Part shown: positions 1-64,000 of the stretch, piece by piece
How positions within the stretch are numbered: position 1 is the first letter of the stretch
Layout of the letters: each line of letters begins with the position of its first letter
Assembly: GCA_002812745.2 (NCBI GenBank)
Contig: NCSJ02000218.1
Span: 1-64,000, forward strand
Length of the DNA stretch: 64,000 nt
Reading direction: 5' to 3'
Origin: Scytalidium lignicola
Taxonomy: Eukaryota; Ascomycota; Leotiomycetes
The notes under the pieces: model-generated
Seen by the model: the letters and a program-made list of their open reading frames with translations, nothing else
What the model was told of the DNA's origin: nothing
Databases searched by the model: none
Program-made: the position numbers and the translations under genes

Positions 1-576
1 GCCTCGTAGTCACAAAGAACTGTTGCGTTCACGGACCCGGGAGCGGCAGTCAAGGACGGACTAACAGACGAACACGCGTGGCTGAAGGGCGTGCCAGCCG
101 ACCGGCCCTCGGTTGTCGCCATGGAAGAAGGCCTGCTGCCGTACCTGGATGGTGCGGAGGAAAGGCGGCTTCTGGAGCGCATCTGCGAGCGGTTCCCGAG
201 CGGGCAGATTATGTTTGATATTGTCGGGACGTGGTTTCTGCGTCTCTAGACTTTGAATAGGCCGATTAGGAGGACGGCGGCTGTAATGCACTTCGCTTTG
301 GATGATGAACGGGAGCTCGAGACGGTGCACCACAAGCTGAGAGTGAGAGACGTATTGAGGGTCTGGCAACTTCCTGGGCGTGAGGCATTTCCTTGGTATC
401 CGCGCTTTATGCTGTGGGTTTATAGCTGGCTTCCTGGTTTTTGGACCCTGGTGTCGTACCTGCGGTATGAGTTCGGATATATTGACAAGATTTGGAAGTC
501 ACACGCGAGGATCGACATACCGGCCGAGCGCATTTCTCGCATGGCGTCAACTATGATGCTATAGGTGTAGTGCGTG
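1..576 (+). pseudogene. TcmP/LCM-type O-methyltransferase, broken, 5' cut by window edge
   Basis: The frame starting at base 1 reads through TDEHAWLKGVPADRP, then an EEGLLPYLDG-like stretch and ERFPSGQIMFDIVG, then after an in-frame TAG at 247-249 it continues as RRTAAVMHFALDDERELE, VRDVLRVWQLPG and a C-terminal LRYEF segment, ending at the stop at 562-564. These blocks match the C-terminal half of leucine-carboxyl-methyltransferase-fold enzymes of the TcmP polyketide O-methyltransferase group (family knowledge). The stop looks like CAG changed to TAG, a C-to-T transition. A second in-frame stop at 7-9 and poor similarity over 10-60 suggest an intron or further decay at the left. The N-terminal SAM-binding half lies outside the window. 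The 3' end and flank recur inverted near 20.8 kb. I judge it non-functional. Confidence 0.65.
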
Positions 577-1140
577 CGGTCGGCGTATACCGTGACGTTG
601 GGTTGGCAGAGGATTTGAACGTTGAGGTCCCAGCCACACGTCCTCGGTTCAATGGTCCTGACCACACCAACCTTTGCCCCCTTCGCAGGATCTGTCACAA
701 GGATTAAGTTGGCATAATCTGCTAAGCCTGACTAATCTATCGTGGAAAATATTGTCCATGTCGACGCCAGTTCTATTGTGATGTAAGGTCTAGAACTCTC
801 CCCCTCGTCTCTTCTCAGATTCTTCTAATCTATTACTGTATTCAACTCTCTAGTCCGAATTATGCGGAACCGCATCATTGCCCAATACATCGAAAGTCAC
901 CTCGTACAACTCTGGCCCCCAACACCCATTTAATGCCCGTAAGCACTAGCCCTGGCATGATGCGTTGGGATGCTCATGTCGAGATCTCTTATCGGAATTA
1001 GCCATCGCTCAGTCTCAATCTTCGGAAGCAAACCAATTGATCTGATAGGACATATCTCTGCATGATTTCTCCGCCTTCCCAAGGGCTTTCCCTATTTTGC
1101 TCTTCAACCCCTTCATCCACACTCAATTCCACACGGTTGG
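490..1140. repeat. dispersed duplicated segment, copy A
   Basis: The reverse complement of 988-1140 and of about 490-585 matches 20637-20818 and 20836-20935 with scattered substitutions, in the same order, with about 400 bases of copy A missing from copy B. Copy A contains the 3' end of the methyltransferase relic, so the duplicated unit was probably a methyltransferase gene with its downstream flank rather than a typical transposon. Seen directly by eye; percent identity was not computed. Confidence 0.7.
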
Positions 1141-1694
1141 CAGTCCTCATAATCGTCTTAGCTTAGGTAGCATGTTAGTACCCTAACATGCTACGAGCTA
1201 CCTTGCAAGTTTAATGCCCGAGAGTCAGCTGTGGCGTCGAAGTACCGAAACACCGCAATCTGGGGAAGCGGAACCGGACCCTAAGAGTGGCACTTGCATG
1301 CCGCTAGCCAAACTGCTACGACTCGATCTAACTTCCAGCTCTCCAGTCAGTTGGCACAACGATGTCACAGCAAGCTTACTCTTTGAATCTAGGCTGGAAC
1401 CGTTGTGGCTGCTGTGCGAAAGAGGAATGCACTGAAAGCTCCACAGGCGGTTCCAGTGGCAAATTCAGAGAAGATGTGGGTTCCAGATCAATTCTCGTGG
1501 AAGGCTCATTCGACAACTGACACTGTTTAATGTTTAATATTTCAAAATTTCCTATTCATCCTTGTACCCTAATCCTTCTAATCTATTAATATTAATCCTA
1601 ATTGATTCGTGGTTGGTGAGATATAGCAATTTGAATTTGGTGGTTGAAAAGGCCAGAATTCGGGATTGTTGGTGGGGTGTGTCAGATATTGTGC
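577..1694. other. intergenic stretch with part of the duplicated segment
   Basis: No convincing gene. It holds the outer half of the dispersed segment up to about 1140 and a hairpin at 1167-1194. A 73-codon open frame at 1214-1435 has no recognisable motif or splice context and is left uncalled. The 1520-1620 part is AT-rich. Confidence 0.5.
1167..1194. repeat. perfect 12-bp hairpin
   Basis: Arms GTAGCATGTTAG (1167-1178) and CTAACATGCTAC (1183-1194) are perfect inverted repeats around the 4-base loop TACC. It lies just outside the duplicated segment and may be a transposon-end relic or cruciform. No function can be assigned. Confidence 0.8.
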
Positions 1695-2072
1695 TTATGT
1701 AATGGCCGATAGATCGGCTATTCCTGCAATACAGGAGGTTGGGGATTCCAACCCTCCATAATATCCGACAACTATTGCAGTCCGTCCTGTAGAGGAATCA
1801 ATCAAGCACTGTGCCATACGATTCATATGTGAGATTGCTGCTGCTAGCGCTCTGACCTCTTGACAGGGTGGGAAAGTTATTGGGATCACGTGTACTCGAC
1901 CATTTCCCTTCCGCCAGCTATGAGGGAAAGGCCCGAATAGTCGGCAACGAAGGGCATCAGGCCGAGTCATGCGGCAATTAGGACTGCCACATGCGTCACG
2001 CATATCCATTTCTTCGGCACAAACATCACACCGGGTAGTGCTGACCATCGTGAGATTCCCGTGTGCTTCCAC
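1695..2072 (-). CDS. hypothetical 125-residue protein
   Basis: An uninterrupted frame starting MEAHGNL and ending at the stop at 1695-1697. It has a cysteine-containing N-terminal block CDVCAEEMDMRDACGSPNC, which could bind zinc, and no signal peptide or membrane segment. I do not recognise a family. It lies about 80 bases left of the Tc1-like element and could be a fragment of a longer gene cut by that insertion; the sequence just left of the element (2080-2135) weakly resembles the repeat unit on the other side. It may also be a chance frame. Confidence 0.3.
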   Translation of the reverse strand: MEAHGNLTMVSTTRCDVCAEEMDMRDACGSPNCRMTRPDALRCRLFGPFPHSWRKGNGRVHVIPITFPPCQEVRALAAAISHMNRMAQCLIDSSTGRTAIVVGYYGGLESPTSCIAGIADLSAIT

Positions 2073-2153
2073 ATACCCGGGGGTATTAATGATCGCCGAA
2101 GGTGCGGATTCGTTTGTTTACCTTTGATACTGTGCGAGAATAGAAGTACTGCT

Positions 2154-2189
2154 TACTTGGTTGTAAGGATAAATAATTCATAATCCTGT
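2154..2189 (+). repeat. left terminal inverted repeat of the Tc1-like element
   Basis: Begins TACTTGGTTGTAAGGATAAA and pairs with 3423-3458. The three mismatches are all C/T transitions, as expected from point-mutation decay rather than indels. Confidence 0.9.
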
Positions 2190-2355
2190 AGACCTACATA
2201 CCCTAGCACAGCTAGGTCTAAAAAGGATGAATTGCCTGCTGCTCTACTCTTAATATTTTGTATGTAAACTTCCAGCTTCAATTACAGCCTAGCATCTCTT
2301 GGGCATGCTTTTAATTAAGTCTATAATATCAGACTCAGGACTTGAATTCCAAGCC

Positions 2356-3060
2356 TCATTGACTTGTTCTCACATAATCCTTCATCCACTTCCATACAGT
2401 CTCAATTGGATTGAGATCAGGCGAGTTAGCCGGCCATCTTATTGTTGTGATTCCTCGATGATTTAACTCAGCTATAGTTGATCTAGTTGCGTGGCTTGAT
2501 GCGTTATCTTGCATTAAGATCAAATCCTTCCCTTGTATATATAAATCAATTACTGGAGCAGTATGCTCTTGATAGCTTTGTTGATTGATTGAGCCCCAAG
2601 ATTTCTCCCAAAATAAGCCCGGTCCTTTGCCATATTTCCTGAAATACAGCCCTAAAACATCCATCTAATTTGGCGCTGTACTTTAGGCTCAACGCAATCT
2701 TTGTGTAAAGCCTCTCCTCGTCGTCGAGTGATTTTGACCTTTTTGTGTTTTCCAGGCTGTACCCAAGTTTCATCTGTCCAAAGTATTGAAAACCATTGCT
2801 CTTCTGTCCAATTAACATGATTTAAAGCCCATTGTAAGCGATTATCTATGTTGAGTTGTGAAAGTTTAGGCTTTTTGAGAGTTGATTGTCGTGAAAAGCC
2901 TTCCAATTTGAAAGCTGTAGCAATAGCATAAACTTTACAATTCTAGCCTAACATTGAAAGTATTTTATACTATTCTATACGTTGGTTTGTCGCTAAAGAG
3001 CATACTCACTCAATTAATTGCTCTCGTTCAGAAAAACCAAGTAAAGGTTAATGTCCTGAT
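2356..3060 (-). pseudogene. Tc1-like DDE transposase, multiply interrupted
   Basis: Read on the minus strand, weak helix-turn-helix-like remains lie near 3000-3060. They are followed by a segment with two TAG codons where tryptophans are expected, then VYAIATAFKLEGFSRQS, NHVNWTEEQWFSILWTDE, HKKVKITRRRGEALH, and after a frame change GPGLFWEKSWGSINQQSY, LILMQDNASSH and WPANSPDLNPIETVWKWMKD. The catalytic aspartates of the DDE triad are visible in WTDET and QDNASS, and the final acid in the SPDLNPIE motif. The two TGG-to-TAG changes and the frame breaks make it inactive. The stops are CpA-to-TpA on the plus strand, the context preferred by RIP, although this context is unavoidable for TGG codons. 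Confidence 0.85.
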
Positions 3061-3422
3061 TTAATTTTTTAAGGTGTAAAACGATGAAATAATATATATT
3101 AGACGTAATTTTTGGTAATGTTTAATTGAAGTATAATATTAGTCTTGCTCTATCCTGCTTGTGAATATAAAGTACGAATCTTGAGACGTTAATTGCACGA
3201 ACAATCAGATCACTTGGGTTTTAGAATAGGAACCTCCCAGATCTCCTCATCTTCGGATTCAGAAATCTCAGATAAGGATAAATCTGGATCGTCATAATTC
3301 ATGTTGTCAAAATACAATTCTCTAAGGAAATTGAGTAGAAAAGATATTGAAGCGGCATCGAAGGCCCTCTTTTATTATTGGTCCAGAGCTGGGTGGCGAA
3401 TCCACTAGAACCTACTAATATG

Positions 3423-3458
3423 ACAGGGTTATAAATTATTTATCCTTGCAACCAAGTA
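3423..3458 (-). repeat. right terminal inverted repeat of the Tc1-like element
   Basis: On the minus strand it begins TACTTGGTTGCAAGGATAAA, matching the left end. The TA at 3457-3458 serves as the probable target duplication. Confidence 0.9.
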
Positions 3459-3508
3459 CTGTTTGTATGGAAGAAAGACGTTGCGCTAATTGCTTTCACC
3501 GAAGAAGC

Positions 3509-3940
3509 GGGACACTCCAGATCCACATTACAGCAAGACTGACTATTGTGGTTGCTTTTAAAGCTTTCGGGAGTTCAAGATCCGGGGCTAGATAATCTCA
3601 GCGGGTACCAATTTGTCATCTTGCCTCCAAATACGAGGCTGGATGGATGATAGCTCGAAGATCCGGATTCGTTGTTTATCTCCAAGTGTTGAGGCCGAGA
3701 CTGGAGTATAGAGAGCTTGGAATTCACCCGAGATCCACAATACAGCGAGGCTGACTATCGCGATGTCTTCTGAGACTTTCGGGAGCCTCAAGATCCGGTG
3801 CTAGACCATTTTAGTGGCACAAATTCTCCCGTCTTCCTCTAGATATGAGACTAGAAGGAAAGTCTGGAGATGATCTTGAAATGCGGATTCGTTGTCTCTA
3901 TCCAAGTGGAGAGGCACATGCTTAAAATCAGGTCCCACTA
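3509..3940. repeat. diverged tandem duplication, two units of about 215 bp
   Basis: Unit one (about 3509-3724) and unit two (about 3725-3940) share ordered landmarks: AGATCCACA.TACAG, CTTTCGGGAG, AAGATCCGG.GCTAGA, ATCTTG/GTCTTCCTC and GGATTCGTTGT. The landmarks are 212 to 220 bases apart. No protein motif runs through both units. A weaker match to the GGATTCGTTTG stretch at about 2106, left of the transposon, suggests the array once extended there and was split by the insertion (inference). Confidence 0.65.
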
Positions 3941-4405
3941 ACGATACGAGTTCGGTGAATAGAATACCTCCTATTGCCAATGCCTGCGTCACTATTGTAT
4001 AGCTCGAATTCTACCCCGTCGCTTGATTGTTATATCCGAATATCTAAAAAGAAGTCGAGGACTTAAGCGGGGGGAGGTCATCAGAATTAAGGGTAGGTAC
4101 TCTTGTGGCCATCATTTCGAAAAGATCGTTTTAATCTGACAGTAATTCCTATTCTGTCCTAGACGATGTCATTCCTTACCACACCTTCCTCCTTGATGAC
4201 GCGGAGATTCTGTCTTTTTACCCCTTCAAGCAACGCTACCTCCGGCAGGCCCACGATGAGATTCGTATTTCCATTGGAGTTACATGTGAGTGATCACCTT
4301 CGAGGCGGAGCTATGTGGATTCTAACAGAATCTGGCATGTATTGGCCGACAATGGCTGTGTCATTGGAGACAACAACAAATTGCTCTTCATCCCTCCGAG
4401 TCTTT

Positions 4406-4413
4406 TATAAATA
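4406..4413 (+). promoter_or_regulatory. TATA box of the catalase gene
   Basis: TATAAATA lies 142 bases upstream of the catalase ATG and is followed by a CT-rich tract at about 4440-4475, the usual layout around the transcription start of strongly expressed Aspergillus-type genes. Confidence 0.55.
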
Positions 4414-4547
4414 CTCAGGAGATTCCAATTAGTGCAGATTCTCTCTTCCTCTACTCTCTTCCTCTGTTTCTCTAGATGCTATTGCAGAGTTTAGCATTGC
4501 AGTTAAACTTCTGTTTCTGTTCAAGACTTTTCAACCCAATTACCAAG

Positions 4548-6896
4548 ATGAGAGGTGCTTGGTTTTCGCTGGCCGTTGCCGGCTTGGCCGATGCTGCTGG
4601 AGTTACCTGTCCCTTCGCCCTGGGCAGTAACGGTCAGGGCAGAAATGCCAATACGCAGAGCGCCGATATGATGGTTGACGCCATGACTCCTCCCATGAAT
4701 CTGCATGTCTATACCAACGACACCAACTCTTACATGACCACCGACTGGGGTACTCCGATCCAGGACCAGCTGAGTCTGAAGGTCGGCCCCAGAGGTCCCA
4801 CTGTCTTGGAGGACTTCATGTTCCGCCAGAAGCTGCAGCGCTTCGACCATGAGCGTGTAAGTTGATTCGTCTCCGAGTTTCATCATGAAGGATTGGCTGG
4901 TACTGACAAGACTGTCATCAGATGCCCGAGCGTGTTGTTCACGCCAGAGGAGTCGGAGCCTACGGCACCTTCACCTCTTACGGAAATTGGTCCAACATCA
5001 CTGCCGCCTCTTTTCTTAGTGCTGAGGGAAAGCAGACCAATACATTTGTCCGCTTCTCCACTGTTGCAGGTTTCAGAGGAAGTGCAGACACTGTCCGTGA
5101 TATGCACGGATTTGCCACCAGATTCTACACTGATGAAGGAAACTACGGTGAGCCATGGAATCCGACCTCTCCTTAGGCATCTTGGTCTAATAGCTTGAGC
5201 AGACGTTGTCGGAGTCACTGTACCTGTGTTCTTCATCCAGGACGCCAGTCAATTCCCTGACCTGGTTCACGCCATCAAGCCCCAGCCCCAGAACGAGATG
5301 CCTCAGGGTGCCACCGCCCACGATTCCGCCTATGACTTCTTCTCCCAGCAGCCTTCCGCTCTCCACACTTTGCTCTGGTTCATGGCCGGCCACGGTATCC
5401 CCCGTTCCTTCCGCCACGTCGACGGATTTGGTGTTCACACTTACCGTTTCGTGACCAACAACGGCACCTCCAAACTTGTCAAGATCCACTGGAGAACTTT
5501 GCAGGGTGTCGCTGGTATGGTGTGGGAAGAGGCCCAGGCTGTTGCTGGTAAGAATATCGATTTCCATCGTCAGGACCTTTTCAATGCTATTGAGTCTGGG
5601 AAGTTCCCTGAGTACGAGTTCGGTGTTCAGATTGTGGATGAGGCCGACGTCTTGGCCTATGGTTTTGATATGCTAGACCCCACCAAGTTCTTGCCTTTGG
5701 ATGTTGTTCCTGTTACCTGGCTTGGAAAGATGCAGCTCAACCGCAACCCCACCAACTATTTCGCTGAGACCGAGCAGATTGGCTTCCAGCCTGGCCATGT
5801 GGTTCGTGGTATCGACTTCTCCGATGACCCTCTTCTCCAGGGACGTATCTACTCCTACCTAGACACCCAGCTCCACCGTCACGGATCAGCCAACTTCGAG
5901 CAGCTCCCTATCAACCGCCCTGTGGTTCCTGTTCACAACAACAACCGCGATGGTTTGATGCAGTCGACCATCCCCACCAACCAGTGGGCATACACCCCCA
6001 ACACCTTGAACATGGGCTCCCCTATGCAGGCCAACGAGACCGTTGGAAATGGTTTCTTCACTTCTCCCAACCGTTACTACAGCGGCTACCTTATCCGTGA
6101 ATCCAGCCCTACCTTCTCTGACTTCTACACTCAACCTCGTCTGTTCTACAATTCCCTTGTTCCGGCAGAGCAGCAGATGGTTGTTGATGGTCTCCGCTTC
6201 GAGGTCTCTCATGTCGTTAACCTCTCTGTGAGACAGAATGTCGTTACGGCGCTGAACAAGGTGGACAATGACCTCGCCTGTCGCGTTGCTGCGGCCATTG
6301 GTGTCGCCTGCCCTATGCCTGACCCCACCTACTACCACAACAACGTCACTATCGGTGTCGGCACCTTCCAGCCTCTGTACAATATTACTGGCTTGCAGCT
6401 TGCTTTCCTTGCCTCCGATGCCTATCCCCAGTCGATCACCCAAGGGAGGAGTTTCGCCGCCAGGCTGGCCTCTGCTGGTGTCGATGTCACCATTGTCGCC
6501 GAGTCTTTGGCTATGGGTGCCAACATGACCTACTCCGCCGCTGATGGATCCATCTTTGACGGAGTTGTTGTTGCTGATGGTGTCCAGGGCCTCTTCTCCT
6601 TGATGAGCTTCACTACCCAGCCCTACAACACCACCGACATGCCCAAGACTGTTTCCCCCTACTCCAGTCTTTTCCCCGCCGGTCGTCCCCTTCAGATGCT
6701 GGTCGATGCCTTCAAATACGGAAAGACCATTGGAGCCATCGGCACCGGTACTTTCGCCTTGACCACCGCTGACATCTCAATGACCCGCCCCGGTGTGTAT
6801 GTCGCCAACAGCACCAGCACAACCTTCATCGACCAGATCAAGAGTGGACTGTACACCTTCAAGTTCCTTGACCGTTTCACCCTCGACTCTAACTAA
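4548..6896 (+). CDS. catB: secreted large-subunit catalase (CatB type)
   Basis: Three exons (4548-4856, 4922-5147, 5203-6896) give a 742-residue heme catalase that degrades hydrogen peroxide outside the cell or in the wall. The ATG at 4548 (context CCAAGATG) is followed by a signal peptide [18 protein letters not shown]. The active-site block [15 protein letters not shown] carries the catalytic histidine near residue 110, and the proximal heme tyrosine is in RIYSYLDTQ. The last 180 residues form the DJ-1/amidotransferase-like domain typical of large-subunit catalases, so the length fits CatB enzymes of about 720-740. The oddity is in the distal loop: the family sequence VGNNIPVFFI reads [10 protein letters not shown] here, so the asparagine pair including the catalytic one is replaced. 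The introns are 65 and 55 bp with normal borders. Confidence 0.93.
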
Positions 6897-8434
6897 AGGG
6901 GGTGTCAATGGATGGCCACTAAGTGGGACGTTTCATAAACGTTATATAATTTCGTGCTCTGTGGACATTCCCTTTCTAAATTGTCTATTTTTNATTCTTT
7001 TTTNAACTTCTCTTCTTTTTATCCTCCGTCGATGATCCGGAATATGGAGCCTGTTGAAGGAGCCAAATAGACCTGACCTTGTCGAGCCCATCCTGATGAC
7101 TTTTATTTAGAATGATTCAGCGATAATCTTAGGATCAGCTCAGATTTTATATTAGTTATTACTCAATTTGACAGTCTTTCATTTTCTAGTAAAAACTTTA
7201 TTAAGTGGTATAACTGCCTCGTTACTTTCTCTGCCTGTACTTAAAAACATAACTCTCTTTATGCTTTTAATATAACACTTACAAGCTTTTTAGCACGTGA
7301 AATTACGCCTCTAATAATACCACTCTAATATAAGAACTTCAATTATCTAGTATTTTTTCATACCTTTAACTCGAAGCACAGCTTGGTATTGGTTATAGAC
7401 ATAATGTCAATGAATAGCCTGTAATAACAGATCTCCATGGATCGCAACTTTGTTGCAACGCAGAAAGCCACCAACTGACGAACGGCTGCCTTTGAAAGAC
7501 AACGTGGAATTGAACGTCAACTTGGCTGTTTTTTATTTAAGTTTCTTACAGTCTTGATCTACATCGTCAATATTGACCATGTATAATGTTGCATTTTAAA
7601 TTGTTATGCTTTAATCACTGTTTCGAAAACATAGGAATCTAGTTGGTTATGTTATAGTTAGATGAATAAAGATTTTCACAAAAACCGAAATGAGTGGATC
7701 AATTTTGTTTAATCTCTATATTTTAAATGATTAAGTATATAATGGACTCCACTCAATTTGTTAGCCGTCCCAGAAAAAATCAATAATCCTATATTAATAT
7801 AGGTGGTCCCGCACTATCACTGAGATCTCACATCCATGATCATCCGAGATGAACTTCCACGCCGATCATCTCCCCCACGATCATCACTCCTGCGAACGTT
7901 GTGACCCACGTGGCCCTTGCTTACTTAAAATTAACGCAGGCCCACTTTTAGAAATAGTTTAAACGGTCCAAGTGTGGCTTATGCACGAACCCTTTTGCGA
8001 TATGCAACAAAACTTTTGTCCGTAAGGTCCATTATGGTTAGCAGGTATGTGGATACTTAGTGGAACTACCTGTTAACACTTGATGGTGTAGAGAACAGGT
8101 ATAGAAAGGTTTTAGAGGTATTACTGCTTAGGACTTAGGCTGTTTAAAGCTTGGAACCGAGTTAGGACATAGCCAGAATAGGAGTAGCGGATTTTCGATA
8201 GCTGCCTATGGGTTCCCCCCTCGGCGTAAATGAACATACATACATACATACATACATACATACACATTTGATGGTGGCAGGTCAATCTATGGAGAGGTAG
8301 GATGAGCGCTAACAAGATGGGCATGAAGGTAAAAGCCCACTCTACAATGCAATGGCTACATCTATAAGAGCTAAGCCTCTGGTATTTGGATAAATGTTGA
8401 GTGATGCCTATAATCAGATTCAGGATCAGCGAAA
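6897..8434. other. AT-rich intergenic region
   Basis: No gene recognised. The stretch 7050-7850 is strongly AT-rich, which fits either long untranslated DNA or a decayed repeat. Single N characters at 6993 and 7004 flank T runs. A CATA microsatellite lies at 8235-8264. Confidence 0.5.
8235..8264. repeat. (CATA)7 microsatellite
   Basis: Seven perfect CATA units plus CA. It is a likely length-polymorphic locus. Confidence 0.95.
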
Positions 8435-9355
8435 ATGTCTTGCAAGATCATCCTATTATTATTCCACCCACCACGATATTCTGCTACATCAGATGGAAGT
8501 GATTCTGTTACCTACCGTGCTGCAGCATATTATGTCAACTGGTATGTTTTAAGTCCACACTCTGGAAAATACCTAACAACAACAGGGCTATTTACGAGAG
8601 GCAATTTAATCTACAGGACCTTCCTGCAGATAAATTGACGCATGTATTCTATGCTTTCGCCAACGTAAAGCCAGATACGGAAGAAGTGTGAGTTGTACTC
8701 CGAAGTTATAGCAGCATTATGAAGTAAAAGCTTCTTGTTCAAAGCTAACTCTATATTTTGAGGTAGATACTTGTCCGAAAGTTACGCAGATACAAATATT
8801 CACTTCCCTGGAGACTCCTGGGATGAGACTGGAACGAATCTTTATGGATGCTTTAAATAGCTCTATCTTCTTAAGAAAAAGAATCTTAACTTGAAGGTTC
8901 TTTTGTTTATAGGCGGCTGGAGCTACTTTTTGAACTTTGCAAAATCAGCATCTAGCAACTTGAACCGTTCAAAATTTGCTTCATCTGCGGTATCACTTGT
9001 TGCAAACTTTGGCCTTGATGCGCTTGATATCGATTGGGAGAATTTGGTGTTCGACACGGATGCAGCAAACATAGTTTTACTTTTTCAGGCTGTTAGAGAA
9101 GCTCTTGACGATTACGGAAGCTCACTGAGTTTGCAATACAATTTCACCCTTACGGTAACCTCCCCCGCTGGACCCTCTAATTATCAAACTATGCATCTCG
9201 CCGACATGGATCAGTATATTGAATTCTGGAATATTATGGCCTACGACTATACCGGATCATGGAGCGCTGTGACTGCTAATCAAGGAAATCTCTTTGCTTC
9301 TTCTATGGATCCTGCTAGCACGCCATTTGACACACAGACAGTCGTTACGCGATGA
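8435..9355 (+). pseudogene. GH18 chitinase, nonsense-broken and 3' truncated
   Basis: Three exons can be joined (8435-8541, 8586-8687, 8767 onward). They encode [64 protein letters not shown], the catalytic block LDALDIDWEN (DxxDxDxE intact) and EFWNIMAYDYTGSW. This is the class V (ChiB1-like) chitinase pattern. An in-frame TAG at 8858-8860 replaces the expected glutamine in GCFKQLYLLKK, and the frame ends at 9355 with about the last third of a normal 430-residue enzyme missing. Downstream sequence does not resemble a chitinase; it abuts the 3' end of the convergent multicopper oxidase gene. No signal peptide is evident. I judge it a pseudogene. Confidence 0.85.
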
Positions 9356-9531
9356 CATTTATCCCAACCTTACAACCCGACGTACCCATCAAGACGCGGT
9401 TCCGGGAAGCGCCACCCAAGGTCACTACGCTTCCGTCGAGTATCACAACTTCCCGTCTGGGCGCATGACGGCGTATAGATCGCCCTACAAAAGGTGTCAG
9501 TGAGGACCAAGTCAGTCATCTGAGGGGCGTC

Positions 9532-11338
9532 TTACCCATTATTTGGATTCGGAGGAACTTTATTGGCGCCGCTCATGTCAGTTAGATTAAGCGTGTGACC
9601 AGCAGCATTACCAGCAATTGGGATGTTTTGTATTGCACAAACTGCTTGAGAATCAGCTGGGATGGGTAAGCCTGTAAGTTCCTCTGGGGCTTCAATGACG
9701 GTTGCTACGAGGCCCATAACGACGTGCCATTCAATATGGCAATGGAATAACCATATACCGGGATTATCTGCCTGGAATCGTAGTACAGCGTAGCTATTGG
9801 CGTTGACCGCAATAGTATCACGTCGCATGGGTATCGCTGGGAAATTTCTAACGCCACCATTGTAAGTTCCTTTACCAGATGATGGTCTGGCGCAAACTTG
9901 GAATTGGTGGCCGTGAAGGTGGAAAGGATGAATAGCTTTGTCGAAGTTGTTTACGGTGATCTGGACAATATCGCCTCTCTCTACCACAAATGGATTGATA
10001 GTGCCATAGATTACCGGATTTGTGTTCTGTGATCCTGTACTGAAAGCTGTAAAAAGCGTTGGCACTTTCTGTGGAACATATGTTATGTTATTAAAATATG
10101 CTCTGTGTCCTGGTTAGGTTCATAGTTGCATTCTCTATTTGAATACCCTTACCTTGGTATGCCTAAGCTATCAAACCCAAAATTGAAATCCAGTGTAATC
10201 GACTTGTCTGGGGGTCCCAAGAGCGTTTGGTTATCGTATGACTGAAAAGTAAAATCGTTGACGACATTCCAATCATTCACGACATATGGAGGCGGTAAAG
10301 CCTTTGATTGATCGTAAATAATATATCCAGTTGCGTTGAACGGCCAGACTGGCGATGGGTTATTGGAGGTATAATCCTGATTCACATCCAGCGAAGCCAG
10401 GAAAGCATAATTCCTTCTAGTGGTTGGCTGGGCATTGAGGAGAAATGTGTATCGTTGTGCAGGAGCTACGCGGATTTGGTAGGCATCGTGCTCTTTGATA
10501 TAAGTGCCATCCACCTCAATCACTCTCATAGTGTGTGAATCGAATTGGAGCATTGTAGCAGCAAACGCAGCCATGCTGATGACTCTGACCTTATAAGTCT
10601 TTCCTGGGGTAAATTTGAACGTGGCTTGACTACTGTCATTCAATAAAATGGCTTCAGGAAAGGGTGGGAGCACCTGTGTGTTTGTTGGGACTAGCATCTG
10701 CTGTATCAAAAGAGGAGTTTGATCATGGTACCAGTCTGACGTCGTGAGAAGTAGCTCCTCGTCATACTGTCCTATGTAGGGATCATTGGGATCGTGCACA
10801 ATTAGAGGCCCTGCAAATGTTAATCCTGACGTTTCTTCCCTTGGGAGCCATTTATTAACTAAAGACCGCCTGAGCAAAGCAACATACCTCGTAAGCCATC
10901 TGGGTACTGGCCCATGTCATGAGAGTGATACCAGTAAGAACCTGGACTGTTAATCTAGTAAACCACATCAGCCTGATTCTTGGCATTCAAGGGAGGAAAG
11001 AAAATCACGTTGAAAGTGTATGTGAAGTTTGATCCTGGAGGAATAGGACACTGGGTCACTCCACTGGGGCCGTCCATGACCTGAGTTCCAAATTGGCTGA
11101 TACCATGGAAATGGAGGCTCGTGGTCTCATTACCAAGGCTATTGGTGAGATGCACAACCACTGTATCTCCAACAGTAGCCTCGATTGGTGGACACGGCCA
11201 TTGACCGTTGACTCCGATTACCGGCCTTGAGAAGCCGTCTGGTGCTGCAGTTACCCATCCGATATCCCAGTCGTATGTGACTGTTGCCGAGAGAGAGACT
11301 GTTGCTAACGCGAGAATTGCGAGCACGGGTTTGAGCAT
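9532..11338 (-). CDS. multicopper oxidase (Fet3/laccase-type)
   Basis: Four exons on the minus strand (11009-11338, 10888-10954, 10153-10810, 9532-10102) give 541 residues. The start [18 protein letters not shown] is a signal peptide; upstream in-frame ATGs at 11350 and 11389 would lengthen it. All four copper-ligand blocks are intact: LHFHG (near 76), WYHSHD (near 120), [10 protein letters not shown] (near 410) and HCHIEWH (near 471). Such enzymes oxidise Fe(II) or phenols by reducing oxygen to water. The opening [17 protein letters not shown] and [18 protein letters not shown] resemble the Fet3/Abr1 branch. No permease partner is nearby, and with this stop no C-terminal membrane anchor is present. 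A possible alternative ending uses the donor at 9535 and an exon at 9370-9484, adding 37 residues. Introns are 54, 77 and 50 bp. Confidence 0.9.
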
Positions 11339-12665
11339 GTTTGCGCACATTGAGCTGGATGTGAAAGTGGAATTGGGGTTATAGATCATGGAGAAATGGG
11401 GCCTCCCTCACTTATTATAAGACTTCTTACCTAGCCTCCTGACTTGAAAGATTCTTGCAGGTCCTAGGGCAATGTATCCCGATCTCTGTGGCTGCCCTTA
11501 GCTCGCCAGGGAATTAAAAGCCATCGAAAGCTTGACCAATATTGGCTCCTGTCCAGGGGACATGAGATGACACGGTGGGATTCACATTGAAGCAGACTAT
11601 AGAGATAGCTGGAGAGCCAATATAACCGGCATGCAGGCTAAGATGAGGCGGCTACGAAATGTGGAAATCATCACTGCGAAACAGACACTATCATATGCGA
11701 CATGCTCTATTTGATTATCCCGATACCGAGATATCAGGATATCAAAAATAGACTCAGCGTCCTCCTCCCGTCTCAACAAGCTCGTAATGTTTGTATAAAT
11801 ACCTGCATTAGCTTGCTGCGATGGCGAGCCCGCATGGGTCATACGGGGATATTTCCCCCAAAGATTAGATATCATAGGGTTGGCGGAGCGAGCGGGATTA
11901 ACCTGCATTTTGGGGCGCTGAAGCCTTGTGCTGAACGTCTTCGGTCCTGCAGCTCTGGGGTGCTTATATTTTCAGATGATGGAATTAGTGTTGGGGAATG
12001 TCAAATTGTTGGGCGGCTGGTTTATCCATGACAGTCTTGACAACTCATAATGCGTGTGGCTGCTGCATGAATGTATCAAATCTTAAGTAAGGGGAAAAAC
12101 CCACATGCTTAATACTAACCATTGTTTATCCGTTGATTCTGGGGCTCTCAACTCTACTGACCTGCACGAGAGAATATGTGGAAAGAGCTCCCGGATGTTG
12201 CTCGATCGGACTTGAATGGAGTATATGCAGAGTTCGGAGATTGAACAATGCGAACCAACAAATGGCAAACCAGAAACAATCAAAGACCTAATTGCTTGTT
12301 TCACTGTCAGCATATTGAAAACGCCATACGATGGTTAATCGCGGCACATTCCAGCGGAAGTCTTAGTGAGACTATATCTTGTCACTTCTGTTTCCTCTCG
12401 CTTTTGGATTTGAACAATACAAGTTTAGGTTCAATAGCATAACGGGTGATCTCTTAGAATCTCAGAATCATGATGTCTCTATTTTCACTTGCTTATATTA
12501 TAGCTACGACATTCTCATATACTTCTACATGTCAAGAAGGCTTTGCACCTTGTGCGGTATATAATCTTTCTATCCTCAACCTACGTTTGGCTGGAGCTCT
12601 GGGACCGGGTTTAGGACCAATCGAACCCCGGTATTTTAGCGTCCGGAAAATACGAGGGGCTCAGA
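11339..12665. other. intergenic region upstream of the multicopper oxidase
   Basis: A TATAATA-like element on the minus strand near 11413-11420 may serve the oxidase gene. A frame at 12470-12682 opens with a signal-like MMSLFSLAYIIATTFSY followed by CQEGFAPC; it might be the first exon of a small secreted protein disrupted by the foldback element at 12666, but the support is weak. Nothing else was recognised. Confidence 0.4.
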
Positions 12666-13156
12666 CTAATCGTCGGCCTTAAGCACTTCGTTCAGCCGAC
12701 TTTAACTCGCATTCTCTCGTAGTCGGTGGAAGCGGATGTGGTCGGAAAGCGGATGTAGTCGGTAAGCGGATATGGTCACTCATTTTGTATAAGAAAATTA
12801 TTTGAAAATCATTAAAAATTGAACCTTTTTATTTAATATGTAAGTCAAATTTAATTATTATATATATTTTTTAATATAGAATTAAGCGTTTTTAACGTAT
12901 AATTCTAAAAATAACTTCAATTAAAACGATTAAAGCAATATGTAATTGTTAAGTTATATTTATGTGTAATATTGCTTTGTTTTTCACATACATTTTGCCG
13001 AAATTTTGTAACTTTTGAAATTTTTCCATATAAAAGTTGAGCGACCACATCCGCTTACCGACCACATCCGCTTCCACCGACCACATCCGCTTCCACCGAC
13101 TACGAGAGAATGCGAGTTAAAGTCGGCTGAACGAAGTGCCTGAGGCCGACCATTAG
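12666..13156. mobile_element. non-autonomous foldback/MITE-like element with ~110-bp inverted repeats
   Basis: The ends 12666-12778 and about 13037-13156 are near-perfect inverted repeats starting CTAAT(C/G)GTCGGCCT and continuing through GCACTTCGTTCAGCCGACTT and ATTCTCTCGTAGTCGG. Inside each arm a short unit AAGCGGATGTGGTCGG is repeated about three times. The 260-bp core is very AT-rich and has no coding capacity. If TA at 12667-12668 and 13154-13155 is the target duplication, it would be mobilised by a Tc1/mariner-type transposase (inference). The arms differ at only a few positions, so it is younger than the Tc1-like relic. Confidence 0.9.
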
Positions 13157-13359
13157 GCTTTAGTATTGTTGTAGCCTCAGGTATTTGATACACTCACGTG
13201 ACAAGCCATGGCAAAAGCCATATGAAGTCATAGAGTCGGAGTCGGGGCAATTATCATACCTGTGAGACATTTTCACATGAAACGTACGTTTACAGGTGCG
13301 TATATGATATGGGTGTATTTCCCCAGCTGTAGCTGTTATTAGCTAGTTGTTTTTGATAG

Positions 13360-13572
13360 TTGAAATTCATACTGTTCGCGTACGTACCAATGATAACAGT
13401 AGCCGTAGCCTGTTCAACAAGTATTGCAGCCAGGCAAGCATTTACAAGAAGTGTTTGCGGCAGGCTAGAAGTGTTCGGGCAGGACTCTCCACTCAGCGAC
13501 CAAGACCATGCAGAAACCACGATGGTTCCTCAAATAGGCTACAGCTTCGCTCAGAATCCCCCGAAGCTCTAG
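13360..13572 (+). CDS. possible small secreted protein (70 residues)
   Basis: The frame starts MKFILFAYVPMITVAVACST, which resembles a signal peptide, followed by about 50 residues with one more cysteine and no known motif. No TATA box or splice evidence supports it, and another frame overlaps it on the opposite strand. It lies between the foldback element and the next gene. Treat it as a weak candidate. Confidence 0.2.
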   Translation: MKFILFAYVPMITVAVACSTSIAARQAFTRSVCGRLEVFGQDSPLSDQDHAETTMVPQIGYSFAQNPPKL

Positions 13573-13583
13573 TCACGTAGTTC

Positions 13584-14279
13584 TTGGGTCGACAAAGACG
13601 ACATACAGATATATATATGCCAACACCGCCTGACTTAGGACATTTCAAAGACTTCCACAAGTCGCCAAAGCTGAGAATTACAAGAGTTCACAAGATGCGT
13701 CTTAGTCCGCACTGCAAAAGCAGAAAATTCTACGAATACTTGGTCGATAACTACCTTCTCTGGATCAGTGAAGATCAATTGAAGATGTCATTCTGCTCTA
13801 CATTTCTTTCCAAGCTTATAGGTAACTAGATGTGTTATATAAGTCTCTGTCGTCAAAGTTTCAAAAACAAATTGCTAACGGAAATAACAGCATCTTCTCC
13901 CGATTCCTCAGGCCAAGTACAGTCCGAGATCGATCCTGTACATTCTGCAACCCCGGTGAGTGACGAACGCTTCAACATCTTAGAGACCTCTCAGTGCCTC
14001 TCTGTTCCGCTTAACCCGGCTTCAGGTCATGAGCTCAAGCCACAGAAACGGGAGAAACGGCAAAAGTACCCAGCTCCTGATGAAGCGACCAGTAACGACA
14101 GCCAGGATTCTATAAATACGAAGCACAGTCATGACTGCTGCGATATAATTGACGACGAGGAACCTCGACCTGCAAAGCGACAAAAGCCACGCTCAGAGCT
14201 TGACCAGTCTACATCTATCTGCCCCGAGAATACTGCAAAGTCACGCTTCAGACAACTAAGATTAAGTGGAACATGTTAA
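13584..14279 (+). CDS. hypothetical protein with nuclear-type basic clusters
   Basis: Two exons, 13584-13821 and 13891-14279, joined by a 69-bp intron with donor GTAACT, a GCTAAC branch site and acceptor AACAG, give 208 residues in frame; an internal ATG at 13617 is another possible start. The N-terminal half has a conserved-looking stretch FYEYLVDNYLLWISEDQLK followed by SFCSTFLSKL. The C-terminal half is low complexity, rich in S, P, D and E, with basic clusters QKREKRQK and RPAKRQKPR that look like nuclear localisation signals. I do not recognise a family. It may be a chromatin- or DNA-associated protein, by composition only. Confidence 0.5.
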
Positions 14280-14773
14280 GTTCGATAACATGGAGGTATT
14301 GAGCTGAGCTCACCAAGTTTTATGTCTTCAGCTAAAGACAATCTGACGTTTGCCGTTGAAAGGTGTTTGAAGGAGAGTTCTAGTGAGGAAATATAGGTTA
14401 CTCCTTTGAGGACTTGAGATTGTAAGCATGGCATTGTCATGCGAGATGATGCAAGTACCTCCACAGTGATTGTAGCTATCTCTTATTTCTCTAGCTCATA
14501 CTTTTGGAATTCTAACTGGGATATAGAGATATCGAGGTGTTCCATCACTAGGAATGTCTCATTATCATTGCAGTAAACATTATAGACGGCTGCAATATTG
14601 GGTTGTTTCAGGCGTGACCGCCACCGTTCCCGAATGAGCGCTAGTAGAAGATTTAGTCACCTCTTCTAGACTGTCCTGGAGAGTAATGGGCAATCTAGTC
14701 TTGATTCTCTTTAGGCGATGTGGAATTGCGAATTGGCTCATCTTGTATTTTAGATAAAGATGTATTATTCAAG

Positions 14774-17518
14774 ATGGCGTCCATGAATGCTGAGAGCATC
14801 ATCAGCGAGCTCAGCCTAGAGGAAAAGGTCAGCCTTCTTTCAGGCGCTGGTCTATGCAGAACGACTGCTCTCGAACGCCTCAATATTCCAAGCATAAAGG
14901 TAATTTCTCAACCGGCATGAACACATACATACAAGAATTCTAATGTTCACATCAGACGTCGGACGGTCCAGTTGGCCTTCGAGGAGAGAAGTTCTTCAAC
15001 TAAGTAAGCGATCTAATTCCACACGCAGCACGACGTGAAACTGTGAAACTCATAATAGGCTACAGGACCCAGCACATCTGCTACCAACGGGGACCGCTCT
15101 GAGTGCGACATTCGACGTGGATTTACTGCACCATGTGGGCAATGTATTAGCTGATGAGGCGCATTCTCACGGTGCGGATGTTGTCCTAGGACCAGTCACC
15201 TGTCTCCAGCGATCCCCATTAATTGGTCGCGGTTTTGAAGCCTTTGGAGAGGACCCCATCCAGAGTGGATTGTTGGGGGCTGCCTACGTCAATGGACTTC
15301 AGGAGCGCCAGATCGGTTCTTGCATCAAGCACTTCGCTGCTCATGACTAAAGTTCCGCATCCACCGAAGATGATGTTCGAATGTCAGCTCACACGCTGCG
15401 TGAGATGCACCTAATGCCGTTTCAAATTGCAATAAAAAAATCAAATCCATGGGCGGTAATGTCTACTTACCAGAAGATCAATGGCATTCACGCTAGTGAA
15501 AATCGAAAGTTACTCCATGATATCCTTCGTGAAGAATGGAAATACGACGGGTTGGTATTAAGTGACTGGTGGGGCGTGTACAGCACCTCTGAGGCCATAA
15601 ATATTGGGTTAGACTTGGAGATGCCGGGACCAACAGACTGGAGAGGATATCAGTTGGTCTGGGTAGTTCGTGCCCGAAAGGTTTCAATGGAAGCAATTGA
15701 CACAGCAGTGAAGAATGTGCTTAATCTCGTGAAAAAAGCCACGGCAGGGCGCTCGGAGAAGGTGTATGATACGAACACTGAAGTAGCACGGAAGTTCATC
15801 CGCAAAGTTGCTGCCGATTCCATCGTTCTCCTGAAGAATGACAGAAAGGTTCTTCCACTTCCCAAGCGTGCAGGTACAACTTACGGGCTAATAGGCGATC
15901 ATTGGGAGAACCTAGCCCTTGGAGGAGGCGGTAGCTCGAAGGTTGTGCCTTACTATGTCAGCAGCCCTTTTGATGCCATAGTCGAAGTGGTGGGCAAGGA
16001 TGGTGCCTCATACGAGCCTGGAGCTTACTGTAGGTTTAACATTTCCTTATGTTCTCTTTATTCGGTGCTTGACAAACAACTGAATTTTAGAGCAGCGCAC
16101 GGGTTCTCCCCATTCATAACAACAGGGCTCACATTGCCTGATACAGCAGATCCGGGTCTGTTGTTGGAGTTTTTCGGAGAAAATCCAGAAGAGTCACCTC
16201 AAACCCCATGCCTATACTCGACGACGACCAACACTAGTATGAATTTTGGAGACAGTTTACCTTTGAATGTGCTTCCGAAATACTATTTCGTTCAGATTCG
16301 AGCAACATACATGGTGCATAAATCGAAAAAATACCGCTTCGGCCTCTCTGTTTCTGGAAAAGCCAAGCTGACAATCGATGGGAGACCAGCTATCGACCTG
16401 TGGACAAGCCATCCAGAGAAGACTGACTATGGCCCAGTGTTTGATGACTTTAGCATGGAGAGGTTTACTGAACTCGACATAAAAGCAGGCGAAATAAACC
16501 AATTAGAGATTTTACTAACGAATAAAGGAATGGCTCGGACTGTTGGGGCCGCGCCTCCTGGAGAGGTTCGCCTTGGAGGGTTCGAAGTTTTGGACGAAGA
16601 CGAGGCTATCTGTAATGCAGAGGCTCTAGCGAAAAGGGTGGACGTCCCCATCATTCTTACTGGTCTCAGCTCTGATTGGGAATTGGAAGGATGTGACCGG
16701 ACGGATCTTCGCCTGCCAGGTCGTGTGGACGAGCTCATTCAGCGAGTCGCCGAAACCAATCCGAATTCTGTGAGTTTTATCTAGGTTTAGGCGGAATGAA
16801 GCTGATGCATTTGTAGATTGTGATTATTCAGGCGGGATTGCCAGTCGGAATGCCTTGGTCGAAGAATGTTAATACACTCCTCTGTGCCTGGTACGGGGGA
16901 CAAGAGACCGGTCACGGAATTAGTGACATTCTCTTTGGTGCTATCAACCTATCAGCAAGATTACCGGTGACATTCCCCAAGCGAGTTGAAGATACTTCAA
17001 CGTTTTTCAATTTTGGAAAATCAGACCGCGAGATTTGGTACTCTGAAGGAGTTTTCATTGGGTTCCGATACTATGAAAAGGTTAACCGCCCTCCTCTGTT
17101 TTACTTTGGGTATGGCTTATCCTATACGCAATTCGAATATTCAAACCTCGTTGTGCCATCTGTTTACGAGGCAAATGAGCACTACGTGATGAAGCTATCC
17201 GTCGATATCACCAATGTTGGAGCAGTGGATGGATCAGAAGTTGTCCAAATCTATGTTGCAGACCTAAAGAGCACAGTTTTGAGGGCAAAGAAGGATCTCA
17301 AGGCTTTTAAGAAAATCAGACTGGTTGCAGGCGAAAGGACAACTTGTGAGATTGAATTAGATAAGTATGATGTTTCTTTCTGGTCCGAAGAATTCAGTCA
17401 ATGGACGGCGGAAAGCGGTGACTTTGCCGTGATAGTTGGAACCAGCGCAGATCCACGGGATGAGGTGCTACGGCAGCAGTTCAAACTGCCAAAGAGTTTC
17501 AGGTGGTCTGGGATCTGA
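14774..17518 (+). pseudogene. GH3 beta-glucosidase with PA14 domain, nonsense-broken
   Basis: From ATG 14774 the reading covers SELSLEEKVSLLSGAGLC, TSDGPVGLRGEKFFN, PTGTALSATFDVDLLHHVG, the GRGFEAFGEDP block, IGSCIKHFAAHD, then after a stop MSTYQKINGIHASENRKLL, GLVLSDWWGVYST with the nucleophile aspartate, a PA14-like insert (about 16040-16560), and after an intron at 16769-16816 PWSKNVNTLLCAWYGGQETG and a fibronectin-III-like C terminus ending at 17518. This is the intracellular or secreted fungal GH3 layout with PA14. In-frame TAA codons lie at 15348-15350, where family members have glutamine after HFVANDQ-like sequence, and at 15001-15003 next to an intron donor. No signal peptide. The rest is intact, so inactivation is probably recent, or readthrough is conceivable. 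Confidence 0.85.
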
Positions 17519-18838
17519 GCAGAGAGTAGAACAAATATAATTAAAGAAAGAGCTTAGAGTATCCTCGTTCCGGGGACCAGCGTATGGGCCACGGAATATG
17601 AACCTAATCCGTATCCTGTCAAACCAACGTAAGAAATTTGGAATAGCCAATTCCTATCTATTACAGTGTTGAATCTATGTATTTAAATTTTAATTGCTGA
17701 ATAGATCAACACTTAATTATTTTATTAGGTTATAGAATTGATTCAACAACAGACTTGATGCTTATCTTTACTACTCAATTCTATGGTATTATCAAGCAAC
17801 TCCTCTCTTGCGCATCACATTTGGTTAGTAAGCTTGCCGCTGTTGTTCAGGCGCTAATCACCTTCGACCCTCAGCTCAGCCAGCTCACCTGAGAAGCTTG
17901 AGTAGCCTGAGTAACCCATCATATGATTTCGCTTTCCTGTTCTCAGCTTATCACATTTAGTCTAATTAACACTCCTTTATCAAATTCATCAAATTTTAAC
18001 AATAATGCTTACTGTTATAGCCCGGCACCTTACGGCTGTATAACAGTTTTACCACTGTCAGCATCCTAGGACGAGAAGCGTCCTAGGAAAGAAGGTGGCC
18101 TAAGATGACAGATCCCAGGACGCCGGTAATCCAGGGACAAGTGTTCTAAGACCTGGCGAATCCCAGGACAATTCATTAATCATCAGCTCGGTTAAACCGG
18201 CCTTTTTCTTCTACTCGTTTCCTCGTAGTCAGCAGAAGTGGCTGGGTCGTAACAACACTCTTGCAACTTAAGGTTGGAATTTTTTATTTTACCCTCCTTA
18301 ATCAGGTTTAAGCGTAATTAACCTTGAAACACAATTCATAATGAAATGTTAATATTGATGTTATTACAATTCAATATAAGCATTTATTTAACCAAAAGCC
18401 AAACTTCTTTGGTAAAAGATTACAAAGTACAATCTTCTATGAAAGGGGTTACCTGGAATAATTGTGTTAACTTTAAACAGGACTTTAGAGTGGTCACAGA
18501 TGTACAGCTAGCTGGCATTACAGTTAAAGAATCTCAGTACAACAGTGCTAACTGAAAGTATTTAATATTACCATTCACTTAAATTATATTCCTTCAGACC
18601 AAAAAACATGTGAACAATTTCCGCTTTGCTTATTTTCACTGATGTTCTTATGGCCTTTTTTGCTTTTCACTTCTTGTTTCTTGCTTGTTTTAAGCCAGCC
18701 GCAAGGACTTGTTAAACGGCAGATACTGGTAGTTTGCACCGAATATCAAGCCTCATATCGGGAATTAGGTTTTGTATTGGTACCTGCCATCATCACGACT
18801 CATCTTCTTTCTCTAACTTAAGCTTTGTAGCTTATCCT
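17519..18838. other. intergenic region with a possible LTR fragment
   Basis: No gene is supported. A 70-codon frame at 18346-18555 has no motif. The 18013-18254 segment looks like a solo LTR and is listed separately. The 17640-17780 and 18260-18420 parts are AT-rich. Confidence 0.4.
18013..18254. mobile_element. candidate solo LTR
   Basis: The segment starts TGTTATAGCCCGGC and ends GTCGTAACA, the TG...CA form of LTRs, and includes an 8-bp perfect hairpin CCTAGGAC/GTCCTAGG at 18065-18087. The start resembles Gypsy-type LTRs of Aspergillus from memory. No 5-bp target duplication is evident and no second copy lies in the window, so this stays tentative. Confidence 0.35.
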
Positions 18839-20023
18839 TCAGCCTTTTTCTTCTTCCCATTCGTATGCTCCGCCCTGATTGGACTGCGACCTGATCAAAT
18901 CCACTTGAGAGGATGAAGGCGATTTCCTCCACCGCCTTTCTGGCTCAACCAAGACAGATTTCGTTGCGAGAGGGGCGCCAAATTTGACGTCGACGCTCTC
19001 GAGATTTCGACGGTGCTCTCCATCCCTGCTCAGTCTATCATTGTGTATACGAACCTCAGTTTTCTTGATAATTCCGCCGGATTCAGCGTATGAGACATCT
19101 TTAGAACCATCTCCAGCGTGAATATAGGCACTGTATCCGACTTCTCTTGCCGAGTTTTTCATCAACTGGTCATGTCTGTCATTGTTAAATGTTTCTAGAG
19201 TTATGCCATGTGTGTTAGTATGACTGTGCTCCATAACCGTCAGGTCTGTAGGCTTATGGACCAGCTCGACGAGCTTGTTGAGGATGCTAAATTCCAACAT
19301 CAGCTTAACGCTGTATACAAGCGCCTTCCATGTCGTCTGAATATAGTAGAGGCCTGCAAACTCAAGGACAAGAATGCTGACATCAAGCAGGATGACAATT
19401 ACATTGACAATTATTAGGTGCATTATAATGCGATGTGCTGTTCCATTTGCTTGTATGCTGCTCTCGAGTCTCCTGAGCTTGGCTGTCTCCCAAATATACA
19501 GGCCTGAAATGGTACACTCTTGAATAAAAAAGACGGTGACCTGGATCCTTTCGTGGATCGCGTATGCCATCAAATATGACTCTGGGTGAGATAAGTGGAT
19601 GGCGTAGGCCAGGAAGATGGCAGGAGGGTGACAGATAATAGCGTCAAAGATGATCATGCCTAGGACGAACTGTAAAATAGTCCTGTTACTGAGGACAAGA
19701 TGCAGCCGTGAATATAACACAAGTGATTGGCCGGTTACCATAGCAGGCCAACTGAAAAGCATCAAAGTGACATAGATGCCAGGAATATGACACAGTGATA
19801 GGTTCTTGAGCAAGAGACCGACAGACTGAGGGGCAAGGGCCCAAGTAGCGACAATAAAGCTCCAAAAGTAAAGACCGCTGCGCTTCTTAAAGGTAGCAAA
19901 GATGATAAAGTTAAGCCCAATGAAGTTATAAAGGGTGATGCTGATGAAAGCAACCGAGGCAACTGCAGCAGCAGGGCCGCTGATAGAGAAACCGCCCGAC
20001 ACACCCCGGTCGGGGGCTACCAT
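18839..20023 (-). CDS. integral membrane protein, DUF7703-like, seven-helix type
   Basis: A single exon of 394 residues. After a short N-terminal tail starting MVAPDRGVSGGF there are about seven hydrophobic segments (roughly residues 20-42, 50-70, 78-103, 115-140, 152-172, 197-220 and 228-250). These are followed by a hydrophilic C-terminal tail of about 140 residues rich in S, R and E. Motifs such as FWSFIVATWALAPQSVG, SRLHLVLSNR and FIQECTISGLYIWETAKL match the fungal membrane-protein family annotated as DUF7703, whose function is unknown. The topology suggests a plasma-membrane protein with a cytosolic tail. No neighbouring gene clarifies its role. Confidence 0.8.
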   Translation of the reverse strand: MVAPDRGVSGGFSISGPAAAVASVAFISITLYNFIGLNFIIFATFKKRSGLYFWSFIVATWALAPQSVGLLLKNLSLCHIPGIYVTLMLFSWPAMVTGQSLVLYSRLHLVLSNRTILQFVLGMIIFDAIICHPPAIFLAYAIHLSHPESYLMAYAIHERIQVTVFFIQECTISGLYIWETAKLRRLESSIQANGTAHRIIMHLIIVNVIVILLDVSILVLEFAGLYYIQTTWKALVYSVKLMLEFSILNKLVELVHKPTDLTVMEHSHTNTHGITLETFNNDRHDQLMKNSAREVGYSAYIHAGDGSKDVSYAESGGIIKKTEVRIHNDRLSRDGEHRRNLESVDVKFGAPLATKSVLVEPERRWRKSPSSSQVDLIRSQSNQGGAYEWEEEKG

Positions 20024-21589
20024 CTCGTTTGATAGTCCTTACTGTAACCAGAGATGATCGAGGACAAGCCTAACAGCCTCGAAAGAGAGGAGTCAAGGCG
20101 AGTCTAAAAGCTCCAAAGACCAAGTCAAAATGCCTGAGAGCCCGAATGAAGGGAGATGATGGAGGTGAAAATGTGCTCAGGAAAACTGTTATGGTGGTGA
20201 GAGCATTTCACAGGGTAAACTTCATGATAGCACCCAGCATGCTTGCGGACTCTGCAGTCACCAAACCAAGTGGGAGGAATCACAAAAAGCATCACGTACG
20301 CCGATTTATGGGCATTGAAGTGGTCAGTATCTCACTCGGCCGCGCCGGATGGGGGCGACAGAACTAATCAACCTCGACCTTGCTAGTGTGGAGACACAGG
20401 GCGTTAGAATACAGCCTGCGATTCTCCAGATATACATGATTTCTACATCTCCTTGCCCTACTTGTTATAAGTGCTATCTATTCATTGTTCAGTACCAGGC
20501 CATGTTCTCTGCGGAGAAAGGTTTCAGAGCAAGCCTGCTGTGACATCGTTGTGCCAACTGATTGGAGAGCTGGAAGTTAGCTCGAGTCGTAGTAGTTTGG
20601 CTACTGGCATGCAGGTGCTATTTCCCCAGATTGCCGTGCACTTGGTTTGCTTCCGAAGATCGAGACTGAGCGATGGCTAATTCCGGATCAGAGATCCTGC
20701 CAACCGTGTGGAATAGTGTGTGGATGAAGGGGTTGAAGATCAAAATGGGTAAAGATCCTTGGGAAGGTGGGGAAATCATGCAGAAACATGTCCTGTCAGA
20801 TCACTTGGTTTGCTTCCCAAGCCACGGTATACGCAAACTGCACTACGCCTATAGCATCATAGTCGACGCCATGCGAAGAGTGCGCTCGGCGGGTATGGTA
20901 TGTCAGTCTTTGCATGCGACTTCCGGGAAATCTGACCTCCTTAATTAGGTTGAGAGACATTAGCTACGGTGCTAAAGAGTGACTACAGTAAAAGTCTATG
21001 ATGAGTCAGTCGTCTTGGAGCTGTCGTTAACGTAAATTGTGGCCCTTTGCAACTTGGTATGCCACAGGCCCTGCCCAGATGACAAAGCAGGCCAAGACTT
21101 GACAAGGACTTCATCCACCGGAAACGTTGTCTGTTAGATATCCACTGAGAGAATGTCTTGTCCCTAATCTGAACCTGCTTTCGCCGTGTTCTATACTATG
21201 TATGGTAGAACGTCGATAAATCTGAAAACGTAGCAGAACGATCGCGAACGCGATCATTAGTGTAGTGGTGATGGAGTTGTATTGTCAGAGACTATATCTA
21301 GTACGAGCTATCTACATATTAGATGATGATGCGCCCGGCTAAGCCTAAAAGGGCACTAGTGCTACCCATATATCTAATTCTATTCCGTACAAATAACTCC
21401 TCCCTCGCGCCAGCCCATGCTATATGCTCTAATCTCATTATTGAGTGCCAATCTATTTATAATCATTATTCGTCGGTTTCCCGTATATTTGTGTGTTGAT
21501 AGGTGTGCTTGGAGGTCTTTCTCCAGTGGAACAACGTCCTATTCTCGGTGGTTGAAGCGAGAGCCTATCGGTACGGGTTGTAAGGTGTA
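20024..21589. other. intergenic region with duplicated segment copy B
   Basis: Contains copy B of the dispersed segment at about 20637-20935. Sequence 21280-21589 may be the 3' untranslated end of the adjacent LINE. No gene was recognised. Confidence 0.4.
20637..20935. repeat. dispersed duplicated segment, copy B
   Basis: It matches the reverse complement of 490-1140. The 20699-20818 part matches 1140 down to about 1020, and 20836-20935 matches 585 down to 490, with shared blocks such as TGGATGAAGGGGTTGAAGA and TATAGCATCATAGT. The part 20637-20695 (GGTTTGCTTCCGAAGAT, GAGACTGAGCGATGGCTAAT) duplicates the middle of copy A before the main match, so copy B is rearranged. It carries only the extreme 3' end of the methyltransferase. 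Confidence 0.7.
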
Positions 21590-22051
21590 TTATCGGGGTT
21601 GTAGTGCTGGTTGTGGTTGTGATTGTGTTTGAGCGCTGTCGCCTCCGGTTGTTGGTTCATGGTTTAAACGCTTTGTAGCTATCGCATACTCTATTGTTGT
21701 ATTCACCATTGCTATATCGGGGCTCCAATTCTTGTCCTTCTCCGCCTTTCCACCAAGGTGGTATGACAGGTTCCCGGCTTTCTCTCCTGCTTTTTGCATC
21801 ATGGGGAGTCTATGTGATTCCCATAATACACATCTAAATAGGAAGTGTTCCACCGTCTCTTTCGATTGCCCGCATGCACATACATCTATCTCTGCCGCTT
21901 TGATTCTAAAAAGATAGCTGTTCAGCCTGCTCTTCCCTGTGCGTAGCTGGGCCAATATCCTGGCTTGACTTTTGTTAAGTTTATCGTATAATACTCGTGT
22001 ATGCTTCCCTGGGAGCGCTTTGTCCAGCTTTCTAGAGTAGTCTCCTACTTC
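21590..22051 (-). mobile_element. 5'-truncated LINE (Tad1-like), ORF2 C-terminal remnant
   Basis: Minus-strand translation from about 22051 reads RKLDKALPGKHTRVLYDKLN, KSQARILAQLRTGKSRLNSY, CACGQSKETVEHFLFRCVLW and ends in a glutamine-proline-rich tail. The AQLRTG and CACG..ETVEHFLF.C blocks are the zinc-knuckle end that follows RNase H in ORF2 of Tad1/I-clade non-LTR retrotransposons of filamentous fungi. Truncation of the 5' part is the normal result of target-primed reverse transcription. An N at 22052 marks the left limit of readable homology. Confidence 0.75.
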
Positions 22052-24724
22052 NTTTTGATAAAGCCTTACAATATCTCAAAATCCAACCGGGCAGTGCATA
22101 GGCTAAATACAAAAGGAAAGAAGGCTCTACAAAAGGGTTAGGCGCGACTTATATCTCTTGAACGCGAGAACGTGGTCAGAGATGTATAAGAAGCGCACTG
22201 CTCTACCACTCTGCTGCTTTCGGTCGTCTTCATATTCCTCAATTCATTGCTCAACTATATTTTTACCACCATCCATCATGAACTCAATCCTGCCTCCCCC
22301 GTATGGTTACAAACCTATATACGGCATCTCTACTCAGGCCAGCGAGATGATAATGGGAAATACTCCTCATCCTTATCTTTATGCTTGTACAAAGGTCTCT
22401 TACCTTACAAATATGGTAGAACTGCACAAATCAAATATTGTGCTGGGGAACAAGACAAGAAAGACTCTAACATAGAGTTTTCATTCTAATGAGAGAGATA
22501 TAACGAATCCTAAATTGCAACGTGCCTCTACACTCACATTCCTCTTCACAACCATAGCCTGCAACATTGTTAAGACACATTATTATTTTACTCAGATCTC
22601 CATAATTTTATAGCAGAGAAATCATAAAAGAAATATAACAGAAAATGATATTTTAGACAAAATACTCGAAAGCTTCTCACTCAGTTTAGAAGTGATCTTG
22701 AAGATGTTAATTAAGCTGAGCATTAATACCTCGGATAATATAAAACGACAAGCTTAAAATGAGGGTTTCTCATTCTTCCTGACGTTTAAAAGGCTTTTTG
22801 AAGCTTATAGTTTATGTCTTACACTTTAAGACACTATATACTTTACTTCACAAAAGGTATTACAAAAAGAGCGCTGCTCAAGAGTTGCCCGCTACCACTT
22901 TAATCAAATTAATAACTTGAAAGAAGACTTAGTCTTGCTTAATATATCGTCTACAGACAACCTTGTCAATGCGTTTACAATATTTAAGCAATAACTTCTC
23001 AGGGCTATAAATATATTGAAAGGCTTATATATAGATAAGACTGAGGATCCTCACACGCTGCTTCTTGAAAAAATTACACAATGTTCAAGACCACTTGCCA
23101 GAGTTGCTATTTATGGAAGTAAAGAGACGCAAGATGACATGAGACTCAACCTCTTTCTGGATTAGAAGCACAGAAATATACCAAGTGGAGTCGACTACTG
23201 AAAAATGGAGATTAAGACGTAGGAATGATAATCTGCTTGATGCCAAAAAATGAATGGTCCTAGAATTCCCATCTTAGATAGATTATGTTTCCAATCAATT
23301 TAGAAGAATTTCTGTTTTCATCTAAGATGCTAGATTGAACTTCTGCTTCTTGTACACTTTAGATTTTCCATTTTTGCAATGTTTATTTTTTATTATTTAT
23401 TTATTCTTCCAATGTTTTAATCCAGATATGAGCCTGTGAACAATTAATCCGCAAAAGTATTGATGCAACGCTGTCATTTTATTCACAAATATAAAGCTTA
23501 GTCAATGTTTTATAATAACTTGTTTAAGATGATGTAAAATTTAATTGTGGCTCTGTTCCTTATCAATGTGAACGTTGTAAGGTAATCAACAAAGAAACTG
23601 GGACATCCTAAAGTGATTCAGATTGTAAATTAATACTGACNTTTTTCTTTTGTTATTTTATTTTTGATATTATTAGATAGTTTCCTTACNTTTTTTTCTT
23701 TTGTTTTGTATTATCACTTTATAAACAATAATATGAAAGGGGACACATGTAATAAGGAAACTATACTTGCATAATAGTTATTCCACCGCCAAAACCACTG
23801 ATCAATAAATAGGGGTGTTTATGGTATAATTAATACAATACCGATTTTTCCTTCTTTCTACTAGTTATGGGAGTATGGCCAGTTCCCTTACGATTACGTA
23901 CAATACAGAGATATTGGCGATCGTATTGTATGGTGTTTGTTGTGGTATTGTTGCTATTCTACTGCTTTGCTTTGTACGGTCACGTGCTACTGCAGCACTC
24001 ACACCTTCTCCCTTTCACAGTATTTAAAATATTATTGAATTTGATTTTAGTCTTTAAAATTATAGTTAATTTATTACACAACACAAATCACAAATCCTAA
24101 TTACACCAAAATTTGTATACTTGTTAAATAATAAATCAATAATGATATTACAAAGTTTATTTATATATAATAACATCGTTGTTGAGTTATTTGCATTTAA
24201 AAATTGGCCTTTTTGCCCTGAATTGCAGTGATCGGTCGGACCGGGAATTACGTTATTATGTAACAAATAAGCGGGGCTCGCTCTTCGCTATACTCGGAAG
24301 ATATGCTACCCTCAAGCACACGTGACATGCTTAATACGTGATTATTTGGATAGGGAGTGAGCGACCGGGTATATTATAATTTATAAATTGATTTGTATAG
24401 AGGGCAGGAATTTTGGAATGGGTGAATCCTCAGGTGACCAGAGCTTGCTTTAAGTGCAGATTAGTACTTAAACTCAAATTGCAATCAGGGTAAAGAATAC
24501 GCATATTATTATTGAAGGGTCATGTGTACTCTTACTAATTATCGTTAACATACCCAAAAGTCCAAGCTTCTTTTCACGTCGCTTCGTTTCACACCTCGAC
24601 AAGAGAGAAACCCATAAATAGCCCGACACGTCTAGATAATCTTTAAATAACGATTGCTGCTTTCATATCGACTTTCTTGTAGATACCCGGCGAGAGGGAA
24701 CTTGGCTGTCCATTCAGCTCCAAC
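22052..24724. other. AT-rich gene-poor stretch
   Basis: About 2.6 kb with very low GC, many poly-T/poly-A runs and Ns at 22052, 23641 and 23690. Short frames such as 22158-22475 and 23867-24100 lack motifs. Two similar CTTTTGTT-containing T-rich blocks follow the last two Ns. This resembles an old RIP-decayed repeat, but no source family can be recognised. Confidence 0.45.
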
Positions 24725-27189
24725 ATGCCAGGCCGATCGTCTGCCACTCGGAGACGTCAAATTACGTCGTGTACCGAATGTTACCGCCGTAAGCAAAAGG
24801 TGATTAAGATCTGACAAAGTGGACATGAAGCATCCTTGCTAAAGCCTACTGATTGCTTCTAGTGTGATCGCGCTAAGCCTTGCAATATTTGTGTAAACAG
24901 GAAGGTTCCCGGGAAATGTGCTTATAGCAGTGCAGTAAGGTAGGCATAATTATCGTTAACATAATCCTTTTCGAGTTCTAAGCTCTTCATTTCTGCTAAT
25001 CATGAGTAAATGCAATTAAAAAAAATTTAAAAAAGTACCAAGGAAAATATCCTATTTAGCTGGTTATAACATTCTATGCTCACCACTCTCCTGAATCCTC
25101 AAACCACTATAGCATCCCTCTTTCTCTACCCATTCGACTAATGATAGCTATAGGACCGACTTGTCGTCGCTCCCTCAAGTTTCTAGACCGTCAATAGCGA
25201 ATCCGCAGGTTCCTGTAGAGGGTGAAACTCCTGCAGCGACCTCAAGACGCCAGCTGTTATCAGACCAAGCAGGATATTTATCAATCGGTGACAGCGCGCC
25301 GTCACTGGGTTTGCATGAAGTGAGTCTGAACTCTCTGCCATAGTCATTGCTAACTGAAGCAGTCAAATTTAGGGGATAGAGGCTCCCAAGATAGTGGTCC
25401 CGCCCAGCTCAGATCATTACCATCTTCTATGAAGGATAAGTTTCGCGATCTTGCTTCACAATTGCCACCCCCGTTCTTGGCCCGAGAGCTTGTCGATGGT
25501 TACTTTTCCGAAGCGAATTGGTACTTCGGAGTGCTCGAACAGCATTACTTTGAGAAATTATATACGTCTTGGCGTACTTTTGGTGACTTGGGTTTCAAAG
25601 ATGGTAAGGTCGAAGAGTTACCACAAGATGTGTTCCATTTTCCTGCTCTGCTCTTTCAGACTCTTGCTGTGGCCTTGCAATTTTTACCGCCAAATACCTT
25701 GACTACTAGAGTATTCCAGGTTGAGAACTCCAGCGATAGGGATCGCCTTTCCCAAATGTATGGTGAAAAGGGCATGGAAATCATGACCTTATTAGGAAGG
25801 GAAGACCCAACAATTACCGCGGTGCAGCACGATTTGATGAGGGGGGTATGGCTAAAAAATTGCAGTAGAGGCAAAGAGGCATGGCATGTGTTAGGGAGTG
25901 CGGTTAGGTCAGCAAGATGTCCCCTGTTCTGTGAGAAAATTTCTGAGCTTCCGTCAATAGAATGGCTCAAGAGCTAGGACTACACCTACATTCCGAGGTT
26001 TATCAGACCAGAGACTCTAAAGTGGAAGACACACTTAATCAGTTATGGTACGAGGAGTACAAACGCAGGCTGTGGATCCGGCTATTCGCATGGGATAGGT
26101 GAGGTTCTTACTTTTTGTTTACAAGGAAATTATCTTAACTAAGGTCCATCTGATGTTAGCCACATGGCCTTCACGTTAAATCGACCTCGAATAATCCACC
26201 TCAGCGACTGCACCGCTAAACCCCCACTTGATTGTGACTTACCATTCGACCCGTCGGTGGCTGTTCCCACGGTTGTGGGAGAGCATGATCCTCCTTCCTC
26301 GTTTACTCCGCACCTCTTCCAGTATTCTCTCAGTCGCCTGGTCCATGAGGCGATGTCTCTTAACGCAAACAAGCGGGATGTCAAAGATTACAGTGTAGTT
26401 AAAAAAATTCATGGAGAGGTTCTTTCGTTGTTGGACAATCTTCCAGCGGTCGTCCGACACGAAAATCCCAATGTCTCCTGGGATAATCGATGCTCACACC
26501 TTGCCAAGCAACGTGAGCAGATAGCAACATCAGCAAACTCATTCCTGCTGGCACTCTATCGAGCGCATGCCAGAGACCGCCGTGAGAGTCGGCAGGCCGC
26601 TGTTCAAGCAGCCCTCAGCATTCTAGCCTCGCAGGAGCGCCTTTTCAATATGATGGGAAAACACGCCTACAATCTGTACATCCTCACCATTTACAGTCTT
26701 GATGCGAGCATTTTCCTCTCTGTCACTCTCGCCGAACATCCGCTAACAGATATCGACCTGACGAGTCAGGTCCATCGAGCTATTAGAGCTGCCCTGTATC
26801 GGCTCCAGTTGGCCATGGAGAGAAGTCAGCTAGCGAGATCTGGGGAGCGGATTCTTAAGCTTTGTTATCAAAAGATGGAGCGGTCTACACCTTTTGAACC
26901 GACATCTGGCGAGCAGGGAATCTTCGCCGGCCAGTCAAACCCGCCGAACCCTCTTCTGACTGATATCACTGTCAGTCAACTGCACAGCTCCCCCGAACAA
27001 AGCATCTTCCGTTTACCTGTCCTCAACGGATCCGAGCTCGACCAATTGAATAGCTCTATAATGTTCACCAACGTCACCGAAGCCAATTTTGATATGACGT
27101 TATGGATACAACAGATGGGTTATTGGGAGAACCCAGCGCAAGGTTCTGGCACCGGCCAAGACTCAGCTTTTGACCCGCCGTTTGAGTGA
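24725..27189 (+). CDS. Zn2Cys6 transcription factor with fungal-trans domain
   Basis: Six exons (24725-24799, 24863-24939, 25154-25319, 25363-25907, 25961-26098, 26160-27189) close exactly as 676 residues. The N terminus has the binuclear cluster CTECYRRKQKCDRAKPCNIC followed by VNRKVPGKC. The central region contains AVRMAQELGLHLHSE, LWYEEYKRRLWIRLFAWDS and HMAFTLNRPRIIHLSDC, the hallmark of the PF04082 fungal-specific regulatory domain. It should act as a nuclear DNA-binding regulator; the target is unknown. The nearest gene is the ketoreductase 770 bases downstream on the same strand, a possible target. The second intron (214 bp) is longer than usual; the others are 43-63 bp. Confidence 0.9.
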
Positions 27190-27957
27190 ATGCCACATCT
27201 AGATATAATGAACAAGTTAGCAGTGTTAAATCCTATGGCCATGTATAATTGGAAACATAATTTTCTCCGTACGGGGTAGGTAATTGATAGTATCAATAAA
27301 ATTCCGAGAGTGCTTCCAGATCTACTGTAAATTAAATCGATTTGACCTAGCAGAAGCCTGGCAAACACAAGATCAACACATCCGATTATAGGGGGCTTCA
27401 AAGATTGCTGTGCCGTGTTTGTTTCATCGTCGAGGCTTCTCGACACAATGCTGGCAGTTTAGTTTCAAGCTTCGGCCAGCGAAACTCAATGTTACCCTTT
27501 GTATAGCACGCCGAATTCATAAGTTGCCCAGAGAAATACGTATCTATACTAGAACTGTTCTATGATACTAAGCTACAGTTCCCGTCCATCCGAGTTTAAC
27601 TTTCGTATGAAACAGCTTGCGTGGCTGATTGTGTTGAGTTAAGGGCTTAGGCATAGGTTTGACTTGATTCTGACCAATCATCACTCTTCGGCCGAAACTG
27701 TAGAGATCGGTTGACGCATGCGGACAAGCCATGATGAAATCACAGCTGTGATGTGTTTCTTTGAATCGCTTTCGGAGATAGCTTTACGATATGTTGCCAG
27801 AGAATAAGAGCAAAGCGGAGTTCTGGAGAGACATTTATATCATCTCTTGTCCAAGCTAGAGCAACAGTAGACTTCACACACTCAATATTCATATATACAC
27901 TTTGTCCCAACATTGATCAAACACGTTCTCTAAGATTTAATTTAAATCAATCGAAAT

Positions 27958-29086
27958 ATGAAAGTTCTTCTGACTGGTACTGAATCCGAAACAATGATTA
28001 CAGATGTTGAAAGTAACTAATTGTTGAAATTAGGTGGTTCTGGCTTCATCGCCGCTCACTGCTTGGATGTAAGCGTCTGAATGCATATCTATACATGTAT
28101 ATCTAATCCATTTAATCGCGCAAGGTTAACATGAACCTTAGGTTTTGCTAGCTAGAAACCATACTGTGGTGACCACAGTGCGATCTGCTGAGAAGGGTGA
28201 AAAGATCCTCGCGACTCATCTGAACTTGCCCGAGGGTCAGCTCTCCTATGTGATTGTTGAAGACATTGCCCAAGAAGGAGCATTCGACCATGCAGTCAAG
28301 TCAGATCCCCCATTCGATTCCGTCATCCACACGGCAAGCCCTTTCCACTTCCGGTTCAAGAACCCGAATGAGCTCCTCGACCCTGCTATTACTGGAACAA
28401 CCGGGATTTTGAAGGCCATTAAGAAATATGCTCCAAGTGTCAAGCGAGTGGTTATCACCTCTTCATTCGCTGCTATCACGCAGATGGATACGGATCCTGA
28501 TGTGTATGATGAGAGCCAATGGAATCCAGTCACCTACGAGGAAGGAGTTGCTGATCCCGCCAAAACATACCGCGCAAGTAAAACCCTCGCTGAGCGGGCA
28601 GCGTGGTCCTTCCTGGAAGAAGAGAAACCGGGCTTCTCCCTTGCCACTCTCTGTCCACCATATGTCTTTGGGCCTGTGGTCCATAATCTGAATTCCCTCA
28701 GCGCGATTAACACGTCCGATTCTTATTTTGTGTCTCTGATGCAAGGAGGGTGGAAGGAAGGATTGCCCCCAACGGGCGCCTGGCTCTGGGTTGACGTGCG
28801 CGACGTAGCTCTTGCACATGTCAAAGCAATGGAGGTTCCTGAGGCAGATGGAAAACGTTTCTTCATAACTGCGGGCCACTTTGATATGAAGGATATTGCC
28901 GAGATAGCTAAGAAGAACTTCCCTGAATACGCGGATAAACTCCCTGCCGATTTGAAGTCGGACAGGCCAAATCCGCTCTATGGATATGACAACAGCCGAT
29001 CTAAGACTGTTCTTCAACTAGAATACCGACCATTAGAGACAACCGTTGTTGATACAATCAAGTCCCTAAAAAGGGTTGGTGTTTAA
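27958..29086 (+). CDS. NAD(P)-dependent ketoreductase, extended SDR (Gre2/DFR-like)
   Basis: Three exons (27958-27976, 28034-28068, 28142-29086) give 332 residues; the first exon is only 19 bp and the second 35 bp. Joined, the N terminus reads MKVLLTGGSGFIAAHCLDVL, the nucleotide-binding GxxGxxA motif. The catalytic serine lies in VVITSSFAAI and the YxxxK pair in TYRASKTLAERAAWSFLEEE. The family (methylglyoxal/isovaleraldehyde reductase Gre2, dihydroflavonol reductase) reduces aldehydes and ketones with NADPH in the cytosol. Length fits. The missing start is easy to overlook because 28145 offers a false internal ATG just after the intron. Confidence 0.92.
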
Positions 29087-30760
29087 GTAACTTCGTATCG
29101 AAACGGAAGATGAAGCACAGCAGGTTTTTGCCCAGCTTCTAATGGTTTGTCGCAGAGCATTTTCATGATATGTCAGGACATGTCTACCGGCATTTTTAAG
29201 TTGGTCATCTGTCTAGGTTAGTTATATAGACAGTACTGCATCTCATAGCCTCCTGCGTTGTCAATCTATCGTCTTAATTCGTGGTTTTTTAATATATATA
29301 NTTTTTTTAGCATAGCTCTCACNTTTTTGATATAAGATGTGAGGAAAATCAAACTGAAAAATTGTACCATTTGTAAACATGTTTAGAGAAAAGAAATAGT
29401 AGATACAGAAGCAGAAATTAGAGGATTGGTCCTGATCATCTGATAAGTTTGCAATCTGCTAATCATTTCTTGCTGTAGTTGATAAAACGATAAAGCTAAG
29501 ATGAACACCAGAGTGAGCAACTGGATTGCGTCGACCACAATAAATTGCAGGACTCTTGAGTTCTAACTCTCTTTCGCTTCGTATCTGCCGGCTGCATTGC
29601 TATTTCGGTGAGGAATTTTTCAACAACACCCATTCCCGCTCTGGAAACTTATGAATTCGCTTTGGCACGGGGGTCTCTTTGACCAAACCATCACCGCTTG
29701 TGTGAGGATCTGAATGGCCTCTTTAAGCATGGCTTTCCAATCATCAGCTTCACTATCAGATCATAAACTAGATAAACTTGCAGCTGCCACCGCTCTATCC
29801 CTCACTCATTTCTGCCTCCCTAATAGACGAGGTTGATCGCACCAATTCCATGATAATCTCTCTCACTACAAGCTGCTTTTATAAACTCTGAAGTATCAGC
29901 GACTGTCGTTGGGATTTTCAATGAACGCCACGGCACATCCTGTGGTCTTTCTGTTTTCTTTCCAGACTATTGACGTCACCATTGTTTTGTCCGCGTTTTG
30001 TCCGCGCCACTGCAGTCACTTATCCACTAACCGATCCCAAGAGCTTCCACGGCATCGAATCAGTTTTACACCGATCAACTGACAAAGTTACATTGTTTGG
30101 GGGGGGGGGGGATAGTTTATAGCGAACAGCTGCTTAATGTCACTACTAGAAGATAGAGCAATCCTCAATCGACAGTGATAGGGTCTTGACCTAAGGGGCG
30201 GGAATAGCCTTTCAAGCACCCGCAGTACCTCATTACCAAACTAGTGTAACCATACTTATACTCTGAAATGCGCAAGTTGCATATCACGTTGTAGGACCTG
30301 GCAAATGTGAATCCCGGACACCTTGGTAGGATGACCCTTTTTAGACCTGCGGAACTGAAACTGTTGGAAAGCGGGCCACAGATCTATCGCGGCTTCCTGC
30401 CAACCACGCCATCCGGCTCCAGGCTGTCTCAGAGCGCTAATTTCGGCCGNAAAAAGTCATGATCTATAAGCGTTGCATGAAATAATCAGTTTTCCATCGG
30501 CCGAAGCAAATCAAAAGAGCAGGTTTCGCGCGTTTTGATGTCATGCATGTTGGACTGTCTTGTGCTCTCATTGGAAACTGAAATTTCACTGAAGCCTCTG
30601 GTAAGACCGTTCGAACTTTCAAGGAATGGGATCTGTTCCTGCTCTGGCTATATATGAAATGGGTCTCGCCGGTGGGATTCTGCTTCCTCATTTCAAAACG
30701 TCCTCATTTCGTCTGGTAAAATATATCCAACAATCACAATCACAATCACAATCTTCAACA
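29087..30760. other. intergenic region
   Basis: No gene recognised. Ns at 29301, 29323 and 30450 sit next to homopolymers. A run of twelve G residues lies at about 30101-30112. The right end is the promoter of the aldo-keto reductase. Confidence 0.5.
30648..30656 (+). promoter_or_regulatory. TATA box of the aldo-keto reductase gene
   Basis: CTATATATG lies 105-113 bases upstream of the chosen ATG 30761. An in-frame ATG at 30626 would place this box inside coding sequence, which is the reason for choosing 30761. A (CAATCA)n tract at 30732-30753 fills the leader. Confidence 0.5.
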
Positions 30761-31909
30761 ATGTCTTTGTTTGCGCCTGCTCCAGAACCTCCAACAGAGC
30801 TTGGTCGCCTGCGAGTGCTCTCCTCCACAGCCGGTATCCGAGTCTCCCCACTGCAACTGGGTGCGATGTCTATCGGCGATGCGTGGTCCGGGTTCATGGG
30901 TAGTATGGACAAGGAATCATCCTTCAGGCTGCTCGACGAATTTGTCCGTGCCGGCGGCAATTTCATTGACACAGCGAACAACTACCAAAGCGAGCAGTCA
31001 GAGACATGGCTCGGCGAGTGGATGACTGCACGTCGGAACCGTGATCGGTTGGTCCTTGCAACCAAATTTACGACGGACTACAAGGCTTATGAACTTGGAC
31101 GGGGTCAAGTTGCGAACCATTGTGGCAATCACAGGAGAAGTCTGCACATGAGTGTGCGCGACTCCCTGAAGAAGCTGCAGACTGATTGGATTGATATTCT
31201 GTATTTGCACTGGTGGGATCACACAACCTCGATCGAGGAGATCATGGACAGTCTTCATATCCTTGTCCAGCAGGGAAAAGTGCTCTACCTGGGAATTTCA
31301 GACAGCCCGGCATGGGTGGTCAGTGCCGCAAACGTGTATGCCCGAGATCATGGAAAGACACCATTCAGTATCTACCAAGGCCGATGGAATGTGATGACTC
31401 GTGATTTTGAACGTGAGATCATTCCCATGGCACGCAACTTCGGGATGGCACTTGCGCCGTGGGATGTGCTCGGTCAGGGCAAGTTCCAAACGAAGAAGGC
31501 CATGGAAGAACGGAGGAAGAACGGCGAGGGCCTTCGTAGTCTTCATGGACCCGATCAATCAGACGATCAGATCAGGATGAGCGAGGCTCTAGAGAAGGTT
31601 GCCTCAGAGCATGGAATTGAGTCCGTGACGGCAATCGCACTGGCATATGTCTTGGCTAAGGAACCAAACGTCTTCCCCATCATTGGTGGAAGGAAGGTTG
31701 AGCATCTCCACGACAACATTCAAGCTCTCAAGATAAAATTAACAGCTAAACAAATGGAGTATCTCGAGAGTGTCAAGCCTTTCGATATCGGATTTCCGAA
31801 CAACTTCATCCGGGAGGATCCAAGGGTTTCTGGCAAGGCCAGTGGTCTTCTCGCTGCATCAGCTTCTTTAGCATTTGTAAAGTATCCAGAGCCAATTGGA
31901 CGTCAGTAG
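30761..31909 (+). CDS. aldo-keto reductase (aryl-alcohol dehydrogenase / NorA type)
   Basis: A single exon of 382 residues starting [20 protein letters not shown]. Catalytic tetrad positions are visible: Asp and Tyr in [17 protein letters not shown], Lys in [11 protein letters not shown] and His in [12 protein letters not shown]. The cofactor region includes [12 protein letters not shown]. The family reduces aromatic aldehydes with NADPH; norsolorinic-acid reductase and yeast AAD proteins are relatives with the same length and the C-terminal [10 protein letters not shown] block. It acts in the cytosol. It lies next to a ketoreductase and convergent with a C2H2 regulator. The start was chosen because of the TATA box and the CAACAATG context. 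Confidence 0.92.
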
Positions 31910-32322
31910 ATAACCATCGGCTTTGATTGTTTTGCTTAGCCTTTGTTTTACTTGTTGAGAAGGTTATGGGTACCGATCGTAATAAGTTAATAATATGCAA
32001 ACGATTGAATTGAACTGAACTGATTTCTACAATCCAGTGAGAAAGCAAAGCCAGATATGTAACTCATTTAGATCTTCTTAGATGGGTCATATCGACACTC
32101 CACAATCAATTGTAATTCTTTATATGCTCCACCATCAGAGAGTCCAATAGTAAGTGTGACTCTACTATCTAACACTATTTACATTCGCTTGTACGTATAG
32201 TCAGAAGTGATTTGTAACAGTAAGCGAAATGTAACAAGGTGTATTTTAACTATTAGCCGACCTTCGAAAAAAAAAGCCCGCCCAATATCCATTTATTAGA
32301 ACTTATCCATCAGATATTACGG
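31910..32322. other. convergent 3' flanks
   Basis: Shared 3' untranslated DNA between two convergent genes; AATAAGTTAATAAT-like polyadenylation sequence near 31980. Nothing else seen. Confidence 0.4.
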
Positions 32323-34906
32323 TTAATTCTTACATTCTAATAAGTCCGCATATGTATTCAGAGACCGCCCAATTAAATCCACCATCTCCCAAACACTACT
32401 TGACTGATATAACCTCGCCCAAAGCCTCACTGTGATCGCACTCAAACTTTCTTTTCTTTGAAGGATCTCTTCGCAGCTTACATTATATGCGGTCTCTGCC
32501 ACCAGCTGCACCACGAAATCAAGAAGCTTCTCCTCTGCAGCGGTCAAAGGGGGGGTTGGGTTTGGCACGACTACTGATTCGAGCCACTTAGCCAGAAGAA
32601 CAGCACATTCTAAAGAACACAAGGCATGCTGATTGGACCAGTATATCACTTGTGTCTGAGCTATGTAATTGATCCCGAGTTTCACGGGGACGCTTAGAGC
32701 ATGAGCGCAGTGAAGTGCTGCTCGAGTTAGGGCATTGCTGCGTTGGACTGGTGGGCTTTGATGAAATGACTTGGCTATTGAATGATGGTCCCAGCTACTG
32801 ATAGATCGAACAAGGCCTGAATTTAGATTGAGACGGATATACGCGAGCCGTAGAAGAGCGGTGGACGTGAATGCAACAGGACCATGTGGGCTTAGTGGGT
32901 CCATCGAGCACTCTTGATTCTGCTCCCAATATGAAGCCCATCGTCTCAAAGCTTCTTCAAACATATTCACTTCCTCCGACGAGAGGCCACTTCGATCTCG
33001 CTGTTGGTGGAATAATCTAGTATTTCGCACGAGCCAGATTTGCTGGATCACGGCGTGAATGAGGACGTATCCACCCAATGATGAAAAGCCGGTATCGTTC
33101 ATTGAGGATGAATTATTACTGAAGAGTCCTTCGAACGTCTCTTGAAAGTCATGTTGAGGAAAGCTAAATTTTCTTTGGGAGTCTCTCCATTCCTGTTCAG
33201 TACCAGCTTTCCATTCTCTCTCGGAGCAAGGAAGGTTAATATGTAGTTCGCTCGTAAGCATCATGGGTGGAATATCGAAAACGATAGTATGAATATTGAA
33301 AAAGCAAAATACAATTAGCTGTGTTCTTTTGCGTGTCTCAAAACGGATCCAAGATTGCCAGTCTTCCGGCTGGCTTTCATGAACCCACGAGATTCCATCC
33401 TCACGGACAAGTAAATCTAGCACACTACGCATTGATAATGCATCAGAAGCTGTTGGCTGGTGTTTGTACCAAGTAGCAATCGCAATCAAAAGCAACAGTG
33501 TTTGTATCATCTCTATTCTAGAATTATCTTCTGTCGAAGTCTTATCCGAGTCGGGGATTGCCTCCCGTCTAATATTACCAACTGAGAGAGAGTCTCCCTG
33601 GAATGGCTCACCGGGGAGGTCGACAGAGCGCGTTATTCGATATCTTTGGATTCGTTCGAGGACAACAGCCCTCGCAGTATGAAACAATTCGAGGCCGATA
33701 TCTGGTTCTCTGGTATAGCGGGCACCAAGCGCCGCGATGGCTAAGATTAACTCCACACTGATATTTTCCATCTGGAGTGTAGAGACATGCAGGAATGGAT
33801 AATGGTCATGGAAGGTATTAAAGTATCCTCCGATAAAACGTGAGAGGGCATGTCTTGACGGAAGCACAAAACTGTTCCCGATAAAACCTGTGAAATTGGC
33901 CAACTCGTCGACGATTCGTTGTCGACACTCGGTAGACACGAATAGCTGGCGCTTTTTTTGCCTAGTGGCATGATGATGAGATACTGGTAGGGGTTGTTGG
34001 TCTTCGGGTTGTAGAGAAGGAAGTCGAGAGCCAAATTGCGACAACGCGGAGTCTGTGATGTTAGATGCTGAGGCTGGAGCAAATACCAATGGCCTTTCGG
34101 ACTCTCGGGCCCATTCTGCCTCAGTTGAATCACGATTGTTCTCAAAGCTGACAGGTGATGGTAAGCCTAGATCCGGTGGGAACACGGGTAGAGGTTGGTA
34201 TGTTGGAGAGAATGGATGAGTTGGGATAGACACACTATCCATAAACATAGCGAAATCTACAAACTCGGGCATTAGAGCTCCGAGTTGAATATCATCAAGA
34301 GCTAGGAACATTGATTGATCATCCGTTACAAATCCTGTCAGTGGATTTCCGGCCCCAATCTTTTCTTCTCCGGGATCTTGATGTGTAGGGGAAAAAGTTG
34401 AGTGACATGGAGAATTGGAGGTGATAGGGTTGGTAATCCAATCTCTCGTAGGTGAGCTATGATTCGGTGAGATAATTGGAGTTACTGGTTGGAGGTTTGA
34501 CGTTGTTTGGCTTGGTGTTTGGGGTCGCTTTGTTGTCAAGGTGGATAAGTTTGGTGGAACTGGCTCAGCTCTATCATGCTCAAGAGGCCTTGAGTTGTCA
34601 GGCATTGGGTGGTCCAGGCGGTTATGCCGGGTTAGCAAATCCCTTGTGCAGATGTGAGCAGCTTCCTAGTGATAACGTGATTGCTAGGGCTGGCACAATA
34701 CTTGCGCGTAAAGGCTTTTGTGCAGCTGATACATTTGAACGGCTTTTCCTTCGTATCTACACAGAGGTTGTTAGTAGTGCGTCCCTGAGAAGTTGGAGAT
34801 ACTCACGCGATCGTTCATGTCGTTGGAGATGCTCCAGCCGGGAGAATGCGCCAGCACAGAATGGGCAGCGATGAGTTTTCGCCGCGGGGGTTCGACTCCT
34901 CGGCAT
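32323..34906 (-). CDS. C2H2 zinc-finger transcription factor with fungal-trans domain
   Basis: Three exons on the minus strand (34807-34906, 34702-34756, 32323-34642) give 824 residues. Joining is essential: the two fingers are split across exons and read CPFCAGAFSRLEHLQRHERS then HTKEKPFKCISCTKAF and TRKDLLTRHNRLDH, giving two complete C2H2 fingers at residues about 14-66. Then come a proline/serine-rich linker to about 220 and a PF04082-like region with GGYFNTFHDHYPFLH, ELILAIAALGARY, RFETRKRTQLIVFCFF and RRWASYWEQNQEC. This two-finger plus fungal-trans architecture is a well-known ascomycete regulator class. Introns are 50 and 59 bp. Its target is unknown; it is convergent with the aldo-keto reductase. 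Confidence 0.9.
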
Positions 34907-35805
34907 CGTTGTTTTTCTCTGTGTTCTTTCTTCCTAGAATGATGGGGAACAAAGTGTTGGAGAGCTGTTGGGGAAATGACATGATACTGAAAAGAAAGAA
35001 AGCTTCTGTACTCAATATAAATGCTGATGCAGGTTTCCCCGGATTAAGTCACGAGATCTAGATTTTCTGGGGTTTCAATGCGGGGTGATAATCTTCTATA
35101 AAACCTGCAAAAAAAAAAATGCATTGTACTGCATACAAGTAATAATAGTGTGCTGTGGATAGCTTCGATGTTTACAGTTAATCGCAGGGAGAAGCCAATC
35201 ATCTGTAGCGGTGCCTCCAACTTGGGGAAACCCTGCATCTCTTGCAACCTGTCGTCTTCTTTTGATTTTATTGCTAGCCTTTGCTAAACTGCGGATATGC
35301 CGGGTATATATTATACAGAACGCCGACGACTTGGATCCTTTTTCGGAGATAAAATGAGCATGACGTAATTCAAATGATCAACGATGGGCGATTTTGACTA
35401 GATGCAGAGTAACGTATTGACCCCCTTCCCCGGCCAGCCATAGATCCCGGCCACCCCGAAATTACACCAAAATCACGAAATTTCAAGAATTTTTATCTCC
35501 AAGGTGGTAAATTTTGCGGATTTGAGTGCGTTTTAGGGTGGCCGATTATATAGGGTGGCCGGGTTGGGGGGCCAACACGTTAATGTATATTAACTTTGTT
35601 CAGCAGGCTACCTGGCTCCCAAGCAGCATGACTCGTGAATATGCGCTTGGCGATATGAATTTAAAGAACCAAAATGTGGTACAGTATTATTTTGGCATAG
35701 CTGGTGTAAAATAAAATGGAGATCAAACTTTTTTCATTTGTGAAAGACAAATACATTTTGACTTATTACAAGCTTTATATGATCTCAGTAACTGACATGA
35801 ATAAT
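34907..35805. other. intergenic region with a short MITE-like element
   Basis: No gene recognised; the 62-codon frame at 35526-35714 overlaps the MITE-like segment end and has no motif. The left end is the promoter of the C2H2 regulator. Confidence 0.45.
35421..35573. repeat. short inverted-repeat element, MITE-like
   Basis: The left end CCCCCTTCCCCGGCCAGCC and the right end read on the other strand, GGCCCCCCAACCCGGCCACC, are imperfect inverted repeats, and CCCGGCCACCC / GGGTGGCCGGG pairs occur inside. About 150 bp, AT-rich core, no coding. Target duplication is unclear. Confidence 0.45.
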
Positions 35806-36339
35806 TCATTCTCCAATACCCTGATAATAAAAGAAAGATGCATAGCTAACCAAGACGACAAGAATTGTCATAAACAGGTGGAAGGAAGAACCCAAATCAT
35901 CATCCGATTGACCCTCATTATTATTAGTCTCTTTCGTAGAGCTTGAGGCCTTAACGGTGTTCTGTGTCAGGATATCTAGTCAGTTAAACGAAGTTGGAAA
36001 TAATAGTACTGTAGGTGATATTACGTTGGTGATTAAAAATGTACTCACCTCATTGCCAACACTCCCAATCTCTAAGGTCTTTAGTAATATCTTTGTTTGA
36101 TCGCTGTGACAAGCATCATCAAATAACTCTGTAACGTTTTTGCCACCTTGATCTAACAGGAGGTCCGGTCCACCGCTTCAGCTGATTAGCGATATGAGGT
36201 ATACCACTTGATATGTAAAAACTTACGGATGTTCATACTGAAACTTGGTGACATTGTATAATTTATGACGGATAACTAAGTAGAGATCATCTGGCTTATT
36301 ATGTGAATTTATTTCCGTCCATGTGTATTTACGAGACAT
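35806..36339 (-). CDS. cytochrome b5, tail-anchored
   Basis: Three small exons (36227-36339, 36049-36175, 35806-35961) give exactly 131 residues. Residues 1-37 are a b5 fold start, MSRKYTWTEINSHNKP and LYLVIRHKLYNVTKFQYEH, followed by PGGPDLLLDQGGKNVTELF and DDACHSD. The two heme-ligand histidines are H37 and H61, spaced 24 as in the family. After a hydrophilic linker the C-terminal FMTILVVLVSYASFFYY is a membrane tail anchor to the endoplasmic reticulum. Cytochrome b5 supplies electrons to desaturases and P450s. It is divergent from an alcohol dehydrogenase and about 3.5 kb from a P450, so a dedicated electron donor is plausible (inference). Introns are 51 and 87 bp. Confidence 0.88.
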
Positions 36340-36799
36340 GGTTGAGATGAGTTAAGTTCAATGAGATGATCCTCCGAGCGTGCAGTTGGCTAGGAATGAG
36401 ACTGATGCGTCAAGTTAAAGGAAAAGGTATTGACTAACGTTCTCAGTTAATAGTTAATTGTTATATTGAAAATTTAATTTATCTAGATACACATTGCACG
36501 GCCATCATCCCCTGGAGAAGTTTGCGAGTTCCCTAGTGCCTCAACAAGGTACCCCCAATTTGTAACACATATCAGCAATACTCCATCCCCAACTGTGTAG
36601 CAAGATACTTTTTATTTATTTAAATATGAATATTGAAGGAGCTATAGCTTCTAGTAGTATATGACATTACACGATACTCTTGAATTATATCGAGGCCATC
36701 AATATTTTTTATAAGATTTTTTATATCGTGAGAGCAAAAGCCTCCACCTGATACAGCTTGACCACATATTTGCGATTCCACCACAACCGTTACCCGACA
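36340..36799. promoter_or_regulatory. divergent promoter between cytochrome b5 and alcohol dehydrogenase
   Basis: A 460-bp AT-rich spacer between two start codons facing away from each other. No CGG-N10-CCG site and no clear TATA box is seen, so this pair seems outside the regulon found farther right. Confidence 0.4.
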
Positions 36800-37915
36800 A
36801 TGCGCGCTCAAGTCCTTGAGGCGTTCAACATGCCATATATCTTAAAAGAGATTCCAAAACCGTCCAAACCCACTGGACATGACCTCTTGGTTCACGTCCT
36901 AGCAGCATCGTACTGTCATACCGATGCCGTTTTTGCATCTGGCGCTATGTGGCAGGATCTTCCCCGAATCGGATCTCACGAGTTCGCGGGAACAATTGTT
37001 GAGATGGGATCAGATGTTTCACAACGGTTGAATCTCAGAGTCGGTCTTGCAGTTGGCATTCCAGGACGTGCATTTCATCCTTGTGGAACTTGTTATGAAT
37101 GCCTCAATAACGATGGCGATCCAGACAAGTATGGTGTATGGTGCAATAGAGCTGGCAATCTGGGCCTCTCCCGTGATGGAGGCTTCCAAGAATACTGTAC
37201 TGTGGATTCGCGCCAGGTCGCTCCGATACCTGCAGCTATGACAGCAGTGGAAACAGCTCCTTTGATGTGTGCTGGTTTAACTATCTGGAATGCACTAGGG
37301 CAAGCAGGAGTTAGAGTAGAAAAAGGAGGGGGTGAGGGCCTTACAATAGGAATATCGGGTGCAGGTGGCGGACTAGGCCATCTAGGAGTGCAGTTTGCTG
37401 TCAAACTGGGATGTAATGTAGTCGCCATTGAGGCTGGTGATGAGGCTTTGCAGTTGCTCGGGGAGGTTGTTGATGATCTCGGCCCTCTGCGCTCTAAAGT
37501 CACGATCGTGGATGCTAGAAGGAAGAAGGCAGAAGATGTGAAATTGGAAGAGTTTGGTCAATCTATAAAAGACCGAGAAGGGGAGAAGGGTGTAGATGGA
37601 GTGTTGATCCTTCCGGAAAGCCAGCAGGCCTTAGAATACGGAATGAAATTACTCAGGAGCCATGGAACTTGCGTCACAGTCAGCTTTCCTAAAGAAGGTT
37701 TTCATATTCAACCTAGAGACTTGGTCTTCCGCCACATTAAAATGGTAGGTGTATTAGTGGGGCGGAATCGACAGCTTCGAGCAATGTTGAACTTTGCTGC
37801 ACAGGAAGGGGTTAGAGCTAAAAGCCGGGTTTACTCACTGGAACAACTCAACGAGCTTGTGCAGGATTATCATGAAGGCACAAGTGGCAAACTGGTGGTG
37901 GACATGTTGAAGTAA
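36800..37915 (+). CDS. zinc-dependent alcohol dehydrogenase (MDR family)
   Basis: A single exon of 371 residues from ATG 36800; an in-frame ATG at 36758 would add 14 residues of unusual composition. Catalytic zinc ligands are C39-H40 (SYCHTD), H60-E61 (GSHEFAG) and the cysteine in PLMCAGLTIWNAL. The structural zinc lobe has C95, C98, C101 and C115, with 13 residues between the last two instead of the usual 7. The dinucleotide-binding loop is GISGAGGGLGHLGVQ. This family oxidises primary or secondary alcohols with NAD in the cytosol. It sits in a redox group with cytochrome b5, a hydroxyacid dehydrogenase and a P450. Substrate unknown. Confidence 0.9.
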   Translation: MRAQVLEAFNMPYILKEIPKPSKPTGHDLLVHVLAASYCHTDAVFASGAMWQDLPRIGSHEFAGTIVEMGSDVSQRLNLRVGLAVGIPGRAFHPCGTCYECLNNDGDPDKYGVWCNRAGNLGLSRDGGFQEYCTVDSRQVAPIPAAMTAVETAPLMCAGLTIWNALGQAGVRVEKGGGEGLTIGISGAGGGLGHLGVQFAVKLGCNVVAIEAGDEALQLLGEVVDDLGPLRSKVTIVDARRKKAEDVKLEEFGQSIKDREGEKGVDGVLILPESQQALEYGMKLLRSHGTCVTVSFPKEGFHIQPRDLVFRHIKMVGVLVGRNRQLRAMLNFAAQEGVRAKSRVYSLEQLNELVQDYHEGTSGKLVVDMLK

Positions 37916-38244
37916 TTAATACTTCGTCAATAGATAGCTACTCTGGAGTGTACCAGGGGTTTTTTTATAGATTTTTTAAATAATAGATCGACCCTGTTGT
38001 GAAAGCTAAACTCTGAAATAAAAACAACTTCTTATGAATAAAAATTTGTAATTATTCCATAACTGATAACAATGCTTTCTTATTGTTCCAAGTCTATATT
38101 CAACAAGGAAAATAGGTTCACTGCAATATCACGTGCAATTTTTATGGTACGTTACGTACATTGATATCTTAGCGGATCTAAGGATGAGCTATGTTTATAT
38201 AATGAAATAAACTTTTTCAACTAGTTTAATTTTTTTAAACTGTA

Positions 38245-39306
38245 TTAGTTTAACCTAGTTGGAAGACTTTTCCCATTAAGCCATAACTCTAGGTTCATTG
38301 CTGTGTCCTCATACCATCGATTCATTACCCCTTCTTCAACATAACCCATATGCGGACTTAATAAAACTTCACTCTTGCCATATTTACCCCACTGGGTTGT
38401 TCGCCACACACTATCCTTTGGAAGGGGCTCGACATTATACACATCAATGGCAGCCCCTTTGATTTTCCCTTGCGTTAGGACGTCAAGCAAGGCCTCTTCA
38501 TTAACCAGAGGACCGCGTGATGTGTTTATTAGCAATGCCGATGGCTTTAACTTTCCTAACTCTTCTGCCCCTAATATGTCTCTACTTCGTTCAGACAAAG
38601 TGTAGTGAATGCTTAATACGTCTGCTACTTGTAGCAACTCTTCCTTACTCTTAGCCACATTAAATGTACCATCGGGAAGACTGAAAGTCTTAGCCTTTTC
38701 ATCAGCAATCTCTTGCGTGAGATTACTCGACCATGCGACAATTTTCATGCCAAATGCATAGGCTCCAACGGAGGCAACCCTTGCGCCCAAGTTGCCGAAT
38801 CCTAAGAGACCTAGTGTCTTCCCAGAGAGCCCTGTTGCAAAAGAAGCTTCCCAGTGACCCTCTTTGACCCCTTTATCATCACGAGCAACATTGCGAGCTA
38901 TGCCTAAAATCAATGCCCAACAATGTTGTAATGTTGAGTCAATAGATGTTGGAGGCTTTACTTCGTCACTTTTACCTATGCCTTTAGCACCTACAACAAT
39001 GATATTTCGTTCAGTGCAAGCAGCAATATCGATGGCCGAATTTTTCATCCCAGTAGTAAGAAGTAACTCAAGATTTGGGAGAGATCTGATTACGTCCCTA
39101 GGTAAAGCCGTTCGCTCTCGCATAGTTGAAATGATGGTGAACGGCTGGAGACGTTTGATAAGAGCATCCTTGTCTGCTGGGATAGCGGGATTGAGAGTGT
39201 CTGGAAAACTTTTTATTTCGATTCTAGATGCTAGATGGGAAAACTTGGCAGTTGCTATGCCTTGGTAATCATCTAGGATCGCGAGACTGATTTTGGAAGT
39301 AGTCAT
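38245..39306 (-). CDS. D-isomer-specific 2-hydroxyacid dehydrogenase
   Basis: A single exon of 353 residues. The NAD-binding motif GLLGFGNLGARV lies near residues 167-178. The catalytic arginine is in LINTSRGPLVNEEAL, the glutamate in AIDVYNVEPLP and the histidine in LLSPHMGYVEEG. The N-terminal catalytic domain includes FTIISTMRERTALPRDV. The family reduces 2-oxoacids to D-2-hydroxyacids or the reverse, and fungal members include enzymes acting on aromatic 2-oxoacids. It is divergent from the CYP504-like P450, suggesting joint expression from a 550-bp shared promoter and perhaps interconversion of phenylpyruvate-, mandelate- or phenyllactate-like acids (inference). Confidence 0.9.
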   Translation of the reverse strand: MTTSKISLAILDDYQGIATAKFSHLASRIEIKSFPDTLNPAIPADKDALIKRLQPFTIISTMRERTALPRDVIRSLPNLELLLTTGMKNSAIDIAACTERNIIVVGAKGIGKSDEVKPPTSIDSTLQHCWALILGIARNVARDDKGVKEGHWEASFATGLSGKTLGLLGFGNLGARVASVGAYAFGMKIVAWSSNLTQEIADEKAKTFSLPDGTFNVAKSKEELLQVADVLSIHYTLSERSRDILGAEELGKLKPSALLINTSRGPLVNEEALLDVLTQGKIKGAAIDVYNVEPLPKDSVWRTTQWGKYGKSEVLLSPHMGYVEEGVMNRWYEDTAMNLELWLNGKSLPTRLN

Positions 39307-39857
39307 AGTAGCAGTATTGTTGCTGTGGCAAGATCAGTCAAACTGGTTGATACATAAGTTTTATAAAACCTTTCGAAAATAGAACAAAGTATTTTCTTCA
39401 GATTGAATATGATTTTTTACCTTTTAAAGTATGTTAACCTTACCATTTTGATAAGGGCCGAGGTTGTTTGTTGCGAATTAACAGATCACTGCACCTCCAA
39501 ATTGGAGGTACCGTTAAGAACTCCAGCCACGAAAATGAGTTCCATCGATCAAACTGAGCTAGACAAATCTCTTTGATGCCTGATAGTATGGGGTCCCCAA
39601 CTTGGAGATATTACAATACTATGGAATATGGAGAGTATCCTTTACATCAAAAGATTACACGATTGATTGGTCATTGAGGAGAGGAGAGGATTCTGTGTAA
39701 CATTTCTCCGCACTTATTGCTTTAGCCGGATATTTTCTTGCTGTCAATATCTATAAAAGAATAGGTTATGTATTTCCATTCAATCGGCATTCTACTGTTG
39801 ATAATTTATCAACTTTATCAATATAGGAATTACTGCCCCTATATTATCAGGCGTAAA
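39307..39857. promoter_or_regulatory. divergent promoter, hydroxyacid dehydrogenase / P450
   Basis: 550 bp between opposing starts. It includes GCCGAGG and CTCCAAATTGGAGGTAC, the latter holding a short palindrome CTCCAAATTGGAG (about 39491-39503). No CGG-N10-CCG site. Control of both genes from here is inference from layout. Confidence 0.4.
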
Positions 39858-41673
39858 ATGTCGACCCATCTTTTAATACCAGCTCAGTCGGTCATTACGT
39901 ATCCCGCCGTCCTGTTCTTCATTGTAACATCCATTATTGTACTTGCAATACGATGGTCAAATAAAACGGATATCCCAAAAATTAAAGGTCTCCCTGAACT
40001 TCCGGGCGTTCCTATGTTTGGGAGCTTGTTTCTTCTAGGAAAGTACCACGCGAGAAACTGTGCCAAGCTTGCTCAGACATACGGAGATGTCTTTCAGGTC
40101 CGCTTAGGGAATCGAGTAAGTTTGATATTCTGCAATTGACACGCTAAAGCTAAAATATGTTTTTCTCTTAGAGGTTCATTTATGCGAACTCCTTTGAAGC
40201 CGTGAAGGAACTCTGGATCAAGAATCAATCAGCATTGGTATCTCGACCACGATTTTGGACATTTCACGACATCGTTTCTGAGACTCAAGGCGTCTTTACA
40301 TTGGGGACGTCACCATGGAACGAGTCAGTAAAGAGAGCTAGAAAGGCAGCTGCAACTGCTCTTAATAGGCAGGCAGTTCAGACGTATCTTCCATTTATTG
40401 ATCTTGAATCTACCACCAGCATCAACGAGCTATTCCAAAATGCCAAGCATACAAACGATATTGATCCAAATGGTTATTTTCAGCGATTTTCTCTAAATAT
40501 CAGTTTAACTTTGAATTATGGTCTTCGTATTCAAGGCACTGTTCGAGATCATACTTTGAATGAAGTGGTTCAGGTCGAGCGGGAATTAGGGAATATTCGT
40601 GGAATTGCACATAATTGGCAAGACTATGTTCCATTACTCCGAATTTGGCCTGGTTTTAAATCAAATGCAATTAAGTTCCGAGGTAGAAGGGATGAATATA
40701 TTCTCTCTTTCCTAGAACAACTCAAGGAGAGAATTTCCAATGGGACTGACCGTCCCTGCATTGCTGGAAATGTACTGAAGGACACGGAAGCCAAACTAGC
40801 AGATAGTAAGTGAGAGATATTCAGGTCGGTTCATGATTAACCTAGCCATAGATGAGCTCAAATCGATTTGCCTAACTATGGTTGCTGCTGGACTCGATAC
40901 ATTGCCTGGAAACATTAACATGACAATTGCATACCTTTCCTCTCCTCATGGCCAAGAGATCCAGGAGCGCTTGTATAACGAGCTCATTCAATCTTATCCG
41001 GATCAAGACCCATGGCATGCATGTCTAGTCGAGGAAAAATCAGAGTTCATGCAATCTTTTATCAAGGTACATCTATTGCATCTACATATGGCTACTCTGA
41101 TAAAGAAAGGAATTCCATGACTAATACTAATATAGGAAGTCCTTCGATTCTGGTCTACTCTTAATTTGTCATTCAATCGACAAAGCATCAAAGATATTAC
41201 TTATAAGGGTGCTAACATTCCTGCTGGGACCCCTTTCTTAATGGTATAGCATCCTAAACATCACAAGTACACGACCCTGGCTGATAATATGGTAGAATAT
41301 GTGGGCCGCAAATCACGATTCCCAGCATTTTAAATCGCCCATGGAGTTTATTCCTGACCGCTTTATGGGAATCTCTGAAGCTGGTGCTGGGACTCAACAC
41401 TATGGCTACGGAGCTGGTACCCGAATGTGTGCTGGTGCTCATCTGGCGAACCGTGAGCTCTATGCCATCTTCACCCGTCTAGTTCTTGCATTCCATATTC
41501 GTGAGACAACAGAGGCGAAAGACAGGCCGATATTAGATACTATTGAGTGTAATTCGGTGCCAACAAGCATGGTTACTCAGCCTAAGCCATTCAAGGTTAA
41601 GTTTATTCCTCGTAATCCAGAACAGCTGGAAGGCTGGATTAAAAGCAGCGTTGAAAAGACTAGCTACTTGTGA
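39858..41673 (+). CDS. cytochrome P450, CYP504-like (phenylacetate hydroxylase type)
   Basis: Five exons (39858-40115, 40172-40805, 40852-41066, 41136-41243, 41296-41673) give 530 residues. An N-terminal membrane anchor (AVLFFIVTSIIVLAI) precedes a proline-rich hinge GLPELPGVPMFG. The I-helix oxygen site is VAAGLDT (about 308-314), the ExxR pair is E370-R373 (EVLRFW), and the heme loop is HYGYGAGTRMCAGAHLANRE with the thiolate C450. The heme loop with CAG-HLANRELY is characteristic of the phenylacetate/3-hydroxyphenylacetate hydroxylases PhacA/PhacB (CYP504) of Aspergillus. The enzyme should hydroxylate an aromatic acid at the ER. An upstream in-frame ATG at 39768 would add 30 residues. Confidence 0.88.
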
Positions 41674-42650
41674 ACATCTCTTTCCTGCCAAATAAGGACG
41701 TTAAAGTTAACTACATAATAAGTTAATAATTGAAAAGTGATTGAAATCCTAGCTACTTATCGATTGAACTCTAATTTTTAGTTCAAGCATAATCGATATA
41801 TATATGCGGATGTTTGCTTTGTCGTTCCTACGTTAGGTGTCCTGTTGCCCAATAACTCACCGTAAGACGTGGTTTAACTCCCTCCCCGACATCATTGCAC
41901 TGTTGGCCAATTACGCAATGGCATTGATTACGGTACTCGAAGCGTAACACGTGTTGTATCCACAGGCAAATTTTACTCTTTCCTTATTAAGAAGTTTCGA
42001 CTAACATCGCCATTTTGAACGCCTCACCTTTATACTACTTCAGCAACTGATATCAGTTTTGTTCACAGATTGATAGCACCGATAAAACTACGTATCAATC
42101 TGAGTGAATATATAGAAGTATATACCCGGATTTGTTCGTTGAATCCTTAATAACCATAATTGTTTTAAATGTAATGCAAGAGATTGTCAATGAGGTTTTT
42201 TTTTCTTTTTTGCAGTATCACAAGGCACTAGCTGTATTTTCAGTAAGAACTATGATGAAGTTACTAGCAACTAAGAGGTCGAATTTATCTAGTTTATCAT
42301 ATAACTAAGCTCATTGTTACTACAATAAAGTATGTTCTTTGAATGAAACTTACAAGTCATAGCTTTGACTTCATTCATGATTTCACTTATGATATTGTAA
42401 AGGAAAGGTTGATGTAACAGGATCAAATATCCCTAAAAGTAGCTTTGAAGAAGAATATTATCTTATAGTTTAATTATATGAGGGAGAAGAGTAGCAGTAC
42501 TAAGTCGTTTCTATTAACTGCACCTCTGTACTATGATAATACTAGACATTATTAAAGAAGGACAAATTATTTTTAATTCCCAATGATATCTTGCAGTTTA
42601 TGCTATCGATGTCACTCATAAAACCATACAACACTGCCTGCTCAATCCTT
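41674..42650. other. AT-rich intergenic region
   Basis: Convergent 3' flanks of the P450 and MFS genes, about 980 bp. No gene, repeat or operator recognised; a T-rich run lies near 42196-42212. Confidence 0.45.
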
Positions 42651-44435
42651 TTAAAGACTTGCTTTTCCCTGTGTCTCAAATGGAAGTAAAGCTACAAGAA
42701 GCCCTGCTACTATAAATAATGCACCGCTAGTATAAACCGGTGCCGAAGTCTCAAGATTGGCAAACATAGCAATGATTGGCTACGACAGAACGTTAGTATC
42801 ATTCATATCTGAAAATTAGAAGGAAAAAGAACTTACAGCCATAATCCCAAAAATTCTATTTGCTGTTGCTGTCAAAGCATTACCCGTCCCCCTATCCTTC
42901 GTCGGGAAGATTTCAGGCGTATATCCGTAAAGTACAGCATACATAATATTGCTGAAAAAATTGTAGGCGCAATTCCACCCCAGTAGCGCATTAGAAGTAA
43001 GCGCCGTAGTGGATGCGTAAAGGAACACACCAGTTAATGCTGTCGAAACAGCTAGTGTGCCCTTTCTCCCAAAACGAGGCAATTCTACCAAGGCTCCACC
43101 AATCATCGCACCGGGAACGCCAAGCACCGCAATTATGAGGGAGTTCCGGTATGTTAAGTAGGTGGATCCGTCGCCGAATTTAACGCCGCGAATAGATTGG
43201 AGATATGGGAGGAAGGCGTTGTAGAGGGGGTATCCAAGACCGATAAAGGCCCAGACACACATGATTAGGACTGTAGAGTAGGCGAGTTTCTTTGTGGCGA
43301 AGAGGGCGCGGACGTGGGTTAGGTTAAGCTTTTCGAGTTTGCGTTTCAGGGCTGCAGTGGCGTCGGTGCCCTGGGGGGTCTCACCGAGGGTCTCGCAGGC
43401 TTTGAGGTCTTCGATTGACACTGAGAGAGACGAGTTAGTGATTAAATATAGAGGTTTAGATTGAGCAGTTTGGAGGTTAGAGCACACAATTTGATGTTTT
43501 CCCATTTCTTCTAGCAACTTCGTGCACGATTGCAACGGCTTGTTCGTCGAGACCCTTGCCCATCAGGTACTTTGGAGATTCATATACCGTGAAGAATCCA
43601 AATCGGATGATGAATTCAATCAGAGATATTCCACCCATAGCAATCACAAAGTATCGCCAGCCCATGTTCTTTGATCTGGTGCATATTTCGTTCTCTTGAC
43701 ATGTCAGATTGCCGAGCAGAGGCCATGCGACCAGCGTAGCGATGACTTGGGCAATGGCCCAGTCGATTGAGAGAATAGTGAGCAGAAACTGATGCGTTCC
43801 GGGTAAGAATTCGAGGAAGACAGCTGAGTCTACGGGCAGATTGCCGCCGACGCCAAAGCTCCAGAGAGCAGCGAAGCATCCGATGGCAGCAAAGTTGGGA
43901 GATGAAGCGGCGATCATGCCGAAGACAGCTGTTACACCGAGTGTCAAGTTGAATGCCCAGCGTCGACCGAAGATATCACAGCCAAAACCCCAGAACATGG
44001 CACCTGCCAGGAGACCAATATTTTGTGCCAACGACAGTAGAGGCGGGCGCGATACGCTGAACTCGTTGGCGATAGGGGTAAGGATGAGGGAGGTGACGAT
44101 GGGCCACAGGTTGTCGTTGGCCCAGCCAAACCCGACGACGATGAAGAGTTGCCATTGGTACCATCCCATGCCAATGTCCTGGATCTGGGTTGAAAAAAGT
44201 CAGACAAAAAACCAAATAATACGCGTCAACATTTAAATCATAGCTATCTCACAGCACGGTTCAGCACTCGAGCCTTTGCTTCGTAGACAGGATCAATGGT
44301 TCCCTTGGGGATTGCGACAGCATCGTCCTGATACAGATACTCCAACCCCGCTTCGTCACTCTTGATATCTGCCTCTGCTCCCGTGCGGATGGCCTTGTTG
44401 ATTGAATCTGCATCTCTCGCTGTCGTATCTACCAT
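42651..44435 (-). CDS. MFS transporter, SV2/organic-acid type
   Basis: Four exons on the minus strand (44253-44435, 43488-44184, 42837-43420, 42651-42779) give 530 residues. After about 60 hydrophilic residues come twelve predicted helices. Motifs include WANDNLWPIVTSLILTP, GCDIFGRRWAFN (MFS loop 2-3 signature), GVGGNLPVDSAVFLEF and YTPEIFPTKDRGTGNAL, the pattern of SV2-like and aromatic/organic-acid permeases in fungi. It should be in the plasma membrane. It is convergent with the P450 and may import or export its substrate or product (inference). Introns are 68, 67 and 57 bp. Confidence 0.88.
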
Positions 44436-47400
44436 TTTGGCAATTGCTGCGTAGACCCGTATATCGGTGTATTTCTGTGTATTCTGTAAGAGAAGACGAG
44501 TTCTCCTCTGCTGTCGTTGATTGTGCGCATTCTCTTAAATAGGAAGGATCACCTGCAACTTTGTTTTGATTGCTAGCCACAGCGTTCACAGCAGGGATGA
44601 GTGCTTGCGATAGCAGCTTAAGGAATGGCGTCATCGGGGATTTCTGCGGGACGAAGCCACAACGGGAGACCCGACTTAGCCACTTATCCACCATTAATTT
44701 GTGTGGAGAAAGTACGTTAGTACAGTACAATATAATAAACTACGCTTGGAAGTGCTCATTCGTATAATTAGGATAATATAATATCACAGTATCGTAGTCT
44801 AGGAGAATAGAATTCGTTATCACATCAGTTTTTAGAGCGAGAATAATTGTAGCTCTGTTGATTTAAGAGTAAATCAGTGTGATCAGCTATTGTAGGTGCC
44901 AAGCAGATCAATCAAACCGGACGGAGGACGATCCGGAGACGCCGATGAGCGATTAACCCCCTTTAGGAATCTAGTATCTACAAGTGGAATTACCATGCAC
45001 ACCATCCAAGGATCTAGATCCTAAAGCTAGGGAGATCCCTTAAAACACAACAGAGCACACGCGACATCAGTGGCTTATCATGTGTTTTTTGTACGGTGTG
45101 TTATTTTCACTGTAATTTGTTCTCCTTCAGATATTGATCTACTCTACTTTTCTAAGCTCATAGCTTTGTCAATGAAATCTCGTATTTCTGTGCGATTTAA
45201 TTAATTTCGCCGGTGGTTCTCCGGTGTTTTGCCCTTGCCCTATGATCATAGCAATACTAATGCATTAGTCCTTCCGTTTTTTATTAAGCTTATTTTTGAA
45301 CTGAGTTTCTGTTGACTAGTTATGAAGCGTGATTTCAGTTTTAATTTGTTAATGCTCCAGAGAGAGACTAATTAGACTATAAAGTGTCTCCTATACCATT
45401 CCTTATATTATATCTGTGGATATGTGATTGCAGAGAAACCTGAGAGCTATGAATGAGTGGAGCCTAGCTTTGTGTGCTCTGTGCCTATTTCACAGCCTTA
45501 AGTCTCCACACAATNCCCCCCGCAATGCCATCTCCATGGAATAGTATATAGCCGAGTACTCTGCTTGCTCACTTCTGTGTCCTAAGCCTATTATACATTA
45601 CATTGACTATGAGGTAAACAAATCTGTAGTTCTGTAGCAGCTATAGAACATGACTTGCCGGCAGACTGTTGCTTAAATTTAGTATTCGAAAGTGTGGGGT
45701 ACCAGTACAGTACTGTTGAAATTTTCGGACGCCAGACGAAGACAAGCTTCTGTCAATGTCGAAAGTGAGAGTGTTAACTTAAGTTGAACTCCTAACTATG
45801 GCATTTGGATAACTAGCTGACTTCACTATTAACTAGCGATGTAGCTGATATTGTCATTTGTGTATTTGTGGTTTAATTAGTTGGTTGGGTTAGAACATAT
45901 CTGACCTCGGGAATGTTCACCTACCAATGATGTTTCAGGGCTGCTGTCTGTTATGTATAGATATTAATTTTTTTTTGCCGTACTAATTTCACACCCTAAA
46001 GTGAGACGAAACTAATGTTTATTTCTTCCTCATTTCTATTTTATGTATATTAGGCCCTTCAGTTGCTCTCGGAATTTATAACCATTTCAATAATCCCGAA
46101 TCTTCCCGGAGCGTGATTCAACACTAATAATAAGAAGATATATATAATAAAGAAATCTTATTCTCATAGTTATGATTTTTATATNAAAAAATCACAATCT
46201 TATTACTCTATACTAGCATCTATATAATATAACAGGGAACTCTAGTCCTTGTGGCTTGGGTCTCTGTCTGTACCGGGAAGCCCAATCCCACTACCCCACA
46301 CTGTACGTTCAAAAATAGCCATAGCCTAGGAACTACACAACGACTCAATTCTTCCCTCCAACCATTTGTCTGTAGGTTTGCAGTTCCGTTACCGTTTGAG
46401 TTCAACTCTTGTAAGCCATCCAGATCATTCCCCACCTACCGCCGTACATTCTACGATACATCTTAACAATACTCTCACAATAGTTCAAATAAGTGACAAC
46501 TACCTTGTTCATTAGATTAGAATTACACTTATTGTTTATATTTCTAACGTAATATACACAAAATTAAGAAGGTATTAAATTAGTACTTAGTTTAAATCCT
46601 CATAACGACAGATCATCAGACTCTCTAGAGAAACCTTTAAACATCAACACTACTGACAGAATTTGAGTAAGACGTCAATAACCCTTAATCATCGGTTTAA
46701 ATACGAAGCCCAACTGTAAGCTCTTCATCGGTTGCGTCCAAAATATCTTACTTTGACCCTCTTTAGTCCATAGTATCCCGCACCTCTGACCTGACATGAC
46801 AATGTTGAATATAATCACGCTTTTCTGGCACGCCTGGCAAAACTCACAGCCAGTCTGTGCTGATAGTTTTAAGTTTGAGAAGCTCTTATGATATTGATCT
46901 GGTTTAGCCCTTTCTGCTTCTCCACGCTTATAAGAATGATACCAAGATTGGACTCATTCTGACATCTGAGACAGAACATCTTACTGGTGATTGAAGTTAG
47001 CGTTCGTAATTGAAGATCTTGGGATGGCTGTGTTTGTAAATTTTTGATATAGCAAGATACCGCACGTTCATTGTCTTCAATGACTTACTTAGCAATAATC
47101 GTTCTACCTTGCTAGATTATCATGAAGAGTTTGATATGCCCTCGCTAATGAAGACGGCTTGTTTTCTAGATTCAAATATTCGCTGATAGATAGCTGTATA
47201 AATTTTAGGTTTTTATACAACTTAGAGGCGGTGGTTGTTTTATGCACGTGTCTCACCAGTCCCCCAATGGCGCCAAGTATAGAATAGACCCACATAATAA
47301 AAGAGGGGGAAAGTCTTGGAATCACGTGCGGGCCGTTGGGTCACTTTAAAAAGTTGGGCAGAAAGACGGGTGAACTTTTGAAGATCAAAAAAAACAACTA

Positions 47401-47496
47401 GTTCTCACAGCCATAATCATTCATTTCCCCATCCACTCACTTGAAAGCCTCCAACAGCCAAATTCAACATCAGTCGATTATCCTATATCGATCAAC
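44436..47496. other. long intergenic region
   Basis: About 3 kb without a supported gene. A short palindrome CCGGACGGAGGACGATCCGG lies near 44917-44936. Ns at 45515 and 46185 flank C and A runs. Most is AT-rich with no repeat partner found in this window. The last 150 bp are the promoter of the DM9 gene and contain a CAACTAGTTCTCACAG stretch. Confidence 0.45.
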
Positions 47497-48995
47497 ATGG
47501 GATTCCGTGGAAAATGGCAACCTCATTTTGTGCAGTACAACATTGGTGATGCTGTGGAGTACGAAGGTTACTCTGTCTAGTCCCTAGGTTCAGTAATAAA
47601 CATCCCGTTAACCTTTCATAGGCCAGTTTTATGAGATTATCCAACCTCACGCCTCTCAGGCATGTGAACAGCGACTTTAAGCATTTCTTGGACTAATGTA
47701 TACTTTACAGTCTGGTTGGGAACCACCTAGGACCCCCGCACTTTGGCAAGGCGTTGACGCATCCCGCTACCGAGACGTCCAGACTGAGAACGCACCCCCA
47801 GTCCATGAGCATCATCAACCAGTGCCGAATGGTAAGCACCGTGCTATACGCTCTATCATTCTGCGCAATATCTTATATTGGCAATAGGGGATGGCTTCGC
47901 GGCTAACCACGAAGGCGGTTACACCGTGCCAGGCGGCCAGGACGTACCTCACGAGGATACTAAAAAGCACTGGTATGATGTGGGGGATGACAAGAAAAAG
48001 GAAATACTAGTCTGTTAACAGCATTTGCCCTTTCAAATCTCGCAAAGCTTTCTAACTACCACATTAGATGGGCGGTGGACTGGCGCTTGGCCTTGGCCTC
48101 CTTGGTGGTGGTGTCTATCTTGCCCACGAGAAGCATGAGAAGAAGGAAGAGAAGGAAGTAAGTGGCCTTGCTGCATATCGTGATCTTGCTCTGACTACCT
48201 GTATTTGCAGCGCGAGGCTCAAGCTTGGGAGCTCCAGAACTGGGTCTTGAACGCACACAAGCACACCGAAGAATTCTTTCGCCGTGGTCCCCAAAGTCCT
48301 TTGACTTGGATCCTAAACGATGCTTTTGCAAGTAATCCACACCTATTGAGCAATGCCATCAGGGGTGGCGAAGAAAACGGTGAGCCGTGGTATATCTGCC
48401 GAGCTCCATACAACGTACGCTTTCCCCACTCCATTACTTTAAACAAACTCTAATTGCCTATCTTAGGGGAGTCTTCGTAAGTATGAACCTCTCAAACTTC
48501 CCAATAGCCAATACGGCTAATGCATGAGACAGAGATTGGCAAATGCCGACTTGAACCAGGCAACGAATATGGGTTCATTGGATATGGCCGCGATGCTATT
48601 TCGGTTTGGGACTTCAATATCTTTTAAAATTTGCTATCTGCATATTAACAGATAAACAGGTCAAAAGATTTGAGGTCCTCATTGGTGATCNAAAAAGTCG
48701 TCCACTGGGTCAAAGCTCACAAAACCTTCAATCCATCTTCAATCCAACACGAAGCTTTCGTTGGCGGCTATGATAGTGATAAATCCGACCTCTATGTCGC
48801 TCGGGTTTCTTATAAAGGTGCTATCCATCCAGGAAAGTGTGGTGAAGGGATAAAGAGTGCCTACTTTTGTTATGGTGACGATGAAAAGTCAAATGATGTA
48901 AGTTGTAATCATTCCTATTATAGGTTTAAACATTCATCTTACATTACAACAATTAGGAATATGAAGTCCTTTGTATTGCGAATCGTGACCATTAG
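47497..48995 (+). CDS. chitin-binding (CBM5/12-like) plus DM9/DUF3421 protein
   Basis: Ten exons (47497-47566, 47622-47659, 47711-47831, 47888-48009, 48068-48157, 48211-48414, 48467-48476, 48533-48603, 48660-48897, 48957-48995) close as 333 residues if the N at 48691 is not a real base. The N terminus GKWQPHFVQYNIGDAVEYEG and SGWEPPRTPALW match carbohydrate-binding modules 5/12, which bind chitin by surface tryptophans. A glycine-rich turn GGGLALGLGLLGGG lies mid-protein. The C-terminal third has two DM9 repeats, GEPWYICRAPYNGSLQIGK and SDLYVARVSYKGAIHPGK, closing in YEVLC. DM9 proteins act as mannose-binding lectins in animals. No signal peptide is seen. Exon 7 is 10 bp; intron 2 has a GC donor; donor 4 (GTCTGT) is weak. 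Confidence 0.8.
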
Positions 48996-49237
48996 GTTAT
49001 TTTCACAATAACACTTGAGTTAAACTAGAATGAATTAGATGGTAATTCTATTAGATGCAATGAGATCTAGATGAAGTATTCTACTACAGAAAATTGCTAT
49101 TCATATTTCAGGCAATGTACTCATGTAGAGTGATAAAAGTAAAATATTAGACGTTATTGCCTTATAATATTCTACAGATCAACTCATTACTCTTTTCTGC
49201 TCTATTTTGTGTAATATGCTATGTACAGCGCCAACAA
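48996..49237. other. convergent 3' flanks
   Basis: AT-rich spacer between the DM9 gene and the flavin monooxygenase. Nothing recognised. Confidence 0.4.
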
Positions 49238-51417
49238 TTAATTGAAGTATTCCTTGACCTTCTCAAGATTGGCCGATAACTCCGTGACGTTTGCAGCGAC
49301 TGAATGAACGAAAAAGTCAGGTCTTATCAAAGCATATTTTGTAGAACGGTCAAAGCGACCCTCAATGGCTCTCTGCTGATACCCTCTAATAGGAGAAATG
49401 CCTTCTTTTAACAACTCTTCGGTGCTACATGGGTAGTAGATATCTTGTTCTTTATGTCTAATAGATGAAGAAGCGTCAGAGAAACCGTTCAGACTGTAGA
49501 ATGTTACATCATTCATCGTGAGGATGTGTTCTGGTAGGTTGATAGCTCTTAATATTTCTTCAATTACTTTCGAGTCTGCATCTTTCTCTTGCCTTACGAA
49601 AACCAACAATGCAAGGTGGGTTAGATCTCGGAGGAATACCGAGTCAGATAGTTTTGGTTCTTCTCCATGTTTTCGGATCAATATCTGTGCAATCTTGCGA
49701 CCGCCCCCTGATTGCTCCAAAAAGAATCCATCAGGGCATGTGTTAGAGTTGTATATCAGCTTGTCGCGGAATGCCCGACGTGTTCTGAAATGTGCGATAC
49801 TGGGAAACCACCACAATACACGCATACACATTCGATAAAACAGGCCGCTAAAGTAGGATCGTTGATTTACAATACTACCGTTCAATTTTGTTGCTTGGGT
49901 CGCAGAATTCCAAGCATGACGGCGCTCTTGACTCCATCCTCTGAGAATCTTCTCTTGTAGTTGAGGTGAGATCTTCATATTCGACATCATAGCCAGTCTC
50001 CAGCTTAGTGCTTGTGCGTCTCGAATACCGGTCGCAATACCTTGGCCGCCGAATGGTGGAAAGACGTGAGCAGCATCTCCAATCAGCATTGTTTTACCAG
50101 AGTACCATCGATTTACGACCTTCGTGGCAAATCTATTTTAAACAGTCAATAAATGGCACCTCTAGGCGGGAGTGAAATAGCTGATTACGTGAATGGTCTG
50201 CAACGGATAACCTTGATGCATTCTCTAGGAAACTCAATGATGGAGTTCTTGAGCTTTCTTGAAAACGTAGAGCCTGGTATGCTCGTCCAGGGTCCAAATT
50301 GCTTCCAAAAATCGCATTCAACATCTTTGAGGGTATCGTCAGGCTCAACTGAATATTCATGCCTAAAACAAGGAACAAGTTAGCATTAATATTAAGTAGA
50401 GAGGTTCTGGAACATACCTCCAGAATCCAGAACCTGAGGGTCCAAATCTTCCACTCACTGCTGGCCGTTTCGAATCGTTACAGAAACTGTGTAATCTTAG
50501 TCACACAATTTGCAATGTTAATAAAAAACAAATCTTACTGGAATCCGCTGGGCCAGAATATGTCGTGTACTTGCTCTGGCGTGTACCCTAATTGCCATAG
50601 AGGAAATTTAGGATGTGATTTTGGGGTTGGTGTGGTGATATGAAGGTTTGCGGCGACCCAAGTCCCAACATAGGGGTAGACACTCTCTTCCTGTCTAATT
50701 CCTTCAGGCTCTAAGAACCTCTTCCTTACAACGCCTCGTTTACCGTCGGCGCCAACAAGCCATGTAGTACGAATGGAATATTTTGTACCGTCCTGTGTCA
50801 TGTACTCAATAATTGTGCAGTCGCCTTTCTGCTCCCTCGCTATCACTTCGCAACCGCTTCGAAGCTCGCATGTAGACAGGTCTTTTAGGAGGTTCCTGAT
50901 CTCTCTTTCTGTAATTGAAACGATTAGATATTTTGATCATGAAGTAACACTGCGAGATTGAACGAACCGTAATTTGGCTGAAATTGGGTAATGTTGTTTG
51001 AGACTGATTGTTCTGCCCAGTCGACGGTGATGTCAAAGTTCATAAAAGTAGATTGTCTAAAGTTCCCTCGATGAAAGTGAAGGACTCCGATATCTGCAAA
51101 TATTTCTGTCAATAAATTGTGATAAGTTCCCAAATTATGTGTAGATACCTTTGCCAATTCTCTTTGTCAGGCCTTCGCCAATGCCTATTTGATAGGAGAT
51201 GCGGACGGCATCCCCATTCACGACGATGCCCCGTGGATCTTCACAGACCTCAATCTCTTTCTCTAGAATTATGGTCTTGCACAGATTATTGTTAGCGCAA
51301 AATTGAACATAGGATCGCAGAAACCGACAGTACCTTGATATTCATGCGACCAAGGAGGGCTCCTAGCGCAAGGCCACTTGGTCCACCTCCAACAATGAGC
51401 ACTGTTGTTTCTTCCAT
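49238..51417 (-). CDS. class A flavin monooxygenase (phenol hydroxylase / MhpA-like)
   Basis: Seven exons on the minus strand (51334-51417, 51149-51275, 50968-51093, 50539-50908, 50418-50486, 50189-50362, 49238-50132) sum to 614 residues. The N-terminal FAD motif is VLIVGGGPSGLALGALLG; the second FAD block is MLIGDAAHVFPPFGGQGIAT, and the NADPH/FAD region TTWLVGADGKRGVVRK holds a DG motif. The C-terminal thioredoxin-like extension to YALIRPDFFVHSVA is typical of phenol 2-monooxygenase and 3-(3-hydroxyphenyl)propionate hydroxylase relatives. Such enzymes add a hydroxyl group ortho to a phenolic hydroxyl, giving catechols. It lies directly before an extradiol dioxygenase on the same strand, the classical order of action. 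Donor 3 is GTTCGT, unusual. Two CGG-N10-CCG sites lie upstream. Confidence 0.9.
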
Positions 51418-51573
51418 ATTGTTAATATACTGCATTTTTATTTTATCCAGATTATTCCAGCGAAGAATAGAAAGAGCGAATTGGTGCATGACCCAATATA
51501 AATTCTGCCAAAAATATTCTAGTAGCCTTAGAATTGACACAAATAATAAAATTGAATGACCTTTAGTGTTTAT

Positions 51574-51589
51574 CGGAATGTTATCTCCG
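51574..51589. promoter_or_regulatory. CGG-N10-CCG candidate operator 1
   Basis: CGGAATGTTATCTCCG, 157-172 bp upstream of the flavin monooxygenase ATG. The spacing suits a Put3-type Zn2Cys6 dimer. Confidence 0.6.
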
Positions 51590-51717
51590 TACATACATGA
51601 CCGAGATGCTATTAGCTATAAGGTTTTCTCGATATAGTGTCTATTATCTGTCTTTTGGGCATTGTTGGGGCGATAATTCTAAGATACGATTTTACTGTAG
51701 CCTAGGGGACACAACTT

Positions 51718-51733
51718 CGGATATAACATTCCG
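51718..51733. promoter_or_regulatory. CGG-N10-CCG candidate operator 2
   Basis: CGGATATAACATTCCG, about 300 bp upstream of the flavin monooxygenase ATG. Confidence 0.6.
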
Positions 51734-51841
51734 ATAGCAAAGCTGCCAATACTCCAGTTCTAGCTCTCGAATTATTCAAGCTCGAATGTGCGTATAATCA
51801 AGCTAGTCAAGATATTTTATTTACAATCTAGTATTTTTGAT

Positions 51842-52931
51842 TTAAGCTACACCTGCTTCTGGTCTCACCGGCCCCCAAATGTACATTGATGCCGCACCTT
51901 CGCTCTTCCATCTGCCTGTTGGATTGTCAATATTTACCAAATCTCCATCCGCGTAATGTTCGATTGCAAAGCCACTAGGATCCTTCCAGTAATCGAAAAT
52001 CTGGGAGCCTAGAATATGTCTTCCAACGCCCCAGATGGGTGTATACAACTTGCTAAGAAGATATTCGTGCCCAAGAAGCTGCGTATCAAAATCCTCCACT
52101 TCAAAGGAGCAATGATGCATTCGATGCTTGTCTTGGAAACCCGAAGGTGCACGAGATAGAAAGAGAGTGTGGTGGTCGCTGTACTCCTTTCCATGGTCCA
52201 AATGCATGAATGTCAGCGAATCAACTTCCGTGCCGTCTCTTTCTTCCCAGAGAATGTCCGAAGGCACGAAGTTGAAATATTGAGTGTAAAACGCTACATC
52301 CTCATCAAACATGCTTGTTATGTAGCCATAATGGCCTAGCTTATGGACCATTGCAGGGCCTAGTTTGAATCGCTGAAATTCACCTGTTTCAAGAATCAGC
52401 ATTAGGCCGTATATATTAATATTCTCTCAAAGACTAAGACTCACCTTTTCTAAATTTTTCTAATGCAGTATTGTAAGGCCCCCTATGTACCTCTGTAGCG
52501 GATACAACCTTTTCTGGCGCTGGACGCTCTTCCACACCCCATATAACATGAATCTTGGTCCCTGATGGAGATGATATTGTCACAATCCTGCCGCCACCTG
52601 GCCCATCATAAGGAATAACCGAAGATGCACCCTCAAGTTTTGATGCTTTTATTAAATCATCCTCTGTCTCGGCGATGTATGCAGCACCGTCAAAATGCTT
52701 TTCTTTATCATTGCTCTTGCGTGAGACGTATGCACACATATCCTTCCCATATCCACGGTAGTATACGGTGTCTTGCTCACGCCCGGCTTCCACGAATCCG
52801 AAGTCCTTGGCAAACTGATTGAATTTATTCAGGTCGGGATGAGAAGCATAGACGTGACTTAGACGGTTCAGTTGAATCTTCTCTGGAGAGTTAACTATAG
52901 GTTGAATGCGACCAGGCGTTATTTTCAACAT
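51842..52931 (-). CDS. two-domain extradiol (type I) ring-cleavage dioxygenase
   Basis: Two exons on the minus strand (52445-52931, 51842-52383) joined across a 61-bp intron give 342 residues. Two vicinal-oxygen-chelate domains are visible. The N-terminal one (about 22-135) includes LSHVYASHPDLNKFNQFAKD and lacks metal ligands. The C-terminal one has H180 (KLGHYGY), H252 or H253 (RMHHCSFEV) and E304 (FAIEHY) as the 2-His-1-carboxylate iron site, plus H285 in GRHILG and Y294 in FDYWKDPSG, close to the extradiol signature. These enzymes open catechols next to the diol (meta cleavage). The best general match is to 2,3-dihydroxy-cumate or catechol 2,3-dioxygenase families. Fungi rarely use this route. 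It shares a promoter with the BVMO. Confidence 0.88.
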
Positions 52932-53168
52932 ATTGCACTGTTGAGGTCGACGAGGAGATATCACTGTGACAGAAATGAATTGTCGGTTTATGGTGATATA
53001 GATAGATAGTAAATGATAATATTTACTGAGCTCTCGGGACCGGAAATATCTAGTATCTCTTTCGCGTATTACTACTACAGTATATCTTGCCGCTAAGAAG
53101 TGCTTCCCTTGATTTGTGGGACTCCGGCTCCACAAGAATCTGGGGTGCATCTAACTTCCCACATCCAT

Positions 53169-53184
53169 CGGAAACGCAGTACCG
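53169..53184. promoter_or_regulatory. CGG-N10-CCG candidate operator 3 (7-bp arms)
   Basis: CGGAAACGCAGTACCG within the longer perfect inverted repeat CCATCGG (53165-53171) and CCGATGG (53182-53188). This is the strongest palindrome of the set. Confidence 0.7.
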
Positions 53185-53303
53185 ATGGTTGCTGGGATAC
53201 ACTATTCAAGATGATCTTTTGCGGTGGCAAAATTGATAGCTTGAAGATTGGATGCTCCTCAAACTAAGTCAATACAAGACTTAAAACGTGGAGTAGATTT
53301 TCT

Positions 53304-53319
53304 CGGCTCCATCTATCCG
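53304..53319. promoter_or_regulatory. CGG-N10-CCG candidate operator 4
   Basis: CGGCTCCATCTATCCG, 154-169 bp upstream of the BVMO ATG. Confidence 0.6.
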
Positions 53320-53472
53320 CTACGATTCAGACATGTATACTGGCATTCGTATTTTGCTCTTCTATATCTTATTAAATAATGCCCATTTTTAATACTCTTC
53401 TTCCTCAATGCTACTTTAGTTTAAACTATTAACTTTGAATTGTTTCTAATCCCAGAATATTCCTTGATCACC

Positions 53473-55447
53473 ATGGGGTCAATCGTCGCCCCAGAGCAGT
53501 ACGTTGTCAAAGACCAATATATTGCGAAGCCCAGACCTATCAGGATCATCACTATTGGTGCTGGTATTTCAGGGATTGCCTTTGCATATAAAGCTCGATC
53601 CCTTGAAGACGTTGAATATGTGATCTATGAAAAGAATGCTGATGTAGGCGGTACTTGGCTGGAATCTCGATATCCTGGATGTTCTTGTGATATCCCAGCT
53701 CATTCTTACAGCTATCCATGGATTGGAAATCCTAACTGGTCTAAAGTGTGAGTGAAGAGGTTGTCTAATTGATCTCTCAGCTAACTTGGGATGGTAGATA
53801 TGTAGGCGCAGAGGAAATTTGGAACTTTTACAGAGATAGAGCTCAAGAGTACGGTGTATATGAACACACAAAATTCAACCATAAAGTTGTCGGAGCTGAG
53901 TGGAATGAGGAAGCGGGGATGTGGACTGTAAGAGTCGAGAACGTCCTTACAGGTAAGATATTGGAGGACTCAGCAGAAGTTGTTATCAATTGTACTGGAG
54001 CATTAAAGTAAGTTCATCTTAGATCATTATTCTGATCAAATACTAATTGAAATAGCAACTGGAAGTGGCCTAACATTCCAGGGCTTCATTCATTTAAAGG
54101 AACGCTTGTGCATACCGCTCGCTATCCCCAATATCTTGATCTGACAGGAAAGACGGTGGCTGTCATTGGTGCTGGTTCATCTGCGATTCAAATTGTTCCG
54201 ACTATCCAACCAAGTAAGTGAGCTCATCCTCAGCTTAATACCATCGACTAACGAAAAGAACTTTAGTTGTCAAATCCCTCCTCAGCTTCACCAGATCTCC
54301 AACCTGGATTGCACCGCAATTTGCTGGCCACCTTGCTCCGAATGGACGCGCAACAACATACACCGAAGAACAAAAAGAGAAATTCCGCGCAGATCCTGAA
54401 TATCTGCGAGAGTACCGACAGGAGATCGATCATGCTGTAAATGCGAGATTTCCCAATTTCTACAAGAACTCTCCACAACAGAAGATTGCAAGAGATCTTG
54501 TCGAGAAAGGAATGAGGGAGCGGCTAGCAAAGCTAGATGCAACCCTTCGGGAAAAGCTCATTCCAAATTTTGATGTTGGATGCAGACGGTAAGTGGTCAA
54601 TATATCTGCTAGGTAGCTGGTCCATCGGGCTAACTGTTTAACGTTACAGTGTCACCCCTGGTGAGGGCTACCTTGAAGCATTACAGGAAGATAACGTGGA
54701 GGTAGTCACAAGTGGGATCCAGGAGATTAATCATGAAGGGCTCGTCACTCAGGATGGGAATTCCCATCCGGTTGATGTTATCATAGCAGCTACCGGCTAT
54801 GATACATCTTATGTTCCACCCTTCCCGCTCATTGGGCGAAATGGTGTTGACCTTAGAGAGAGATGGTCAAAGACTGGAGCTGAGGCTTATTTCACATGCG
54901 CTGTTCCACATATGCCAAATTACTTCAGTAAGTCATGTATTTCTGCTCTTGATAAGATATCACATTCTAACCTTCTTATAGTGGTCGTGGGACCTAACAC
55001 ACCCATATCGAACGGTTCCTTAATGCCAGCTATTGAAGCTCAACTCGAATTTGCTCTTGGATTTGCAAAGAAGATTCAAACCCAGGGAGTGAAATCAGTG
55101 GTTGTTAGTCAGGAAGCTACAACAGAATTTAACGATCACAAAGATGCCGTCATGGAACTTTTAACATTTTCGGGTAATTGTAACAGCTGGTATGTGAAAT
55201 TACTGAGTATCATCACCCCATAGATAAATTTCTAATATTTCCTAGGTACAAAGGGGGAACTTCCAATGGCCGGATCATTGGACCGTGGCCGGGCTCGGTG
55301 AATCATTTCTTGGAGACCATTAAGGAGCCACGCTTACAGGATTTTGATTTTACCTATGACAATGCAAACAGATTTGCCTATCTTGGTAGTGGCCTCTCAT
55401 TCAGGGATATTAAGAAGGAATCTCTTGGATGGTATATTAGGGCTTAG
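53473..55447 (+). CDS. Baeyer-Villiger-type flavin monooxygenase
   Basis: Seven exons (53473-53747, 53798-54007, 54056-54213, 54267-54588, 54650-54927, 54982-55189, 55246-55447) sum exactly to 550 residues. The FAD motif IITIGAGISGIAFAYKA is followed by NADVGGTWLESRYPGCSCD, an NADPH motif TVAVIGAGSSAIQIVPTI and the ATGYDTS block. The expected FxGxxxHxxxWP fingerprint appears as SFKGTLVHTARYPQ, so P replaces the usual W-[PD] pattern in part. The family inserts oxygen beside a carbonyl to form an ester, or oxidises aromatic aldehydes or ketones. No membrane segment, so probably cytosolic. It is divergent from the extradiol dioxygenase and 1 kb ahead of the carotenoid-oxygenase gene. The substrate is unknown. 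Confidence 0.9.
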
Positions 55448-56489
55448 ATTAATCTTGATTACTAGTCCGTTAGCTTGAGGATAGAGTTTATGTTGAACAT
55501 GGTTTCTAGCGTCCTTGGATGGCCAATGTAAATAAAGACTCTTATGTCTTGAAACACAAAAAAATTTGTAATCTTATTTGATCAAAATTTTTCTTTCTAA
55601 CTCTATCTCCTGCAAGACTCGTCTGATATACAACTCTTACGACATTATCTGGTATAGAGTTTGCCCTACAAATATTAGCGTATTCATACTGCCAAGATAA
55701 TACCGTTAAGTAACTACCTCGATATTATCATATCTTTGTGTTATCAGTATATTTTCAACATAATATCTAATCTCTATTACTTTTCCTTCCCTCGATTTGA
55801 GATGCTCTTAAACCGGATAAAATTTTCCAATTTCCAATTTCATAAATATTAAATAACAGAATTAAATAACAGAATTAAATACATGGGAGTGGAAACAGCC
55901 TGGTTACAATTTAGAAATGGAACTTTACTATACTAACAAATCCATATAGTTGAGTATTAGTATTTACAGACAGATCACTTTATAGTACTTACATCTAAAC
56001 ACCTGAATCTAGAGGTCTCATCACTCAATGCTTAGCCCTGTAATCATATTCGAAATATATTCCATATGTCAATTTTCCTACTACTCAGATTCAGTTGTAT
56101 TGCAACATGAATCGTATTGCCATTGGTTGTACTGTAGGTTAAGCCAAAGTTCTCAGCTTATGGGGCAGATTCTGGGTGGCAAATTTGCCAAAAGACTCGT
56201 CGGCTTCTTGAATCCGAGACACTTAACCCCCCGCACATCCTTTCATATCCCCAGCTTTTTAAAATTTGGAGCTTCTTTATCTCCACAACATGGGATACTC
56301 AACAATCACATTGCGGAGTGCTTCGGTGCGCTGCATCCGCGTAATCATGCAGCAATACCTGTGTAGAAGTGACCCTTCATCGTGTTATTTATATTTAAAA
56401 TTTAATGAGAAGGCATTCTCTATGTATTATTTTACAGATCGGCACAATCCCGGTATATAAGCAATCTTAGCAACTTCTGTACTATCACC
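55448..56489. promoter_or_regulatory. spacer and promoter of the cleavage oxygenase gene
   Basis: About 1 kb, AT-rich on the left with a repeated GAATTAAATA(AC) stretch near 55850-55880. It holds one CGG-N10-CCG site at 56201-56216. A near miss, CGG-N10-CCA, lies near 55815. A TATATAA-like sequence at about 56454-56460 lies 30 bp before the ATG. Confidence 0.5.
56201..56216. promoter_or_regulatory. CGG-N10-CCG candidate operator 5
   Basis: CGGCTTCTTGAATCCG, flanked by T and A, about 275-290 bp upstream of the cleavage oxygenase ATG. Confidence 0.6.
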
Positions 56490-58283
56490 ATGGCACACAT
56501 TTTTGAGCTGGCACAAACCCTTTCGCCATCTCCAAATTACGAAAAGGGTGCCAAAAGCAGTAACCAAGTGAAGTTCCCTACGACTGAAGTATTCCATGGC
56601 TTCAACAAACCATCCCGCATAGAGGCGGACGTAGAGAACCTTGAAGTCACTGGACAGATCCCACAAGATATCGATGGTACCTTCTTCCGTGTTCAACCAG
56701 ACCATCGATTTCCACCCGTCTTTGAGGATGACACCCACTTTAATGGAGACGGTAATGTAACAGCCATCCGAATCAACGACGGCCGAGCCCACTTCAAGCA
56801 ACGGTACGTCCATACGGACCGATATAAGTATGAGAGCAAATATGGCAAAGCGCTGTTTGGCAAGTACCGAAATCCGTATACCGATAATGAGGCCGTGAAG
56901 GGCGTGATACGAACAGCAGCTAACACGAATATCTTTTTTTGGAGGGGTATGTTGTTGGCGACAAAGGAGGATGGACCCCCTTATGCGATGGACCCGAAGA
57001 CCTTAGAGACAATTGGAAGGTATGATTTTGAAGGGCAGGTGTTGAGCCCGACATTCACAGCGCATCCGAAGTTTGATCCGAAGACTGGAGAGATGGTGTG
57101 CTATGGTTATGAAGTAGGTCTTTAAATCTTTAATGATTTTGATAAATTCTAACTTAAATTTGCCATAGGCTGGTAGTGACGGAAATGATGGATCCTGTGA
57201 TATGGTGGTATACACTATCAATGCAGATGGTGTAAAAACAGAGGAGTGCTGGTACAAAGCTCCTTTCTGTGGTATAATTCATGATTGTGGGATTAGTGAC
57301 AACTGGGTTGTGCTTCCGATGACACCACTCAAATGCGACCCTGAGCGTTTGAGCAAGGGTGAGAATCATTGGTCTTGGGACCCAAATGAGGACCAGTGGT
57401 ATGGGCTTGTCCCACGTCGAGGCGGGAAGCCAGAAGATATTCGATGGTTTCGATCGAAGAATGGTAAGTCACTACTCATCCTCCCCATAAGGTAGACATT
57501 CTCTAACAGTTATCAGCCTTTCAAGGACATACCGTTAGTTGCTATGAAAACCCAGACGGCAAAGTTGTTTTCGACCTTACTATTGCTGACGGAAACATAT
57601 TCTTCTTCTTTCCTCCAGTTGACACCCCTTCGGGGACAGTTGCTCGACGTAACAAATTACAAAACAAGACTACTCGCTGGATATTTGACCCAGAATTGCC
57701 CTCTAACTCCTGGGTAGATCCAGCCGAGGAGTTTGACACATTTTCTGGTGAATTTTCCCGTATAGATGATCGTTTTGTGACAATGAAGTATAACCACTAC
57801 TGGCAAACTGTCATCGACGGTGCAAAGCCATACGATTTTGAAAAGTGTGGATCTCCCGCAGGAGGACTTTTCAACAGTCTTGGTCACTTCACTTGGGATA
57901 AATCAGTCAGTGAAACATTTTGGGCAGGACCCTGCGGAACATTCCAAGAACCCGCTTTTATTCCACGGTCAGGCAGTACTGAGGAAGCTGACGGTTATTT
58001 AATCACACTGCTGAATCATTTGGATGTGCTTCGGAACGATATCTGCATTTTTGATGCACAGAAGATTGCGCAAGGTCCAGTAGCGGTGATTCACCTCCCT
58101 TTCAAGTTACGGCTCGGACTTCATGGCAATTTTGTGGAGGAAAGCGAGATCAAGAGGTGGTCTGAGAAGAGGGAAAAGGAGATAGGTCCCGTGAAGCCAG
58201 CAAGTTCGCCGTTGCTGTGGCAGAAAAATATGGGATATACAAATGGTTTAAATGGGACAAATGGCGTCAATACGCATAATTGA
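56490..58283 (+). CDS. carotenoid/stilbene cleavage oxygenase (CAO-1 / lignostilbene dioxygenase-like)
   Basis: Three exons (56490-57113, 57169-57463, 57517-58283) give 561 residues of the RPE65/carotenoid cleavage family. Four iron-ligand histidines are identifiable: H192 (TAHPKF), H246 (IIHDCG), H311 ([10 protein letters not shown]) and about H509 (LGLHGNF). Motifs [16 protein letters not shown] and [14 protein letters not shown] match the stilbene-cleaving branch (bacterial lignostilbene dioxygenases and Neurospora CAO-1), where a lysine and a tyrosine bind the phenol; K159 in TKED and Y106 in RYVHTD are candidates, from memory of the family. The reaction splits an interphenyl double bond into two aldehydes with O2. 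No signal peptide, so intracellular. It is convergent with the regulator and carries a CGG-N10-CCG site upstream. Confidence 0.88.
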
Positions 58284-58428
58284 CGTACTGTACATAGTTT
58301 GTTTACATATCTAATTTTCATGGTAGGGTGCGTTTGACTTTGATTCTTGATATTAATTCAGAAGAATCAAGCTAGATACTTGCCTTGAATCCATAGTTGT
58401 TTTATCAAATCCTGGGTATCAAATGATA

Positions 58429-60873
58429 TTACAAAGTTTCATCTGTAAATAGATGCATCATCCCCAAGCGAGGATCGAGATTCACAGTCTCAAAAACATC
58501 AAATTGTGATCCCTCAAAGTTACTACAGCACTGTTAGATAAGTTGTCTTCGGAGGAAATTTAAATGAGAAAAATCTTACAAGTCCATATAATCTAGATAA
58601 CTTCTTGAAAATTGAGGTTGTGGTAGCATACCAGCATTGGCATCTGTATTCTGCTGTTGATGAAGCGAGTCTGGTGGATTATGTTGCATCTCCGGTTGCT
58701 GCAGTAATACTGACTCCAGAACACCACTCTCGTGGATTCTAGCTTCAAACTCAGGTGTGACCTTCTCGGACCACCCAATCTTTTCCATCTCAGTTACTGT
58801 CTCGAGACAGAACCCTAGCATCCCCTGGTGCTCAATCCTACCAAGCTTTTGCAGTGCCAGAATCAAAATCCACATCACCTCTCCAATGCAATGACAGTCG
58901 AGCAATATTAAACTTGACAATGTTTCATCCTCTCTCATACGCTTAATAATCTGCACAGATCTTTCGGCAGCTTCTATACATGTATCACTCAGCTCCTGAT
59001 AACATTTCTTTTTAGCAGGAACCGTGATGGGAGCCGTATTTGAAATCGTGAAAAGGAGAAAGGGACGTGTGACAGAGATTATAGATGTCCAATATCGCAG
59101 ATGTAGTATCGCTACGGAACGCTGGTGTTGAGGAGGAAGGGAGGAGTCCCAGTCAAGGTAAGCAGGCACGCTATCTGACCACTTCTTTAGAGCACTCAAA
59201 CTCTGAGTGACTCGACTTATCGGTAGCCGACCACCAACATGTGCTGGCTCAAGGAAGCATTCATGACTGATCTTCTTCCTGAGCCGTGTCAACGCCACTG
59301 ACAGCGCTTGATAACTTAATGGCATATTCGGACCTGGGTCTAATATCTACAACAGCGATTTTAGCAAGGTGATTATTTCAAGGTTATACATATACCTGCC
59401 TGTTCTAATGCTGAGGAAGTTTTCATGAAAGTAGGATCATCAACAATTGCACATGGATAACCAAATCGAATGGCCATTTCATGGTCAAGTACGTAAATTG
59501 TCCACCATATTCGTCTCCCTCTTTCTCGTTCAAGCGAGTCATTGGCTCGAAAAGAGACATCTCTGTGCAGTCCAAGGGTTAATCCAACCCTCACTGCCGT
59601 TCCGAGATATAGGTAGGCTGCAACACTGTAACACATTGCGTGATTTGCCAGACTCTGCGATGATCAGTACTAGTCAGAGTGGTCCTATAAGCCACATACC
59701 AGCAATGCGAAAGCCCTCACGCTTTCAATATCCGCTTCATCCCCTGCCCTTAATGAGAGATCCTTTGCCATAGCAAGGTAATCTGTCGCATATTTATTGT
59801 CCCAGGGAGTAGTGCTATTTAAGTCTACCATTTGATCTCGCGGAGCCATACTTCCTAGAGCAAATATTGAGTAGAGAGAACATAGCCACGAATAGCTTGC
59901 TGTTGTGCCTCGATCTTCCAAAGTGTGATCAAGGGCAGTATAAAACTGCTCGGGGGGATAGAACCAGTAGAGGCAATGTATTTGATTAAAGAAACGTTCT
60001 ACATAGCGCATACATAGCTGACGACATGGAAAGTATCTCTCTACATGGTTGGCAATTGCACTTTCTGGTGTAGCTGGTGGAAGTAGTCCGGTTCTGAGAG
60101 GTAATATGACTTTAGGGTCCGCGTGAACTGAGGTATCACTTGCCATTCTGGCAGCATGATTCCAACGAATGGAAGAGTCAGCGCCGACATAGCCTGCAAA
60201 GGTTAGTAGCGTACTCCTCATTTTAAATTGATGGATGATTGAAACTCACGATACTTCCCCATAGAGTCTAAGATCATGCAACCCAATTCTTCTTGCAGCA
60301 GCGGGTGCTCGTCTCGCTCCATCATCTCATGACTTTCGTTAGAATCATCCAATACTTGATCTACATCGCTGTGGTCACTCTCCATGGGGAAAACCTGGGG
60401 TATTTCCCGTGATGGTGGAATTAGGTGACCATCGTCCAGTCTTACAAGAGCCGCTTGGATGTTCTCAACAGTCAATTCAGGGAGCTCCTCTTCGGAGACG
60501 AATCGCCGAAGCAGCTTGATAGAAGACTCATAGACCTCCTCTGAGACTCGATAGAAGGGTCGCTTTCTATTTTTTAGATTTATTTCACAAGACGCGCCGA
60601 TCGATTCACAATACTGGCATACGCCATTTTCTAAGCGTCGTTCATCAGTACCGATGACCCATGTGTTTGTTGTATGAACCTACCAATGCCAACACACTAC
60701 ACGTAATCATCTTGTTAACCTCAGGGGATCCAAGGAAGCCCACCGTCTACTACAGTACTTGCCTTAGTTTTACGGACTTTGCAAGCCTCGCAGCTCTGGC
60801 GTGCCCGCTTCCTCGGCTGCTCCTCCAGTGTCTTCTCATGCGGTCGTTTTAGGACAAGGTCAACTGAATCCAT
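58429..60873 (-). CDS. Zn2Cys6 transcription factor, probable cluster regulator
   Basis: Seven exons on the minus strand (60763-60873, 60684-60696, 60250-60630, 59700-60193, 59396-59654, 58580-59339, 58429-58522) sum to 703 residues. The zinc cluster is only seen after splicing: SCEACKVRKTK, then a 13-bp microexon giving CVGI, then ENGVCQYCESIGASCE, spacing C-x2-C-x6-C-x7-C-x2-C-x6-C. Basic residues PRKRARQS precede it. The PF04082-like domain includes YVERFFNQIHCLYWFY, LGLHRDVSFRANDSLERERG and RRIWWTIYVLDHEMAIRFGY. The first intron has a GC donor (AAG|GCAAGT). A 673-residue form results if the last intron (58523-58579) is not removed. A CGG-N10-CCG site 131 bp upstream suggests self-control. 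Confidence 0.88.
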
Positions 60874-61003
60874 GATGATAGGTCTAATTGTCAAGGGTGC
60901 ACGGATTGTGGAGACAATATCGTCTGACTGTCTGATCATGAATAGGATGTAGGATTCCGGGGGAGGTCTTTGGATTTTGGAATTATAACACCGTGAGGGG
61001 TGT

Positions 61004-61019
61004 CGGTAACTTGGATCCG
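61004..61019. promoter_or_regulatory. CGG-N10-CCG candidate operator 6 (autoregulation)
   Basis: CGGTAACTTGGATCCG inside GTCGG...CCGAC 5-bp arms, 131-146 bp upstream of the regulator ATG. Confidence 0.65.
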
Positions 61020-61992
61020 ACTAGTATTTAGTCTGTAGAAATTGTGGCGACTTCAATCATCTCCGAGGCTTGCTGAGTTAAATAGCCGGAAAAAGGGGTA
61101 ACATTGTATTTAACTTGTGACTATGTACTAGAGAATTCGTCCAACTTTAAAGGCATCATAAATTCAGCCAATTTTTATCCGTATCTACCTTTTGCCCTTC
61201 GAAAATCAAGTCCAATGAACAAATACCTACCGTAAATTGATCTTTCATTTCCATATTATCTTCCATCCATCCTCCGAGTCTCCAAGTATCAACTTCAAAA
61301 CCTCACAATTACAAAGAAAATAACTAATCAACTCCCTCATTAAAATTTAGTGTTTATGCTGCATGGTAGTTCCCGAATCATTGTTTTATTTTATTTTTAG
61401 CCTGTTGCTAATATTCTATGCTATAACATCGTCCTAGTCTTTAGCCAGCTTTAGCTTATGAATATTAATAGTCAAGTATGAAATTCTCGGCCATAACGTT
61501 GCTGAATCATTTGTGTTACATGTCATCCTAGAATTTGGATAGTCATTCCCCTAGGAATGAAGGATTTGTTGATGCTGAGAGCTTCTGTTGGGGTGACTCG
61601 TTTGAAGCTTGATGTTTCCTGAATTACCTTGCTCAGATATGTGTGTATAGGCAATAGGTTAACATGTTTACTCCTTGTATCTTCTATGACCGCACTGATT
61701 TTCCATACGTTCCTTAACTTAAGACCTCATGAACACTCAAAGAGCTTGAGGATACATAATCTTCGCCATTCCTATTCCGAGTAATTGCCCTTGCCCTAAG
61801 CTACGGTCCCAACATCTATATTATCGGCACCACTGTCTCACCCTCATCTACAAGACGATATTCAAGACTGGGATCTCATTCCGTCTTTCCTATAGCACAA
61901 ACCTAAGGACACAAATGGTGATAATGATCCGGGGCGGGGGGTTAATTGACAATTTAAACGCGGTGGCAAAGTTAGACAGCGGGAATAAGAAC

Positions 61993-62008
61993 CGGCAAGT
62001 TGGATCCG
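61993..62008. promoter_or_regulatory. CGG-N10-CCG candidate operator 7
   Basis: CGGCAAGTTGGATCCG, about 258 bp upstream of the MFS ATG. Its right half TTGGATCCG is identical to site 6. Confidence 0.65.
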
Positions 62009-62265
62009 CCCAACAAACGCGCCCGTCCCAGCGCGGTGGTTGATGGGTCTCGAATCACAACCCCGCAAGAGCTTAATTCCCCCCAGATTACCCCGGACCC
62101 ATCGACATAAGAAGCAACTCCTCATCCCCAGCAGGAAGCAATGGAGTAGATCGTTCCTTCATATTCTTATTCTTTTCTTTCTTCTCCTTACTGTACTTCG
62201 ATTACTTCTCTCTACTCCTACTGCTACCAGGACAGATATAATTTCTGCCCCAAGCTGTCGCCAAG

Positions 62266-64000
62266 ATGCCCCCTGCTCAAGTCACCGACTGCCCTGACAC
62301 CGAGGGTCAAGCCATAGGAGAAGGCCAACGTTCCACCAGTCTTCGAGCCAACTGGCGCATCCTCGCAGTCACTTCATATTTGGGCATTTCTCTCTTTGAG
62401 TATGGCTTCGACAAAGGTGCCATCGCAGGCTTCCAGGCCATGCCTGGCTTCCTTATGGTCTTTGGATACAAAGCCCCAAACGGCCATTGGGGGATCCATG
62501 TAACGTCTCATATCCTATATATCTCTCTCACAATACTTACATGATGTTTAGGCTGGACCTCAGCAAATCATCTCCTCCTTCATGATCCTTGGTGCTTTCA
62601 TTGGTTCCTTGATGACCGGCCCTATCGGCGCTCGTTTGTCCCGTCGCTATTCGCTCATACTTGGGTCAGTACTCATGATTGTGTCTATCGTAATCATGAC
62701 TGTGACCACCTCAATTGGAGGACTATACTTCTCCAGACTCCTAGTTGGCATTGCAAATGGTCTCATGCTCAACTTCTCCATGGTCTACCTGCAGGAATGT
62801 GCACCTCCTCATCTGCGAGGTCTCTGTTTTGGCGTCGTGACTAGCTGGATTGCTATTGGGACTACAGTTGGCATGGTATGACTACCTCGCACATCAATTG
62901 ACCCATGGTAAAAAGAAAGACCAATTAACAGTGATACTGATAGATTATCAATAACGCCACCGCTGATATGATCAGCCGGAAAACTTACCAGATTCCTCTT
63001 TACGCCTGTTTTCCTGCACCCGTCATTCTCATCTTCACCCTTCCTTTCCTTCCGGAATCCCCTCGTTGGTTACTTCACCAAAATCGGGCAGAGGAAGCAT
63101 TACGCAGTCTGCGCTTCTTCCGCAAGGGCGCGTATGATGAGGTAGCCCTCCAGCAGGAGTTCGAGGAGATGAAAGCCATATCTGCGAGAGAGGCGGAGAG
63201 CCATAGAGATTGGCGTCTCATATTTGAGCTCTTCAAAGGCCCCAACCTGCGTAGAACAATCATATGTCTTGGAATCGGAACGGCCAACGCTGGTGTTGGC
63301 GCCATGTTTATCCTTGCATTTGGGACGTACTTCTTCCAGATCGTGAGTCACTTCAAATACCCCCTCCTTTTCTTCCTTATGAAGTAATTTTGTCTGACAA
63401 ACACACGTAGGCGAATATCGGGGATCCATTCAAGTGGATCATTATAACCAACTGCATCGGTCTAATTGGTCTCTTCATGACCTGGTTCGTCGTGACACGG
63501 GTTGGACGCCGACGCATAATTCTAGCAGGATGTTCCATCTGCACAATTACCATGCTCATCATGGCTGTTATTTATACTGCTTCTGGAATCCCGAAAAATA
63601 ATGCCGGCATTGCGCTTGTGGCCATCGTTAGTATATACGTCTTTGGCTTCAACTTCGGTCTAGAACCATATGTGTACCTGGTTGCGGGTGAACTTCCTTC
63701 TCAGAACCTGAGAGCATACACGATGGGTTTGTCCACCGCAGTGAGCTTTGCTTTCGCTTGGTTGTGCGCTTTCACTACACCTTACTATATCAACCCAACT
63801 GAGCTGAACTGGGGTCCTAAGTATGGATATATCTGGTTTGGTAGTGGTGTCATTGTTACCTTGTTTGTATACTTTGCATTGCCAGAGGTCAGAGGCAGGA
63901 CATTAGAGGAGATTGATGAGATGTTTAGGAATAAGGTACCAACAAGAGATTTCCAGAGGTATGTCTGTGTGGAGATTGAGGAGGCTAAACAGAGGGGCTT
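62266..64000 (+). CDS. MFS sugar-porter-family transporter (quinate/hexose type), 3' cut by window edge
   Basis: Four exons seen (62266-62499, 62552-62875, 62944-63342, 63410 to the window end), all in phase 0, more than 516 residues. Sugar-porter signatures are visible: GFDKGAIAGFQAMPGF, the loop GARLSRRYSLILGS, RLLVGIANGL, PESPRWLL, RVGRRRI, the VAGELPSQNLRAY block and LPEVRGRTLEEIDEMF, the PETKGRTLEE equivalent. About twelve helices are expected, in the plasma membrane. Fungal relatives carry hexoses, disaccharides or quinate; glycosylated aromatics are a possible cargo given the neighbours (inference). It is divergent from the Zn2Cys6 regulator and has a CGG-N10-CCG site in its promoter. 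The stop codon lies outside the window. Confidence 0.9.

Follow-up and report, generated by a model that had tools for sequence, protein, structure and literature searches.

CGG-N10-CCG palindromes in the promoters of a six-gene cluster of Scytalidium lignicola, a candidate regulon for phenolic catabolism

Genes of the cluster

The window, a stretch of 64,000 nucleotides from Scytalidium lignicola (contig NCSJ02000218.1, positions 1 to 64,000), carries six adjacent genes, whose models were obtained by a small splice search and then trimmed by hand:

49238 to 51417, minus strand: FAD-binding aromatic hydroxylase (PF01494), 7 exons, 614 aa; Pfam FAD_binding_3, 133.5 bits
51842 to 52931, minus strand: VOC-fold, extradiol-type dioxygenase, 2 exons, 342 aa; Pfam Glyoxalase, 32.4 bits
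53473 to 55447, plus strand: Baeyer-Villiger-type flavin monooxygenase (BVMO), 7 exons, 550 aa; Pfam FMO-like; cyclohexanone monooxygenase chains, 181 bits
56490 to 58283, plus strand: lignostilbene-dioxygenase-type cleavage oxygenase (RPE65/CCO family), 3 exons, 561 aa; Pfam RPE65 (PF03055), 440.7 bits
58429 to 60873, minus strand: Zn2Cys6 regulator, 7 exons, 703 aa; GC-AG first intron, 13-nt second exon
62266 to 64000, plus strand: MFS transporter (Sugar_tr), 535 aa; coding sequence continues to contig position 64061

The hydroxylase matches NCBIfam models only below cutoff, the best being the 3-(3-hydroxyphenyl)propionate hydroxylase subfamily model, and the dioxygenase is matched below cutoff by the HpaD and catechol 2,3-dioxygenase models; in the latter protein we take H180, H252/H253 and E304, fitted by eye, to form a His-His-Glu pattern. 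Judged by homology, the cleavage oxygenase is assigned to the stilbene (lignostilbene) dioxygenase family, and it matches 9lp3, 'Lignostilbene dioxygenase', at 788 bits. Frames sampled next to the cluster encode DM9, NPHP3_N and a short cupin, and no RNA family was found in the window.

The regulator is likewise placed by its domains in the Gal4-type Zn2Cys6 family, with PF00172 at 26.4 bits (cutoff 21), the Fungal_trans middle domain PF04082 at 68.4 bits (cutoff 23) and an intact C-X2-C-X6-C-X5-12-C-X2-C-X6-8-C domain at residues 28-56, CEACKVRKTKCVGIENGVCQYCESIGASC. An alternative splice model, in which the third cysteine was lost, was replaced by the model with the intact domain. The DNA-binding domain and the linker hardly vary among eight aligned homologues. 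Homologues of the regulator share a contig with homologues of the oxygenase or dioxygenase in at least ten other fungi, and in three of these the locus tags are consecutive, although the contigs differ in some species found in several homologue lists (the A. nanangensis dioxygenase, P. paradoxum and Coniochaeta sp. 2T2.1). Regulator and enzymes stay together, for instance, in Helicocarpus griseus (AJ79_09199 to 09203), Penicillium robsamsonii (N7447_009283/009284), Penicillium sp. IBT 31633x (N7475_008372/008373), Aspergillus nanangensis (FE257_011110/011111), A. lucknowensis and Echria macrotheca.

Palindromes in the cluster promoters

A preliminary description of this DNA reported seven CGG-N10-CCG palindromes with exactly ten spacer bases in the promoters of these genes. 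All seven are exact, and an eighth, at 56324, had been overlooked, so that the cleavage oxygenase promoter, credited with one site, has two; the sites that were listed are all real, including one before the cluster's own Zn2Cys6 gene. The sites, given without strand and with distances to the ATG that are estimates because they depend on the gene models, are as follows:

51574 to 51589: 157 bp before the hydroxylase ATG
51718 to 51733: 301 bp before the hydroxylase ATG; inverted near-copy (15/16) of 51574
53169 to 53184: divergent dioxygenase/BVMO promoter, 238 and 289 bp before the respective ATGs
53304 to 53319: the same divergent promoter, 373 and 154 bp before the respective ATGs
56201 to 56216: 274 bp before the oxygenase ATG
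56324 to 56339: 151 bp before the oxygenase ATG
60493 to 60508: within the regulator coding sequence; probably chance, left out of the count
61004 to 61019: 131 bp before the regulator ATG; the genome has one further exact copy, on contig C419
61993 to 62008: 258 bp before the transporter ATG

The four promoter regions that serve the six genes comprise 3400 bp with a GC content of 38.5%, and their eight sites amount to two per region. Only the ten-base spacing is raised: none of the 25 other values of x between 0 and 25 has more than one inverted CGG-Nx-CCG copy, and no spacing has more than one everted or two direct copies. The number of N10 sites expected in 3400 bp is 0.16 under a Markov-1 model (maximum 3 in 2000 resamples), 0.19 from base shuffles, 0.26 at the genome rate (3589 sites in 46.85 Mb) and 0.27 from noncoding-like DNA (9 sites in 114.6 kb), this last background consisting of positions 1 to 49000 of the window and 20 genomic stretches, six around paralogues and 14 chosen by contig number alone. 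Across the backgrounds the Poisson probability of eight or more sites is 1e-11 to 5e-10, and one regulatory code over the six adjacent genes is well supported statistically.

The genome density is about one site per 13 kb, close to the chance rate of about one per 10 kb first estimated. The whole window holds 16 sites against a shuffle mean of 4.8, a number reached in none of 100 shuffles, and the richest 3.4 kb of the sampled background (stretch L031) has five, four of them in coding-like DNA. It had also been said that a scan by eye noticed none in promoters of genes between 4.5 and 48 kb; this is nearly, not strictly, true, because one of the seven sites at positions 1 to 49000 (25286) falls outside frames of at least 100 codons, the other six lying within such frames.

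Do the sites share more than their half-sites? The spacer information common to the eight was reached by 0 of 300 inner shuffles, and by 5 of 300 when 8-bp flanks were added. A CGGAT end is present in six of the eight and in 4 of the 26 sites from the background (P 0.003), and the proximal sites mostly lie about 125-157 bp before the ATG, taking the estimated starts. Genome-wide enrichment of extended patterns was rejected against reversed controls: the pattern CGGNNNNTTRNATCCG has 29 genome sites, four in the cluster, and its reversed control also 29, and 14 sites (two exact) lie within two mismatches of the 61004 site, compared with 12 for the control. Three of the 25 CGGNNNNTTRNATCCG sites outside the cluster were looked at, and lie in a promoter on C419, a DnaJ frame on C639 and a cullin frame on C629. 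N10 sites ending in TTGGATCCG number six in the genome, two of them in the cluster, and this extension by itself is not enriched genome-wide, because the spacing-11 counterpart is equally frequent (six).

Sites elsewhere in the genome

The exact copy of the 61004 site on C419 is accompanied by a second N10 site, both within a 339-bp divergent promoter that separates a vanillyl-alcohol-oxidase-like (VAO-like) gene from a P450 gene. This pair is a probable target in trans. The paralogues are neutral, and neither support nor refute an N10 code. One regulator paralogue (C410, 175-177 kb, pieces at 34-42% identity) has no N10 enrichment, with no site in its 10-kb stretch; a nearby aldehyde dehydrogenase has one site 211 bases before its apparent ATG. 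Around a second oxygenase (C177, pieces at 45% and 35%) there is likewise no enrichment, and the nearest N10 site, in coding-like DNA, is some 2.8 kb distant.

A MITE-like repeat family of about 206 bp carries CGG-N10-CCG in both terminal repeats. One copy lies on the cluster contig (C131) at contig position 72287-72490, and others are found on C419, with the VAO-like/P450 pair, and on C410, with the paralogous regulator. A search for the repeat ends with up to two mismatches gave 50 matches, none between 49 and 62 kb. It is conceivable, if very doubtful, that the regulon is dispersed and partly transposon-seeded, the spread of the MITE-like family having supplied sites that recruited phenolic-catabolism genes to one regulator.

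A candidate switch and its known counterparts

The account we regard as probable is that the regulator is an autoregulated, pathway-specific activator of a cluster for the catabolism of phenolics, probably stilbenes. The six genes would serve the breakdown of stilbene-like plant phenolics or of phenolics from lignin. In each promoter the dimeric Zn2Cys6 activator of the cluster would occupy one or two CGG-N10-CCG sites, many of them with CGGAT at one end, and would turn on its own gene, the transporter gene and the genes of the four enzymes. The reactions may run from cleavage of the C=C bond, giving aryl aldehydes, through Baeyer-Villiger oxidation and hydroxylation to extradiol ring opening by the dioxygenase, and the activator probably also reaches the VAO-like/P450 pair on the other contig. 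In favour of this reading, besides the site statistics, are the linkage of the regulator family to the enzymes in other fungi, the near-invariant DNA-binding domain, the similarity of the oxygenase to a lignostilbene dioxygenase and the exact copy of the 61004 site in trans. Counting against this reading, the dioxygenase and the transporter have no site closer than 238 bp. There is precedent in the linked C6 regulators of hydroxyaromatic clusters, which bind palindromes before cluster genes (PMC8929692).

Is it this protein, however, that occupies the sites? They could be functional and yet bound by a different Zn2Cys6 protein, whether a paralogue or a regulator of broad scope, with the cluster regulator using another sequence or a heterodimer. 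The genome is rich in such proteins (59 pieces match this regulator alone), a spacing cannot name its binder, and Put3-like spacing is known from another pathway (PMC5729217); we nevertheless think this unlikely, since the sites cluster exactly over the regulator's neighbour genes, its own promoter included, and in other fungi too members of the regulator family are linked to these enzymes. Less likely again is that the regulator binds the sites but mainly represses, or that the pathway is biosynthetic rather than catabolic. In Aspergillus nidulans FGSC A4 the homologue AN7061, 54% identical to the regulator, has been placed in a secondary-metabolism cluster (pkg), and a strain overexpressing it gave extracts that inhibited bacteria and C. 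albicans (PMC12511407). The six genes here, however, are for cleaving, oxidising and transport, with no synthase family recognised among them by Pfam, and where regulators of comparable clusters have been measured, they act in catabolism (PMC8929692). That the pattern reflects chance, base composition, local duplication or repeat relics is highly improbable, for although the hydroxylase promoter's two sites are inverted near-copies and the MITE-like repeat ends carry the motif, the excess holds against three kinds of background, is confined to spacing 10, and the repeat ends have no match at 49-62 kb.

For the putative activator the eight sites give a concrete candidate code, CGG-N10-CCG, often with a CGGAT end and with a proximal site at about -125 to -157, which can be scanned for in every genome that keeps the regulator. 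If the VAO-like/P450 target is true, it would connect stilbene cleavage to lignin-type phenol oxidation.

The sites had been described as of the Put3 type, which stands for the spacing and not for any relation in sequence: a phmmer search of PDB chains, among which Put3 is present, with E values of up to 1 allowed, returned ClpC, three entries for GAL4 and no Put3, although this is a weak test. Put3 of Saccharomyces cerevisiae binds CGG(N10)CCG (PMC5729217), the spacing of the cluster sites, but serves proline utilisation, and Pfam finds no proline-catabolism family among these six genes. The quinate regulators of the qa-1F and QutA type are, as is proposed for the S. lignicola protein, pathway-specific Zn2Cys6 activators within catabolic clusters; the spacing of qa-1F differs, its 16-mer GGATAATCGATTATCC having 12 bases between GG and CC (PMC8929692). 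Gtf1p and Otf1p of Candida parapsilosis are of the same class and control hydroxyaromatic catabolism, with binding proved by gel shifts and with palindromes preceding the cluster genes, Gtf1p being encoded in its own cluster (PMC8929692). The candidate code departs from theirs in spacing, since GG and CC are separated by 9 bases in GGAN7TCC and by 12 in GGRN10WCC but by 10 in the S. lignicola sites, and GTF1 itself is without a motif, unlike the S. lignicola regulator gene.

There is also a close likeness to the stilbene-dioxygenase (SDO) clusters, which count among 13 types of degradative cluster (Gluck-Thaler and Slot 2018, as cited in PMC10735191), and to the gentisate-catabolism (GC) clusters with the stilbene dioxygenase sdoG and the C6 factor ctfG (PMC3914699). 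In these an oxygenase of the same family likewise has as neighbours a C6 regulator, an MFS sugar-type transporter and a flavin hydroxylase, and an adjacent C6 regulator and MFS transporter are found here too. Where the GC/SDO clusters have a gentisate dioxygenase, a fumarylpyruvate hydrolase and an aldehyde dehydrogenase, the present cluster has instead a dioxygenase of the VOC/extradiol type and an enzyme of the Baeyer-Villiger type; by Pfam the six genes include neither gentisate dioxygenase nor fumarylpyruvate hydrolase, which sets the cluster apart from the GC subtype. No DNA motif for the C6 regulator of an SDO cluster was found in the literature searched, which is a part of what has been published. 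SDO clusters are present in many fungi exposed to plant defence phenolics, and the C6 regulator travels with them. The arrangement of the cluster is already known in kind, while the switch itself is specific and directly testable.

CGG-N10-CCG sites in the cluster promoters

The six adjacent genes at about 49-64 kb start from four promoter regions, and these hold eight inverted CGG-N10-CCG sites (N10 sites), two per region.

Promoter regions (3400 bp together, GC 38.5%)
51418-51841: N10 sites at 51574 and 51718
52932-53472: N10 sites at 53169 and 53304
55447-56489: N10 sites at 56201 and 56324
60874-62265: N10 sites at 61004 and 61993

The seven sites which the preliminary description had assigned to one Put3-type regulon are all exact, and its list is extended by two further sites within the cluster, one at 56324 in the cleavage oxygenase promoter and one at 60493, which lies within the coding sequence of the regulator and is excluded from the tally. 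Within the promoter regions every other spacing from 0 to 25 gives zero or one inverted CGG-Nx-CCG, and the everted and direct CGG arrangements are without a peak at any spacing. The two sites of a region are separated by 144, 135 and 123 bp in three of the four cases.

For 3400 bp, Markov resampling predicts 0.16 sites (never more than 3 in 2000 resamples) and base shuffling 0.19. The genome-wide frequency of 3589 sites in 46.85 Mb predicts 0.26, and noncoding-like DNA, with 9 sites in 114.6 kb, 0.27; this last sample is composed of window positions 1-49000 and 20 fetched stretches, 14 picked by contig number alone and 6 around paralogues. The genome-wide count bears out the enrichment of the cluster promoters, with eight sites against 0.26 expected. 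Eight or more sites have a Poisson probability of 1e-11 to 5e-10, and allowing for the 26 spacings, the three arrangements and roughly 4000 loci still leaves a value near 2e-4. The whole window has 16 sites, where shuffles average 4.8. Dense spots occur in the background too, such as a stretch (L031) with 7 sites in 10 kb, 6 of which are in coding-like DNA. No sites had been noticed by eye in the promoters scanned at 4.5-48 kb; this agrees with six of the seven sites in window 1-49000, which lie in long frames, but not with that at 25286.

The sites also resemble one another internally. When orientation is left free, the eight 16-mers have more information in common than all 300 inner shuffles; with 8-bp flanks added, the observed value is matched or exceeded by 5 of 300 shuffles. 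A CGGAT end is present in 6/8 cluster sites and 4/26 background sites (Fisher P 0.003). The two hydroxylase promoter sites are inverted near-copies (15/16 positions), whose common pattern has no other occurrence in the genome.

The regulator and the pathway genes

Cluster and surroundings
Left neighbour: DM9-repeat gene
Cluster, in order: FAD hydroxylase (-), VOC/extradiol-type dioxygenase (-), Baeyer-Villiger-type monooxygenase (+), cleavage oxygenase (+), Zn2Cys6 regulator (-), MFS transporter (+)
60684-60873: regulator zinc-cluster exons, linked through a GC-AG intron and a 13-nt exon
Right neighbours: NPHP3_N-type (NLR-like) gene (4547-5203 of L001, on the same contig beyond the window) and a short cupin

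The cleavage oxygenase matches the solved 'lignostilbene dioxygenase' 9lp3 at 788 bits and other oxygenase-family members at about 420, and the Baeyer-Villiger-type enzyme matches cyclohexanone monooxygenases at 181 bits; the dioxygenase and hydroxylase have broad family matches only. The gene families suggest an order of reactions, in which cleavage of a stilbene-like C=C bond by the oxygenase would release two aryl aldehydes, the Baeyer-Villiger enzyme would convert a carbonyl to an ester, yielding a phenol, and the hydroxylase and VOC dioxygenase would prepare and open the ring. Given a phenolic inducer, a regulator dimer on CGG-N10-CCG would probably activate all six genes, including its own. 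A P450 and an MFS transporter lie at 39768-44169, about 5-9 kb left of the cluster, in a stretch without an N10 site. Single N positions (6993, 7004, 22052, 23641, 23690, 29301, 29323, 30450, 45515, 46185, 48691) mostly adjoin an A or T run and resemble homopolymer or joining artefacts of assembly.

The six-cysteine reading frame of the regulator needs the GC-AG first intron and the 13-nt exon, which give a canonical zinc-cluster domain; a model restricted to GT-AG introns lacks the third cysteine and was rejected. The domain is missing from many homologue records, perhaps through this same intron and exon. The best protein match of the regulator is S. lignicola B7463_g9148. Among the matches listed, compared by eye, at least 10 species carry a regulator homologue (at least 49% identity) on one contig with an oxygenase or dioxygenase homologue, a common large contig not being proof of close linkage: A. 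lucknowensis, E. macrotheca, H. griseus, A. egyptiacus, C. newfieldiana, P. didyma, P. inaequale, P. robsamsonii, Penicillium sp. IBT 31633x and A. nanangensis. Regulator and oxygenase have consecutive locus tags in the last three, and four tags separate regulator from dioxygenase in H. griseus. Counter to linkage, the A. nanangensis dioxygenase homologue is on a different contig, as are regulator and dioxygenase in P. paradoxum and regulator and oxygenase in Coniochaeta sp. 2T2.1. Across eight aligned homologues, selected from 101 matches for a zinc-cluster domain in their records, the DNA-binding domain and adjoining linker are nearly invariant, from which conserved spacing is predicted.

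Sites elsewhere in the genome

Features outside the window
L035:2764-7038 (contig C419): divergent VAO-like/P450 pair; two N10 sites, of which one matches 61004 exactly
L016:4984-7041 and L017:760-2636 (contig C410): regulator paralogue, pieces 34-42% identical
C131:72287-72490 (L001:8287-8490; the window's contig): MITE-like copy, about 8 kb past the transporter
C419:19076-19281 (L035:1776-1981): MITE-like copy; VAO-like/P450 promoter about 3 kb away
C410:160351-160583: MITE-like copy; regulator paralogue about 15 kb away

The exact 16-mer of the regulator's own site, 61004, is found once elsewhere, at C419:22231, where about 0.01 chance copies are expected (0.07 summed over all eight sites). 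It shares a 339-bp divergent promoter with a second N10 site; the chance of two sites in such a promoter is 3e-4, and of one more 0.026. The best chains of the VAO-like gene are to 'oxidoreductase' (381 bits), 'probable vanillyl-alcohol oxidase' (about 340) and 'vanillyl-alcohol oxidase' (293), its first splice being uncertain; the stretch of its partner, a P450, includes N positions. The sites lie at -135 and -200 from one gene of the pair and at -125 and -190 from the other. Across the cluster genes and this pair, 6/8 promoters have a proximal site at -125 to -157, the exceptions being the dioxygenase (-238) and transporter (-258). Two other inspected near-matches to the site pattern are both within coding frames, and as a class near-matches are not commoner genome-wide than a reversed control. 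On the sequence of this single locus, the pair is a probable trans target of the regulator. Near the paralogue, an aldehyde dehydrogenase gene carries a single N10 site, 211 bases upstream of its apparent ATG.

The MITE-like element, of about 206 bp, has terminal repeats GTCGCGGTAANNNGTNACCGGA with CGG-N10-CCG in each. A genome search gives 52 matching pieces, and its end repeats, at up to 2 mismatches, number 50 against 2 for the control. No copy is present in the cluster promoters. The coincidence with N10 sites was spotted after the fact, and such repeats may gather in these regions anyway.

Comparison with known systems

The motifs bound by Gtf1p and Otf1p of C. parapsilosis are, according to excerpts of PMC8929692, GGAN7TCC and GGRN10WCC; their GG and CC are separated by 9 and 12 bases, against 10 here. 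The Put3 spacing, as excerpted from PMC5729217, is the same as here, so that this part of the Put3-type label stands, but a sequence search found no relation of the regulator to Put3. By analogy, the system would function as a pathway-specific regulon of the Gal4 type that has Put3 spacing, and is not classed as Put3. Clusters that combine a stilbene dioxygenase with a C6 regulator and an MFS transporter are already known, and those in the excerpts of PMC3914699 have a gentisate route, whereas the present cluster has Baeyer-Villiger and extradiol-type enzymes; it seems to be a variant of this known cluster type.
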